Of a stretch of 64,000 bases of DNA, positions 1 to 64,000 are shown in pieces. Every line of letters starts with the position of its first letter. Position 1 is the first letter of the stretch. The stretch is from Phallus indusiatus. Taxonomy: Eukaryota; Basidiomycota; Agaricomycetes; Phallales; Phallaceae. A program made the position numbers and the translations under genes. Under the pieces are notes generated by a model. That model saw only the letters and a program-made list of their open reading frames with translations. It was not told the DNA's origin and searched no databases. The DNA lies in contig JAQFWX010000036.1 in assembly GCA_027605045.1 (NCBI GenBank), positions 186,001 through 250,000 on the forward strand, read 5' to 3'.

Positions 1-32
1 ATTTTTATAGTTTTTGATTATTATAGTCTACA

Positions 33-1033
33 ATGAAACGTCCGTTCAAAAGTCGTGAGTATATCGAAGACGACGAGGAGGATGACTCGGCCATAACTGA
101 GGTGCGCAAATAATGCTTCTAAAGAAATTAGTGTCATTATATACCATGATTTAACAGGGTAGCGGAGACGAAAAGAAGTCATCTTCGGAAGAATCTTCGA
201 GCTCTTCAAAATCAGATGAACACGAACGTAGAAGGAAGCGAAAGAAAAGACAGGAAGAAGTAGGCACCTAATTAGTCCTCAGGGTTTTGCGACTAACCAT
301 TTGCCAGGGTTCGCGTAAAGTAAACGAGTTTAGTTGTTAAAATGATTTGTTCTGAGTTTCCGGTAAGCGTTCTAAAAGTGTTCGAGAGACCGAAGCCTCG
401 GAGGGAGATGAAGCGACGATAGCAAAATATAAGGTACATTTGTCTTTTGACATCTTGATATTGTGCTTGAATCTTTGTGATTATTTCAGGCGCTGGTTGC
501 GGCGTGTGGTGCGAGAAAAAAATGGTTTGTCCATCGTTCTATTTTTTTGTGCAAGACCTAATGTTGTCATGATAGGTCCAAAGAGTTCGAAAACTACCCA
601 ACGCCAAAGCAGCAAATTAATCGTCTAAAGGAAATGTTGGCCGAGCTGGGTATGAAAAGAGGTCGATATAACATGGAGAAAGCGAAGCAAATTAAGAGAA
701 AAAGGGATCTAGCACGAGAGTTAGGTAAGTATAACACCTTTTTAGACGATAATCCTAATGTTTTACCGAATTTATAGAGGATGTCATTGAATTCGAGCGT
801 AAGGCAGGGATTTCTCGAGATCGTCGAAAGAAACCTACTGGTCGTCCTGTCGGGGAATTGGATACCGAAACTGAGAGCGAAAGTGACAATGACGGGTCAG
901 ATTCAGGTTCTGATAACGAGGTACGTTCGGTTTATGTAGCTCAAAACATCGTGATACTGACGGACCCACGACTCTTTAGCCGGCTTCGACCGCCATAAAG
1001 AAATACCTAAGTAAACAGCGGGAGGAAAGGTGA
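33..1033 (+). CDS. HIRIP3-like histone chaperone domain protein
   Basis: An intron-rich gene with five or more short exons. The N-terminus from the ATG at 33 is acidic and serine-rich (KRPFKSREYIEDDEEDD, then a run of E/S/K and basic residues). The C-terminal half carries a block starting ALVAACGARKK and continuing through NYPTPKQQINRLKEMLAELG to GRYNMEKAKQIKRKRD. This resembles the conserved C-terminal region of HIRA-interacting protein 3 and fungal relatives, which bind histones. A second acidic tail (TESESDNDGSDSGSDNE) precedes the stop TGA at 1031-1033. Introns seen include 102-157 and one starting near 259. An additional 5' exon left of the window cannot be excluded. A nuclear role in histone handling is inferred from family resemblance only. 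Confidence 0.72.
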
Positions 1034-1129
1034 TAGCTCGAAAAGGTAGATACACAGAATTGCTAGTAATGTATTAATTCAATAATGTTCATCTATGATT
1101 ACATTGGATAAATTAATGCCGATATCTTG

Positions 1130-1941
1130 TCAACTATTGCCTGTCCCAGGGAAGAACCGAACACCGCCTCCCTCCACACCTTCAATTATTTGACCCCTGC
1201 CGGTTTTGCCCAAGACACCAATAGCCTTCCTCAGTAAAGGAATGGGTAATCCTTTCATAGGGCTAGCCGAGTCGGGTGCTGTCAGCTCATAGAACGTAAG
1301 GATTGTGTTCAACTGTCCCGTAGAAGTAGCCTACAAAGGATTATTCAACTCAGCTGTCAATGTTTATAGATTAAAGACGGGAAGCGAAATGTACCCATTC
1401 ATGAACAACTTCAGCCCATTCTTCAGGGAGACGCCAGTAGATCAAGATAGTTCTTGTCTGTTTCGGCGGATCATAAATGGCCAGGTTTTGCGACACCATC
1501 GCAGCCATCAGAACCGATAAGTGAGAAGGAAGTAGTTTGCCTGTAGAGAACACCTTAGTTGAACGTCTGAGTAGACAAACAGCCACCGATACGCACGGTT
1601 CAGACGATCATTTCGCAAAATCTCTCGCCAGTCACTTTCGGGTGACTCGCAATCATCAACCTTTAAAGTAAATAATCCTTTATGGCGTGCATATGAGAGG
1701 ATGAGACGTGTCCAGTCTTGAGTTTGGACGGCTTGTGTAGTAGGATTCGGCTGAAGACTATCGGTGATGTCAGTGGGATCGCTAAGCTGTCACGCAACTT
1801 CTAGACGCACGTGAAGAATGGGGGAAGTGAGTGGATACTAGGTAACCGAAAGCCTGAATTATCGAAGACAATGAGATGGGCGAATTCTGAGCGAATTGCT
1901 AGTACTTTACCTGACGCTGTGAGATAAGGCTGGAGGGACAT
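1130..1941 (-). CDS. VPS25: ESCRT-II subunit VPS25
   Basis: Five exons on the minus strand starting at ATG 1941. The N-terminus reads MSLQPYLTASG, an intron, then FRLPSIHSLPPFFT, the conserved PPFFT box of VPS25. It continues QPNPTTQAVQTQDWTRLILSY, a central winged-helix part with ILIYWRLPEEWAEVVHEW, and the C-terminal winged helix with NTILTFYELTAPDS and GGGVRFFP before the stop at 1130. VPS25 is the two-copy small subunit of the ESCRT-II complex that sorts ubiquitinated cargo at endosomes. The W-R-P-E-E-W block that contacts partner subunits is intact and the length is normal for the family. It is divergent from RPL11, with about 310 bp between the two starts serving both promoters. Confidence 0.9.
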
Positions 1942-2250
1942 GGACGTACATCATTTAACTCCGCTGAATGGCTCAGAGCTTACGCAAGCCAATTAGTAAT
2001 CACCCTCCTTGCTGGAAAGTGTAAAAGGTGGCAAGTACGGGGCGGTTTGTGTCATGATGAACTTGTATCATTCAAGAGAAAAGGAAGTTGTGATATTGAT
2101 CCATTAAAGTTACGCATTCAAGAAATTTTGCCAAATTTCACCGTTATCCAAATCGTCGGAGTTTGAATGATTCATTCTGTATAGTTGCTTACGTTAGCAT
2201 CTGCAAGTGAACATTTCCTCATCTCAAGACTTCAAGACAAAACAACCGTA

Positions 2251-2957
2251 ATGGTTAGTTCTCCTCTCTTCCTCTTTGCATTCCGATGTTTTACTAAAAT
2301 ATATCGTAATGTAGGCCGAGACAAAAACAACACCAACCAACCCCATGAAGGAGGTCAAAATTGACAAACTTGTCCTCAGTATGCTTATTTACTGTAGAAC
2401 TTTTTCAAAGTCACTAAAGCTGTTCTCGCTCGAATTTAGACATCTCCGTCGGTGAATCTGGTGATCGTTTGACTCGTGCCTCCAAAGTTCTTGAACAATT
2501 AACTGGTCAAACACCGGTTTCCTCAAAAGCCCGCTTCACCATTCGTACTTTCGGTATTCGTCGTAACGAAAAAATCGCCACTCATGTTACCATTCGCGGG
2601 CCCAAAGCCGAAGAAATTTTGGAACGTGGTTTAAAGGTTAAAGAATACGAACTAAGGCGTCGTAACTTCTCAGAGACCGGTAACTTCGGTTTTGGTATTC
2701 AAGAGCACATCGATTTGGGCGCTCGATACGACCCCACTATCGGTATCTTTGGAATGGACTTCTATGTTGTCATGACTCGTCCTGGTGCTCGTGTTGCGCA
2801 AAGAAAGGCGAAGAGAGCACGGGTTGGTTTCCCTCACCGAGTGAAGAAGGAAGACACCATGGCTTGGTTCAAGGCACGTTACGATGGCGTCATTCTCGTA
2901 AGTAGTTTTCTCTCTCCAACGATAGGAGTGGCATTTGCTAAATGGTCATAGAAATAA
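2251..2957 (+). CDS. RPL11: 60S ribosomal protein L11 (uL5)
   Basis: The first exon is only the ATG (2251-2253), followed by an intron. Exon 2 (2315-2378) gives [21 protein letters not shown]. The main exon (2440-2897) starts [20 protein letters not shown] and runs to [14 protein letters not shown] last exon adds one lysine and the stop (2952-2957). The protein is about 175 aa, nearly universal uL5 sequence, with the conserved [20 protein letters not shown] block. It is part of the central protuberance of the 60S subunit, assembled together with 5S rRNA. Splitting the start codon from the rest of the gene with an intron is common for fungal ribosomal protein genes. No defects seen. Confidence 0.97.
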
Positions 2958-3152
2958 ACTATATATTACTTTATGTGTAGTGTATGCCATCATGCCATAT
3001 CATTGAAAAATTGCGACCCCATGCATATACATATGCTCCAATGCTTAGCCGATCTCCATATAATTTTACTTTTGTTTGGTCATTTCAGCGAGAGCAATTA
3101 TAACTAAAAGCGTATAAAAATTACATGGTTGTGATACAAGAGTGATTTAATC

Positions 3153-3739
3153 TTAGCGACGCGTCTGATCCCCTTTAATTTTTTCTAAGGCATCCAGGAC
3201 GCCTTTCCAAGCGTCCCGTTCGACACGAATTTCTTGCAAGGGCTTGCTCTCTTTCAGTAATTCGTCGTCGAACGCGTTTGGTGAACCAACACCAGTTATT
3301 GGTGGTACGAAGTTAGCGGGGGAGGCATCGATAGAGGATGGCGATATTCTCGCTCGACGCAGTTGTGCAAGTACAGCACGCAGTGAGATTTGAATAGCCT
3401 AGAACTACGAGTGTCAGCTCAGACACAATCAAAGTATGCTGTGTTATTTTTATTACATCTAAGGTTTCGAAATATTGCGTTACTTCTGATACAAATTGTT
3501 CTGAGCGTTCGTCTCCTTCCGGAAGAGTATCATTTGGATTATCCGTCGGAGGGAGTGCCAAAAGAGACATCGACGATGAGGCTAAAGAAAGAAGACGAAT
3601 AATGTCCTGTAAAATGCCTATTCTCAGAAAATTCTGGCACGAAACCACTTTATCAGCTCACCTTCTCGACATTTCCCAATTCCTGAATTTGACGGGCAGT
3701 CGAGCTTGAGTCCCAAGTTGTCTCTACCTCATCTGCCAT
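3153..3739 (-). CDS. MED11: Mediator complex subunit 11
   Basis: Three exons from ATG 3739. Exon 1 reads MADEVETTWDSSSTARQIQE then LGNVEK; exon 2 starts DIIRLLSLASSSMSLLALPP and ends SEVTQYFETLD; exon 3 starts AIQISLRAVLAQLRRARISP and ends KIKGDQTRR. The pattern of an N-terminal helix with R-x-I-x-E-L-x-x-V-E-K followed by a helix with T-x-x-Y-F-x-x-L is the MED11 helical hairpin. MED11 is a small subunit of the Mediator head module, needed for RNA polymerase II pre-initiation complex formation. It is divergent from the ketopantoate reductase gene, with only 87 bp between the two start codons. The assignment rests on family resemblance of a short, poorly conserved protein. Confidence 0.78.
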
Positions 3740-3826
3740 AGCCGGATGCCAGTGTGAGGTTCGACCCGTCCTGCTACCGTCGGAGCTCCAAAAAAAGTAA
3801 CCGGCACTAATTTCTTGTAGATCCTA

Positions 3827-5152
3827 ATGCGATTTCACGTTCTTGGTATTGGACCTATAGGTTCACTGGTTGCTTTCCATTTACGTCGAACACTTCCTCC
3901 TGCTGTTCCAGTGGCATTGGTGGTCAAGTCGAGAAGTAGAGCAAGGGCCCTTCGGGAGGCGGATGGTATCGCAATTGAGACTGGCGGGACGTCGCTCATG
4001 CAGAAAGGATTCGAAGTGGAAGTATTCGAGCCGTTAGAGGAGATTATACAAGACCTTGTGTACACCAAGCAAGGTGGTGTTGTGCTTCCCAAGAATGCGA
4101 ATAAACCAAAACGAGCAGGCGAACTATTGCCAACACAGGAAAACATGGAGAACCTGAGCAGACCGATTGATTCCGTCATTGTGTGTACAAAAGCACAAAC
4201 GACAGCGGGAATATTCAAACGTATTAAACGAAGGTTCACACCGCAGTCAACTATTGTTCTCCTGCAGAACGGAATGGGTGTCTACGAGCAACTTGTTTCG
4301 GATGTATTCCGAAATCCGTTGGAACGTCCTCAATTCATCATAGCGACGACAACACATGCCGCGAGGACCAAGAGTCACGGGAATATATTTCATACCATAC
4401 ATATTGGACATGGAGAGCTCGTCTTTGGTGTCGTTCCCGATCCTCTTAGCGAACGAGACTTCGAACGCTCGAAATATAACCCGGACGAACCGTCTCACGA
4501 ACGTGTACTTTCATTAGACGACATTTCTCCAAAAAACCAAAATCCTGCTTCAGACAGATGCGGAACCTTACGAGCCACTATCGCTGCTCTAAGTGGAATG
4601 CTGCAGTTAAATCCTGTCTGGGAAACATTTTCAGACTTGCAAATTCGACTACGGAGAAAGCTTGTTGTCAACTCGATTGTTAACCCGCTAACAGCCCTTA
4701 TTGGAACTTCAAATGGCGCACTATATGGGGACGAATCTGTTCGATACATCATACAAGCGTTTTGTGATGAAGCTTCCTCTATTTTTGCAAAGGAGTACGC
4801 CGGGACTTTGAACTGGACCCCCAATTTATCACCTAGCGTTACTACGGACTCAGAAAACACTCAAAGCAATCCGTCTAATAACGTTTCTGAATCAGAGAGT
4901 GCACTCTCACTACCTCCCGGCCTTCGCTCGGAAGACTTGCAACGAGAAGTATCTCGAGTAATACAACGCACATCCTTAAATTATTCCTCAATGCTGGTTG
5001 ATACCTGGAAAGGGCGCGAAACCGAGATCGAGCATCTTAACGGCTACATACGGAGATTGGGGAGACAATACAATATTCCAACACCAACGAACGACTTGCT
5101 TTACAATTTAATCAAATTCAAAGAAGTCGCTGTTCCCGCAGTGAAATTTTAA
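3827..5152 (+). CDS. PAN5: 2-dehydropantoate 2-reductase (ketopantoate reductase)
   Basis: A single-exon gene of 441 aa. Residues 1-35 hold the NADPH-binding Rossmann start MRFHVLGIGPIGSLVAFHLR (G-x-G-x-x-G). Around residues 115-150 is the DSVIVCTKAQ and VLLQNGMGVYE region typical of PanE/ApbA. The C-terminal all-helical domain has RRKLVVNSIVNPLTALIGTS, containing the conserved lysine and asparagine used by the family, and the terminal SSMLVDTWKGRETEIEHLNG followed by PTPTNDLLYNLIK. The enzyme reduces ketopantoate to pantoate in pantothenate/CoA synthesis. Two low-complexity insertions (near residues 85-105 and 335-360) make it longer than the bacterial enzyme, as is usual in fungi. Confidence 0.93.
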   Translation: MRFHVLGIGPIGSLVAFHLRRTLPPAVPVALVVKSRSRARALREADGIAIETGGTSLMQKGFEVEVFEPLEEIIQDLVYTKQGGVVLPKNANKPKRAGELLPTQENMENLSRPIDSVIVCTKAQTTAGIFKRIKRRFTPQSTIVLLQNGMGVYEQLVSDVFRNPLERPQFIIATTTHAARTKSHGNIFHTIHIGHGELVFGVVPDPLSERDFERSKYNPDEPSHERVLSLDDISPKNQNPASDRCGTLRATIAALSGMLQLNPVWETFSDLQIRLRRKLVVNSIVNPLTALIGTSNGALYGDESVRYIIQAFCDEASSIFAKEYAGTLNWTPNLSPSVTTDSENTQSNPSNNVSESESALSLPPGLRSEDLQREVSRVIQRTSLNYSSMLVDTWKGRETEIEHLNGYIRRLGRQYNIPTPTNDLLYNLIKFKEVAVPAVKF

Positions 5153-5666
5153 ATGTTATCGTCAGGATATTACTGTTTGCAGACCAAAAAAGTATCGAGA
5201 ATACCACCAAAAGCCTATGTATTTCTTCAATGATCATCATCAGCATATTTACCTGTATAATAGTGCAATATAATCCCACGCATCTAACAACATTATCCAT
5301 AAAACAAAGCCTCGCATGGAAAAGTACAAATCATTCCGAGTTGCCATTGGCTGGTGAAGACGATGGCCAATGCCGAAATGCGTGACTTTTCATTTAGTCA
5401 CAGCTGGTGAAAATATAAAGACGAGCGCTGGGCTAATTTTTTCTTTCGAACACACTTTTCCTTTTCCTTTAGGCATTTTACTTGAAGGTAAGCGGAGAAC
5501 CATTCTTAGAATTTTTTTCTTCGAAGATGAGCCCAATAGATGACGAGTCTGAAAGCACTTTGTGCTCATGATGAGTCTTTTCAAATTTCCATTCATGCAA
5601 TTCTGAATTTTCTCTGAATTTTTACGATACACTTTAAGCAGAGTTACTCATGAACTTTTTCTGCAG
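5153..5666. other. Intergenic / TSR4 5' region, nothing recognised
   Basis: AT-rich spacer of 514 bp between PAN5 and TSR4. It includes pyrimidine-rich tracts just before the TSR4 start and no coding signal with family resemblance. Confidence 0.5.
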
Positions 5667-7300
5667 ATGGCGAGTAAATACGATGATGAAGATTGGTCGG
5701 ATTCCGACGACGAGGTTCAAGATTTGAAGGAAGTGGAAACATCCGTCTTGCTTGGTATTCCTGACGGGGAAATTGAAGAGTCTGCTGATATAACTGATCC
5801 TTCTGTATCTCGAATCGGTGGCCTTCCAGTTGCGTTTAATCAAGGGTTTATTGCCACTATCCGTTGTTGATATGGTTAATCAGGCATCTCTTCCTACCAG
5901 ATTACTCCCATTCTCGAGTTCTCTCTGCAAGTCGTGTTCCAACCCGATGCCTTTGCTTACCCAGATGTGGTGTCCTTTCGAGGGAAGTGCTATGGATCGT
6001 GTGTTGTATGTGTGGGGCTGTGAGCGAGCAATATGCCAACGAAAAGAAGGAAGGTGGGTTATTATTTCTTTTCTCATTTCTCCGGTGGACAATTATATTT
6101 CGTCGTGTACTTGTTGGGAGATAGTTTTAATATATTATTTATTCTTTAATACCTTTGCTGAGTACAAACATTTTTGAAAGCTAGTGTACGAGCCTGGCGT
6201 GGTCTCAAATTCAATGCTCGCTACGCTGCGAAACTAGAGAAGAAGAAAGCTCGAGAAGCCGAAAAAGCTCAAAAGCTCACTGCTGAAAAGGCGAAGTTGG
6301 AGAAAGAGAAACAACAACAGAGTATCAACCCTTTCTCCGTAAGTTAACAGCATGCTGTGAGGTCGTAAAGTTAACGTTTAATGTAGCTTTCTTCGGGTGC
6401 GCACAGTGATATGACGTTCGGCCTAGGTACGCAGCTGTTCGGAGGGGAGTCAGTTGAGGTGCAAGAAGATTCTCCGGCGGAAAATAGTTCCGATAAGAAA
6501 GTGGCTGAAGAAGAAGGGAATGGAGATGATGCAGACGAATTAGCAGACAAGATGGATAATCTGGTGATGGATAGTCCAGAACTCTCAGACGACTGGAAAT
6601 CGACACCCTCATATAACCCTGTTTATCTTTCGACCATCTCCGAATATTTACCACCACCACCAAAAATAAAACGTGGAGTTGAAGTAGAAGACGGTTTGGA
6701 TGACGCAAAGAAGTCGGGTGGACAAGATTGGAGTCATGAAGCTTGGGAGAACGTTGCCGATATTGATGGTGCTTTCGAACGATTTACGAAAAGGATAGAA
6801 AACGAGCCGGAGCAATGCGTGAGGTGAGATCGGAACTGATTCCCAAGTTTTTTTGTCAAAACCTAACATCGCATCTTTCCTTCAGATATGATTTACGAGG
6901 AGTGCCATTGCTATTTGGATCCAAGGACAAGGTCGCTGAGAAATTGTATCCGCCCCCACCGCCTCCTCCTTTCAATACTAAACCTGGATTTGCAGTCTCT
7001 GCCTCTCAACGAAGGGTTTATGATCCCGAAGCGGCAGGCAAATGCGACACCTGTGGGAAGCGTAGAGTATTTGAGTGTCAGTTGATGCCAAACCTCATTA
7101 ACGTTTTGCGAGATCAGAAGAAAAAAGTGGAAGTTCCCAAACCCACTTCACCCAAAAGTCAAGAAGAACGAAAACGAGAACTTTTAGAGGCTGGAATGGA
7201 ATGGGGGACATGTTTTATTTTCTCGTGCTCTGAGGATTGTTGTACTGAGGAGAGTGAATGCTGGCGCGAGGAACTTGTTCTCGTCCAATGGGATGATTAA
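5667..7300 (+). CDS. TSR4: TSR4 / PDCD2-like ribosome biogenesis protein
   Basis: Five exons. The N-terminal PDCD2 region reads VLLGIPDGEIEESADITDPS then VSRIGGLP, spliced to ASLPTRLLPFSSSLCKSCSN and WCPFEGSAMDRVLYVWGCER, a cysteine-rich treble-clef-like zinc site (C-x2-C then a C pair further on). A lysine/glutamate-rich helix and an acidic linker follow. The C-terminal PDCD2_C domain begins at YDLRGVPLLFGSKDKVAEKL, holds C-x2-C (CDTCGKRRVFECQLMPNLIN) and ends with ECWREELVLVQWDD. Fungal Tsr4 is a dedicated cytoplasmic chaperone of ribosomal protein uS5 (Rps2), needed for 20S pre-rRNA processing. Intron 2 ends at 6184 and the last intron lies at about 6824-6885. Intact. Confidence 0.9.
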
Positions 7301-7644
7301 ACACGTAGAAAAAAAATATCTTAAATTTATATTCTTGGGTTTATCAGACCGCAGTTGTGGACCACGACAGAAGTCGAGTTGTGATTACATGTTTATGTGA
7401 TTGGGTGATTAAGCGCTCGCTAAAGTCACGTGAAATGTCGTGCCCCATGTGGACCCAGGTAGGCCAACATGAGTACCTCCGTCTTTTTACCAAGTCCAAT
7501 ATTTGAAGTCGGCTACGGGACTTTTTCTCTTGTACAGCTACACCTTTTCCTCGTTTTTTCTTCTTTATATTTCTCCAATTTACTTTCTTTGTATAGCTGT
7601 GCTTTTAATTGCTCTGCGTTTGCATACACGGACCCAACTTGCAT
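7301..7644. other. Intergenic spacer
   Basis: Holds a CACGTG E-box-like hexamer run (gtcacgtgaaatg, near 7425) and a long pyrimidine tract (about 7520-7590) before the next start. No gene seen. Confidence 0.45.
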
Positions 7645-10567
7645 ATGATGTCGGTGGCCGTCCAAGAGGAAAGGGCCACCAGCTTGTCAGCAATGACAGA
7701 TGTAGACCATTCTGCCAATTCTGCCGCCGTCAACTTAATGAAATATCCTCATACTCGCGCCATTTTGAACGTAATTGCTTCCATTGCAAAGGCTGGTGAC
7801 AGAGACTCTCTCGGTGTCGATCAAGAAGCTGAAGATTCACGTATCACACCTGCTCTGGTTTCTCGTGTGGTAGCATTGTTGCAGGAGGAGAAGGAGGATG
7901 AGTTGAAGGTTTACTTGAAGGATGCGTTCCAGATACCCGACCTAGTAGTATGTCCTTTTCATTTCTTTCGCATGAGGCTCTTATCTTATTTTTTTCGCAT
8001 CGGAAAGGATGACGCTTTACTTGAACATAATCTCCTCGAACTCATGCACAAACACCGTGATGATATATCTGGTGTTCCATTTGTTTTCTTGACTCCCATT
8101 AAACGACCACTTTCTCGCCCTTCGTCTCGGGCATCTTCTCATTCCCATAGACTTGGACCCAATAGACCGGATACACCTATCTCTTCGCCCTCTTCTCCAT
8201 TGGTTACTAGTTTTCGTCGGCCGCACACGCCTTCTGTATCTCCATTGGCTGGAGGTGCGGCCATCCCAGCAACGGTGTTAACACAACCCTCAAGCGCCTC
8301 TTCATCTCCATTATCCTCGCCGCACCTCCTGAATGCCAAAGCCATAGAGTTTCGTCCAATAACAAGGCCGCTCTCTGCAGGCTCTGGCGCTAATTCTCTT
8401 TCTGGCCTTGCACCCAGGACGGATACGCCATCCCCCGATTTGTGGGCCCATAATTCGTCCCGTGTAACGTCGAACTTGGCTATTGCCGCGCCGTTATTGC
8501 CGGAGGCATCATATGTGCCTACGGCCCCGCGATCAATCACCCCTAGCAATTTACATCGATCATCCAATATAGATGAGGATTATGAGGCCGAATTCGATCC
8601 TTTTGCAGCCAAACCGAACGTCACTGCACCCTTTGTGCCATCGGGCTTATCTGATCCTGAATTACAGTGGTCTACGTCCTCTAACTCAACCTCTTCTCAA
8701 TCAAACTCTCTAGAAACCTCTTCTTCTGTTAGACCCGGTGATGCCGATGCTTTCCTTGGCTATGATTTCCCCCCAAATTTCCAACCTAAAGATTTCGATT
8801 TTGACACGCGAGATGACTACTTTGCATTCCAGGAGGATGACGATCAGGTGGACTTGCTAACGGACGGAATGACCCCATTGGATGTTCTTACGTCGGTTTT
8901 TGGCCAGACATTGTCACCAGATCAGCTCAATGAAGCTCTTGAGATGAACGGATTTGATTTCGAGAGTGCGATGGCCTGGTTAGTTGATAAATCACTTCCT
9001 CAACAATCGCAGTCCTACTCTCCCATACCCTCGCCGCGACCTCAGCATTTGGGAGGAAAAATCACTGTTATTCCGAGAGACTCGGCCTATATGCTTCGCG
9101 GCGGTCGTGGATTTTCTCCAGGCGGGAGGGCCAGCCCTCGATATGGCGCTCGGCCGGTCCAAGGTCCTAATAGGGTTTGCCGCTACTTCTTAGCTGGGGA
9201 ATGCATGCGAGCGGATTGTCGTTTTAGGTAAAGCACTGTATTTCTCTCTTGATAGCCTATCTGTGAACTCAATCTGGATCGATCTTAGTCATGACATAGA
9301 GCGAGCCATGTGTCGATTCTGGTTGCGGGGAAACTGTGCGAAACAGGAGAGTTGTGAATTTTTACATCAAATACCTAATGATGTTGATGTTTCGGCTCTT
9401 ACTGCTGCTATGTCTGGAGCCAATTTCCAAAGTGATAGTAGAGAATCGACGCCACCTCCTGAAGAGTTTCCCACTTTAGGTCAGCATGATATGGGTCGAG
9501 GTCGTAGGGGCATGTACCCTCAACGAGCATATGATCCTGGTCGGACCCGATTCGCAGCTGCCGTCAAAATGCAACCCTCATCTACACGGTTTAGCCGACG
9601 TCCTGACTTGAGCCGTATCAACAGTAGTAATGGATCCTTACCTGGACATAACGGGGGTATACCAGTGCCTCGACCGTCGCCCCGTATCAAACTACGTCCT
9701 CCGACCCTTCTTCCTACATTGCCTACCGGAGATTCAGTGAACAGGCTTTATATGTCGTATCGTCACAGAGCCCTACAACTTGGATCCGCTCGTAACGCCT
9801 GCCTATCTCGTGCGGCTGATGCCTGGCGACGAGGTGATGGCGCTGCTGCTAAGCGCTTCAGCCGCGAAGGCCACGAACTCAACGCGAAAATGGGAGGCGA
9901 GGCTGCTGAGGCCGCCAGTCGGCTAGTCAAAGAGCGTGTTAGGCTCGCTGCCGAGGCCGTCAGAGGCCGAGACGCATCGTGGAGCGATGACCCCAGGGAT
10001 AGGAGCGACCGTGGCAAGGTCGTGGCGGGTGGACTCGGGGTGATCCTTGGAGTTGCCAATAAAGAAATAGGATCAGAAAAGAGTACGGCGCGGTCGACCC
10101 CTGATGAAAGAACAGAAGTCTTACTTGATTTGCATGGTCTACATGCTAATGAAGCTGTTGATGTATTAGATAAGTTTTTGATATCGGTATGGAAGCCTTG
10201 CTCTTCATATTATTTTTCATCCTGCTAATTATACTATTTTCAAATTGTTTTTTTTCCAGCTGGATAAGGAAGGGTTTTATGGCATCGGTATGTCGTGTTT
10301 ATGTGAGCAAGTAGAGGCGATTAACTGAAATCCATTAGCTTACGTCGTTGTGGGTGAAGAAAAGCACACTGGTACGCAAGACCCTGCACGAGGTGCATCA
10401 CGGAATCGCCTTGGAACTGCCGTTCGTGGATGGCTGCATGATTGGGGATGTAAGTACACATCCTCCCATGGACACTAAATGAGAAAGCAAATATTAATTT
10501 GTTATATATAGATCCTTGGAACGAACGGGATGGTATTATTGTTGTCGACCCGCTTACTCATGCTTAG
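7645..10567 (+). CDS. CUE - CCCH zinc finger - SMR domain protein
   Basis: Six exons. The first ATG in frame is at 7645 (MMSVAVQEERATSLSAMTDV). The long low-complexity S/P/R/T-rich middle is followed by a CUE-like ubiquitin-binding helix bundle (PLDVLTSVFGQTLSPDQLNE then FESAMAWLVD). Next are two CCCH zinc fingers joined across an intron (VCRYFLAGECMRADCRFSH and MCRFWLRGNCAKQESCEFLH), then the SMR domain (VLLDLHGLHANEAVDVLDKF, then GYPWNERDGIIVVDPL in the last exons). The SMR helix start LDLHGL is intact. Fungal proteins with CUE/CCCH/SMR parts are RNA-linked; SMR domains of the Cue2 type cut mRNA on stalled ribosomes. A role in RNA quality control is inference. The stop is TAG at 10565. Confidence 0.85.
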
Positions 10568-11111
10568 AGTTGGTTAGTCTGTGTATCTTGCTGTGTTTCC
10601 ATTCGGTAAAACAAAAAGGAAGTGAGCCGTCGCTGTATTTGGGCGTGTTTCGTATGGAATGATTTTTGTTCGCTACTCAAATTGTATGATGTACTGTATG
10701 AAATATAAAGAGTCTCTTCAAAACTATTATCCGTTCCCGTTCCGGTGCTATGCTGTACTAGAGTATCCAAGAGGATATGAGACAGTATGAGGTAGCCGGT
10801 AACCCGAGCGACATGGCACCGGTTTGCGCAAGGCCTGCCCAGCCGAGGATGAATCAACACAATCAACAGAATCAACAGGGAAGCCATATTTCGTCACGTG
10901 TCACGCGTCACGGGTATTAGTACAGCGCGTGTGCGCATGCTATGCGAGAACTGATATATTTACCTGTGTCACAGTACAATTGCAACGGGGTGACATTCTC
11001 AGTGCTGGCAGCTGTAAATCTTCCAGGCGTCCAACACTCCCTCTTCGCGTTTGGACCGTTCACGTTTCTGGGTCCAGCACCTTAGCCACACCTCAGCGGT
11101 TTCCCTCAAAT
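10568..11111. other. Intergenic spacer
   Basis: 544 bp with no supported gene. It contains tandem GTCACGTGTCACGCGTCACG motifs (about 10895-10914), a CACGTG-type cluster that could be a promoter element of the following gene. Confidence 0.4.
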
Positions 11112-12576
11112 ATGTCGCAACCTTCGTCCGAAATCCCCGATCACAGTACACACCCAGACACAGACATTGACACAGACGCAATCCCGAATCCGAACCGCTC
11201 TTCGATAGACCTCTCCATGGAACTTGAACGACAATTGGAAGCGGATGCTGATGGCCAAACTACATTAACAAAGCAGCAGCGACTGTCCTTGGATCCGAAT
11301 GTGCTGGTACATATCGTCACGCAGCTACGAGAGTCTATTGACACTCTCAACCACGAAAAGGAGGATCTGGTCAAACAGCTGACAGAAAGCCATTCGCGTA
11401 TCGCCGAGTTCAAAGACACAATTTCTCTGCTGATGGAACGCTGCTCTACGCTAGAAACTGACCTTGATGCTTCTCGGAAAAAGAATAAGGATGATGAAGA
11501 AGCTATCGTCATGCTTCGATCAAAAGGTGAAGTCCCCCGCCTTATATATGATATGAAATTTCCTAATGCAAATTCCTGATTTAGTCGAGGAAAGCAGACA
11601 GGGTCTCATGAGGTTGCAGTCAGAGCGCAATGCTGAAAATTCGAACAAGCACAAACGTATGACTTTGGACGTGAACGCGCCCGCACGCACATCCTGGGGT
11701 TCCCCGCGTTCTGCTAATAGAACCTCTTTTACGCCAATTACGGGATCAGGAGTTGCGGGAATTCCGTCGAACCTTAGCCGACGGAGTCCATCGTTGTCCA
11801 TTAATGAAACTGACCCAGGATTTGCTGCTTTCGTAGCAAGCTTGCCAAACTCGCCTGTAAAAGCCGGGACGGACCGAGCTAGTCGTCATAGATCTAGTAT
11901 GTACGGTGTCCCTCCTACCGAGCGGATCAGTCCAGGTCGAGTTAGCCCCGCGTCTGTCGAAACAGAGTCTTTGAAACGCGAATTGGCTGCCGCTAAAGCT
12001 GAACTCGAGGAGACAAAGAACGAACTACTCGAATCGAACGAGGCTCGTGACGCTAACGCGTCTTGCGTCAAAGCCTTGCGGGATTATATCAGTCAGCTAG
12101 GTGACTCTCCGAACTCAGTCTCGCCAATGAATTTACCGAAAAGCGAGAGCAAGCCCACAAAAGCATCTGGATGGAATTTGAATTTATTATGGGCTACTAC
12201 GAATCACGACGCTACAGGCGGAACAAAACCACGAGCAGCTTCGATAACTTCCGCACGGTCTGCAATATCAGATGATCAGAATGTAGTCGCACAGCCCGTC
12301 CCGCTCCGAAGTAAGTTTGGCTCTCTCTTTGCCAGACAAACGTCCGTCAGTTCAACAAGCACGCATCCCTTATCCTCCGAATTTAACCATGATGAACCCA
12401 TTCTCAATGGCTCAGACGTCTCTTCTATTATATCCGTTCCGGGGACCTCAGCTCCTCATAGCCCTCCAGCGGCCGATAAGAATCCTTCTGTTTATATCCA
12501 TCACGAAGCAGACGAAAATACCCCTGTGCCGACCGACAGAGATCATGTGGATTTGAAGAGAATACCATTAACATAA
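11112..12576 (+). CDS. Coiled-coil, Ser/Pro-rich protein of unknown function
   Basis: Two exons of about 470 aa, with one intron (about 11527-11583) joining MLRSK to VEESRQGLMRLQSERNAENS. The N-terminal part starts at MSQPSSEIPDHSTHPDTDID and is acidic. A first coiled coil runs from VLVHIVTQLRESIDTLNHEK to TLETDLDASRKKNKDDEEAI. A Ser/Pro-rich stretch follows, then a second coiled coil (ESLKRELAAAKAELEETKNE) and a disordered C-terminus. I do not recognise the family. Basidiomycete genomes contain many such disordered coiled-coil proteins of unknown role. Reading frame and splice site are clean, so the gene is very likely real. Confidence 0.75.
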
Positions 12577-12857
12577 AAAATAACGCTTTCTTATTTTTCT
12601 GATTTTCATTTTTCGTCCTTCGCATGCAATGATTCGTGTCATGTTTTTCCCTACTTTATGCGTGTAGCGTGTTTATGATGTACTTATACTCTAGAATTCA
12701 TATCGGCGATACAGCCTAATGCCAGTCAAATAGTTTTCAATTTGTTTCCAATACGATCGTTAAGGTACCTTCTTGAATCTTGACACGTGCGTCACACGCG
12801 TGACACACTGGCTCTCGGAACGTCCCAGTCCTCAGCTGGAAAGCAGCTGCAGCTTGA

Positions 12858-15800
12858 ATGGAGCATTACGATCCTCGCACAAGAACAAAAGTTGCCCTAA
12901 AAACCAAACGTATACTGACAAACTCGTAAGGTCCATCTTTCATTTCTCTCAGTATTTCAAATTAAATGAATTGAACCAGGTTATCTGCCGAACAGTTGTC
13001 ACAATTAGTTGTGCCTAATATATTCTTTGTTTGTTCTCTTATCGCTGCCAAAGAATGGATCCTAGATGAGCATGCAACTCCCATGTGGGTCGTTCTCAGA
13101 GTACTTGGGAGCGGAACGATTGGGTCACTGGCGTGGATGTCTTTTGGGAATCGACCCCTAACAGCTAATCTAGACGTAAGCGAACAATAACAACAACACA
13201 ACGATTAGCTGCAAGCTGATTTGACACTGATTCACTTGTAGTGGACGACGATCGCAGGTGTTGCCTTTTTAACATTCGTTCAGCAATTGTCTGTTTATAT
13301 CATGCTTCAACGGTTATCTGCTGTTCGGTCAGGCCCTTCCGTTGTTTGGGTTTATTACCCCTTTCTAATTGTCGTGTTTTTATCAGTGCATTGATACTTC
13401 TCCAGGCCTCAAAAGCTATCTTCGATTCTCTTGCGACGGTGTGTTATTATCTGAAATTTGCTATTGCTCTAATTACGAGTGGAATTTAGCCCCGACAATC
13501 ACCCCTTTGTATTCTGGCCGTACTTCTATCTTTTGCGTCATCTTCCGAATACTCTTTGAAAAGCGCTGCGCATGTTCTTCCCGCTTATATTGCCTTGATT
13601 TTTCATGTCTCGGTATCAAATGCTCTCGAGACAACATGGAAGCACTCTGATCTTGCTGTAATGTCTGGAAAGGGTCATGTTCAGGCACTAACGATTTCAT
13701 TATCGTTTGCCATTTCAGCTGTATTTTATGGACTCGGTCGTGCCACTGTAAGAGTCTTTATATTGTCGTATCTTCAAACCTCAAGTTTGTTTTTTTTTTG
13801 CAGTCCATGATCCCCGAGTCTATCATACTTCCCTATTCTTCGTATTACCCTATACCATTCATTGCCGTATCTACACTCTATTTGTTTCCCAAGGCATCTC
13901 GTTCTATCAGCTCCCTTATTCCACCCTGGCAAATATTCTTGCTGTCACTCCTTAGCACCACGGCATTTTCCATGCTTTTTGGCTATCTCGCGTTCCATCA
14001 ACAGTTTTCATTCATAGACCCTATCGTTGCATGCCTTTTACTCTACGGTACGAATCATTTTTGCGTTCGAATTCTCGCAGAATCTTAACCTGTCGTAAAG
14101 GTTCCGCACTGACACTGAAAGATCCTGAGGGTATGCCTCCCACCTCAAGCACGTCAAGACTAGTGGACTCATATCTCAAGATTATCTTATCGAATCCTGA
14201 ATCCCGAAAGATTTTTTACTTTCTTTTGCTTAATTTATCATATATGGGCATACAAGTTGTCTATGGCATTGTTACAAATTCTCTGGGTCTGATTTCGGAC
14301 GGTAAATAATGTTGTCCAACAATATTCTTACTTGAACTGATGTTGTTCACAGCCATTCACATGGCATTTGACTGCATCGCGATTGCTATGGGACTGTTTG
14401 CTTCTGTTGCAGCTACCTGGATGCCCAATGAACAATATACATATGGGTGTGTATTTGACACTTAAAATAATCGATAAATTTCTCATTTCATTTTTAGCTA
14501 TGGTCGTATCGAGACGCTGTCGGGTTTCGCAAATGGAATTTTTTTGCTCTTAATTTCTATATTTATTATTTTTGAAGCCATTCAACGACTGTAAGAGTAC
14601 CATTGTTCCCTCTTTCGATATCAAGGTGATTGACAATGTCAATGCAGTATCGATCCCCCAGAAATGAGCACGAATCAACTGTTACTTGTGAGCAGTTTAG
14701 GCTTGGCCGTCAATCTGTTTGGTATGTTTGCTATGGGAGGGCATCATCATCATGTAGGTTCGCTTTCAAATAGATGGTCTCTTTTGCTTATAAGGACACA
14801 GGGCGGACATTCACATTCACATGGAGGCCATTCTCATGGACAAAGCCATTCACCTTCCGATCATTCACATACTCATAGTAGCCCGCCGATTCACCCACAA
14901 CTGGATCATTCGAATACCCATTCTCATTCAGAAGCTCCCGCACAATCACACTCTCACTCGCATTCACATTCACATCTACAGCCACCCCAAATCGTTCATT
15001 CCCATAGTCATAGTCACGATACCCAGACTCATACCCATAACCCAGGACATACCCGGTCCTCTACGCATTCCCATTTCTCTTTATCGCCAACTATTCCTTC
15101 ATCTGGGCACCGTCGAACAGTATCTATTGTATCTACTAATGACCTAAAGGAAAACCAGCATCAACCTCTCTCACCTCTCTCACCGACATCCCCCACATCT
15201 ATTAACGGACATCGACGATCGGCGAGTCATTTAAATGGCGTAGACCCAGATCTTCTGCACTTAAATTCACCAGAGAGTCCAGAAACCCCTCTCACACCTA
15301 GCTATCAGTTCGGACTAGACACTCATTTTACGGAACATCATCACTCACAACATGTACCTAATCTGCATGACCATAGCCACCATCCCCCGGTTCACGAAGG
15401 ACACAGTCACAACATGCGCGGTGTAAGTACACAATTGATCAAAAGAGGAAAAAACAGTAGAGACTGAAAGGTTTTCGTCAGGTTTTCTTGCATGTCATGG
15501 CAGACACGCTGGGATCTGTTGGCGTTATCATATCTACTTTATTGATTCAACTCTATGGATGGACTGGTTTCGATCCGATTGCATCTCTTTTCATTGCCAT
15601 TCTTATTGCTGCCAGTGTTCTACCTTTGGTCATTGATTCCGGAAGGGTCCTTTCATTGGGTGTCGATAAAGGGCGTGATCGTAAAATTCAAAATACGTTA
15701 CAAGAGGTAGCAATCTCATTAAATGAACCAGCTATTTTACACATGCTAAGTGCTCATTTTTTCAGCTAAAACATATCGATGAGATCGAGTCGTATTCACA

Positions 15801-16020
15801 CGCACGCTTCTGGCCGAAAGATTCTGCGAAACTGGTTGGATCTATTCACATTCAACTGAAACCGCGGGCATCTGCTGATCCTACCGGTCCCCATTCAGCT
15901 CGCGGTGTCACATACCCTAATATCGACCGTGTACTGGAAAATGTAGATAACTTTTTGAGAAACCGAATCAGCGGTTTAGACGAGCTTACTATACAGGTCG
16001 AAGGATCGGACAAGCGGTAA
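12858..16020 (+). CDS. MSC2: MSC2-like zinc transporter (CDF family)
   Basis: About ten exons. Exon 1 starts MEHYDPRTRTKVALKTKRIL at 12858 and joins SLSAEQLSQLVVPNIFFVCS. The N-terminal half has multiple hydrophobic segments, the extended transmembrane part typical of MSC2/ZnT5. The C-terminal half is the cation diffusion facilitator core: GIQVVYGIVTNSLGLISD then AIHMAFDCIAIAMGLFASV (the HxxxD zinc site), a histidine loop of over 200 aa rich in HSHSHG repeats, then FLHVMADTLGSVGVIISTLL (HxxxD again), ending VEGSDKR. Msc2 forms an ER/Golgi complex importing zinc. An apparent frame change near 13,340-13,390 resolves as an intron (gtcagg..atcag) joining RLSAVR to ALILLQASKAI. A second apparent stop near 13,490 is also inside an intron. 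Confidence 0.88.
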
Positions 16021-16366
16021 AATAGAGTAGTTTACTTTCGGACTCAGTTTTTCTTGTGCTTGCTGTCTTACCTTCCTATGGACCATCTTTTGTAATGTAC
16101 GGGCACTGGTTGTTGACGTTGACTCACTAAATTATAAAAGGATTTTCAGCATTGCCATATCGCTATCATGTAGCTTTTTCGGATGCATTTTTTTTCGTTA
16201 AAACTTGATCAGATCACCCAAATTGGTATATTTTTTTGGAAAAACGCGTTATAATTTGATGGTAAAGCTTAAAGGCCTAACATTGGTCCTGAGTGAGAGC
16301 GTTTTGCTCTGAGTTATCTAATCCGCAACTCAGCCTACAAGAAGTTAGTATCGTACCACCATCCTA
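16021..16366. other. Intergenic spacer
   Basis: 346 bp AT-rich spacer between the zinc transporter and RRP45. Nothing recognised. Confidence 0.4.
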
Positions 16367-17539
16367 ATGCGACCGCCTTCTCCATCGATACCTGAACGAG
16401 ATTTTACTTTTGCTGCCCTGAAGCAGTCATTAAGATTGGATGGGCGACAGCTCCTTGAAATGCGAACACCATCTTTCACCTTCGGTCCTGAATTGGGGTA
16501 TGTAGAATGTGCACTGGGGAAAACGCGGTATTGTAGCCCTTTTTACGTGTTTCAAAAGGTTTTAAACTAATGAAAATACAGTGTTTTAGCGCAGGTTGAT
16601 GCTACTATGACAAAACCTATCCCTGAACGACCTTTTGAAGGGATAATATCCATTCATTCAGAACTTTCGCCGATGGCATCGACACAGTACGAAGCGGCAG
16701 GACGGTAGGGAATTTGTTCGTTAAATGAGAAAGTATGGCTAATTTATGTTATTCATATTATTTATTAAGACCTTCAGAGGAAGAAATAATAATTACGCGA
16801 ATGCTTGACAAAATTATACGTCGCTGTGATTCCGTTGACAAGGAATCATTGTGCATCTTGGCTACACAGAGGGTTGGTTTCAAAGTGCCGTTCTAAATGA
16901 TTGATAATTTTGGCTTGACATATGTATCATTTTGAATTGTTAGGTCTGGCATCTTCGAGTGACCGTACATTTCTTGGCGGATGCAGGAAACTTGTTGGAT
17001 TGTGCCTGTCTGGCTGCCATGGTGGCTCTTAAGCACTTCCGACGCCCAGAAGTTGAAGTTAACGGAGAAGACGTTGTTGTTGTAAGTGTGGGATACTTAT
17101 GATTATGATTATACTTTTTGTCAATTCTTATTTTTGTAGCATTCTCCTCTGTCGCGCGCACCGGTGCCATTGGCCATTCATCATACACCCTTCTGTTTCT
17201 CATTCGCATTATTCCCTGATCCTGATGTACCTCCAGTGCTTGATCCTTCTCAACTGGAAACTTCACTTTGTGAAGGGGTGGTCTCTCTGGCATTAAACGC
17301 TCAAAAAGATTTATGTGTTGTCCAAAAGGCAGGCGGTGTCCCATTATCCCCTGAAGATTTTCTTAAATTAGTTTGTGAGATTTACTCTTTTCTATTCTTC
17401 ATGTGGTGCTGTTCTGATTTCTCTTTTTCTTTTCTTATTTTGCGTAGCAATTGGGGTGGAAAAAGTCAAACAATTAGATGCTATTGTACAGGATGCTTTG
17501 GCCATTGATTTCAGTAAACGGCAAATAGAAGTGCGCTGA
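16367..17539 (+). CDS. RRP45: Exosome complex subunit RRP45 (EXOSC9-like)
   Basis: About six exons. The N-terminus MRPPSPSIPERDFTFAALKQ is followed by SLRLDGRQLLEMRTPSFTFG, the conserved RNase PH start (LR-DGR). The next exons give VLAQVDATMTKPIPERPFEG, WHLRVTVHFLADAGNLLDCA and CLAAMVALKHFRRPEVEVNG, the core RNase PH fold with the D-x-G-N-x-x-D site, and QKAGGVPLSPEDFLKL. The last exon ends KQLDAIVQDALAIDFSKRQI then EVR at 17539. RRP45 is one of the six ring subunits of the RNA exosome (3'-5' RNA decay and rRNA processing). It is intact; a partial duplicate of an unrelated gene lies 15 bp downstream. Confidence 0.9.
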
Positions 17540-17589
17540 AAACTGCAATGGATATTGAACAGTCCACTTTTACCGGTCAACATATTTCG

Positions 17590-18000
17590 ATCCAGTGGGA
17601 CTGACACCAATCAGGATCAAGATAGTGCTAGCTCCAAGGCCTATTATACAGCAGAGGATGAAGCAAAGGACGGAGCGTTGAATCAGAGGGTCCAGTCGAC
17701 GCTCGTGAGACTAAATAACAGATTTTACAAGGCGTTTACGATCACTGGACTAACATTCGCAACTGTTCTATTTTGGTATCTTCCTTACATCCGAAAATAT
17801 CTCCCCCTTTAAATATGTTTTTCCTCTCATAATTAAACCATTGTAAGAAGAATATCTCCACCGCCGCCGTGAACCTTAAACCCTGCACAGAGAAGTCTGC
17901 CCCAATCGGCTACAAGCCTCCATCCTAGTCTGAACGCCCTTTGGATCGACTAATACCTGATATTTGAAATGCGCTGCATTGATTGACCGATCTGAACTCC
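17590..18000 (+). pseudogene. 3'-terminal remnant of an MLKL-NTD/kinase-like gene
   Basis: The stretch reads TNQDQDSASSKAYYTAEDEA, then an acidic/repeat part and a hydrophobic C-terminus FYKAFTITGLTFATVLFWYL to YIRKYLPL (stop at 17812). It is clearly homologous in DNA to the 3' end and downstream flank of the intact gene at 20034-22992 (compare about 22795-23190). Shared downstream landmarks include the ctgcacagagaagtctgcc / ctgcacaagaaagtctgcc segment. Only the last part of the gene is present, with no upstream exons, so I treat it as a broken partial duplication. The hydrophobic tail here looks like a single transmembrane anchor that is out of frame in the full-length copy. Confidence 0.7.
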
Positions 18001-18499
18001 ATTCTTGTTCTCGAACGCATGAACGCAAACACGTATGCCTCTCATCGAGCTGGTGCCTGTATCCGCCTCGCGCCTGATTTCACGAATATTTCAGGCCTTT
18101 GCCCAGTCGTGCAGACACCTAATAAAAGTCTCATGCGAGTTGAATCATCCCATTTTCCTCTGTGTTATTCTGAGCACATTAGCAATACAAGTATGCATTC
18201 GTATCGGCGTTGACGAAGGCGTTATGCATGTATAACGTCCGATTATGGCCTTCCGGCATGTATCCATCAAGCGCCAGCACTGTTGGTCCATTCAGTTGAC
18301 CAACTGGTTGAGAGGTGTATTGAGAGGAATATTGGGATTTAGTTGGCAGCAATGGCATGTAGAAACGTAGAAGATATCGCCACATAGATCTTTAAACCTG
18401 GAGTGCAACTCAAGGCGGTACTTGGAAGAGCGGGCTGCTTATGATCGTCACTATCGAAAACGTGATTGAAAGGTCCTGCAGCTGTCCTGCAGGATAAAT
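18001..18499. other. Spacer left of the inverted-repeat transposon
   Basis: About 500 bp with no supported gene. It ends in the left copy of the 9-bp target duplication. Confidence 0.4.
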
Positions 18500-18508
18500 C
18501 CGAAGAAT
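18500..18508. repeat. Left 9-bp target site duplication
   Basis: ccgaagaat, repeated exactly at 19285-19293 on the other side of the element. Confidence 0.9.
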
Positions 18509-18692
18509 TAGCCTCGAGACCAGGCCTTGTGACAGCGTTACCTCCCCGGCTCCTTTTGGAAGGTGGAGAAGCGTCGCGAGGGGAGGTTCCGCTGTTCAAG
18601 GCCTGGCACAAATGACTGCGGCACCGCTGGTGACATCGGAAATGTCACGCGTCCGGGGTCCATTTCACAAAAACCATTGTTTTTCCGCAGAA
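18509..18692 (+). repeat. Left terminal inverted repeat (184 bp)
   Basis: Identical base for base to the reverse complement of 19101-19284. Includes the internal landmarks ggcaccgctggtgacatcgg and ttttccgcagaa at its inner end. Confidence 0.92.
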
Positions 18693-18777
18693 CACCTCTA
18701 TAGAAATACTTCTTTCTCTATGATATTAAACTGAAAATGCAAATATAAAGAATTTGTTTTTTTCTTTTTCCTCAAAA

Positions 18778-18925
18778 ATGAGCCCTCCAACATCAGTTAC
18801 TGGTCAGCCTCATCCAAGCTTCATCAACAGTAAGACACACCCTCCGCACCTACTCTACTACTTTTGTGCGATTTTTAGAGCATGGATTTAATCTAAATAT
18901 GTCACATTGCTGTTCAAAAGAGTAA
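18778..18925 (+). CDS. Possible two-exon mini-gene carried by the transposon
   Basis: Inside the element, an ATG at 18778 after a TATAAA-like and pyrimidine-rich leader opens MSPPTSVTGQPHPSFIN. A good donor (gtaaga) lies at 18830. An acceptor (atttttag) at 18878 continues KHGFNLNMSHCCSKE and stops at 18923-18925. The predicted product is 32 aa. It looks like a captured host gene start (Pack-MULE style) or a small protein of its own. No family is recognised; the coding status is a guess based on splice signals. Confidence 0.3.
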
Positions 18926-19100
18926 CTAGACATGGTTTTATAAACCCCTTCTTCACCAGTGCCGGTTGAATGCTGAAAGCCTGATCAAACCAAATACAGC
19001 ATGATAAAGGTTCAAATGTATTTTTCTTTCTCTATAAGAAATGTTTATATCTACTATGAGACCTCGATCTGGCCTAAAAAAAGTACATTTGTTTGAGGAT

Positions 19101-19284
19101 TTCTGCGGAAAAACAATGGTTTTTGTGAAATGGACCCCGGACGCGTGACATTTCCGATGTCACCAGCGGTGCCGCAGTCATTTGTGCCAGGCCTTGAACA
19201 GCGGAACCTCCCCTCGCGACGCTTCTCCACCTTCCAAAAGGAGCCGGGGAGGTAACGCTGTCACAAGGCCTGGTCTCGAGGCTA
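19101..19284 (-). repeat. Right terminal inverted repeat (184 bp)
   Basis: Reverse complement of 18509-18692, followed directly by the second 9-bp target duplication at 19285-19293. Confidence 0.92.
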
Positions 19285-19293
19285 CCGAAGAAT

Positions 19294-20033
19294 GGAGTTC
19301 ATCCAGTCCCGGGTGATGCCCCCTAAAAAGACCCGAACGATCGAGGATGTGACGAGCCATTTGAAACAACCAGAACCGATCATTGTGGTCAGTTTCTGGG
19401 ACGTCGATTGAAATTGGAGTTCAGGCATTGAACATGATACAATGATTATAGGTCCGTGTCGACCATATGACTGCAGGAAGAAAAGACTTAAAATGGAGGC
19501 GGTATGAGGCGGTATGCAAGCAACAGAAAACAATCAAGTCAAAATACTTGTGTGGTACCGGTCTTGTAACCTTTGCGCAATGTTTGCTTATTTCTTCTAC
19601 ATTAGATATGATTCGTTACTCGTATGAGATTGTCCAGTTCTTCTGAATGTTGCCTGGTCTGGTCATGTCTACGGCTTGACTCCTCTGACTACGGTACTTT
19701 TCCGGTCACTGCAAACTGTAAACCAAATGCAGACATCCTTATTATCTGCGACAACGACCCAAATGGGATGGAGAGTTTCGACGTAGAAGACGTTGATACT
19801 GATATACGCGTTGTATACGCGGTTGAATGTAAGTCACTAAGCCTGAGGGTGGCAAAGCGCGCATCTTGATGCAATGCAGCTCCAATTGGACGACATTAAC
19901 TGCTGTATCCAGAGGCAATACAGGAAGCTCCCCGACAGGCATAGGAAAAGTGCGCATTTGACATATAAAATATCCATGTGATCGATATATCATATAGTCG
20001 GTGTAGCACTTCACGCCACACAGTCCCCAAGGT
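19294..20033. other. Spacer upstream of the MLKL-NTD-like gene
   Basis: About 740 bp. Short open frames occur on both strands (for example 19624-19869 plus) but none shows family resemblance or convincing introns. It probably holds the promoter of the next gene. Confidence 0.4.
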
Positions 20034-22992
20034 ATGGTTTTCGGGAAGAAAAGGTCTACTACTAGTAGTCCCCAGAAGGAGCCTGAGGCATCGGCTTCAA
20101 CCATAGTGTCGGTTTTGCAAAAAGAAGACTGGGTATCTAATGCCTTCCGAGTCGCTGAATTGACTAGTGCGATGGGGGAGCTCCTACCATTCCCGTATTT
20201 AAAGGGTGCAGCGGAACTAGTCAAGATTCTGCTAAAGCCTATCCAAGTGAGTCGGTCATTAAATGTATGGATCTCACTCCTGAGTGCTGATAGAAAATAA
20301 GCAAATGCAACAGAATCAAGACGATTATAAGACACTGACAATTAAAGTCACAACTATTCTCCAAATGCTTCATGAGGAAACTAAAAAGGATTATGAAGCC
20401 GCGTCAGACTCGTTCGACAGCTTTGAGAAAGGCTGTGAAGAATTTTACAAGTATGCAATTCTGCTCGTATAAGATATTTACCAGTTTGAATCCACTTAAA
20501 CAGATGCTTACAAGACATCTCAAATGATCTCGAGTCCTTCAGTAAACCACATAAATCAAAACTCCTTCGGAAATATTTCGCAGCTGATCGTGAAAAAGAT
20601 TCGTTGGCACGTTATCAAAGTCAGATAGACGAGTGTCGGATTAATCTTATGGTGAGTACGAATATATTTGGCACAGATCTTGGTTTCATTCCAGTCCCAT
20701 ATCTAGCTCAGGGGGGTCATACGTCTCCAAATAAGCAACGACACAGACGGGACGGACACTCATGTAAGTCGGATTTCTCGTTCACATTCTGAAGTCTTCT
20801 GAAAGTGACCAGTTCGAAAAAATTCGACTGGGCGATCTAAACGTGCTCAAGACTATCTCGGATGGACAACTTGAACACTGGAAAGTCCAATGGAAACAGG
20901 AGAGTCAAGCACGGATGGTTCGTGTCTACAAAGGTCGGGACGCTATTCCCGTGCGTGGTACAAAAATATACTGTTACTTCTTTGCAATCTTATACTTTCA
21001 ACAGAGATTTAAAGCAGAAAAGGAGCTGCACTCGCGATATCGGTAATACACTCGTCTCTTGTGAAATGGTTATAAACGGTAGCTCATTCTTTATGCAAGT
21101 CATCCAAATGTGATGCAGCTATTCGGCATAATCACGTCGAAAGAAAGCCCTGGCCTTGTCTTTACACAAAACTGTTCGTTTATGTCACTTCACAAACTCA
21201 AAATTAAAACTTATTATTTGCGTATATAGCGTGGTGTATTCCATTCAAACAATTCAAACTGACATTCAGCGATGCATTGGGTCGGTACATAGATTTGCGC
21301 CATGCAGTGAGTCACCACAATATCCGATGAAATTTCTTCTTCTAATACATCTCAGACTTCGTCTTTTTCTGTGAGAGCTTGAACCGACCACGATTCCGCT
21401 AATTGTTTGTATCTCACCGTTTGTCTCACGCTTATAGCAAGGCTGTGAATACGTGGCAGAGAATATATCTCATGATGCCATTATATCTTGGCGGGATCTG
21501 AAATTCTCTCGCGATTTTATCGGTTTCAAAGACCGTGAGGATGGATATCTTGCCTCTTGTTATGTGAACGTTCTAGACGGACGCGGGCTTGTCGTATTTG
21601 TTAGTTCATTTTTCTCATCTCTAGATGCATAAAAAATTATTATTGTGAATTCATTCTTCAATATCAGGAATGGTGGCCGAATATCCTACAAGTCATACCT
21701 ATTTCTCAGCGGCGGGTCAGCTCTACTAGCACTATGTCTCGAAAGGAGTTGACCAAGATTATGGAAGGAGTAGACATACTGAGTTTGTCCGAAAAGTCAA
21801 ATGTTCTTTCGGACCCTTCTTTCTTGTGGGATTTCTATGGTGTCATATATGTCAATATATGGAAGGACGTCTCCGCACCAGTATATTCTGTCTACACTGG
21901 TGACATTCTATTAGCCGATATACACAACAATGCACTTGACGCTTCGGACGTAACAATATTAGGGTTCTTTCCATGTGAAGAAACACCATCATTGGATTGG
22001 TTTATTCGTGGTGAAATGCTGCATACAAAAGTGACCGTTGAAGATTGTGGTGAACAGTTCAGGTATAGCACGTTTCCCATCATGTAGCAGCACTGAATAT
22101 CACTTGAATGTTTTCAGGATTCGCGTTTTTGTGGATACAGCAGGCATTTCGGCTACCGACGATCTTCAGACAGTGGTGGTTGAATGTGATGTTGGGTATT
22201 CGGATTATGCTTCCTGGCAACAATTGGCTGGTGCATATATTAGTCAAATTGGCTGCTTACTTGCAAGAACCGATAAAATGCACGAGTCCTGTAATGTTTG
22301 TGTTGGTACGCAAATTCCACTACTATCATGTCATTGTATAGATAATTAATCAAGCATACGGTCACTAGTTACGGGATTCTCGTGGCACATCCAGATTCCT
22401 TCCAGGCTCAGGTGTTCGGTTGGAACGTCTGGGTATAAAGAGTTATACTTCTTTATTTCGAAACCGGCGGTGCACGATGAAACACTGGATACATACTGGT
22501 CTTTTGATCCTTCAGGGTTCGAGAGACTATATTGTTCTGATATGGACGCCCTCGGTTTCAACTTAAATGCACTCAGAGTTCAAATTCGTCGAACCCTCCT
22601 TGTGCTTAATATTGGTTATGAAGATTTTAAGTATATTCAGAAGGCTCACACTGTGTTGGGCATCGATCCAAAAAGCGATGAAGGTGCTCGTATCTTAGGT
22701 CTTCCTTTGATATGTCCTATCCAACCTGAATCAGGCGATGTATCCGACAGTGAGTATATTTGAGTCGTAACTGATGCATCAATTTCTCACTTTTTCGCAA
22801 GACTCTGATCAAGATGCTGATAGCTTCGAATCTTATCATACAGCGGAGGATGATGCGGAGGATGTTGAAGTAGAGGACGGAGCGGGTGATGAAGCAGAGG
22901 GTGGATCAGTCGACGCTCATGACAGTAACACTTTTCACCAACATCAGATTTTACGAGGTGTTCACAATTGCTGGAGTCACATTCACGACTAG
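20034..22992 (+). CDS. MLKL-NTD-like four-helix plus kinase-like domain protein
   Basis: Many short exons from ATG 20034. Residues 1-70 (MVFGKKRSTTSSPQKEPEAS, then AELTSAMGELLPFPYLKGAA) and the next two exons (YKTLTIKVTTILQMLHEETK, then SFEKGCEEFYK and DISNDLESFS) form a helical bundle like the MLKL/HeLo-type N-terminal domain common in Agaricomycete cell-death and NLR-like proteins. The following exons (FEKIRLGDLNVLKTISDGQL, RVYKGRDAIP, FKAEKELHSRYRHPNVMQLF then GI) match the N-lobe of a protein-kinase-like domain. Lysine/glutamate positions are present but I see no complete HRD/DFG set, so it is probably a pseudokinase. The C-terminal third (LDTYWSFDPSGFERLYCSDM) ends in an acidic tail. One exon joint near 22,300-22,450 is unresolved. 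Function is inferred: a membrane-acting or allorecognition cell-death protein. Confidence 0.68.
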
Positions 22993-23487
22993 TTCGAATT
23001 TGTCTTTTTTTTGTTTTTCTTTCCATCTGAAATTATCTCTCCCTTTAATTTTTGTCTAAATGCATGTATGTTTACTTATCAATTAAATCATAGACCGTAG
23101 TTCCACCGTCACGGTCGCCCTGCACAAGAAAGTCTGCCGGTTGGCTCACATTATGAATATTATCGGTCAAATACCCTTCAAAATGATCGACACCTGATAT
23201 CTAAGATGTGCCTTCACGAATGCTAGACATCTTTTGTTAGTTGGATTGAGAAGGTGGGGCAGCCAAATCGCGGTCAAGCTTTAGGGTAAGCACACGTTTC
23301 CCTGGCGAAACGCAAAAGGTACTTCTGGACGACGTCCGCTGCCATTCCAAGGACCAACTTTATTCAAACTTCTTGAGGCGATGCACAAAGGCAGACTCAG
23401 GCAGACGGACAGACATACCAATGATAACCGTGAGAAAAAAGATTGGATGTGAGCTTTTCCGCTTTTCAAGCTTGTCGCCAATCCATC
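22993..23487. other. Spacer, partly duplicated at 17.8-18.0 kb
   Basis: The first about 200 bp share sequence with the region just after the remnant at 17590-18000. The rest shows nothing recognisable. Confidence 0.45.
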
Positions 23488-23997
23488 ATGCTTGCAGCTC
23501 AATTCAGGAGGATTTTGACGTCTTCCGGATCTTTGAGAGCAAATTCACGAACAGTGGTTGGAAGTTACATTAGATCGCCTCCTTTCAGGCGCTTCAATTC
23601 GTCACTGCCGGCAGCAAATTCACCGACTTCGCCACCGGCTTCAACACTCAATTCGACCAAGCCACGACTTTCGATCACCTTCACGTGTGCTGTTCCCAAT
23701 TGTTCACATCGTTCGACGCATGAGTTTTCAAAGGATTCATATGAGCGTGGAATCGTTATTATTCAATGTCCAAGTTGTAAAAATAGGTTTGTGGTTATTG
23801 ATTAATTTTTTTTCCCAAGTTCTGACTTTTTTCTTGATAGACACTTGATAGCCGACCATTTAGGATGGTTTAAGGACGATCAGGCAACTCAGGGCGGAAA
23901 ACTGCGCACAATAGAAGATTGGATGCTTGCGAAAGGAGAGAAAGTCCAGCGAGGCAAAATAGACGAAAAGGGTGTGATTGAATATACCGAGGAATAA
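23488..23997 (+). CDS. ZIM17: Mitochondrial zinc-finger chaperone factor ZIM17/TIM15 (zf-DNL)
   Basis: Two exons. The N-terminus (MLAAQFRRILTSSGSLRANS, then SYIRSPPFRRFNSSLPAA) is arginine- and serine-rich without acidic residues, as in a mitochondrial presequence. The DNL zinc finger follows: FTCAVPNCSHRSTHEFSKDS, then YERGIVIIQCPSCKNR, an intron, and HLIADHLGWF. The two cysteine pairs (C-x4-C and C-x2-C) bind zinc. Family members keep mitochondrial Hsp70 soluble and help protein import. The intron removes about 60 bp after the codon for Asn-Arg. It converges with GRX5, with 69 bp between the two stop codons. Confidence 0.92.
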
Positions 23998-24066
23998 GTT
24001 GGTGCTTAATGTACATCGCTGTTAATATCGCATGGTGTAAATTATAATCTATAACCAAAAGTTCTG

Positions 24067-24701
24067 TTACACTGTTTTGGGTGATTCGTCCGGTAGCGGA
24101 GGTAGGACCTCGTTTTTCTCCAATAAATTTTCCAGTTCCCCTGACTGGTGCACTAATCAAAGTTTATTCCAGAAAGATCGCAAAGATAACAGGGTCGCGT
24201 GTGTACTCACTGCCCATAATAATATCACATCCTCCTACGAATTCGCCATTCACATACACTTGAGGTATTGTCGGCCATTCCCTGTCCCGAAGGCACATTG
24301 GTTAATTCATAAGATACATTGCAATGTCACCAGAACGTACGAGAACTCCTTGATACCAGCTCTTAGTTCTGGATCCTCTAGAATGTCATATGTCTTCATC
24401 TTCTCCACCGGAACACCCTGCAGCTCCAGTATTTGGATGACAGCCCTCGAGAATCCACATTGAGGTTTATCGGGAGTTCCCTTCATAAAAACCACAACCG
24501 GGTTCGCCTTGACTGCCTTGGATATTTGTTCGCGAGCCTCTTGCGTCAAGAACCGGCGGTATGCATATGTCGGGATTCGGGGTGCCAGAACCGGAGAAAT
24601 TCGCTACGACAAGGGATGATTATTATAAAGACTATTGAATTAGAAAATCAATAAGCACAGCATACCGCAGGTCGTGCCAATAATCGCAAAGACGACAACA
24701 T
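24067..24701 (-). CDS. GRX5: Mitochondrial monothiol glutaredoxin GRX5
   Basis: Four exons from ATG 24701. Exon 1 encodes a mitochondrial presequence ([12 protein letters not shown]), continued by [20 protein letters not shown]. The glutaredoxin fold follows: [20 protein letters not shown], then [20 protein letters not shown] with the monothiol active site [23 protein letters not shown] (TIPQVY and GGCD glutathione-binding elements), and [20 protein letters not shown] to the stop at 24067. Grx5 transfers Fe-S clusters from the Isu scaffold in mitochondria. All glutathione- and cluster-binding motifs are intact. Confidence 0.95.
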
Positions 24702-24860
24702 TTTTTTTTTGATGAAGGGTGGAAATAGTGAAAGCTTCCGGATTCACCAGATCGATTACGTAAATGCGCGCGCTCTGTCTTAGATATATTACCAAGCAGC
24801 GTTTTCCGCTTCACCTTTTTTTTGTACTCTCGGTACTGTTGTGGCTTTTGTTGAGTTCTT

Positions 24861-27834
24861 ATGAATACATCTGAAGGCGATTCTCAAGTCCGGAGGAAAG
24901 CTTGCGAAGAATGTCGTCGATTGAAGCTCAAATGCGACAGGTGCGTACCGTTCTGGTTACGTCGGAAGCTGCGGTTTCCATACACTCCATACTGACCTGA
25001 CTCGACGACAGGAAGTTCCCCTGCCATAGTTGTCTGCGTAGGGGATGCGCCGCCATATGTCCTTCAGGTAAACGTTCATTTAGTTTGACGGCATAAATTT
25101 CGTCGCTGAGAAAAGGCCACAGGAACCTTTCTCAAGGGAACACGGTTGGTTTGCGACATTTATTCTTACGAATTAGATCGACTCATTATATTTTTTTTGT
25201 CAAGGTCTCTCAAGACGAATAGCCTAAAATTACACGAAACGATTACGGAAATGAGCGCACGAATTCTGCAGCTGGAGGAGGCTTTGGCATCCCTCCAAGC
25301 GCAAGTCTCGTCAGACATTCATCCCCTGTTGGCTGATGATCATGTCAAAATACCTTTGGCACCAAAACCCCCCGCCCCGGAAAAGGCAGCCACTGAGGAA
25401 GAGACGGAAATAATTGATTCTTTGGGTGCGTTCTCCATTGGTGAGAAAGGCGAAGTTATATTTCATGAAGCTACAGCCACATCTGAGGTATTTGCCTGAT
25501 CTCCTACTTCTCGAAACCCGTTTATTCAAATGTTTACTAATATATACACAATCAGTACCTCCTAGAGGTGAGTTAATTACACTTTTTGCAAGTCATTTAC
25601 TAAATTTAGTCCAGGTCCATGGTAATAGCCGGCACACGTTCATCACCGAGAACGAGCGTACTTTGTCTTTACCGCCCGATCTCATTCTCTTGAGTGCTTT
25701 ATTCCCTTTCCCACCGGAATCCGTCAACACGCAAATAGATGATTTCATTCACTTATTGCCTGAATACAACGCAGCTCTTGCGCTCATTGATACCTATTTT
25801 ACATATTCTAGCTGGTGGTATGAATTTTTCTCGTCATACATATACGTATATCTTACCAATTTCTTTAGCCAAGAGCCTATCCCTAAAGACGAGTTTATGC
25901 GGAGAATCTTTAACGACTGTTATCCAAATGGCACGCTACCTACATCACTACAGCATTTATCGTCCCATAAGCTGTCAGTTCTTTTTATGGTCTTTGCACT
26001 CGCCACGTTGATGGATGTCAATTGCCCTCTTTGCTCGGTCGAGGCTGAAGAATATCACACTCTGGCGAGAGCCTGTTTATGCGTGGAACCTGTGTATGAA
26101 ACGTCAAGTTTGCAATCAGTACAAGCAATGGTACCTTCTCCGTTTCTTAACCCAATATTTTCGCTCGGCTAATGGCTTCAGCATCTTATGATCTGGTATT
26201 ATACTTTAGCAGCGAGCAGACGCACAAATGGATATCGGTTGGCAATATGGGGCGTGGTGATTCGACTCAGTCAAGCGGTGCGTGTCTTTCTTTTTAACAA
26301 TGCTTTCTTGCTAATGATCTCTTTTATTCAATTCAAGATCGGGCTGCGTAAGGACATGATATTAGCTTACGCATATATGTAAAGCTGAAAAAAATACCAA
26401 CAGATCACGATACTTCCAAACTTAAACTGGATCCTTCGGACGCTAAGTTAAGAGAGCTGGTTCATTGGGAAATAATGTGCATGGATTTTTGGCAGGTACG
26501 AAACGGTCATGATAGCCTTTGACATGCCAAGTTGAACAAAAAACATCCAGACGTTTGTTATTGGAAGACCCCCGTCGGCTTCATTCAACACGTCGCATTG
26601 TAAACGGCCATATGATCTGAGGGCTATACCCGAGAATCCTGCTGAAGCTCAAGCGGTGGCTTGTACGTTTTATGTTATACTGAACGTGGACTTGAACTCA
26701 TTTTAGACGTCAACAGGGTTTGCGTGGAAACATGACTATACGCATCTATTGCATGGTGTTATCGAACAAGCGTTCAGATCCAAAGGGACCACATACTCTC
26801 AAATTCTTACCTTGGATCAAAAACTACGAAACCATCCTATTCCTCCGCTTTTATGGTGGCCTGCAGCTCAAGATGCCCTATTTGAGAAACTAAGTCACTC
26901 TCCGCCCCTTGCAATGCAATGTTATATGAGACTTAACCTTCAGGAATCAAGTATGTTTTTGTACACCATTCATTGTCTTGTTCGAGTTCTTAATGGTCTT
27001 AGGTCTGCTACATCTTCACCGACGGTTTTTTATGCAAGCCATCCGATCAAATCCTGCCGATCCGTTGCAACACCATTTTGGTTCTAGTGTTCGATTTGTC
27101 TTTAGCAGCGCCTGTGCATTGATCTGCGGATTATGGGCTATTTATCACAGCCATCCTTTACTCGTGAGACGCTTCCCTGTCGGCTGGTCGCATGGCTTTT
27201 CTGCTGCCGTACGTTCATTTCCCGATTGCTTGAAGTCTTAAAATTGTTACTAAGACAGCACTGCTACAGATGGTCTTAAGTTCTTTAGTTATATCCGCTC
27301 CGACATGTATCCTAGCACCTCCTGCTCTGAAAGAACTGGATCGAGCTTGTGCGCTCTTCGCTGAAAACGAGCATATCAGTTTACAGCCTCCTAATTCACG
27401 TGTACGTGCGCCATTGCTGATACGTCATTTATCACTCAATCGTGATTGCGATGTAGACAATTTTGGAAGACATGCAACGTAAGGCCTATATTGCCATGGA
27501 CTTGCATAAGCCAATGTTCGATGCTACCATGGAGAAACTAAACGGAGTATACCCTGTCAGGCCATCCTCCAGCTCTGCAAACTCTGCAATGAAGCGACCC
27601 GACAGAGGAAGTAGTATGTCTAAAGGTCCACCTGAGTCCGATCAGGCATTGGAAGCCGATCCTGAACATTGGCGATCGTATGCTACACCAGCGTCGACAC
27701 CGACGGGCGACGAATCATCGGAACAAGACGATGCCATTCAGGTTGATATTTCGCCAGAAGAACCTGCTATCGAGCTCTCTAATTGGGAATCGTTCATCCA
27801 CTCGTTGAAGACAGATCGAAAAGCTTCCCCATAA
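24861..27834 (+). CDS. Zn2Cys6 transcription factor with fungal-specific TF domain
   Basis: About ten exons. The N-terminal binuclear cluster spans two exons: ACEECRRLKLKCDR, then KFPCHSCLRRGCAAICPSG, with all six cysteines in the C-x2-C-x6-C...C-x2-C-x6-C order. A leucine-rich coiled coil follows (ETITEMSARILQLEEALASL). The fungal-specific transcription factor middle domain is recognisable from LSVLFMVFALATLMDVNCPL, YYTLAASRRTNGYRLAIWGV and the block TFVIGRPPSASFNTSHCKRP. The C-terminus is Ser/Pro/acidic-rich and ends at 27834. It is a nuclear DNA-binding regulator; the target pathway cannot be read from the sequence. It lies upstream of the GST pair, which does not prove a link. Confidence 0.88.
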
Positions 27835-28338
27835 AGGTTCTTCGACGAGGGTCGCCTCACCTGGTAAATTATTGATCATTGGCACTCGTCTGTGTCTATT
27901 TACGCTATGAGATATGTAATTTGTAAATTCGAGTGTATATTATGTGTATCGTGTATTCATAATATGTAGTTAGACAGAATACAAAGATTCCATACCCGCT
28001 GCAGATGAGTTATTTTTTCCTCGGTATTCCTCCGTTATTTATCCACCAGCTATACGAGCCAATTGAATCGCTACGACTATTCCAATTGCTTTTTGTGGAC
28101 GTGCTTCAAGAGCGTCCAGTCCAACCTAGTCCAACCAACAGGAGGTAAAGCGGCGTTACTATAGCAACTGAGCGCCTCGCCACTTCGCTTCAACTTGAAT
28201 CAACGTAGCTAGCAACCGAGCCCCTCTTGTCGTTCCAGTAGGAACGGCAGAGAGAGGTATGTTGTGTTTAATATGTATAAAAATACACATGTAGACCGAC
28301 TCAATCCGCATCCAGCTCTTTAGCCATCGGTGTCTGGA
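27835..28338. other. Spacer containing start of the GST repeat unit
   Basis: From about 28080 the sequence (cgtgcttcaagagcgtccagtcc and onward) is repeated at about 29545, marking the start of the first GST tandem unit. Confidence 0.6.
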
Positions 28339-29257
28339 ATGGTCTTAACGCTTTACGGAGTAAGTTCTGGATCATCGTGTACGGCATTGTTGAGTCTAAC
28401 GACGCGAATATCCTATCCGATGCAAGAGTCCTTCACCCTTCTCAACCTGCACACAGCGTGTAGCCGTCGTTTTAAAGGAGAAGGGCATTCCTTTTGACTT
28501 GAAATATGTTACAAATGCGGATTTGGCAACCGAAGATTATGCTGAACACATGCAGCCATTTAGGCAGTTTCCTGTGTTAGACGACGATGGATATAAATTA
28601 TATGGTATACGTCGCGTGTCAGTAACCCGACGGTGCCTACTTGACTAATAACTTTCGTTCAGAATCTCGGGCAATTGGTCGTTACATCGCCCTTAAGTAT
28701 GCAGATCAGGGTACGCAAGGCTTAATCCCCGACGGAAAAGACTTGAAAGAACTTGCCGACTTTGAGAAGGCGATGTCCATCGAAGCCGCGCAGTTTATCA
28801 CTGCAGAGTTGTTGACGATTGAGGTCGCCGTTAAACCGTAAGCTGATTCCACATCTCGTCTTTGATTCTAGTAAAACATCTCCTGATTTCTTTTTCTTTA
28901 CTGCGACCAGTTTTCACGGCGAACAACCAAATGATGAAACGGTAAAAAGACTAACTCAGCAGCTTAATCGGAAGTTGGATGGATATGAAAGAATACTATC
29001 TAAACATAAATATCTATCGGGAGATGTGAGTTTTTTGTAGTTATTGTACGTAGATTGACGCTAATCGAATGACCTTTTTTAAGTATGTTACTCTTGCGGA
29101 TTTATTTCATCTGCCGTTTGCATATAAACTCGAAAGTCAGATTTCACCAAGAATAATGACTACTCCAGATCGTCCAAATGTGCAGCGCTGGTATAAGGAT
29201 ATCAGTTCTCGGGAAAGTTGGCTAACCGTAAAGGATGGACTCAATGTACAGAACTAG
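28339..29257 (+). CDS. Glutathione S-transferase (copy 1)
   Basis: Five exons. Exon 1 is MVLTLYG, spliced with a gtaagt donor to SPSPFSTCTQRVAVVLKEKG, the thioredoxin-fold start with the serine/cysteine site for glutathione. Next come MQPFRQFPVLDDDGYKLY, then ESRAIGRYIALKYADQ, the ESRAI glutathione-contact motif. The helical C-terminal domain covers LADFEKAMSIEAAQFITAEL, LTQQLNRKLDGYERILSKHK, YVTLADLFHLPFAYKL and VQRWYKDISSRESWL. The stop is at 29257. The product conjugates glutathione to electrophiles in the cytosol; it resembles phi/Ure2-like fungal GSTs. It differs from copy 2 at many residues but not in structure. Confidence 0.93.
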
Positions 29258-29544
29258 CTTCTAACACTTGTTATCAAATCCTAGTGTGTGGGTTCTCGAA
29301 TTTCACCCGTCTTCTGTTAACTTTCCTCCGCAAATTTTTCTACTCGGAACTACTATATTGCCTCCCTTCTAACTATCGATCTAAAGTTGAACGTTTGGCT
29401 ACGAGTTGTCCTGGTTAATCTGAGCTCAGGCCGTTTATTCTCAATTCGGCGACCGTCTAGATCTAGTACTCCGATATTTGGTATTTTGGCCTGAGTCTTG
29501 GCCGTCGGTTTTTTGGACTTATGTTCATTCAGCGCTGTCCTGAA

Positions 29545-30086
29545 CGTGCTTCAAGAGTGTTCAGTCCAATGAACACTGGCAGGAGGTGGAGCGGCCCGGG
29601 CGTACTATGGCAGCTGAGCGCCTCGCCGCTTCGCTTCAACTTGAATCACTGTAGCTAACCTAGCCTTTCTTTAGTGTTGGATTTCACGTGATTTGGATAT
29701 AAACACTCATCGGTAGTATGTTTATCAGTAATCTGAGCAGGTCCGATATCGGACAATCCTATGGAATATTCTGGTAGTTTAGCACCTTATGCAGAGTTCA
29801 CCTTAACTAGTATATAGCCTTAACTAGTATGTAGTATATAGCTAGCTCATGTACGACTGTAGATAGTTGTCCGTAATACCTAGTTCTATACACAGGTACT
29901 CTCATATCCACACCGCTCCTTATATCGTTTAAAGAGCGACCTCGCCGTCCAGTACCTGCTAGTCTTACAGATTTCAATATCAAGTCGTCGTTCAGAGAGA
30001 GGTATTTTGTGGTTATTAGTATGCATAAAAATACACATGTAGATCGACTCAACCCGCATCCAGCTCTTTAGTCATCAATATTTGGA
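29545..30086. repeat. Upstream part of GST repeat unit 2 with an inserted segment
   Basis: About 29545-29665 repeats 28085-28215 (gagcgcctcgccgcttcgct and neighbours). The next about 330 bp (roughly 29667-29990) have no counterpart upstream of copy 1. Homology then resumes at the shared ataaaaatacacatgtaga stretch. The inserted segment contains a short internal duplication (ccttaactagtat twice). Confidence 0.6.
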
Positions 30087-31006
30087 ATGGTGTTGACGCT
30101 TTATGGAGTAAGTTCTGGATCATCGTGTACTGCGACATTGTGGAGTCTAACAATGCGAATATCCTATCCGATGCAAGAGTCCTTCATCCTTGTCAATCTC
30201 CACACAGCGCGTAGTTGTCGTCCTGAAGGAGAAGGGAGTTCCTTTTGACTTCAAATATGTTACAGATGAGGAGTTGGCAATCAACGATTTTGTTGAAAAC
30301 ATGCAGCCATTTGGGCAATTACCTGTGTTAGACGATGATGGATATAAATTATATGGTATACACCGCGTGTCATTGGCCTGTCATTTTTATTGATGGTGCC
30401 GATTTTGCTAAGAATCACTGACTTTCGTTTTAGAATCTCGGGCGATTGGACGTTACCTCGCTCTCAAGTATGCAGATCAGGGTCTGCCATTGATCCCTGA
30501 CGGAAAAGACTTGAAAAAACTTGCCGACTTTGAGAAAGCAATGTCCATCGAAGCTACGCAGTTTGTCACCGCAGAGTTGTTGATAAATGAGCTCGCCGTT
30601 AAACCGTAAGCTGATTCCGCATCTTGTCTTTAATTCTAATAAAACATCTCCCCATTTTTTCTTTTTTACTGCGACCAGTCTTGATGATGAAACAGTAAAA
30701 GCATTAATTCAGCAGCTTAATCGGAAGTTGGATGGGTTTGAAAGAATACTATCTAAACAAAGATATCTATCGGGTGACGTGAGTTTCTTGTAGTCATTGC
30801 ATGTAGATTGACGCTAATCGAATGACTTTTTTGAGTATGTTACTCTTGCGGATTTATATCTTCTGCCACTTGCATATAAAGCCAAAAATCAATTTCCACA
30901 AGGAATCATGCCTGCTCTGAATCATCCAAGTGTGAAGCGTTGGTATAAAGAAATGAGTTCTCGGGAAACTTGGCTAACCATGAAGGATAAATTTGTGGAG
31001 ATATAA
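30087..31006 (+). CDS. Glutathione S-transferase (copy 2)
   Basis: Tandem duplicate of copy 1 with the same exon pattern: MVLTLYG, SPSSLSISTQRVVVVLKEKG, MQPFGQLPVLDDDGYKLY, then ESRAIGRYLALKYADQGLPL. The C-terminal helices include FEKAMSIEATQFVTAELLIN, ALIQQLNRKLDGFERILSKQ, YVTLADLYLLPLAYKA and VKRWYKEMSSRETWLTMKDK. The stop is at 31006. The cysteine near the active site in copy 1 (STCTQ) is isoleucine/serine here (SISTQ), which may change substrate preference. Frames and splice sites are intact. Confidence 0.93.
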
Positions 31007-31769
31007 CGGACATTATAGACCACCAAAGAATTCCTCAGTGTCAAGAAACAACTATATGTATTAAACAGCGAACCTAACAAAGAATCTTTTACAACGTATG
31101 AGTAAAGATAATGAAAGCTAGTTAATTATGTAAGTTAAATGTTTGGCTACGAGTTGTTCTGGTCAATCTGAGCTCAGGCCGCTTCTTACCTGGAGAATGA
31201 TGGGCAATAAGACATGATTTTCCTAAATAATTTTCTCGATTTGGCGACCGTCTGCTATATTTTGGCCTGAGTCTGGGCCGCCGTTTTTTTGGACGCCAAG
31301 TTCACTCAGCGCTCGTTTATAAGGAATCCTATTTCCAGAAGGCATTGAGACGTTTTCCCGCTGCACTCAATTCATTCATCTTCTAGTCTCTTGCCTTTTG
31401 GTAATTTCTTTTCGGTGCTAGTGGCCATCGACAGCTTCAATTCAGCTCGTCTATTAAAATGGAACCATATTAGCTCCACCCCCTACCAGACGTTGACTGT
31501 TATTTATCATTCATAGTGTCAAGTCGGACGCGGCACGGCCATGCGCGTGTCTTGGCAGAGACACATGGACAAGGCCAAAAGTTGAATGCGGCACTTCAAT
31601 TTACTGTCTCCACTTCTCAATTATCCTGACAATCCTGGAAATATCATGTGCTTTGTAGTGCCTAAAGGGGTTGACAGACTGACTACAAAAATCTAAATTT
31701 ACTGGGACTAGCAGGCCGCCTATTCTTAACTTAACACAGCATATACATGAATACAAAAGGAAGACTTGG
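31007..31769. repeat. Spacer, duplicated at 39.4-40.0 kb
   Basis: Noncoding. Segments such as tcagctcgtctattaaaat, attagctccaccccc and tcaattatcctgacaat recur in order near 39,760-39,930. This marks the downstream part of the segment that also carries the decayed GST copy. Confidence 0.65.
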
Positions 31770-32573
31770 CTATCGTCCTCTAGTCATTACGTGTATATAG
31801 AAATCTCCGGAAGGTGCCGGAAGTAAAGTACCCCCTATCTCTTTGAAACCCATTGAACCGTAAATTTTTACATTAAGATCAGTACCGGGAACCACGCCCA
31901 TAAAGGAGTTAGTACTTTTGACCTATTTTATGATCATCAGTGGCTTTCAAAACAATGTAAATGTCACTGGCTTTTTCAAAAACGGCGTCCATTATTGCGG
32001 TCCCATACCCTTTCCTTTGATGTTCGGGAGCAGTGGCTAGATTATAACACCACCAACGTGTTTGAGCTTCCTAGACATTTTAACGACCTTAAGTACCGCT
32101 CATGAATCCTGTGAAAATACCAAAACTTGAACCTCTCGAGTGAACAACTTGTGATCTAATGGTCCTATCGTTTCCGGATACTAAGTAACATGTATCAATG
32201 AAGATAGCTGGTGTAAATGTAAGAGATAAAGACACCGTGTTTGTCCACCAATACTGAGTCTCTGGTGATAATTTTTGGAAGAAATCATAGTATCCTAGAC
32301 TACGTTGTTCCTCACTGAAACCGGGAGTGACAAATTAGCATCTCTTATTGAGGATAAAGACCAGTCCGCAAACCTATCAAAAAGATATTTGCCATTATCG
32401 AAAAATGATCCGGTGCTGACGATTTGCTCCTCGCTTTCGGGGCCAATACAGATCACGTAAAGATGACCTTCAAGGATCGTTGCTCGCAGCATAGTCTCCA
32501 TGTATTCTGAGAGAAGGCTTTCATCACCTCCCACTAGTGCTCGCTGAGCTGGATCTGGATATAATCGATCCAT
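31770..32573 (-). pseudogene. Decayed GNAT-family N-acetyltransferase
   Basis: On the minus strand from ATG 32573 an open frame reads MDRLYPDPAQRALVGGDESL and onward. Further down, pieces of the same fold appear in different frames: EEQRSLGYYDFFQKLSPETQ, ETIGPLDHKLF, then NLATAPEHQRKGYGTAIMDA (the R/Q-x-x-G-x-G/A acetyl-CoA loop) with VFEKASDIYIVLKATDDHKI and finally YGSMGFKEIGGTLLPAPSGD. Between the pieces there are stops and frame changes that I could not explain with consensus introns. I therefore read it as a pseudogene of a fungal GNAT acetyltransferase. An unusual intron pattern is the alternative. Confidence 0.6.
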
Positions 32574-33099
32574 GATTCAGTAGACTATCAATGATGTTCA
32601 CATAGGCTTCTATAACGAACCGTTGCGCAAGGCCTCAACACAGCAATCCACCAACTGCTTCAGCTGCGAATCTGTAATGTTCTTTCTTTTCACTGATTAT
32701 GCTCGACATGACCAGGCGATCCCGTACCTTTAAGCTCCGCTAGACGCTTTACACGAAAGGAAGTCATACTCGGTTCTGCCAGTGGCGTCTGCAACACTAG
32801 GGACCACTTTTAAAGGAGTAAGCTGATGTTCGTTTCCCAGGGTTGACACGTTGGTGTGTCACTGATGATAGCGATCAATAGAAAAAAGGTCCGAAGAAAG
32901 TAGTCCGGAAAAGAAGAAGAGGCTACATCTCACTTCCCTGGCGCCGGTCATCTGAGATAGCACAGGGTGGGACTTTCAGTTGATTTTTGACCGCTCTACA
33001 CTACTCCGACTATGAGCGTATCAAATTCGGAGGCGTGTGGCGTGATGGTGATGATAAGACATAAAAGGCGTGTCCTGCCTAAGAAATGACTGGCAGCTG
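32574..33099. other. Spacer, nothing recognised
   Basis: 526 bp without coding signal. It probably holds the promoters of the neighbouring genes. Confidence 0.35.
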
Positions 33100-34145
33100 A
33101 TGAAGAGTGCTTGGAAAATGATCAACTCAAGTTCGCGCTATCACTCTCTTCCACAAGACGAGCCGGAAAAAGGTAAACGTGCTCGTTTCTACATTAAACT
33201 GATTTACTTATTCGAATTTTACATTTTAGAGCTTGCTCATGGCGTCGATAGCCCCGAGTTTGAGGAGCAACCTCCTGAGCTAAAACGCGATCACCCCCAG
33301 GTCCCTCTGTTGAACCATATCGCCATCGCTCTGATTATCATCTCAATTACTCTAGATGTTTATCTAGTCCTTTACACGATGGGATATCGATTTGGATCTA
33401 ACTGGGATAAAGCGGTCGATATAAAGACCCTTGAAGCACCAACCACATATATTGGATTTGACGAAATTTATCACAACAAATCTGCCCCAACACAATATCC
33501 TCCCATTTACAACAGAGCTCGCTACTTCTTTCAAGTGTCTGCAACAGAGAAAAACAAGCAGTTTCCATTGTGGACGGACAGGGAAATATCTATCGAAGGC
33601 TTTGTCCAAACCGCAGCAAATCGTCTTCGCGTAACCGAAGAGGTACAAAACACTAAAATGATCCATAAAACAGACTAATTAAAGAAAAAATATAGATATC
33701 AACAGTAGCACAGTTTCGTGTCTTGGATTACGGAATGGAGAATTGCACCTTATATCTTGATATTCCGAAGCGTAATGGAACATTTAGCTCGGTTAGGATT
33801 AATAAAGAAGGAGGAGACATGCCTATTATAGACATCTGGGCCCTGTCTAGTACTAACAACAGAATCTCACGTGAGGCGATGACCTGGTCGAGAAAACCGG
33901 AGCGTAAAAGTCATCTCGCCTCGATCTCACTCGGTTATGGGACGAAAGGTGCTCTCGCCACTTTCCACTGCCCAGCTGGCACGTATCACGCCTTTGAAAT
34001 AGCATGTGCGGCTTCTCAGCCCTGTGACATCGATACCAAGAACAGCGAATGGTACAACGATGGTACGTTGAATTCTTTTCGTATAAAAATTAGCCTAAAC
34101 CTCAATCCTATAGCACTATACATTATGCAAAGTCAAACCATTTAG
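33100..34145 (+). CDS. Single-pass membrane protein of unknown function (next to UstYa genes)
   Basis: Three exons. The first ATG in frame is at 33100 (MKSAWKMINSSSRYHSLPQD). The second exon has a signal-anchor segment (HIAIALIIISITLDVYLVLY) near residue 55, then a soluble domain starting GYRFGSNWDKAVDIKTLEAP. The third exon starts ISTVAQFRVLDYGMENCTLY and has HLASISLGYGTKGALATFHC then AGTYHAFEIACAASQPC, with four cysteines suited to a secretory compartment. I do not recognise a named family. The topology (short N-terminal tail, one membrane helix, lumenal domain) is like the UstYa-type neighbours. The 3' end is uncertain: either the stop at 34145 or a further splice after NDG. Confidence 0.7.
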
Positions 34146-34450
34146 GGAGCCGCGGGGCCTCTTCCTTTTGTCTATCAAGTAACTTGTGCTGCTTTGTCCT
34201 TGTTCATATATGTTCATGTTTTTTTGGTGTCGTCGTAAATATTTTACTCAAGGTTTACTCAAGGCTACTAGTCGCGGCGTAAGGTGCTGTATAATAATCT
34301 CGGAAAAGATAATTTCTACCCAAAGCAAACATATATTCCCGGAAATGACAAAAAACTAAGGCTGCCTAATACTATACACCACGCTCCGACGCCTTCTCGA
34401 CCTCTGAAACTGAGATCGGTCAATAAAGATAAACTGGAAAAAGAAGCGGA

Positions 34451-35224
34451 TCACGCACTTGAAATATTCGAAGCAGCCATGAAGCGGTACCATTCTACCC
34501 AGTTCTTCTGTAACTCTGAATAAACTATTCTCCAATCTTGACATGTCCGACTAGATCCTTGTCTTTCAATGGTAAAATTGCGTTGAGTGAAGTCACCAGG
34601 TTCAAGTGTTGTATCTGCTGCGCAGAGGGCATTTTGCCTCAAGTAATTGAGGCAATGACGAGAATGACCTATATGCGCGGCAGGATTTGTTATATGTGTC
34701 CTAAACATCCGAAGGCAATGAAGCTGATGGAACATAGTAGCGAAGGTGCTTGTGTAGTCCCCATCGGGTCGGTAACTCCCGGTTCCGAAAGGTGAAGTAT
34801 AGATCCATTCCTCTTGACTTTCAACGTTGTCAATGGAATAATGAACACTTTCCTCCAAAATCATCTCCACAGGATTTCCGGACACAATCGGAAGGAAGCC
34901 GGGGTAGATATCTTGGTCAAAGGCTTTGACAACTTAGCATATACATACATACATCAGACGAGAAGAGCTAGTTGTCATACCATATTCTCTATAAAATTGT
35001 GACTCAATATTCTTCCAAGGACCTTCACCGTCTTCTCTCAAGGATCTGCGGATTATGAAGAATAGCCTCAGAGACAAGCAGAGGGAAACGAGAGATAACG
35101 CAAGTAGCAATAGGCTTGATCGAAGTTGAGATGAAATTTTAATCCTCATTACTTTCTTTCGGCGGAAGATTGTGGAGAACAACAGAAAACGTGAGGGTAA
35201 ATAGAGCAATACACTACCATTCAT
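34451..35224 (-). CDS. UstYa-like oxidase (DUF3328)
   Basis: Minus strand, two main exons. The first exon contains an N-terminal membrane helix (SSLLLLALSLVSLCLSLRLF). An in-frame downstream ATG at 35149 (MRIKISSQLR) is an alternative start to 35224. The second exon starts VKAFDQDIYPGFLPIVSGNP and has EESVHYSIDN. It carries both histidine-cysteine motifs of the family: FHQLHCLRMFR and HSRHCLNYLRQNALCAADTT. The catalytic HXXHC pair is intact. UstYa proteins are single-pass membrane oxidases or cyclases in fungal peptide (RiPP) and other secondary-metabolite clusters. The end at 34451 gives WVEWYRFMAASNISSA. Confidence 0.85.
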
Positions 35225-35536
35225 AAGCTGCGCCTATCAAGCATACCCGTGAAACACGCGGTATGTTTTGCACAATAGATACGGCACCTCAGCTCTGTGA
35301 TATTAGAGTGTTTTTTCCGAATGTAATTCTTCCGATGCAAGAAAAATTCGTGAGATCTGGATCTGAGGGCTGAGCTCAGGTTGCCCCGGGGTGAGCGGCT
35401 TCGGTGAAAAGCTTTGTAAATGCAGCGATATATGTGACCTGTGATCTAATTCAAAAGCGTGTGAAGAGTAAAAAAGAAGAACAAGTCTCACAGACCAATT
35501 CGAAACAGTTCAACAAGTTTCATTGCTGCCAGTAGC
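35225..35536. other. Divergent promoter region between the two UstYa-like genes
   Basis: 312 bp between two start codons on opposite strands. No other signal was identified. Confidence 0.4.
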
Positions 35537-36125
35537 ATGCCCTCAGCCCGGATGTATCTGTGGATGCTCTCTATTGCTCTTTTCTTCAAAAGCATATTGC
35601 TAATAATTCTGTTACCATTTGATGATTCTGCGTCTTCATACTGTAAGCCGATATTTCTGGCTGACATATTGTAAACATAATTCAATCTTTGGTTCAGCAC
35701 TGGACTTCAAGTTGAAGTCTGATCGTCACTTGCATGTCAAATGGACCCCCCCAGTTCGCCTCCCAGAAGAGGATTCAGTCCATTATGGAATTTATGAGGA
35801 AGCTTCAGATGCGGAATGGGACGCATTAATTCCAAAAAATGGTTTATTTCCTATTGATGGGGAAACATATACGATCACTATGTTCCACGAACTCCGGTGC
35901 CTCAACATCCTACGCCTGGCTCTCAGGGAGAGAGATATTCGAAATACCACCTCTTTAGACATGCATTGTTTAAATTATCTTCGACAAATTATTCTTTGTC
36001 GTGGTGATCTTCATTTGGAACTAATATCTGGCGCGGTGAAAGTGCGAGAAGCATACACTGAGTCATATGTTTGTAATGATTGGAGGGAGGTTTATAGGGA
36101 GGTTGATAATCTTAATTCTCAGTAA
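35537..36125 (+). CDS. UstYa-like protein with degenerate histidine motifs
   Basis: Two exons. Exon 1 is MPSARMYLWMLSIALFFKSI then LLIILLPFDDSASSY, a single membrane anchor (an internal ATG lies at 35552). Exon 2 starts SLDFKLKSDRHLHVKWTPPV and shows the family hallmarks EEDSVHYGIYE, TITMFHELRCLNILRLALRE and MHCLNYLRQIILCRGDLHLE, ending EVYREVDNLNSQ. In the first motif HXXHC has become HELRC, and in the second the first histidine is missing (SLDMHC). The fold is kept but both catalytic motifs lack one histidine, so this copy may be inactive or have a different activity. Confidence 0.82.
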
Positions 36126-37586
36126 ATAGGACATAGTTTAGGAGAAATTTATTATTAGCACTCAGTTTTACATGTATTGCATGCTGAACTCGAGGCATCG
36201 AACGCGGGTGCCACCATTCAATGGGCCCGTTTTTATTTTTCAATAGGACAGTATTTTAATTGATACCATGAATGTTAAACGAACACCAAAGGGTAGAGCA
36301 TTGTCATCGATTGAAGTGCTTGATTGAGGCTATGATTTGGCTTGATCAGAATGATGCATAACAACGTATCCGAAACTCGGAACTTGCCACTCCTCACGAG
36401 TATAGTGATTTCTTTATCTCGGCAAAATAAGAATGATGAAAGTGTTCAAATTTCTCCGAATTGCACTCATAATGCATCCGACAGAAGGTGAAGCCCAGAT
36501 TTTACTGATAAGGAGGTTTGTTTTCTAGGCAGTTGAGGTTTGTGCCAGATTCGCAAAAATCCATTCAGCCTTGTTTGATTGATCTGGACCATTTATTATA
36601 TAACAATATACTGAAGAAAATATACCTTTGTGCCACATTGAATGGTTGATCTATTGAAAAGAGTCAAATTGACTTCCGCAATAGACCGGTGCTTCTGTAT
36701 CTCCGACTTCAACTGAATTTCCATTGTATCTTGCAAACTTATAGTAAGGACTATCCTAAGACAATGAAAGAATCTTTCTCTTCTTCTGGTAATATTACGC
36801 GTAGTACGGTGTGGGAGGATCTATGTACACAAACATGATCTCGAAAGACATGATATAGAATATGCAAAAGAAAATGAAGGTTTAGGTCAACAGGAGTCAG
36901 ATAGCTAAGACTGAATCCCTTCTTCTTCCTCGATGGTTTCACCCTCTGCGATATTCGCTGTCATGAATAGCGGACGTGGTTCTAAACGAGTGCCACTTAG
37001 GGCTAATGCTTCCGCTATTAACATAACAATCATCGGAATAATGAAATTTTCTGCGACGTCAAATGCTTACCCTCCAGCGCATTCATTCTCTTCTCATATA
37101 GGGTTGCGGAAAGCGTACTATGGAATAGTAGGGTAATGAAGAAAAAGCGCATGTAAACGAGGTTCATTTTTGCTTCAAGTAGTACTGTGCTAGCTCAATG
37201 GTAATTTGAGTGCTGAAGGTGAAACACAACGCATAAGACGAATTCTCAACGTCTTATAAGCAATTACGCACCAGACCATGCATAATTGAAACTTGAGTCC
37301 CACGGCTAATTATATATCTTATATTCCTTCAAGTTCGGAAATATATCCTGTATTAAGGCGAGAGGTGATCGCAGTACCGATTGAATTGCAAACGACTCAC
37401 ACCTCAAGAAGTTCATCAATCATAAGATTTTTTGATATCAGAAGCCCGCTCGATAATGAGTACCATGATATATAGTGCTTTCCTAGCTTTTCTGGCTTCA
37501 CAACCATATTAAAAGGGCCTGTTACTTAAGCCAACCTATTGTTGGTGCAACACAGCGGCTGCCATATTTCCTCAGACTCAGGCTGC
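36126..37586. other. Long spacer with possible decayed membrane-protein fragment
   Basis: 1.46 kb without a gene I can support. On the minus strand around 36,915-37,140, short open pieces (MIVMLIAEALALSGTRLEPR, and upstream NLVYMRFFFITLLFHSTLSA) look like the C-terminal end of a membrane protein. No joining splice pattern works (the only available intron would be 20 bp). Probably a relic. Confidence 0.3.
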
Positions 37587-38815
37587 ATGTCTACTCTCAA
37601 TCTTGAACGGTCCATATACATTGGCAATGCCTTGGGCTGCATCCTCTATGGCAAGTAAAATATTTTTAGAGGTGTCTGTTCAGCCTGTGCTGATGCTACT
37701 GAAGGGCTCCAGATTTATCTTACATTTCACTCTGTCGCGCTTTTGAGCTCTCAGTACCGCGACGATAGAAAGCGTTCAGAAAAACTTTACATATGGTTCA
37801 GCCTTGCAATGCTTTTCGTAATGGGCTTTGCGGTATCTATGAACACGCTTGTGGGCCAGCTGATGTGGATAGAACATCGCAATTATCCTGGGGGTCCCGT
37901 GGCTTATTTCATAGCCAAAGGCGCCAGTTGGTACAATATAACAAGTACAACGGCTGGAATCGTTGGAGATATCATGAGTGACGCCCTTCTGGTCAGTTAA
38001 AATAATTTATTTTCCGCCAACTCTTCCACGTCTTTTAGATATACCGTTGTTACATTATCTGGAGTCGGGATTGGAGAATTATCATACTTCCGGTCCTCAT
38101 ATATATTGCTTCCGAAGGTGAGCCAAAGCTAGAAGTGGATCGAGAAATTAATATTCAAATCCTATTATTCTCCCTATAAAGTTTTAGCATTATTTGCGTT
38201 AGTTGAAAGTGCTCTCCCCCGATCCGGTTTTTTCGTGCACCAGTCTGTCAGTTTTGCGGTCCCGTGGATCTCTTTGAGCTGCGCACTGAACGTTCTTGTT
38301 ACATGCCTCATTGCCGGTCGCATTCTTTACCTTCGGCATGGTGTGAAGAACATATTACCAGAAGAGACAACACAGGTATACACAGGAGTTGTGGCGATTT
38401 TGGTTGAATCTGCGCTCCCATTTAGTCTCATTGGTATCGTCTTTGCAATATCTTTAGGTAAATCGCTTCCTGTGGCCTGGTCGTTTACTATTGTATGGGG
38501 AGCGTTAGTGGTGAGCGTCATAGTAACAAGTTCACACATACTCCCATTAAAGAGTTCCCTCAGGCCCTCTCCCCTCAGCTCATCATTCTCAGAGTGGCCA
38601 TTGGAAGAGGCTGGACTGACGCTACAGTGTCACAATTTTCTGGGTCTCTTGTCTTCGCCACAAATCCACCTGCTGAGAATATAACAGAGATCGATAACTC
38701 CGGCCCCCCAAATCTTTCAAAAACCTCACTGACCAGGGATGCAGAGGAATCTAACGCCTCGAAGCAAACTTTGAATGCGAGTTCATGGGCAGAAAATGTC
38801 GATGTAGCTCCCTAG
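37587..38815 (+). CDS. Seven-transmembrane protein (DUF6533/6534-like, Agaricomycete family)
   Basis: About five exons. Exon 1 (MSTLNLERSIYIGNALGCIL then YG) ends in a GC-AG intron (gcaagt at 37651). Hydrophobic segments follow in order: LQIYLTFHSVALLSSQ, LYIWFSLAMLFVMGFAVSMN, IIILPVLIYIAS, SFAVPWISLSCALNVLVTCL, GVVAILVESALPFSLIGIVF and AWSFTIVWGALV. A conserved ending is SPQLIILRVAIGRGWT before a disordered Ser/Asn-rich tail to 38815. The protein has the size and helix pattern of the large family of orphan serpentine membrane proteins in Agaricomycetes. Function is unknown. The penultimate intron uses the acceptor aaagag (about 38560) to keep the frame. Confidence 0.8.
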
Positions 38816-38984
38816 AAAGAAAGTTTACATTCATCACGGAGATGGAGAAGAACCCTAGCGTTCTTACAGTTAATTCTTGTACCTCTTTGGTGTTTTTTTT
38901 TCTGCGGCTTTTGCTTTTATTCTATACCGGCATTGCATATTCGGGAGACGCGAGCTTTCTATAGTTATAATATGTAAGTAAATA

Positions 38985-40010
38985 GACCAAGGATAATCGG
39001 GTGGCTTTAAGTATATTACTCTTGCGGATCTATTTCCATCTACCATCCGCGTATAAACTCGAGAGTCTAGTTTCATAGGGAATTATGACTACTCCGAATC
39101 GTCAAATGTGGAACACTGGTAGTAGGGAAATGAAAAGAAACACAAGTGATAGCGTCGTAGCGAGTGTGGAAATAGGCGCCGCTCGCGTAACTACTATAGT
39201 CACGCGTCACGCCGTAATTGTAACCCAACAGACTACAGTAGGTTTAGTAACCGTCAACTTGAAGAACGGACTCGATGTGCAGAACTTTCAATATTTCAAT
39301 GACCACAACCCGTAAGAATAACTTGTATTATTTGAATCCCAGTCTGTGGGTCTCAAACCTTTCCTGTTATTTTCCTTCTATCGCAAGCTTTCCGACTCAG
39401 AATCGCGTTTTGTCTTCCAGGAGAATTGTTTGGCGACGGTTCGTATTCTGGTTAATCCGAGCTCAGACCGCTTCTCATTCGGAGAATGCTGCGTATATAA
39501 CACGCTAATTCCTCCAAGTGATCCTCTCAAGCTATCTCCCAGTTTGATTACGGCCAACGACCTTGCTACTCCCATCATCATGGTTGTCAAGTCCAGTCGC
39601 GTGAGATTTCAACGTAACATCAGCGCTCAACGAAGAGTAGTAAGTTTTCCCACTGCTCCCACTTCTCACAATTCAATGATCAAAACCAGACGAATACCTT
39701 GCTAGTCTTTTTCTTTCTGGTATTTCTCTTTTGGAGTCAGTGGCCATCAAAAGCTTCAATTCAGTTTGTCTATCAACATATTATTCATATTAGCTCCACC
39801 CCCACCTTTTGCTAATTCACAAGGGACGTTACGGCGTATCTTGGCTGAAGCATAACATGGACAAGGGCAGGAATTGATTGCACCAATACAAGTTGCCGTC
39901 TCTACGCTCAATTATCCTGGCAATTCGATGTCATGTACTTTATGGTTTTCAAAGGGGCTGGGGTATCCGGTACATCGTCTGACTGACCGACTGACTACAC
40001 ATCTAATTTT
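38985..40010 (+). pseudogene. Decayed third GST copy with downstream duplicated flank
   Basis: About 38990-39330 aligns with the last exon and 3' end of the GST genes (ttactcttgcggatctattt matches the LADLF codons; then gcgtataaactcgagagtct, atgactactccgaatcgtc and gactcgatgtgcagaact). Stops and indels break the frame. About 39330-40005 continues with copies of noncoding DNA seen after the GST genes (about 29280-29430 and 31140-31690). No N-terminal exons are present, so only the 3' part was duplicated here. Confidence 0.75.
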
Positions 40011-40164
40011 TCTATTATGCTACTGTCATAAAGGGAACCGAACGGGGTTTCAAGTGAAAATCACTACTTCTGTCGCGAATGCTAGGTCAGTTGACTACGT
40101 ACGAGATGTCCGGTTGTACAGCGCGACGTGTCAGATTGTCGAAACTGATTCTAAAGTGTACTAG

Positions 40165-40990
40165 GATGCCGTAAATTTGCAAAATACAATACAGCAAAGT
40201 TATGAAAAGCACCTTGGCGAAGCGGTACGGGAGCGCAGCATTGCTATTTCAACTTCCAAGAGGATTGTATCGTTACAACCAGATCAGAAGAGATAACCCA
40301 CCTTATGTGTAACACCCAATGCGAAAGTAAGGGTCCACCCGCACTTTCATTCCAATGTAAAACCAATCACCACTATTTAGCATTCCTTCATTTAATCTGC
40401 TAGGCTCGGTTCCGATGGTGCCATAGCTCAATGAAGTTCGTACGGAAATGGTACCTCGTGGGTGATTCAGAATGCGGTGGATTTACGAGTCTGGCCGCGC
40501 TCCAGACTATCTCCTCCACTGCCCGGCATCGCAGCACTTACTGCCGGATTTAACGTTTGCCGTTCTTAAGTAATCAACTTATAATTTTCAAATCGAACCA
40601 GATTTCGTGATGACTTGAAAATTTTTCTTATCTCGCTCTTAGGACTAAGCCCATCATCACCCCGCTTCTTTTAAGAGTAGGGGTTTGGTTTTTCCCCACC
40701 AATTAAGGAAGTCAAGGCACAATCATAAATCTGGTATGCTTCTTCGAATAACATACATAACTTAACCTAATCTCAAATATCACAAGGAAGAACGTATGTG
40801 TTATCTGTGCATCCTGCTTCTCATGTGGCGTAGGAAAAACTAAATTGGTAAATGGGAAACAAATTGTTCCCATGAGTACCCACGAAACTATCTTATCACC
40901 GAAATCCAAGAATTTGGATAACGAGCCGACAATCATATTGTTATATAGGTGATCGCTTTCTGACTAAGACAGATTAAATCGTTCCGAATC
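40165..40990. other. Spacer upstream of the P450, nothing recognised
   Basis: 826 bp without supported coding or RNA features. Confidence 0.35.
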
Positions 40991-43178
40991 ATGTTTGCCC
41001 CCAGCATAACTGAGCTATCTCTCGCATTTCTTGCTGCCTTTCTTCTAAACAGATATCTGGTGCATGTCAGTTGCAAGTTTACGACAACGCCTTTGAACGG
41101 GCCACCAAATAAGAGTATAGTTTTTGGGTTGGTTAAAACAATCGCAAAAGCATTTGATGCTGGAGCTCTCTACGAGTCCTGGATGAAGAAATATGGTCCT
41201 ATTTACCGCATACATGGTCCTCTTTTGACGCAACGCATTGTTATCTGCGACCCGAAAGCGATCAATCATGTATGCAATATGGACACGATGACTTACTCCC
41301 AGACCCCTTTCTCTATAAGTGAATTTGGCGTTATAGTGAGGTTCAATTTTGTACCAAGGAAATAACATTAATAATTTGCACTTGCAGATAGGACTAAGGA
41401 CCATAATTTGCCTTCAAGGCGACGATCACAAAGTGTAATTTAAACTTGATTTTCAATAGGGTTACAACAATTATTGACACGGGTTTCTGCAGGACTAGAA
41501 GGGTTCTCAACCCAGCATTCGGATCATCTCAGGTCAAAGCCTATCTTCCTACATTTTGTGACGCTGGGCACAAAGTAAGTACTTGTTGATTGATTGCTAA
41601 CTTCTGTTTGAAATTGAATCATTTAGGTGAAACGCGGTTGGAATGCTATTCTCCAATCCCAGAACACTAAAGAAGGCGTTATCGATGTCTCTGAGTGGTA
41701 TGTTGAAAATTATGATTGCATTTATTGTTGTACTAATTGCTTCTTCACAGGATGGAGAAGGTAGCGTAAGTGATATATGAATGCCATCTAATTCACATAC
41801 TAATTTTTCAATGTTCTTAGTCTGGATGTCATTGGTGTAACTGGATTTTCTCACAATTTTGACTCGCTTGTTGGAAAAAGTTCACCTGTTTTTGATTCAT
41901 TCCGAGCTTTAAGTGAAAGTCCTCCTTCAACGCTCAATATGGCTATCATTTTATTGGCACAAGTTTATCCGATGCTGTTCAATTTTCCACTTCCTCGAAG
42001 CCGAATGTCTGTCAAACTATCCGAGAATATGGAGATAATCTCAAAACACCTCTTGGACCGGGCGCGAGTGGAAGGATGTGAAGAGAAGTCCACCTTAGGA
42101 ATTTTATGTGAGTAATCTCAGTCCGAGTTCTTGGATACATGATCGACATATCCTGATTTAATATTCCCCAGCGAATACCGAACAGTGCCCTTTGACTAAA
42201 GCAGATATTCTAACACAAGTAAGTTTTTGAATTAAAAAGATTCACACCCGTTTCAAATGTATCTACTTTCGTAGATGAAGTCAATTCTTTTTGCTGGAAA
42301 TGAAACAACTGCCGGTAAGCGCGAGTTATCCTCCAACATATACATATAATACAACTTTACTTATAATATTTAGTTACATTGAAAGTACGCTAGCAGAAAT
42401 CATAGCTTCAAAGCGCATATATCTCACAATTCTCTTAGTGGGCTGTCATAGAACTAGCACAAAATCCTCAGAAGCAAGAACTCCTTCGGAAAGAACTAGC
42501 TATTCTCGATCACAACGACCCTACCTTTGATCAGCTATCCAACGAATTGCCATATTTGGATGCTGTCGTTCGTGAATTATTAAGACTACATCCGTTCGGA
42601 GATATCAATCGCTATGTGAGTATTGCATCTCGTTCAATTATATTTGCTTCTTAATTATAATTGTACAAAAGGCTACCCAAAACGACAGAATACCTTTATC
42701 TCAACCCATCATTGCGGCAAACGGAAAGAAACTAGGCGTGCTTTCAATTGCCGCTGGAACGACTATCACTATACCTGTACACTGCATTAATCGCTCCGAA
42801 GCGATCTGGGGGGAAGATGCAAAACAATTCATACCCGAACGTTGGCTCGTAAAGGACGGTATTCCGTCTAAAGCTCAAGAATTCCCCGGATATTACCACT
42901 CCCTCACTTTCTTCGATGGACCCCGTACTTGCTTAGGAAAGCTATTTGCTCTAATAGAACTAAAGGTGTGTTTTCACCATCCCCGGTTCTCTGTGGACTG
43001 ACTGGGGACATGTTTACAGGCGGTAATATGCATCCTTGTTCAAAATTTCGAAATCTCATCTAGAGATGGGTTGGAAACTCAATATGGATTAGAGCCTCGC
43101 GTTGTCGGTCATCCGATAGTTGCTGGCGAGGAGAAGAGCCGATTGCCAATGCGCATCGTCAGCCTTCATCATGATTAG
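40991..43178 (+). CDS. Cytochrome P450 monooxygenase
   Basis: About eleven short exons from ATG 40991. The N-terminal membrane anchor is SITELSLAFLAAFLLNRYLV. Recognisable parts in order are YGPIYRIHGPLLTQRIVICD, VTRRVLNPAFGSSQVKAYLP, the I-helix ILFAGNETTA (the A/G-G-x-E-T-T oxygen-activation motif), the K-helix RELLRLHP (ExxR), the PERW motif (KQFIPERWLVKDG), and the heme loop FFDGPRTCLGKLFALIELK with the axial cysteine. The stop is TAG at 43176-43178. An ER-anchored class II P450 working with the NADPH reductase. It sits beside an SDR and the terpene synthase region and is likely a tailoring enzyme of that pathway (inference). The donor at about 41,436 leaves a split valine codon (HKV/TRRV). 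Confidence 0.93.
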
Positions 43179-43682
43179 GGAACCAAATCGTCTCAAAAAA
43201 TTGAATAGGGGTGATTTTTCGACGCGGCTTTAATTTTGTGTTAGTTTAGCAGTTTTGCGATGTATAGAATCTTAACTTTGCCTCTTGCGATACAATTTTC
43301 CTTTATTTTCGATCCTACATATCACATGGGAAAGAGGATGGTCTATGCGCGAGATGAAGCTTGAAGTTAAAGATATAAAAACCGGGACTTGGCAATATTC
43401 AGTCAACTCTATGATTACCTCGTAGACAGAGTGTAGTAGTAGTAAAATACTATAAGGCACTTCTATAAGTATTCTCTAGTCCTGATCATGACAACTTATT
43501 CTACGTTCATTGAACAGTGTTTCGAACACAATTCTCAAAAACTCATGGAACGGATTGTTTGTACATGTGTTTGTCGAAAGCGACTACTGGTTTTCATTCA
43601 AACAGGACAAAATAAAATACATATCACATATCAGCTTTATTTCATTGCGCAGAACGACGTTTGTTATTACAGGGAGCACAAC
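43179..43682. other. Convergent spacer between P450 and SDR genes
   Basis: 504 bp with no gene seen; the two flanking genes end here. Confidence 0.4.
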
Positions 43683-44931
43683 CTAATCTAGTATCATCCC
43701 GCCATTTATGTTGATTGTTTGGCCTAATCGCCCTTGGTCAGTCATATATTCATAGATCGTTCGTCAGTGAAGAAAATGATTCTCGCCTGTAACATATTTA
43801 CTTTCTTCGGATGCCAAATAAGAAACGAGACCCGAAACGTCCTCTACAGTTCCCGCTTTTCCTAAAGGTATTTGCTCAAGTAGCTACAGAGGGGGTAAAA
43901 TTCAGATGCGTTCTCAACGGTGAAACACACATAGCATACCTTTTTCTCCCAAATTCCCTCCGTATCACCCAATTTCTCGAAAATACTACGGGCGCCTTGC
44001 ACTGAAGCTCTTGATAAAAACGAATTCATTACAACAGAGAATTACTGAGTGGACATACACATAGGAGTGTCTATCGGACCAGGGGCGTATGCATTTACTG
44101 TGATACCGTAAGGACCCCATTCCTGAGCTTGGAAAAAATAATCAGACTGCATATATTAGGTTGTTTGAGTCGATCGAGACTAACCTGCTGTTTGTACAAG
44201 TGCTCGGACAAGGAATTTGCTACCAGAATACAAAACCGTCCCTGGCACAGCTGAGATCTCGATAAGCGTTAAATTTATAAAGATGCCATAAATTAATAAC
44301 TAACCCTTTTTTCCGTTTATAGAACACGCCCCTGTAAAAAATAACTAAATAAATTGGCGTTGTTGAGTTTAATTATGAACATTGTTACCTACGATGCGTC
44401 CACCTCGACCTTGCTTGATCATTTGCCTTCCAGCCTCTCTGAAAGCTATAAAAGGACCACGGGCGTTGATATTCATTAGTTCGTCCCATTGCTGTACCGT
44501 CGCTGGCAAGAGATATATAAGTCCAAAATCACAAAGTTCCAAGAATAAAAACTACGAACTGTCCAGAATAAAGCTATGAATGGACACTGCGGCATTAGCC
44601 ACGAACTAAATATAGGCTATTGGTAATCGTATGCAGGTTCAGACATCACAGCACTGACCACGTCTAAAGAACCTAATTTCTCAACGGTTATGTCAACGAG
44701 ACTTTTGATAAAGTCTTCCTCCGAAGCATCTCCAGGCACGCTCAATCCTTTCTGTCCGATACTTTCAATCTCGTGGACTACATCCTGCAATTCCTTAGAT
44801 TTTGACGGAATATCGTTGACAGCGACGTGGAGTCCATCACGTGCGAGTCGAAGGGCGATACCTCTTCCAATTCCCTGTGCTGCACCGGTGACGATGGCTA
44901 CACGTTGGCTACCAGACTGTGTCAAAGACAT
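43683..44931 (-). CDS. Short-chain dehydrogenase/reductase (SDR)
   Basis: Multi-exon gene from ATG 44931. The first exon (SQRVAIVTGAAQGIGRGIAL) has the classical SDR cofactor motif T-G-x-x-x-G-I-G and continues to EKLGSLDV. The second exon begins FVANAAVSIHSFILD (NAA-type motif). Then ATVQQWDELMNINARGPFIA and GRQMIKQGRGGRIVGACSIN (active-site serine region), TVLYSGSKFLVRALVQTA (catalytic Y-x-x-x-K), AQEWGPYGITVNAYAPGPID (the N-A-x-x-P-G motif), and the final IPLGKAGTVEDVSGLVSYLA then QTININGGMILD. The last intron appears to be GC-AG. All catalytic residues are present. It probably oxidises an alcohol or reduces a ketone in the terpenoid cluster; the substrate is unknown. Confidence 0.9.
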
Positions 44932-45211
44932 GTTATGGATATTTCTCTGAAAGGACCCGGCCTTATAAGGGTATCTATCTATTCTAAATCAAGTCCAGGG
45001 CGGTTAGGCTCTGCTGGAAGCATCCCGGTGGGAAGGAAATTAATAAGGTTTTAGGCCACTGGCCATTTGACATCATTCAGAGTCTGAGGCGTTACTCCAC
45101 AATCAGATTTTCAATAATTTCAGTTAACATGGTACCAAAACAATACATTTCATCAGAATTTGCAATTCTATGGCTTTCCCACAGACTCCACACTATATCA
45201 ATATCATATCG

Positions 45212-46274
45212 CTACCAATTCCCGAGCGAAGCACGTAGCTTCTTCATGTATTCCTTATCCTCGGGCTCCAGATCCATCTCATAAGCGGAGAGTATGCTAA
45301 GTTGATCTCTCAGGTGATTATCTATCACTGTAACCTTTTCTTGTGATCTCGGAATGATCCTGACATCAAATTTGTCTGGGGTAAGAATGAAACTTTCTGA
45401 GAACGCGTTCAGGTCCATTTCTGCTTCCTTTCCGGACGCAGTCAAGGGCGGCTTAAAGGTGAAAGCCCAGAGGAAGTTGGCAACGCTGGGAACACATCAG
45501 TACGTGTGAACAGGCCATTAGCTTATTCTCAAAAGTCAGACTGGGACCTACTTAATTTCCTATTCGTTGCAATTAATTTCCGATGCCTAATAAAGTAGGA
45601 TGTAGAATGACTTACCAGTCCAGCCTTTCCCGTATAAATTCCTGGACAGACGCGGCGACCACCACCAAAAACTAAGTTTTCCCTACGTGCTGGGTCATCG
45701 ACAATGTCGAGACGAACACCATGAGGATGTTTGATGAATCGTTCTGGATTGTATTTCTCCGGTTCTTCATAATACTCTGGATTATGGAATAACGCCCCTG
45801 AAACTTGTCTGAGCTTCACGAGAGATCTAATTTTCGTGTGAAACTTACACAGATTGGTAAATATGGTGGTACCCTTGGGAATAACATAATTCTCGAACTA
45901 AATATACCGAATAAGTGCCCGCACACTGGTGAAAAACTCAAGTTGATTCGCTTACGGGGACATCTTCTGCGCATGCATGGGGCAAGGCAAGAGGTCCAAC
46001 GGGACGAAATCGCATAAACTTGATTGATGACAGTAATAAGTCTCGGTGAAAAGTAGATTATATCTCGCGAAGACTTACTTCTTCCACGATTGCTTTCACC
46101 CAGGTCAGACTTTCAAGATCACTCCAGTCCGGGATTCGGTCAGAACCAACGACAGAGTCCAATTCTTGCTGTGCTTTGGCCTGCACCTCAGGATGAGCCG
46201 CGAGGACGAGTACAATACCCTGCAATATTGCAGAGGATGTGTCCGAGCCTTCGAGCAAAGTGCCACCTAAGTGT
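45212..46274 (-). CDS. Cytochrome P450, 3' half (split by transposon)
   Basis: The C-terminal half of a P450 whose N-terminal half lies at 60062-61229. This part starts at an acceptor (cag/caag near 46275) with HLGGTLLEGSDTSSAILQGI, the I-helix with G-S-D-T-S, and continues with EVQAKAQQELDSVVGSDRIP and KAIVEEV/RFRP (ExxR). Next are NYVIPKGTTIFTNL, NPERFIKHPHG (PERF motif) and the heme loop FGGGRRVCPGIYTGKAGL with the cysteine ligand. It ends MKKLRASLGNW at 45212. All catalytic motifs of the half are intact. The two halves share reading frame and would be joined by one intron that now contains about 13.8 kb of transposon DNA. Confidence 0.9.
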
Positions 46275-46278
46275 CTTG

Positions 46279-46293
46279 CATCAATGATCTGGT
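46279..46293 (+). repeat. Candidate left terminal inverted repeat of the Plavaka element
   Basis: gcatcaatgatctgg, matching the reverse complement of 59984-59998 (ccagatcactgatgc) at 14 of 15 positions. It lies four bases from the P450 intron acceptor. A 2-bp gc duplication could be part of it. Not proven to be the exact terminus. Confidence 0.45.
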
Positions 46294-46588
46294 TTCGGCT
46301 CCGGAGGTAAGCACATTCTCTAGGAGTGTTTAGCGAGCTCCTAAAGTATTCTGCTGATTCCCATCACTTCCAGCACTTCCAGACCTTGCACTTTTTATCA
46401 CACATCCGGAGACAAGCTAGATAAAGGTTCTACGTTGATTCTTTTGTCTCTAGCTTATTCTGTCTGGTATTTATTCATGTCGCTAGCAGAACAATATACT
46501 GGCATATTCAAGCTTAGAAACCATACAAAAGTAAACAACAATCGTTTAAAAAAAATTTGAAAGCATAGTATTTGGGAAAATTAGCTAC

Positions 46589-47788
46589 TTAGTTGTTGAG
46601 AGACTCCAAGTTCATCACATCCATGAAATCCTCCATTTCACTCAGGGTTGGTTCATCCTCGTCATCACTTTCAGTCTCTGGAGGAGTGGTATGGTTCGTA
46701 GGGAAACGTTGGATTTCGATTGGCGTCATGAAACGCTTCCAGCCGGGGGGAACATCACGGCAACCCATAGGCAAGAAATCCTTCATATTTTCGATAGTTT
46801 TCGCAATAATTGCTCGATTGCCCTGACGCCATAAACCATAACGCGCCCACTTCAGGGGAATGGGGGGCCTGAAAACAGCAACACAGGTGTCGAATGTAGG
46901 GCGCTTTCCTGTAATTACGGAATTTGACAGATCTTCTGTAATCTTGATGCGATAGAATGTAGGTATGCTACCGATCCAAATCATAGCCCCAAAAATCTGC
47001 CTATTGTCAGCAACGCTTGCTCTGATGAAGAAATAAATGACACTCACCATGAAACTAAGGGTAGGCACACCACGCTTCTGACGAATTTGATTGTTGTATT
47101 GGAAGGCCGCGATTGCGCATGCCATAAGCTGGCCGGTAGGTGTGCTATTTGCATCATAGACTTTGTTTTCCGTCAGAAGTAGAATATAGAGGGAATAGGT
47201 TTCATCCACAACAGCGGTGTCAACGGTGACGGGATTTTGGATGCCGCAATGATTTAAAGTAATCCGAGTCTGGGTGCGAACAGTCGTGCGCTGTCGCTCC
47301 GCCATTCCTAGAAACTGCAACATGTATTTGACAACTTGATCTGTCAAACTCTCCTGTCCGGAATAATCGGGCTTCCAGTTGGGTACTCGAACCGTATAAT
47401 CGCGCATGTGGATGGCCTGGAGCAGACAAAGGAGGTCGTATACTTGATCTTCACCTGCATTTTTGGGTACGAGAGTCTCGGGCACTGCGTGCTCGAGGAA
47501 GCTGGCGTATTCTGGCCAACGCCAATTCGGCTGACGCAGTTCGTCACTAGAAACACCAAGAAATTTGGTTATTTTCTTTTCCAGCTTGAAATGGATTTTG
47601 TGTTGTTGAAGTTGCTGGCGGCCCCATTTGCAGGCAGCAGTGTTCATCGAGGTGAGTTTTTCACCCTTGCTTGGGTCGAAGTCTGAGAAGGGGGAGGGAT
47701 CTCTGGTTGGGATACGTACATCCGGGTTGGATTCCATAACGAGATCGTCCTCGGTGACCGTGGAGGGATCGTTGGCGTCATCGATCAT
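46589..47788 (-). CDS. PD-(D/E)xK nuclease-like protein carried by the transposon
   Basis: Minus strand, about 380 aa after removing an intron (gtgagt..aggcag near 46,998-47,050, joining TLSFM to IFGAMIWIG). The N-terminus is acidic. The middle contains VDETYSLYILLLTENKVYDA, a hydrophobic strand followed by E-x-K as in the core of PD-(D/E)xK folds, then GQLMACAIAAFQYNNQIRQK and FGAMIWIGSIPTFYRIKITE, and an acidic C-terminus. Related unnamed proteins with an ENK core are common in Agaricomycetes. Nuclease activity is inference from one motif; an upstream acidic active-site residue could be the aspartate of VDTAVVDE. It lies 101 bp beyond the transposase stop on the same strand. Confidence 0.55.
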   Translation of the reverse strand: MIDDANDPSTVTEDDLVMESNPDVRIPTRDPSPFSDFDPSKGEKLTSMNTAACKWGRQQLQQHKIHFKLEKKITKFLGVSSDELRQPNWRWPEYASFLEHAVPETLVPKNAGEDQVYDLLCLLQAIHMRDYTVRVPNWKPDYSGQESLTDQVVKYMLQFLGMAERQRTTVRTQTRITLNHCGIQNPVTVDTAVVDETYSLYILLLTENKVYDANSTPTGQLMACAIAAFQYNNQIRQKRGVPTLSFMVSVIYFFIRASVADNRQIFGAMIWIGSIPTFYRIKITEDLSNSVITGKRPTFDTCVAVFRPPIPLKWARYGLWRQGNRAIIAKTIENMKDFLPMGCRDVPPGWKRFMTPIEIQRFPTNHTTPPETESDDEDEPTLSEMEDFMDVMNLESLNN

Positions 47789-47889
47789 CGTGGAAGATTT
47801 TCGAACGGAGTTTGAAGATCAATTTCGAAGGGTTTTTAACCTACAAAGATCACGTGCTCAAAGAAATGTTCAAACATAAAGAACATTTA

Positions 47890-48341
47890 TTAAAAGACTG
47901 TTTGATATGTACATTTAGAAAAGAAAGAATTGATCCAAAACTCTTCAACAAGCTCAATACAGGTTTGAGGTTTGATTCCTAAATCTCTCAGGGCCGCTGG
48001 TGTGCCATCAGTGTGGTACCGTGGAGCCAAGGGGCAAGATTGTACAACCTGCTCCAATCTGATTATATCAGATTTTTGCGTACCATCCACCATGCGCGCT
48101 TTTGTCACTGTGTACATCTGCGTTTCCGTGTCTAATGGGCCACGATCAAACCATTCAACATAGGCGAGGAATGGGAGGGCATATCGTTCGTTCGGTGACT
48201 GGTGTAGAGCAGTATTTGGGTTTAGCGGACGGAATATCATGCGCAATCGTGCAACGAGGAAGTCTAAAGCAAAGGTCATTATCATTACAGTAAATAATAT
48301 CCTGTACCTACTTCGAATACCCACTTGGGTATCCATACCAT
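47890..48341 (-). CDS. Plavaka transposase, C-terminal part (split by chromovirus)
   Basis: Continues the transposase of 54567-57193 in the same reading frame across the inserted retrotransposon. An intron (gtaggt..ctttag) lies right after the insertion point. The part reads DFLVARLRMIFRPL, later LPFLAYVEWFDRGPLDTETQ then MYTVTKARMVDGTQKSDIIR and LEQVVQSCPLAPRY. The AYVEWF motif is typical of the C-terminus of Plavaka-type transposases. It ends at 47890. With the LTR element present it cannot be made as one protein. Confidence 0.82.
48337..48341. repeat. Left target duplication (ACCAT) of the LTR retrotransposon
   Basis: accat immediately before the LTR start; the same five bases follow the other LTR at 54567-54571. 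Confidence 0.92.
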
Positions 48342-48740
48342 TGTTAGGGCTACTCAGCTCAGGCTAGAGGGAGGGGATCCTAAGATAATATATTGCGGAA
48401 AACACTAACTACTCACCTAGAGGGAGGGGATCCTAAGAGAACAAGCTTAGGGACCCTCACTCTAGGGACAGCGACTATATACATGAAAAACGATAGCGCG
48501 GCGTACGGCCCTGACACAGCTAAGTGCTAGGCGCCCGAACCGAACCTAAGCGACGTGATGTCACGGGCATCACGCCGAGTACGAGCGCGCGACGCGCGCG
48601 AGTAAAGAAAGTGAAATAGAGGCAGAACGAGGAAACGGAAAATGGAAGTAATGGACGGGAAATGTAAATGAAATAGAAATAAACATATACCGATGATAAT
48701 AAATAAGGAAAGTAAGGGGACGCGGTAGCGTACCCTGACA
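48342..48740 (-). repeat. 3' LTR (399 bp)
   Basis: Begins tgttagggct and ends taccctgaca on the plus strand; the coding sense is the minus strand. No difference from the 5' LTR at 54168-54566 was noticed by eye. It contains a repeated gagggaggggatcctaaga motif. Confidence 0.93.
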
Positions 48741-48753
48741 CCATCCCCCCTTC
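48741..48753 (-). other. Polypurine tract
   Basis: On the minus strand the bases just before the 3' LTR read GAAGGGGGGATGG, a purine run directly next to the LTR, as required for plus-strand priming. Confidence 0.8.
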
Positions 48754-51700
48754 AACGAGGCGGCGTCCCGACGCCTGTAGCTTCGACTAATGACGCTTGT
48801 AACTTAGAAAAATCAAACCGAGGGCGACGATGGAAAAGAAGGCCATTTATCGAGCGTGGCGCACTCGGATGTTCGCGGTGGAATTCCTTAATGAGATCTG
48901 GGGCTGCAATATTCGACTCGGGTTCCCACTGATCGTGCTCGGGACCATAGCCTTCCCAACGCACCTTATACTCGAGTCGTCTCCGGAAGACACGACTGTC
49001 CAGAATCCGTTCCACGACGTAGTGTTCACCGTCGTCTCTGACCTCAGGAGGTGGTGGAGCCTTAACACGACGACCCGGGATCGTATCTTCGACCTTTGGA
49101 CGTAACTTCCCGACATGGAAGACGGGGTGGAGTCTTGACATCGACAGTGGTAGACGTAGCCTGTATGCATGGGATCCGACCTTGTTGACTATCGGAAATG
49201 GGCCTAGGTACCGATGCGACAATTTGGCGGAAGGTCTGGTGGTGCGGATGTCGCTCGAATCGAGGTATACCTTGTCGCCAACCTTGTATTCAGGTGCTGG
49301 GATGTGTTTCCGATCGTAATACTTGGCCATCTCGTCTTTCGACCTGGCTATAGCGGCCTTGGCTTCCTCTATCGTCGATTCCATACGCGTCTTGAACTCG
49401 TTGACAGATTCGATCTTCGAGTCGGCAACCTGCGGTTCGAATCCCATACGAGGATGTCGTCCAGTGTCGAGCTCAAAAGGTGTCGAACGCGTGGCTGAGT
49501 GCACATGGTTGTTGTATGCGAACTCAGCCATGGGCAGCAGCTGGTCCCAGTCGTCCTGTCGCTCTGAGGTGAAGAGCCGAAGATACTGCTCGACTTCTGC
49601 ATTGACGCGTTCTGTCTGACCATCGGTTTGAGGATGATATGCAGTAGAGGGTGCAAGCCGTATGCCAAGGAGCCTAGAAAGCTCCTGCGTGAAGCGGGAC
49701 GCGAACTGGGGGCCCCTGTCAGAGATCACCTTCATGGGAAGCCCATGGAGCTTCCAGACGTGCTGGAGGTACAGTCGGGCCAGACCTGTCGCGTCAAGTG
49801 TCGTAAATGTCGGCACGAAATGAACCCGTTTGGTGAGAGAGTCGACGACAGAGAGGATCGCGTCGAAACCGTTGGATTCTGGCAGCTCCACGATGAAGTC
49901 GACTGAGATGTGTTCCCAGGGTCGACTTGGCACTTCTGTGGGTCGGAGAAGTCCATAGGGGGCATGACGAGACGGTTTCGTACGTAGACACATGTCGCAG
50001 GCCTCTACATAGCGTTGTACATACCTAGAGACACCTGGCCACCAAAAGGTGCGCGAAACGAGCTCAAGAGTCTTGAAACGACCCGGGTGACCACCGAGTT
50101 TGGTGTCGTGGTGTCTGGAAAGGATTTTCCGACGCAATTCGTCCACATTTGGCACATAAACCTTGCCGCGATAGTAGAGGAGGTCCTGGTCTTCAAACCA
50201 TTCCGACGAGTGAGCCGAACGACCACCCAGTGCACGAAGTGTTGCAACGGCTTTGGACACACTATCCTCAACCTTGCCTTCCCGATTGGCCTTGCGAATC
50301 TGGCGTAGAAGATCCTCCTCCTCCCCCTTAAGACGGAATGTTTGCAGAGCATTGATTGCAAACATTTCGGGTCGGATTAAGGTGACGCCACGATTGTCGT
50401 CCTTTCCCGAGCCATGATCTGGGCGACGGGACAAGCCATCAGGTTTACCCATCGACTTACCCGGTATATGCTGCAGAGTAAAGTCGAATCGTGAGAGATA
50501 TACTGACCATCTGGCTTGACGACGATTGAGGTTACGCGCGGACATGAAATACTCGAGATTCTTGTGATCAGTCCGTATGTCGATAGGGTGAGACGCGCCT
50601 TCAAGAAAGTGTCGCCATTCCTCTAAGGATCGTATGATAGCGAGCATCTCCTTGTCGTGAATCTCGTAGTTGCGTTCAACGGGACTGAGGGCCTTCGAGA
50701 AGAAAGCAACTGGGTGCCATTTACCGTCTTCGCTCGACAACTGTGAAAGAACTGCGCCTGTTGCAAAGTCGGAGCTGTCTGCTTCAACCCGGTAAGGATT
50801 AGCGGGGTTGGGGATGAGGAGAATAGGAGCAGAGGTGATTGACGACTTCAGAGTATCGAAAGCGTGCTGACAAGTGTCGGACCAGACGAAGGACGTATCC
50901 TTCTTGGTTAACCCGAACATGGGATTGGCAATACGCGCGAAATCCTTGATAAACCGACGGTAGAAGTTGGCGAAGCCCAGGAAGGACTGGACCTCCGTGA
51001 CGTTCTTCGGGACAGGCCAGTCTCTGACACCCGAGACTTTCGCGGGATCCATCTCGACGGTGTTCTCGGAAATGACAACACCCAAGTACTCGATCTTAGT
51101 CCGGCAGAACTCGCACTTCTCTGCCTTGAGATACAGTTTGTGTTCACGGAGACGTTCGAGAACGCGTCGTGTCACCCTGTCGTGCTGTTCCCGATCCCGA
51201 GTGTAAATGAGAATGTCGTCGATATAGACGGCAACGACACCTTCCGAGATCATGTCTTCAAAGATCTCATTCATCATTGTCTGGAAGGTGGCAGGACTGT
51301 TAGTGAGACCAAAAAACATCACCAAGGGCTCGAAGAGGCCACGATTGGTGCGGAAAGCGGCCTTCCACTCATCTCCTTCCTTTATCCGTACGTTGTTGTA
51401 ACCCCAGCGCACGTCCAGCTTGGTAAAGTACCGGGCACCTTGCAGTTTGTTGATGAGTTCCGAGATCAGAGGCAGCGGGTAGCGATTCTTGATTGTCATG
51501 GCATTCAACGCGCGATAGTCCTGAATAAGGCGAAGAGAGCCATCTTTCTTCTTAATGAAGAACACCGGGGACGCCATGGGCGACTTGGAGGGCCGGATTC
51601 GTCCAGACGCAAGGTTCTCTTCCAGAAACGCATCTAACTCGGCCTGTTCGTTAGGTGACAGCGGGTAGATCTTGCAAGACTTGGGCTCGGAACCTGGCAC

Positions 51701-52696
51701 AAGTTCTATCGGGTGATCCCACTTCTTCGACTGCGGCAACGAATCGAATGACTCCTTCGAGAAAATGTCGGCAAAGTCGTGGAACATCTCTGGCACGATG
51801 TCCCGAAAACCCTTGGGAGCTGGTGCGTCTGCGTTGTTGGCGTGGGCCTGAGCCAGTCGCTGGGAGATAGTCTCGGTGGCATATATGCGGTGAGTGTCGG
51901 GCTCGTCGGGTAGCATTGATATCGCGAACAGTCGATCACCCTCTTCAATCTCAGACTCGACATCAACCAGGTCTGGTATATCAGGATCATCGGCCTCAGT
52001 GTTGTCGAGCTCTGGTAAAGGTGCGCGTCGGATCTGTTGGAACGCGCGCTTAGAGAGCTTACCCGCTGGCCAGCGTGGAGCACAAGACCGACAACTGGGG
52101 CTGCAGCGCATGAACTCCACTTGACCAGTTGTGTAGTCTATGACGGGATTGTGAGCCTTGAACCACGGCAGCCCAAATAGGACGGGATACTTGAGCGAGG
52201 TAACGGCGAACAAGGTGCGTTCGGAATGATCCCGAAATCGAACAACCAGGTCAACGACGTGGGTGATAGAGCCAGCGTGGTTGGGCGTACCATCAACGTT
52301 GAACACGGGAATTGGTTTAGCAAGACGCACGGAGGGAAGCCGATGTTTCTCGACAAAGTCGCGATCGAGGAACATACCGCTAGCTCCAGTGTCCAGCATG
52401 GCCTTGCTGTGCAGCAGGGCTCCAGTGTCAACACTCTGTAGTTCCACCGGGATCTCTAGCTTCTGCGTACCAGCAGTAGCTGCGAGTCGGTATTCGCTTG
52501 GCAACGCGCGACGTTGAGAAGGCGACAGCATACATGGAGTTGAAACAGAGCGTGTAGCAGGTGGAGACGATTCTTCGGGTTTAGCAGGGGATGCAGCAGG
52601 GGTAGTTAGATTCGAATCAGAAGTGTCATTTTGTTCGCGATCTATGTACAAAATGTCGAATCTATTAGATGTCGGCAACGAGGGTGCATCGTTCAC
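48752..52696 (-). CDS. pol: Chromovirus Pol polyprotein (PR-RT-RH-IN-chromodomain)
   Basis: 1314-aa open frame. Protease active site LDTGAS at residues 101-106. Reverse transcriptase with VFFIKKKDGSLRLIQDYRAL near 378-397 and catalytic YIDDIL at 491-496. RNase H with EADSSDFATGAVLSQ near 638 and the RTDHKNLEYF region near 708. Integrase zinc motif (H-H-C-C, ending VEACDMCLRTK near 897-907), catalytic VDFIVELP (D933), ISDRGPQF (D993) and TERVNAE (E1029). A C-terminal chromodomain begins HYVVERILDSRVFRRRLEYK and continues VRWEGYGPEHDQWEPE. No internal stop. The frame opens with GTG overlapping the Gag stop, not ATG. Confidence 0.97.
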   Translation of the reverse strand: MNDAPSLPTSNRFDILYIDREQNDTSDSNLTTPAASPAKPEESSPPATRSVSTPCMLSPSQRRALPSEYRLAATAGTQKLEIPVELQSVDTGALLHSKAMLDTGASGMFLDRDFVEKHRLPSVRLAKPIPVFNVDGTPNHAGSITHVVDLVVRFRDHSERTLFAVTSLKYPVLFGLPWFKAHNPVIDYTTGQVEFMRCSPSCRSCAPRWPAGKLSKRAFQQIRRAPLPELDNTEADDPDIPDLVDVESEIEEGDRLFAISMLPDEPDTHRIYATETISQRLAQAHANNADAPAPKGFRDIVPEMFHDFADIFSKESFDSLPQSKKWDHPIELVPGSEPKSCKIYPLSPNEQAELDAFLEENLASGRIRPSKSPMASPVFFIKKKDGSLRLIQDYRALNAMTIKNRYPLPLISELINKLQGARYFTKLDVRWGYNNVRIKEGDEWKAAFRTNRGLFEPLVMFFGLTNSPATFQTMMNEIFEDMISEGVVAVYIDDILIYTRDREQHDRVTRRVLERLREHKLYLKAEKCEFCRTKIEYLGVVISENTVEMDPAKVSGVRDWPVPKNVTEVQSFLGFANFYRRFIKDFARIANPMFGLTKKDTSFVWSDTCQHAFDTLKSSITSAPILLIPNPANPYRVEADSSDFATGAVLSQLSSEDGKWHPVAFFSKALSPVERNYEIHDKEMLAIIRSLEEWRHFLEGASHPIDIRTDHKNLEYFMSARNLNRRQARWSVYLSRFDFTLQHIPGKSMGKPDGLSRRPDHGSGKDDNRGVTLIRPEMFAINALQTFRLKGEEEDLLRQIRKANREGKVEDSVSKAVATLRALGGRSAHSSEWFEDQDLLYYRGKVYVPNVDELRRKILSRHHDTKLGGHPGRFKTLELVSRTFWWPGVSRYVQRYVEACDMCLRTKPSRHAPYGLLRPTEVPSRPWEHISVDFIVELPESNGFDAILSVVDSLTKRVHFVPTFTTLDATGLARLYLQHVWKLHGLPMKVISDRGPQFASRFTQELSRLLGIRLAPSTAYHPQTDGQTERVNAEVEQYLRLFTSERQDDWDQLLPMAEFAYNNHVHSATRSTPFELDTGRHPRMGFEPQVADSKIESVNEFKTRMESTIEEAKAAIARSKDEMAKYYDRKHIPAPEYKVGDKVYLDSSDIRTTRPSAKLSHRYLGPFPIVNKVGSHAYRLRLPLSMSRLHPVFHVGKLRPKVEDTIPGRRVKAPPPPEVRDDGEHYVVERILDSRVFRRRLEYKVRWEGYGPEHDQWEPESNIAAPDLIKEFHREHPSAPRSINGLLFHRRPRFDFSKLQASLVEATGVGTPPR

Positions 52697-54003
52697 TCGT
52701 CGCCGTTTTGAAAATCCTCTACCTCTGCTGCAGCTACAGTCTCCCCCTCTGTCAGAGCAGAGTCACCACGTGTCTGGGCTTCTAGCGCATCTTTCTGGGC
52801 CAGCAGATGCGCGATACTGTCGTCTAATTCCTCGGGTTGAAGATATCGGATGTCATACGCACGAGGGCATTCGCGAGCCCAATGGCCTGCTGCTCCACAG
52901 CGACGACACCTGGTTGATTCTGGGCCAGCACGTCGACGGGCAGCGTCAACGTCCATCGGATCATGCCTAACCTGTGGTGCAGGAGCAGGAGCCGCAGGTC
53001 TTGGAGGCAACGTGGGCACGATTTGAGATGCTGGCCTGGGAGGTGGATAGGGAGGAGCCTGATAGGAAGGGGCAGGGGGCCTCCTCTGGATCTGGAGGGT
53101 CTGATACGACGGAAAAGGGTTGGGGCGAGGTCGATTAATGGGGACAGCTGCGGGATTTGTCTGAGCCGTTCCAGAGCCCACGAGTCGACGGCGAGCAGCG
53201 GTGAAGGCCTCGTTGGCACGCCTGTCCATGTCAAACATGCGTGCTTGCCTGATCCAGCCTTCGTAGTCGTGGAGTGCGGGTCGGTCCTTCATCGTCGCTA
53301 CCAGAGATGCAATTGCCGGGTCTAAACCATTACGAAAGTACGTGTTAATGGCGAGACCTTCCGTAAAGCCAGTGTGCTCAATGAGTACGCGGAAGGCGTC
53401 TACATATTCCTCTACAGTCCTGTTGCCTTGGACATAGCGGTTGGAGTAGAGGGTGTTGATGGCGTCTTCTTGCTCGGATTGTGGAAAGAAATCGGCCTTG
53501 AATCTTTCCCGGAAGGCATCCCAGTCAGCGAAGGGCTTCTCTCCTCTTTGATACCTTTTCAGCATAGATTCGCTGAAGGTAAGGGCGCGACCTTCGTTCA
53601 TGTACGACATCGCCCAGCCGATCTTGAGTTCATCAGTCTCGAAATCGCGACTGCATATACTCATGTAAAACTCGACAGTGTTCCAAAAGGCGCGACCCTT
53701 GGAGCGATCTCCGTCGAACGAAGGAGGTACAGCAGGTCGGGTATTTCGGGAAGAGCGTGAACTGGCTTGATGCTCAGGAGCCGGTGGTTGTCCAGACGAG
53801 GACGCGTCGCCCACAGGGGAGTTTTGGGTTGGAGCAGCTCTAGCCGCGTCTCGGATGCTCTGCAGCACCTCAATCATCTGTGAGGCCTGGGATTCCTGTC
53901 TTGCCAGGCGGGCATCCATTTCCGCGAACTGCCGCATAATAATAGTCGCCACATCGTTGAGGGTGACGAGTGGGGGTGCAGAGGGTGGAGGAGAAGAGTC
54001 CAT
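52693..54003 (-). CDS. gag: Chromovirus Gag with zinc knuckle
   Basis: 436-aa open frame starting MDSSPPPSAPPLVTLNDVAT, with the retrotransposon Gag capsid region around FDGDRSKGRAFWNTVEFYMS, and AFRERFKADFFPQSEQEDAI then FRVLIEHTGFTEGLAINTYF. A CCHC nucleic-acid-binding knuckle lies at residues 366-379 (CRRCGAAGHWAREC). It ends DFQNGDE with TGA at 52693-52695. The Gag stop overlaps the Pol frame by a few bases (GAGTGAACG), so Pol is expressed in the -1 frame relative to Gag. Confidence 0.95.
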   Translation of the reverse strand: MDSSPPPSAPPLVTLNDVATIIMRQFAEMDARLARQESQASQMIEVLQSIRDAARAAPTQNSPVGDASSSGQPPAPEHQASSRSSRNTRPAVPPSFDGDRSKGRAFWNTVEFYMSICSRDFETDELKIGWAMSYMNEGRALTFSESMLKRYQRGEKPFADWDAFRERFKADFFPQSEQEDAINTLYSNRYVQGNRTVEEYVDAFRVLIEHTGFTEGLAINTYFRNGLDPAIASLVATMKDRPALHDYEGWIRQARMFDMDRRANEAFTAARRRLVGSGTAQTNPAAVPINRPRPNPFPSYQTLQIQRRPPAPSYQAPPYPPPRPASQIVPTLPPRPAAPAPAPQVRHDPMDVDAARRRAGPESTRCRRCGAAGHWARECPRAYDIRYLQPEELDDSIAHLLAQKDALEAQTRGDSALTEGETVAAAEVEDFQNGDE

Positions 54004-54154
54004 GAGAGAGAGAAAGGAAAATGGGGTTTTTAAGATGGAGCAGAGGGGTCGGTTATAGACGGGACTCGAGGGAAAAATACGACACTGCGATAGTCGGTGT
54101 CGAGCGCGATTTTTCGATAGCGAGTGTCGATAAAAACGGCCAGTCTGCGAGTGG

Positions 54155-54165
54155 AAGCTTGTTCT
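54155..54165 (-). other. Self-priming primer binding site
   Basis: Two bases inside the 5' LTR border, the minus strand reads AGAACAAGCTT. The complementary 11 bases AAGCTTGTTCT lie in the LTR at 54264-54274, just downstream of its TATA box. This is how Tf1-type elements prime reverse transcription with the 5' end of their own RNA; no TGG-type tRNA site is present here. Confidence 0.8.
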
Positions 54166-54167
54166 AC

Positions 54168-54566
54168 TGTTAGGGCTACTCAGCTCAGGCTAGAGGGAGG
54201 GGATCCTAAGATAATATATTGCGGAAAACACTAACTACTCACCTAGAGGGAGGGGATCCTAAGAGAACAAGCTTAGGGACCCTCACTCTAGGGACAGCGA
54301 CTATATACATGAAAAACGATAGCGCGGCGTACGGCCCTGACACAGCTAAGTGCTAGGCGCCCGAACCGAACCTAAGCGACGTGATGTCACGGGCATCACG
54401 CCGAGTACGAGCGCGCGACGCGCGCGAGTAAAGAAAGTGAAATAGAGGCAGAACGAGGAAACGGAAAATGGAAGTAATGGACGGGAAATGTAAATGAAAT
54501 AGAAATAAACATATACCGATGATAATAAATAAGGAAAGTAAGGGGACGCGGTAGCGTACCCTGACA
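54168..54566 (-). repeat. 5' LTR (399 bp) with promoter
   Basis: Same sequence as the 3' LTR. In coding sense a TATATAG box lies at about 54307-54301, and the predicted RNA start (AAGCTTG) is about 28 bases downstream at 54274. It starts TG and ends CA in the usual way. Confidence 0.93.
54302..54307 (-). promoter_or_regulatory. LTR TATA box
   Basis: TATATA on the minus strand within the 5' LTR, upstream of the 11-nt self-primer complement. The same sequence is present in the 3' LTR. Confidence 0.65.
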
Positions 54567-57193
54567 ACCATCAGGGTCCCGATCAACAAATACAACATCA
54601 AAATTACCAGGTTGGTCATGGTTTCCAGGTTGAGCATGGATAATTTGAACTTCTGGATGGTCGTGAAACTCATCAACAAGAGGTAGTTGCATGTGGAAAA
54701 GCGTCCAGACATCGACAAGATCATAATGCGTCGGTAGGGCATCAGTTGCCTCGAATACCCATCCCCTACCGCGACTGCGTTGTTGTCGAGAAGCCAGTTC
54801 AACACTGGCTTCAAAGCGTTGAGCAGCAGCGTGGAATGACGATGGTAAGATCTTGTAGAATTCCAGGAGATCGTTCATAAACCGCTTTGTCATATGTGGC
54901 TTCTTTGACAAGCGCGGCTCGTAAACGGTGTTCGCTATGGTCATATAATCGTGGGTGATATGCTCCGAGTTGGCAGCTGCATTGACATCATACTCCAATG
55001 AGTCAAGAGTAATTTGGGAATCGAGGCGCCATGCAAGATATCTATCAAAAAAAACAAGCTTTTCCTGCCTGTCAAGATACCGGGCCATCTGTTTAGGGAA
55101 CTCGTGTGCGCTAGTTGCTTCGAAGGGTTCCTTGGCCAGATTACGGTGTTCCCGTTCAGGTCCTTCAGTGGAGAAATTTGCGGTACCTCCGATTCGTCTG
55201 ATGAATTCCGGATAATGATGTCGAGTGTGTAATTTCGGTATGTTGAAGTGATCTATTGTGCCGTTCTTGCCGCGTCTGGCACCAGTACGAATGAAAATGT
55301 CTTTGAGGTTATGGAAAGCTTGATTGTAGCGCTCAAGCTGCTCCAATGTGCTGTCCGTATGGGCGTTGTACTGTACAGTATATATAAAGTCGAGTTCAGC
55401 ACGGGTGGCACGTAAAGCTAAGCCTGGTAGATGGTCATGATCGGCGATAGCAGGAAGTATGTATCGTTGTATCTCGCGATGCTCTCGACCTGAACATTGA
55501 GAAAGTTTGGATAGACCCATGCTGAAGTGGCGAAACCCTATAGTCTTCGGCTGTTGCATAAACGCGTGGTCGAGGTCAACTTTACCGACAAGATTGGTGA
55601 TCCATGTCATATGATGATCTTTGAAAGCCTTGTGAAGTCCATGTAGTACGTCAGGTCCTATGGTTTGGCAAATATCTAGACCATCAAACTCTGCCCACCA
55701 CGGTTCCTCCACTCCATTAAGTCCGACCTTACGGCAAGCCTCTGCGAAAGTCCAAGTGTCATCTTGGATGGAAGTTTGTGGGTGTCTGGGACCGATAGAG
55801 GCGCGAACATCACGAATAGCTTGTAAGATCAATTCTCCGGTACGTGGGTCACATGGTTGCGAACTACCAAGGTCTGCAGTTCTTGCTACACAGGGAACAC
55901 AGCTGTTAAGACACAGGCATGCAACGAGACTTTGCTCTGGAAGATCTCCAATGCAGGCAACGAGGCGGAGTATTTCTTTTCGCATGAATCCTTCACTGTC
56001 TACCATCGTTGTTGGTACGTGTGTGTGATTGCGAAGGCTCTGCAGAACAATCTTCGAACAAACATGGTGAAGCCGGTTCCGAAGGTAACCAGGGTAGCGT
56101 TGGTATTGACCGACACTCGTAAATGTGACGTTGGCAAATTTGGCTTCAGGAAAGTACGCAAGACAAAGAAAGGCACGTCGGCTTGGAGCAGAGCGAACAT
56201 GTTGACGGATGTGTGCGTTACTGATGATGACGGGCTTTATTTTCTTGTCGCCCGAGAAATTTGTAAGGTGTGTGGAATCGGAGGCTAAGATATACGGAAG
56301 AATAGTAATCCCTTCCGGGAATTCACTTTGCCAGTCATTCCAAGCTTCGCCTGATGCGACCTCGCAGTATACTCGATCCGTGCGAGATTCGTCCATATAT
56401 TCCTCATACGGAACATAGTCCTTCTCGTGAGAAAACTCTGGATTGGCCTCCAACCAGGCAAGGCACTCAACAGGGTCGCGATATAAAAGAAGTTGTGGGT
56501 CATCCGGAGCCTCAGGTAGAGTCACCTGTTGAAAATGCCACCGTGGTGCTCCAGGCAGGCTTTCAATGCGTTTCAAAAGATCTTTTGCTGTGCGGAATGA
56601 AGGGGTAAATGCATCCTGTCTCCCAACCTGGAAAATATTAGTGAAAACAGCTTTCAGATAATACGTGTGCGACATACCCAGTCTAGACGCAAGAATGTGT
56701 CTATCTTGTCTTGTGAGAGGCCTGCTCTTCCCAACCAATAGGCCAAACCCCACTCATCAACGCCAGCAAATGGGTATGCAATATTCTGCGAATCTATCTC
56801 GTTACGCTTCACAAACTGATAGGGTGTTTCACCTGTTCCAAAAATTCTGTTTGCTGTGCGAAACACTCGAGTATAATAACGACGGGTTGTGTTAGGGCTC
56901 AGAGATGGTGATGCAGTTGGAGGCGGTGAGAATGAAGGGGGTGATAGTAAGTCTTCAGCAGTGGCATCGCAATCCATTTGATCAGTATTAACATTGTATT
57001 GCGTTTCGTATTGTACTCCCTCGACCCTAGGTTGGGTGGCAGCAAGGATGGGACGATCAAAACTGAGGCTCGAAGTGTTCGTCGATACCCAAGCAGAACA
57101 TAAGGGAGATTTGGCTAGATGGCAACTGAGTGCCTTATCACTGAGAAAACCTTTGCCCCGTGTCTTACAGCTTGGTGCAGGACACCGAGGCAT
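54567..57193 (-). CDS. Plavaka transposase, N-terminal and central part
   Basis: Starts at ATG 57193 with MPRCPAPSCKTRGKGFLSDK and ALSCHLAKSPLC, a C2H2-like finger typical of Plavaka transposases. Exon 1 ends DTFLRLDW and a short intron leads to VGRQDAFTPSFRTAKDLLKR. The core reads ITILPYILASDSTHLTNFSG, RAFLCLAYFPE, PCVARTADLG, FDGLDICQTIGPDVLHGLHK, LDFIYTVQYNAHTDSTLEQL and GTIDHFNIPKLHTRHHYPEF. These are the conserved blocks of the Plavaka (CMC-superfamily) DDE-type transposase. It is cut after VFVDRDPDG by the chromovirus at the ACCAT duplication and continues in frame at 48341. Confidence 0.88.
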
Positions 57194-57312
57194 CAGTGCA
57201 TCAGTACTGCGGTGCCGGCAAAAGCCCGAGTTTGAAGTGCTGACTGGGGTTTCAAACCCAGCAGTCCCGGTTCCGCCATCAGCTTTTTTTTTCGTCTTCT
57301 CAACTTCTTGTC

Positions 57313-59596
57313 ATGGCACCCAGACCAGTCCCCAAACCTGTTGCACCTTCAACAGAGGTGTCAAATGGAAATGTAAGTGCTAATAAATTTACTCTAATGA
57401 AGTATACTGATTTGAAAAAGCTCCCTGAAGTTCCACAAACAAGAGCGACCACGCGTCGCCAAACCACAGCCCAAACTGCAGAGGTTAACATAGTTCAGGG
57501 AACATGCGCTACGGATGGTAGTAGTGGTGGCAGCAAGTCACTCAGGTCGAATGGAAAGGGAAGGGGAAAGGGAAAGGGAAAGGGGAAAGCAGTGGCTGTC
57601 GCTCCCTCTGACAGTTGCAGTGTTTCCCAATCCGCAACTGCACACAGCGCGAGTGCTGTAGAGGTAAGTAACCTATAGCTTTTTAATGAGCTACTTGATT
57701 TTTCAATCCAATGCAGGATTTCGACGTTGATGTCGCACTTCAAGAGGAGGAGTTAGATGATCCATTGGAAGCCGGTGAAAGGCTATCCTTACCATCTGAC
57801 CTGATGCGGGGTACTGCCGACAAGAACACCGATAGGGATGCCCTAATAGCAACACTGACGAAGCGTCTCAGAGAGCAAGAGGAGTTGCTGAAGGTCAGTC
57901 TCGTTGAATCCATAAGTTCTGACATCCTTAACACCATCTACCTTAGCGCACAAAAAGAGCGGGACCCGTCGATCTCCTCACTGATCACCAGGCCAAACGT
58001 GCTCGCACTGATAAAAGATTACCTGATCCTTCCGTTTTGCGTATGAAAATGGCTACGTAAGTTCTGGAATTATATATGTCTGCCCCAGCAAACACGTTAC
58101 CACAGGAACTCAATCTCCGGTCGCCCCCCTATTCCTCGCCCCCCAGCCTTGAACCTTGCTTCAAAGGCTTCCAAAAATGTGTATGATGATCTTTCATTTC
58201 CTTCCTCAACAAGTCCGAGTCCCCATACACCATCTCTGGGCTCGAGCTTTACCAGACAAACCAGCCGTTTTCGAACACCGGCATTCATTTCTAACCAATC
58301 TATGTCTCCTTCTCTCTCCTCTGAGGCATCCAAAACACCCCCGCCCATGCTTTCACCATCTGCATTTGCTGGACTCCAACCGGCTGCTCAGCTGGATCCA
58401 TCCTCTGAACCCGTGTCTTCTGGACTAATTAACTCTGCCAAACCCTACATGATCACCTCGTATGACGCTGAGTACCAGAGCGTTCTCTCCCATGCTAAGC
58501 ACTACCTCCATCTTTGGTTGGTAATTGACGACGCATTCCCGGATCAAATGAAACGCGAGGCCATCGTCAAGTCCGCAGTCGAATATGCGAACGAAGATTT
58601 CTCCGAAATACCGGATGTCTCCCTAACAGAAGCGATCAAAACAATGGTGAGTTAGTACACCTAATCTTCGATGTATACTCATTGTCATTTTAGTTGCGCC
58701 AGCATGTGTCCAGGGCTCGCAATAAATGGAAGGCCCACGCTCAAGCGATTGTTCCCGCTGCCTACAGTCTTGAGGCCAGTAATGGACCAGATGCCAACAA
58801 AATTCGAGCTGCATTCCTCTTAGAAAAGTACCGTTGGACTTACGGCATTGTTAAGCCAGCTATTCGGCCTGGACAAAAAGTAATTTATGACTCGTTGCCA
58901 ATTGCATATCTTCTGATGTGTTTTATACAGGAAAAGCGCGCACGCGGTTTTGGTCATCCAGCCATAACACAACTTATTATTGCAAGTGTATTCGGAGACA
59001 AGCAAGGTGTTGCCCATCTACGGCCTGACAAACTTCGCCCGATACCCTTGCCAATGCTTGCTTTCGCTGCGCTGGTGGTTAGTACTAGTGTATGTATGCA
59101 GACTGCAATGGGCTGATGTATATTAAAGCTTCGGAATTCCTTGGAAGAGTTCACAAGGACCGGCACCAGGATCAACGTTGATATGGAAGCCAAAACATAT
59201 GGCCAACACTACCAATCTTTGATTAAAAACGTGAATCAGTTTGAGATACTGAAAAATGGTCAATCTTTGGAACTACGCATGGGGATATGGAAACAGGGAG
59301 CGTAAGTGTCTTTCTTTTTTTGAATAATATTCGCTGAAGCTTCAATTAGGGTTTTGATAAAGCATGAATATCAGGCTGATGATGACCAACCCGAGGAAGA
59401 ATACGTGCTCGATGATACTGAGTCGGAAGATTTTGGGGAAGAGCAGACGGTGGAAGAACGCGGCACTGGTAGGGTCCAAGACCAACCTTCAAATGGCGCC
59501 GCTGGCGAAGGGTTCAATGAAACAATAGAAGATAATATAGGTGACAATGACGACGACGATAGTTGTTTTGATGAAGACAGCGAGCCTGAGGTTTGA
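57313..59596 (+). CDS. DUF6532-like protein divergent from the transposase
   Basis: About six exons. It starts MAPRPVPKPVAPSTEVSNGN 119 bp from the transposase start on the opposite strand. The N-terminal region is lysine/glycine-rich (a KGKGKGKGKG tract coded by a gggaaa repeat) and disordered. The C-terminal half (YQSVLSHAKHYLHLWLVIDD, LEKYRWTYGIVKPAIRPG, GFGHPAITQLIIASVFGDKQ, RPIPLPMLAFAAL, and in the next exon NSLEEFTRTGTRINVDMEAK) has the block pattern of the DUF6532 family abundant in Agaricomycetes. The last exons end in a strongly acidic tail. Function is unknown. Its place inside the element suggests transposon cargo or an accessory factor. Confidence 0.72.
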
Positions 59597-59983
59597 TACA
59601 CTGTATCCTCCAAAAATAATTGTAGCTTCTTTGTTTAATAGTATTTTTGTATCTACTTGTTTATCTAATGTAGCTTCTGAATACATACACACTTCCTGAG
59701 AGCTTTGAAATGTCCAGCGGCATCTGGAATATCTGAATTATCTGGGCTATATTGCGTGGGTCAGAGCGCCTTGAGCTTCAGGAGTACTGGGAGTGTCGGA
59801 AGCGCAAGAGCGTCTGATGACACCGAGTACATAAAAAGTCCACGTACATTCAGAGATTTTTGCGTTTTCTGAAAGTAAGCAGCTTCCAGCATTCTCCGAT
59901 CAATTCCTGGCGCTTCAGGATTGAGGAACGTCATCCCATCTGATCCTGCGTTCTGGAGCGTCTGGGATTATCCAGAGCTTGGC
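59597..59983. other. Right subterminal region of the Plavaka element
   Basis: Noncoding. It holds several related short motifs (gcgcttcagga, gcgccttgagcttcaggag, ggagcgtctggga) that may be subterminal transposase-binding repeats. Confidence 0.35.
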
Positions 59984-59998
59984 GCCAGATCACTGATG
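59984..59998 (-). repeat. Candidate right terminal inverted repeat of the Plavaka element
   Basis: ccagatcactgatgc, inverted copy of 46279-46293 with one mismatch. P450 intron sequence resumes within about 60 bp (acttac donor complement at 60056-60061). Confidence 0.45.
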
Positions 59999-60061
59999 CT
60001 GGTACGCAAATCAGTTGAGTTTTCTCCATATCTGAGTAGCATATAAACTATTACAACTTAC

Positions 60062-61229
60062 AAAACCATCTCATCCGTCAAATCCCAATCGCGTTGATTT
60101 TTAATGACCTCTTCCATGAAAGTATTGTTGTTGTCTCCGCGGGACATTCTGCGTTTAACTATGTTCAATAGATAGCCAAAAATCTCCTCTTGACGATTTT
60201 TGAGGTCATGAGCGTCCCGTTTCCATTTTGCGAAATAGGCAGGTACGACTTTGAGAATGGGGAACAGATCCACGGGCGGTGCCTTTCCTACGTCCATGCA
60301 ATTCAAAAAATCTCTTTCCATTTTTGCAAAATCCTTGACTATTTTCGAGGTGGATTGTGGCTCACGGTGCCCATATATCATACCCTTCAACGATAATACA
60401 TGATCAAAACGCCTTTGGTATCACAAGGAAAAAATTACCATGAAAAAGGAGGTTATATATCTATTGATGTCCTCATAAAAATTCTTGAAGGAATCAGATA
60501 AACATCCATAATCGGAAAGATTGTAGAATATTAGATTTACTTCCGGTTGATGGGTCATTTCCCATAGCAATTGTGCTGCTTCTGCACGCTGGTAGGGTTT
60601 GAACGAGTCAACACTTTCGGGACGAAGCATGTGCACAGCGGCCTTGCGCATGACTCTCCAGGTTTCTCCCGCTATGTAGATAAATTTTCATTTTTCTACA
60701 GAATGTAACAAGAGAAAGCATGCCATACCATATTGTCCACTTCCGATGTTTAGGTTGTTAGGGATAACCATGTCCGCGATAATACTTGCAGGACGATTAC
60801 AAGTAGCCGCACCGCGCTTGTCAATCAGTTCTTTAACCATAGTGGGACTATTGATGACGACAATAGTCATATGGAGAACTTTGACGGATATTATATCGCC
60901 ATATTCGCGAGCTTTGAAAGAAAGTAAAAGCAGCGATCAGCAGCCCAAACAAGTTGTTACGGTAGATGTCAGATCTATGAAAAATTGAAAGTCCTGTTTT
61001 ATTACTTACCCCACTCTGTCAACTTCAGATGAAGTCGCGTTCTGGGGAATTGCAAGAGATTTCCTAAGAAAGGCGACGTTGGTGGTCCAGGGGGCAGAGT
61101 CTTGTCCCGGCAACTAGCATCATACGCTGAGTAAAGTTTCGTGGCGAGATAAGCAAAAATTAAAGCATATGAGCTCTTGAGTACGAGCGGACTTGGTGTC
61201 AGAGTTACGGGGAGTGTTAACATTGTCAT
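60062..61229 (-). CDS. Cytochrome P450, 5' half (split by transposon)
   Basis: Four exons from ATG 61229: MTMLTLPVTLTPSPLVLKSS then YALIFAYLATKLYSAYDASC (membrane anchor), PPGPPTSPFLGNLLQFPRTR (the proline-rich hinge), IVVINSPTMVKELIDKRGAA, WRVMRKAAVHMLRPESVD (C-helix W-R-x-x-R-K), and LPILKVVPAYFAKWKRDAHD-like sequence ending RDWDLTDEMV. A gtaagt donor at 60061 starts the intron that now holds the Plavaka element. The 3' half is at 45212-46274. It is co-oriented with the terpene synthase 740 bp upstream, as expected for a tailoring gene. Confidence 0.9.
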
Positions 61230-61967
61230 GCTCGCTGTTTGTCGTATTCACGTTAGAAGAACAATAGCGGTTTCCGAGTCCCCCAATTATCTCAACCTAA
61301 TATAATGATATAAATTCGGCATCTTTTACCTTTTTGAGTTATTAGCCTAATTAATCCATTTTCTCGCTAAACCTGGGAATAAGAAGAACAGCAGCATGGG
61401 AGCAACCTGGTGGTATTAAGAACGAAGTAAAAGGTACATATCTCCGGGGCGCCCATCAAAACCAGAGATTGGGCGCTGGAAAGACAGTCCTTAATTGGGG
61501 CCGGGGTGGCGAGTCCGGATATGAGTGAAAATTTAACACATTAGAAATCGATTTAGCCAAGTTTCTTATCTCAGATTTTATTTCAAACGTGAAAAAAAAC
61601 ACCCTATGCAGTATCTGACACAACGCGCAGTCATGGAGTAAATTCAATGGAGAACTTGTATTCAGTACTCAAAATATGGAAAGTAAAAAAATAAGATATT
61701 AAAAATATCTAATATTTTACGAATGTTTAGGGCATTATTTGATTTACGGGTCCAACGACGACCCGGACAATACTCACACATTAGGAATTGATCTAGCACC
61801 GCCGTTTTATTTCAAACGTGCAATGCAAAAATATCTCATGTTTTATTTGCATATGTAGTTGATGTAGAGGCTCCTCTTATTTTACGAATTCTTCGAAACG
61901 TGAAATACATCGCATCATGAATATCAGTTTATACTACATAACTGTTTCGGGTAACCTGCTTCACGCA
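61230..61967. other. Spacer with an imperfect 60-bp direct repeat
   Basis: Between the terpene synthase stop and the P450 start. About 61535-61595 and 61775-61825 share acacattag(a/g)aatTGAT-like and tttatttcaaacgtg segments in the same order. No gene seen. Confidence 0.45.
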
Positions 61968-63120
61968 CTAGTTGGCACTACTATCATCAGAGCAATCAGA
62001 GTCCTTTGAGTCCCAGGTTGATACCCCCAATTCATCCAATCTGTATCGTTGAGGTAATGCCGTGTGAAACGAAATATATCCCCTTGAGAAATTTTGGAAA
62101 GCCTGTAAAGCTTGTTTGTCCGGGGAGAGCATTTGAACTGCTCTCTTATATGCTTTGATAGAATCTTCCATCAACGCGTATACGGCTTCGATTTTAGTTG
62201 ACCCGTGCAGTGCCGCTAAAAATGAGGGACGGTTCACAGTTTCACCGTCAGACTCTTCTTTATAAAACGAGAGAAGATCGCTTAGTGCAACTATCAGCAT
62301 ACATTGTCCTTTGTATGATAAATTTATTCCGCACTTACTTCGTGTTATTAATAAAAATCATGATTTGATGAAGAGTTTGGATAAAGTTTGGAACAGAGAT
62401 TTCTCTGGGAAAGATGAACAACGTGTATGCTTCGGATGCACCAGACATAACACGAGAAAATGTGGGATATCCCACCGCGGCATTGCTCAGCTAGCAAAAT
62501 CTGGGATTAGTTCGGTTGTTCATAGCTCAGAGTTCACTTACCGTCATTCCTCGGGTTTCGTATTCAAGTAAGAGCGCATTCACTGCGTTCAAAGTGGAGG
62601 TAACCATGATGTTTGCAACCACGCGTTCGTAGCGTTCAGAAAGTTCCAAAATAATGCCTGCGAAGCAATCTAAAACAAGATCTGCTTGTGGCACATGCTT
62701 GAAAAAGCGTTCGTTGAAGAGATGAACAACATTTATATCCTTTTGATAAACGTCGTCCAAATAAATTCCACAGGCGGTATACAGAGCAATGAGCACTCTA
62801 GCAGATGTATCTTTGAGGTGACCGTAACCTGCGGTTGCCATAAGGATACCACCTGGAAGAAAAGGAATTAAGCAGTATTGTCCTTCGGGAGCGCAACCTC
62901 GGCGAATTGACTCGTCTACGCATTCCTTATAGAAAGCGCCATCTATTTTGACCCGGTCACCGTAGGGGAGAGAGCATTCTCGCAAGAATTTAGAGATCAT
63001 ATCTCGGAGATCGTTGCGCGTCTCGTCCTTGAAACAAATCGCTTAATTCATGTGCATGTTTCAATTATTAGCATTATTACTTACATCAAGTTGTGAAGGT
63101 ATGTAAACTGAATTGGTCAT
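61968..63120 (-). CDS. Sesquiterpene synthase, trichodiene-synthase-like family
   Basis: Four exons from ATG 63120 (MTNSVYIPSQLD, then DETRNDLRDMISKFLRECSL). The protein has IALYTACGIYLDDVYQKD, the aspartate-rich magnesium site in the LDD position used by the trichodiene-synthase group. A later exon has YPTFSRVMSGASEAYTLFIF, and across an intron NDLLSFYKEESDGETVNR, the N-D-x-x-S-x-x-x-E second metal site. It ends WDSKDSDCSDDSSAN at 61968. Both metal sites are intact, so activity is plausible: cyclisation of farnesyl diphosphate in the cytosol. The product cannot be read from sequence. With the split P450, the SDR and the second P450 it forms a likely terpenoid cluster. Confidence 0.9.
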
Positions 63121-64000
63121 ATCTTCGTCGTTCAGCTTCAGAGATTTCAACTTGAAGATTATAGAAAATTCCAAAGGAAACTTGAATTACTTATGTCTCT
63201 TGAAGGTTTTGAGAAGATGATAAGGAATTTATTAATAAAAATATATCTTCTTTTCAAATTTTCACCTAATCGCCACTTTTAAATCACAGCTCTCCAACGC
63301 ATGTTCTCTACGGGGAATAATCGCATCGCTTGTGCGTTGAAGACCGGAAATCCGGAGGGAGACACGATCCAGCGTTTATGGAGTCAGGAACTGATGGTAA
63401 TTAATTTTTATCGCTGAAAATAATGTTAAATTAAATAATTAAAATAAAATTTATTATCGTTGTCTTGGATATCCAAATAAAGGACCCCGTGATACCAAAA
63501 TTGTACCCCACACTTGTGGCGTCCGTCAATCATTTTTGCTGTATTCGAATTGCCTGATAGTTTCTTGATTTGGGAAATTCCTTCATAAATAAAACAAGAC
63601 CTTCTGCTATCAACGCGGAAATTCACACCATCAATTTTTTTGGTGTCGGGTCTCAAAGTCCACGCAGATAAAATTAAAATTTCCTGAACAACCTAATTCT
63701 ATTAGATAGACGAATTGGCCTAGCCAAAAATAGCGAGTGTATTAGATTTCGAGTAAAACGCACGAGTTTCAGTGTCTTCAATTATCGTCCTAGTAAAACT
63801 GTGAGAAGTACCATTCCTTCCAAAGCCAGCTTCCAGCTAAAGGCACTGACATTTTATCAACATTACCTCTGGTGTGGATTTCATTGCGCTAGAAAGTGCC
63901 CCTCTCATTGGTCTACCTGAGTCTTCTCGAGGACGCGTGTTTCGTCTCTATTGACTCCTGTCCAGGAACCAGACACCCAGTATCTAATGTATCATTGACT
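63121..64000. other. Edge region, nothing firmly recognised
   Basis: A minus-strand open stretch (63426-63656; GISQIKKLSGNSNTAKMIDG then GVQFWYHGVLYLDIQDNDNK) could be the 3' exon of an unknown gene reaching beyond the window, but no start or introns could be confirmed. Confidence 0.3.

Follow-up and report, generated by a model that had tools for sequence, protein, structure and literature searches.

Nested insertion of a Plavaka transposon and a chromovirus in intron 5 of a cytochrome P450 gene of Phallus indusiatus

In CACTA elements, TnpA is an end-binding partner, and in self-priming of the Tf1 type the primer comes from the end of the element's own RNA. PlavakaB elements, a group of the CMCT clade, are characterized in the passages devoted to them in PMC12730594 by a Plavaka transposase, termini CATCA..TGATG and target duplications of 2 or 3 bp. 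Insertions of transposons, Plavaka and Gypsy elements included, that arise within one individual of the basidiomycete Marasmius oreades are the subject of the relevant sections of PMC9674265. Here we describe a P450 gene of Phallus indusiatus that is present with and without a two-level insertion in one genome. The window (the whole stretch of 64,000 nucleotides analysed, C136:186001-250000) belongs to an assembly of 67.2 Mb in 206 contigs that includes both haplotypes. The initial annotation had placed a Plavaka transposon in a P450 intron and an LTR element in the transposon, and this nesting was confirmed almost to the base (Table 1).

Table 1. Positions of the P450 gene, the outer transposon and the inner chromovirus in the window.
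Feature	Position	Strand	Remarks
P450 gene, 11 exons	45212..61229	-	exon model shared with C184; GT/AG at every intron
P450 exons 1-5	61010-61229, 60729-60911, 60541-60671, 60439-60483, 60062-60384	-	
P450 exons 6-11	46079-46274, 45956-46018, 45849-45897, 45616-45797, 45552-45559, 45212-45485	-	
P450 intron 5	46275..60061	-	13,787 nt; 64 nt on C184
P450 8-nt microexon	45552-45559	-	flanked by 56-nt and 66-nt introns
PlavakaB-type DNA transposon, chromovirus inside	46279..59998	.	13,720 bp; from terminal repeats and absence from C184
Left target duplication copy TTG	46276..46278	.	
Right target duplication copy CTG	59999..60001	.	one mismatch; alternative reading: 2-bp TG and an extra C
Left terminal inverted repeat CATCAATGATCTGG	46279..46292	+	
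Right terminal inverted repeat CATCAGTGATCTGG	59985..59998	- (as read on the minus strand)	
Transposase, N-terminal and core part	54567..57310	-	open frames 56654-57310, 54396-56753
Transposase, C-terminal piece	47890..48341	-	beyond the chromovirus
DUF6532 (PF20149) gene of the transposon	57313..59596	+	9 predicted exons, 627-aa model, by eye
Third gene of the transposon	46589..47785	-	398 residues searched
Ty3/Gypsy chromovirus	48342..54566	-	6,225 bp
Chromovirus gag frame	52693-54189	-	
Chromovirus pol frame	48752-52762	-	
3' LTR (element sense)	48342..48740	-	399 bp
5' LTR (element sense)	54168..54566	-	399 bp
Target duplication ACCAT, two copies	48337..48341; 54567..54571	.	

The two parts of the P450 gene in the window are matched by exactly two places each in a DNA search of the whole assembly, the window itself and contig C184 (99%). 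The exon model of the C184 copy yields a protein of 557 amino acids, which is identical to a public protein (P0001) at 557 of 557 residues. P0001 matches PF00067 once (profile positions 1-442 of 462, 4.7e-73), with I-helix and heme loop in a single cytochrome P450 domain. The two parts are thus one gene, and not members of different P450 families or two separate genes. The contig that codes for P0001 must be spliced, because its 1,804 nt are fewer than the ~2.3 kb from ATG to stop in the empty allele; its source mark, 'lgn', presumably denotes assemblies of public reads. The next-best match was from Mycena latifolia (56% identical; among the best 120 listed of 910 proteins found at E 0.001), and the best named relatives among the matches listed were from Mycena and other Agaricomycetes. 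The microexon and its two flanking introns fill 130 nt near the end of the gene. A 3' end without the microexon was ruled out, since the last intron then needed a non-AG acceptor; the 8-nt exon solves this, and P0001 as well as two Mycena relatives, with LEIN or LEIS at the same place, support it.

All 11 exons and every GT/AG site are kept in the window allele, which differs from C184 by 10 nt and one amino acid (Q84K); the coding sequence is undamaged, as had been claimed, and the donor at 60061 and the acceptor before the exon start at 46274 (minus strand) are where the initial annotation put them. P0001 carries Q84, the C184 residue. There is therefore a spliced coding sequence that agrees with the intact allele at the sole differing residue, although P0001 is a single sequence that may come from another strain.

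Segment C184:1022469-1071915 is collinear with window positions 1-64000 at 92-99% identity outside one divergent stretch (window ~17.5-23 kb), where the alignment is gapped and identity falls to 82-88%. Positions 46279-59998 are missing from C184, and there window positions 46278 and 60000 adjoin. We read C184 as the other haplotype of the C136 segment, so the empty intron that had been expected for the P450 gene in sister strains, at about 50-60 bp, is found within the same assembly, with 64 nt. C184 might instead be a paralogous segment, or the window junction an assembly artefact; the two matching places and no more for each P450 half, the collinearity, and the precise joints, with their terminal repeats and duplications, make this highly improbable. 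C184 could also be an excision product rather than the ancestral empty site, but no excision footprint was seen there. Our explanation is that a PlavakaB element jumped by cut-and-paste into intron 5, 4 nt before exon 6, and that a chromovirus broke the transposase of this copy either before the jump or after it. On this explanation the insertion is hemizygous, with one haplotype loaded and the other retaining the short intron. Taken as a whole, we consider this explanation very probable.

The ends of the outer insert are inverted repeats of the form CATCA[A/G]TGATCTGG. The sizes balance: 13,787 minus 64 leaves 13,723, which equals the 13,720 bp of the transposon plus a 3-bp duplication. Its transposase matches PF18759 over the full profile (1-325 of 325, 2.9e-76, Pfam), and together with the CATCA..TGATG termini at 46279 and 59998 and the 3-bp duplication with one mismatch, this fits an element of the PlavakaB type. 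No TET/JBP match was found with Pfam in the frames of the element that were scanned. At up to one mismatch the terminal motif occurs at 148 and 151 places in the assembly, whereas a reversed control gives 11 and 12. The first 100 places listed include 17 exact pairs spaced 130 bp apart; all three of the pairs inspected had their ends facing, as expected of short non-autonomous copies. The ends, the duplication and the empty allele bear out the Plavaka transposon within the P450 intron. Renewed transposition of the window copy would depend on transposase supplied by a different copy.

The inner element carries open gag and pol frames with Pfam matches to RVT_1, RNase H, integrase, a Tf2-1-like SH3 domain and a chromodomain. 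Reverse transcriptase, RNase H and integrase follow in this order, with the chromodomain at the C-terminal end of the integrase, which identifies a Ty3/Gypsy chromovirus, closest to the Tf1/sushi-type group. The paired LTRs have TG..CA ends, are flanked by a 5-bp duplication, and differ at 0 of 399 bp. The transposase open frame 54396-56753 runs into the LTR. In paralogous copies the core and the C-terminal piece are close together, separated by 17 nt (L025 and L027), 53 nt (L041) or 83 nt (L026), so it is a single reading frame that the LTR element interrupts. With these gaps and the identical LTRs, the proposal that an intact LTR element interrupts the transposase at ACCAT, and that the frame resumes beyond it, stands. 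Sequence following the 5' LTR is complementary over 11 nt to a part of the LTR that lies ~30 nt downstream of a TATA-like motif; such pairing would be compatible with Tf1-like self-priming. With the LTR as query, at least 47 places in the assembly matched at 81-100%, including two in the window itself; since 40 of 1,358 candidates were scored, the family has more members than these. Related insertions were examined at 27 sites, of which 23 have a perfect 5-bp duplication, and the remaining four include single LTRs, which are maybe halves of full elements.

The nesting had been taken to fix the order of events. This was overstated: from the nesting it follows that a Plavaka element received the chromovirus, but not that this element was already in the P450 gene. 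A Plavaka element already loaded with its chromovirus, and moved by the transposase of another copy, is compatible with the nesting, and such loaded copies exist. A sister element on C149 (C149:365005-382603), 98.5-99.3% identical to the window copy in four aligned pieces, own insertions excluded, also has a chromovirus in the same transposase exon. However, the sister's chromovirus is a different insertion, in opposite orientation, 92% identical and flanked by CCATC rather than ACCAT, and one old chromovirus common to both sisters is thereby ruled out. Moreover, the LTRs in the window are identical, yet divergence between the two Plavaka copies is 0.7-1.5% across the four aligned pieces. Because the sisters have no passenger in common, entry of the chromovirus after the P450 insertion is clearly likelier than before it, and the loaded-first order is rather unlikely. 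The sister's allele on C1 is empty and its own duplication is a clean 2-bp TT; both near-identical copies of the element would thus be hemizygous. The sister's chromovirus in turn contains a second LTR element, whose 630-bp LTRs are 100% identical. The LTR insertion sites of the two sisters are 1 bp apart. We estimate that two independent hits would fall within 1 bp in ~1 of 2,500 pairs (for ~7.5 kb of shared transposon), but the sister has more than one LTR insertion and hence more than one chance. A target-sequence preference behind this coincidence found no support in 22 sites with perfect duplications (at most 0.21 bits at the positions shown).

With 13.8 kb, the loaded intron contrasts with the other introns of the gene (51-98 nt), and the transposon in it stops 4 nt short of exon 6, 2 nt ahead of the acceptor AG. 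The donor and the old branch region are unchanged; the true acceptor is now 13.7 kb away and has lost its old upstream sequence. A scan for AG from ~40 to 140 nt downstream of the donor found new AGs close to the place of the old one (63-64): TACCAG at the transposon joint has its AG at intron positions 62-63, and CATCAG in the terminal repeat at 68-69. CATCAG occurs at the right transposon end only, the left end being CATCAA. Use of the new AGs is predicted to give introns of 63 or 69 nt and protein tails ...DEMVFISDLAPSSG or ...DEMVFDLAPSSG, followed by a stop; translation would terminate 8-10 codons further on, so that the I-helix threonine and the heme loop would not be reached. Unspliced read-through meets an immediate stop. 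Since the donor and old branch region precede the AGs of the transposon end and the true acceptor is 13.7 kb away, the window allele is likely a functional null with a truncated, heme-less predicted product. Its expression had been called doubtful on account of intron length, and still appears so; the doubt gains a concrete reason from the insert, whose end lies 4 nt from exon 6 and which puts AGs near the old branch region. Splicing of very long introns is possible, which counts against a null. With the donor, the acceptor AG and all exons intact and one amino-acid difference, the original acceptor might still be used and the insertion be nearly neutral; given 13.7 kb between branch region and acceptor, new AGs at the old spacing, and three transposon genes and a chromovirus in between, we regard this as unlikely, and favour the null allele. 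Because both alleles are in one genome, allele-specific RNA can test the handling of the 13.8-kb intron directly. The P450 gene adjoins a terpene-synthase-like gene; given this neighbour, the lesion may bear on a terpenoid step in one of the nuclei.

Besides the transposase, the transposon contains a gene for a DUF6532 protein, a family that to our knowledge has no known function, and a third gene. The spliced DUF6532 model matches Pfam at 7.3e-39. At E 0.001 neither the predicted whole model (7,995 candidates scored) nor the domain region (2,026 candidates) gave a protein match; we blame the word filter of the search for this, because the same model matches Pfam, with the gene model being predicted by eye. 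For the third gene, the 398 residues searched gave no Pfam family and no resembling solved structure at E 1. Genome-wide, 40 DUF6532 matches fall into 21 clusters and 66 Plavaka matches into 38. A Plavaka cluster lies within 12 kb of 17 of the 21 DUF6532 clusters (1.4% expected for random points) and within 15.5 kb of 18, the exceptions being C140:2843748 (50.6 kb) and clusters on C157 and C34. Conversely, all 14 full-length Plavaka loci (one match over profile 1-324/325) have a DUF6532 cluster within 10.8 kb. No DUF6532 was found within 20 kb of 20 of the 38 Plavaka clusters, all of partial matches, which may be another Plavaka lineage or remnants. The 18 pairs are divergent in 14 cases and on the same strand in four. 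These counts are not independent trials, as the copies share ancestry and include some alleles. A unit with DUF6532, Plavaka and the third gene lies on C173 between exact terminal repeats spaced 7,417 bp apart. The third gene is also near Plavaka on C149, C111, C162 and C1, and, in more divergent form, occurs without a nearby Plavaka match, e.g., on C154.

DUF6532 is thus a regular partner gene of Plavaka in this assembly. We found no such link in the literature searched, which mostly lacks subscription papers; the one paper there that mentions DUF6532, and the only one listed for PF20149, PMC8955403, has both domains among those of the same Ganoderma genomes and draws no link between them. 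That genome comparison of fungi counts DUF6532 as a host domain; the family would shift to the mobile-element side. Taken together, the PlavakaB elements of this fungus may be multi-gene elements in which DUF6532 is a standing second protein beside the transposase, possibly end-binding like TnpA, and the CATCAG end may serve as a splice acceptor that travels with the element and turns insertions close to an intron end into null alleles. We hold the chances of this joint reading to be even.

Like Tf1/sushi-type chromoviruses, the inner element has gag, reverse transcriptase, RNase H, integrase, a Tf2-1-like SH3 domain and a chromodomain, and no difference from them was established. The outer element resembles PlavakaB as described in PMC12730594 in its PF18759 transposase, CATCA..TGATG termini and 2- or 3-bp duplication; unlike the elements in the PlavakaB passages of that paper, where such genes are unmentioned, it has a DUF6532 gene and a third gene. 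The nested insertion is ordinary in kind and unusual in its clarity and position, and the window allele is likely a natural knock-out of a known kind. As in the sections of PMC9674265 on Marasmius oreades, we see recent transposon variation, of Plavaka and Gypsy elements, in a mushroom-forming fungus; unlike the insertions presented there, the one in Phallus indusiatus is two-level, is found in one haplotype and lies 4 nt before an exon.

The association of the DUF6532 gene with Plavaka was assessed by counts over the whole genome. A Plavaka element was found within 15.5 kb of 18 of the 21 DUF6532 clusters, and a DUF6532 cluster lay at most 10.8 kb from every full-length Plavaka match (14/14). 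The transposon's third gene matched none of the Pfam families; a search of the assembly found it also near Plavaka on contigs C149, C111, C173, C162 and C1, and at further places without Plavaka.

Coordinates of annotated features in the window
Feature	Position	Remark
UstYa exons (n=2)	34451-34933, 35607-36125	
Second P450-like gene	40964-43001	recognised by eye
SDR exon	44617-44988	
Third transposon gene	46589-47785	
DUF6532 gene	57313-59596	within Plavaka transposon
TRI5-like synthase exon	61968-62357	

Plavaka terminal repeats were also observed on elements of 130 bp (L046-L051), and exact pairs of these repeats spaced 130 bp apart numbered 17 among the first 100 matches listed. These elements are likely short non-autonomous Plavaka relatives.

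The transposon in the window (insertion site at 48337) and its sister copy (L037-L039, C149:365005-382603) each carry a related chromovirus; the insertions are 1 bp apart and opposite in orientation. No target preference that accounts for this spacing was visible among 22 sites with perfect duplications.

The P450 lies in a terpene-type neighbourhood (34451-63692), to which the tabulated TRI5-like synthase exon, SDR exon, second P450-like gene and both UstYa exons belong. Alignment to the allele showed haplotypes 82-88% alike, with gaps, at 17500-23250, a divergence exceeding that of the flanking sequence, and cross matches revealed a tandem duplication of ~1 kb (28248-30985, ~83% identity).
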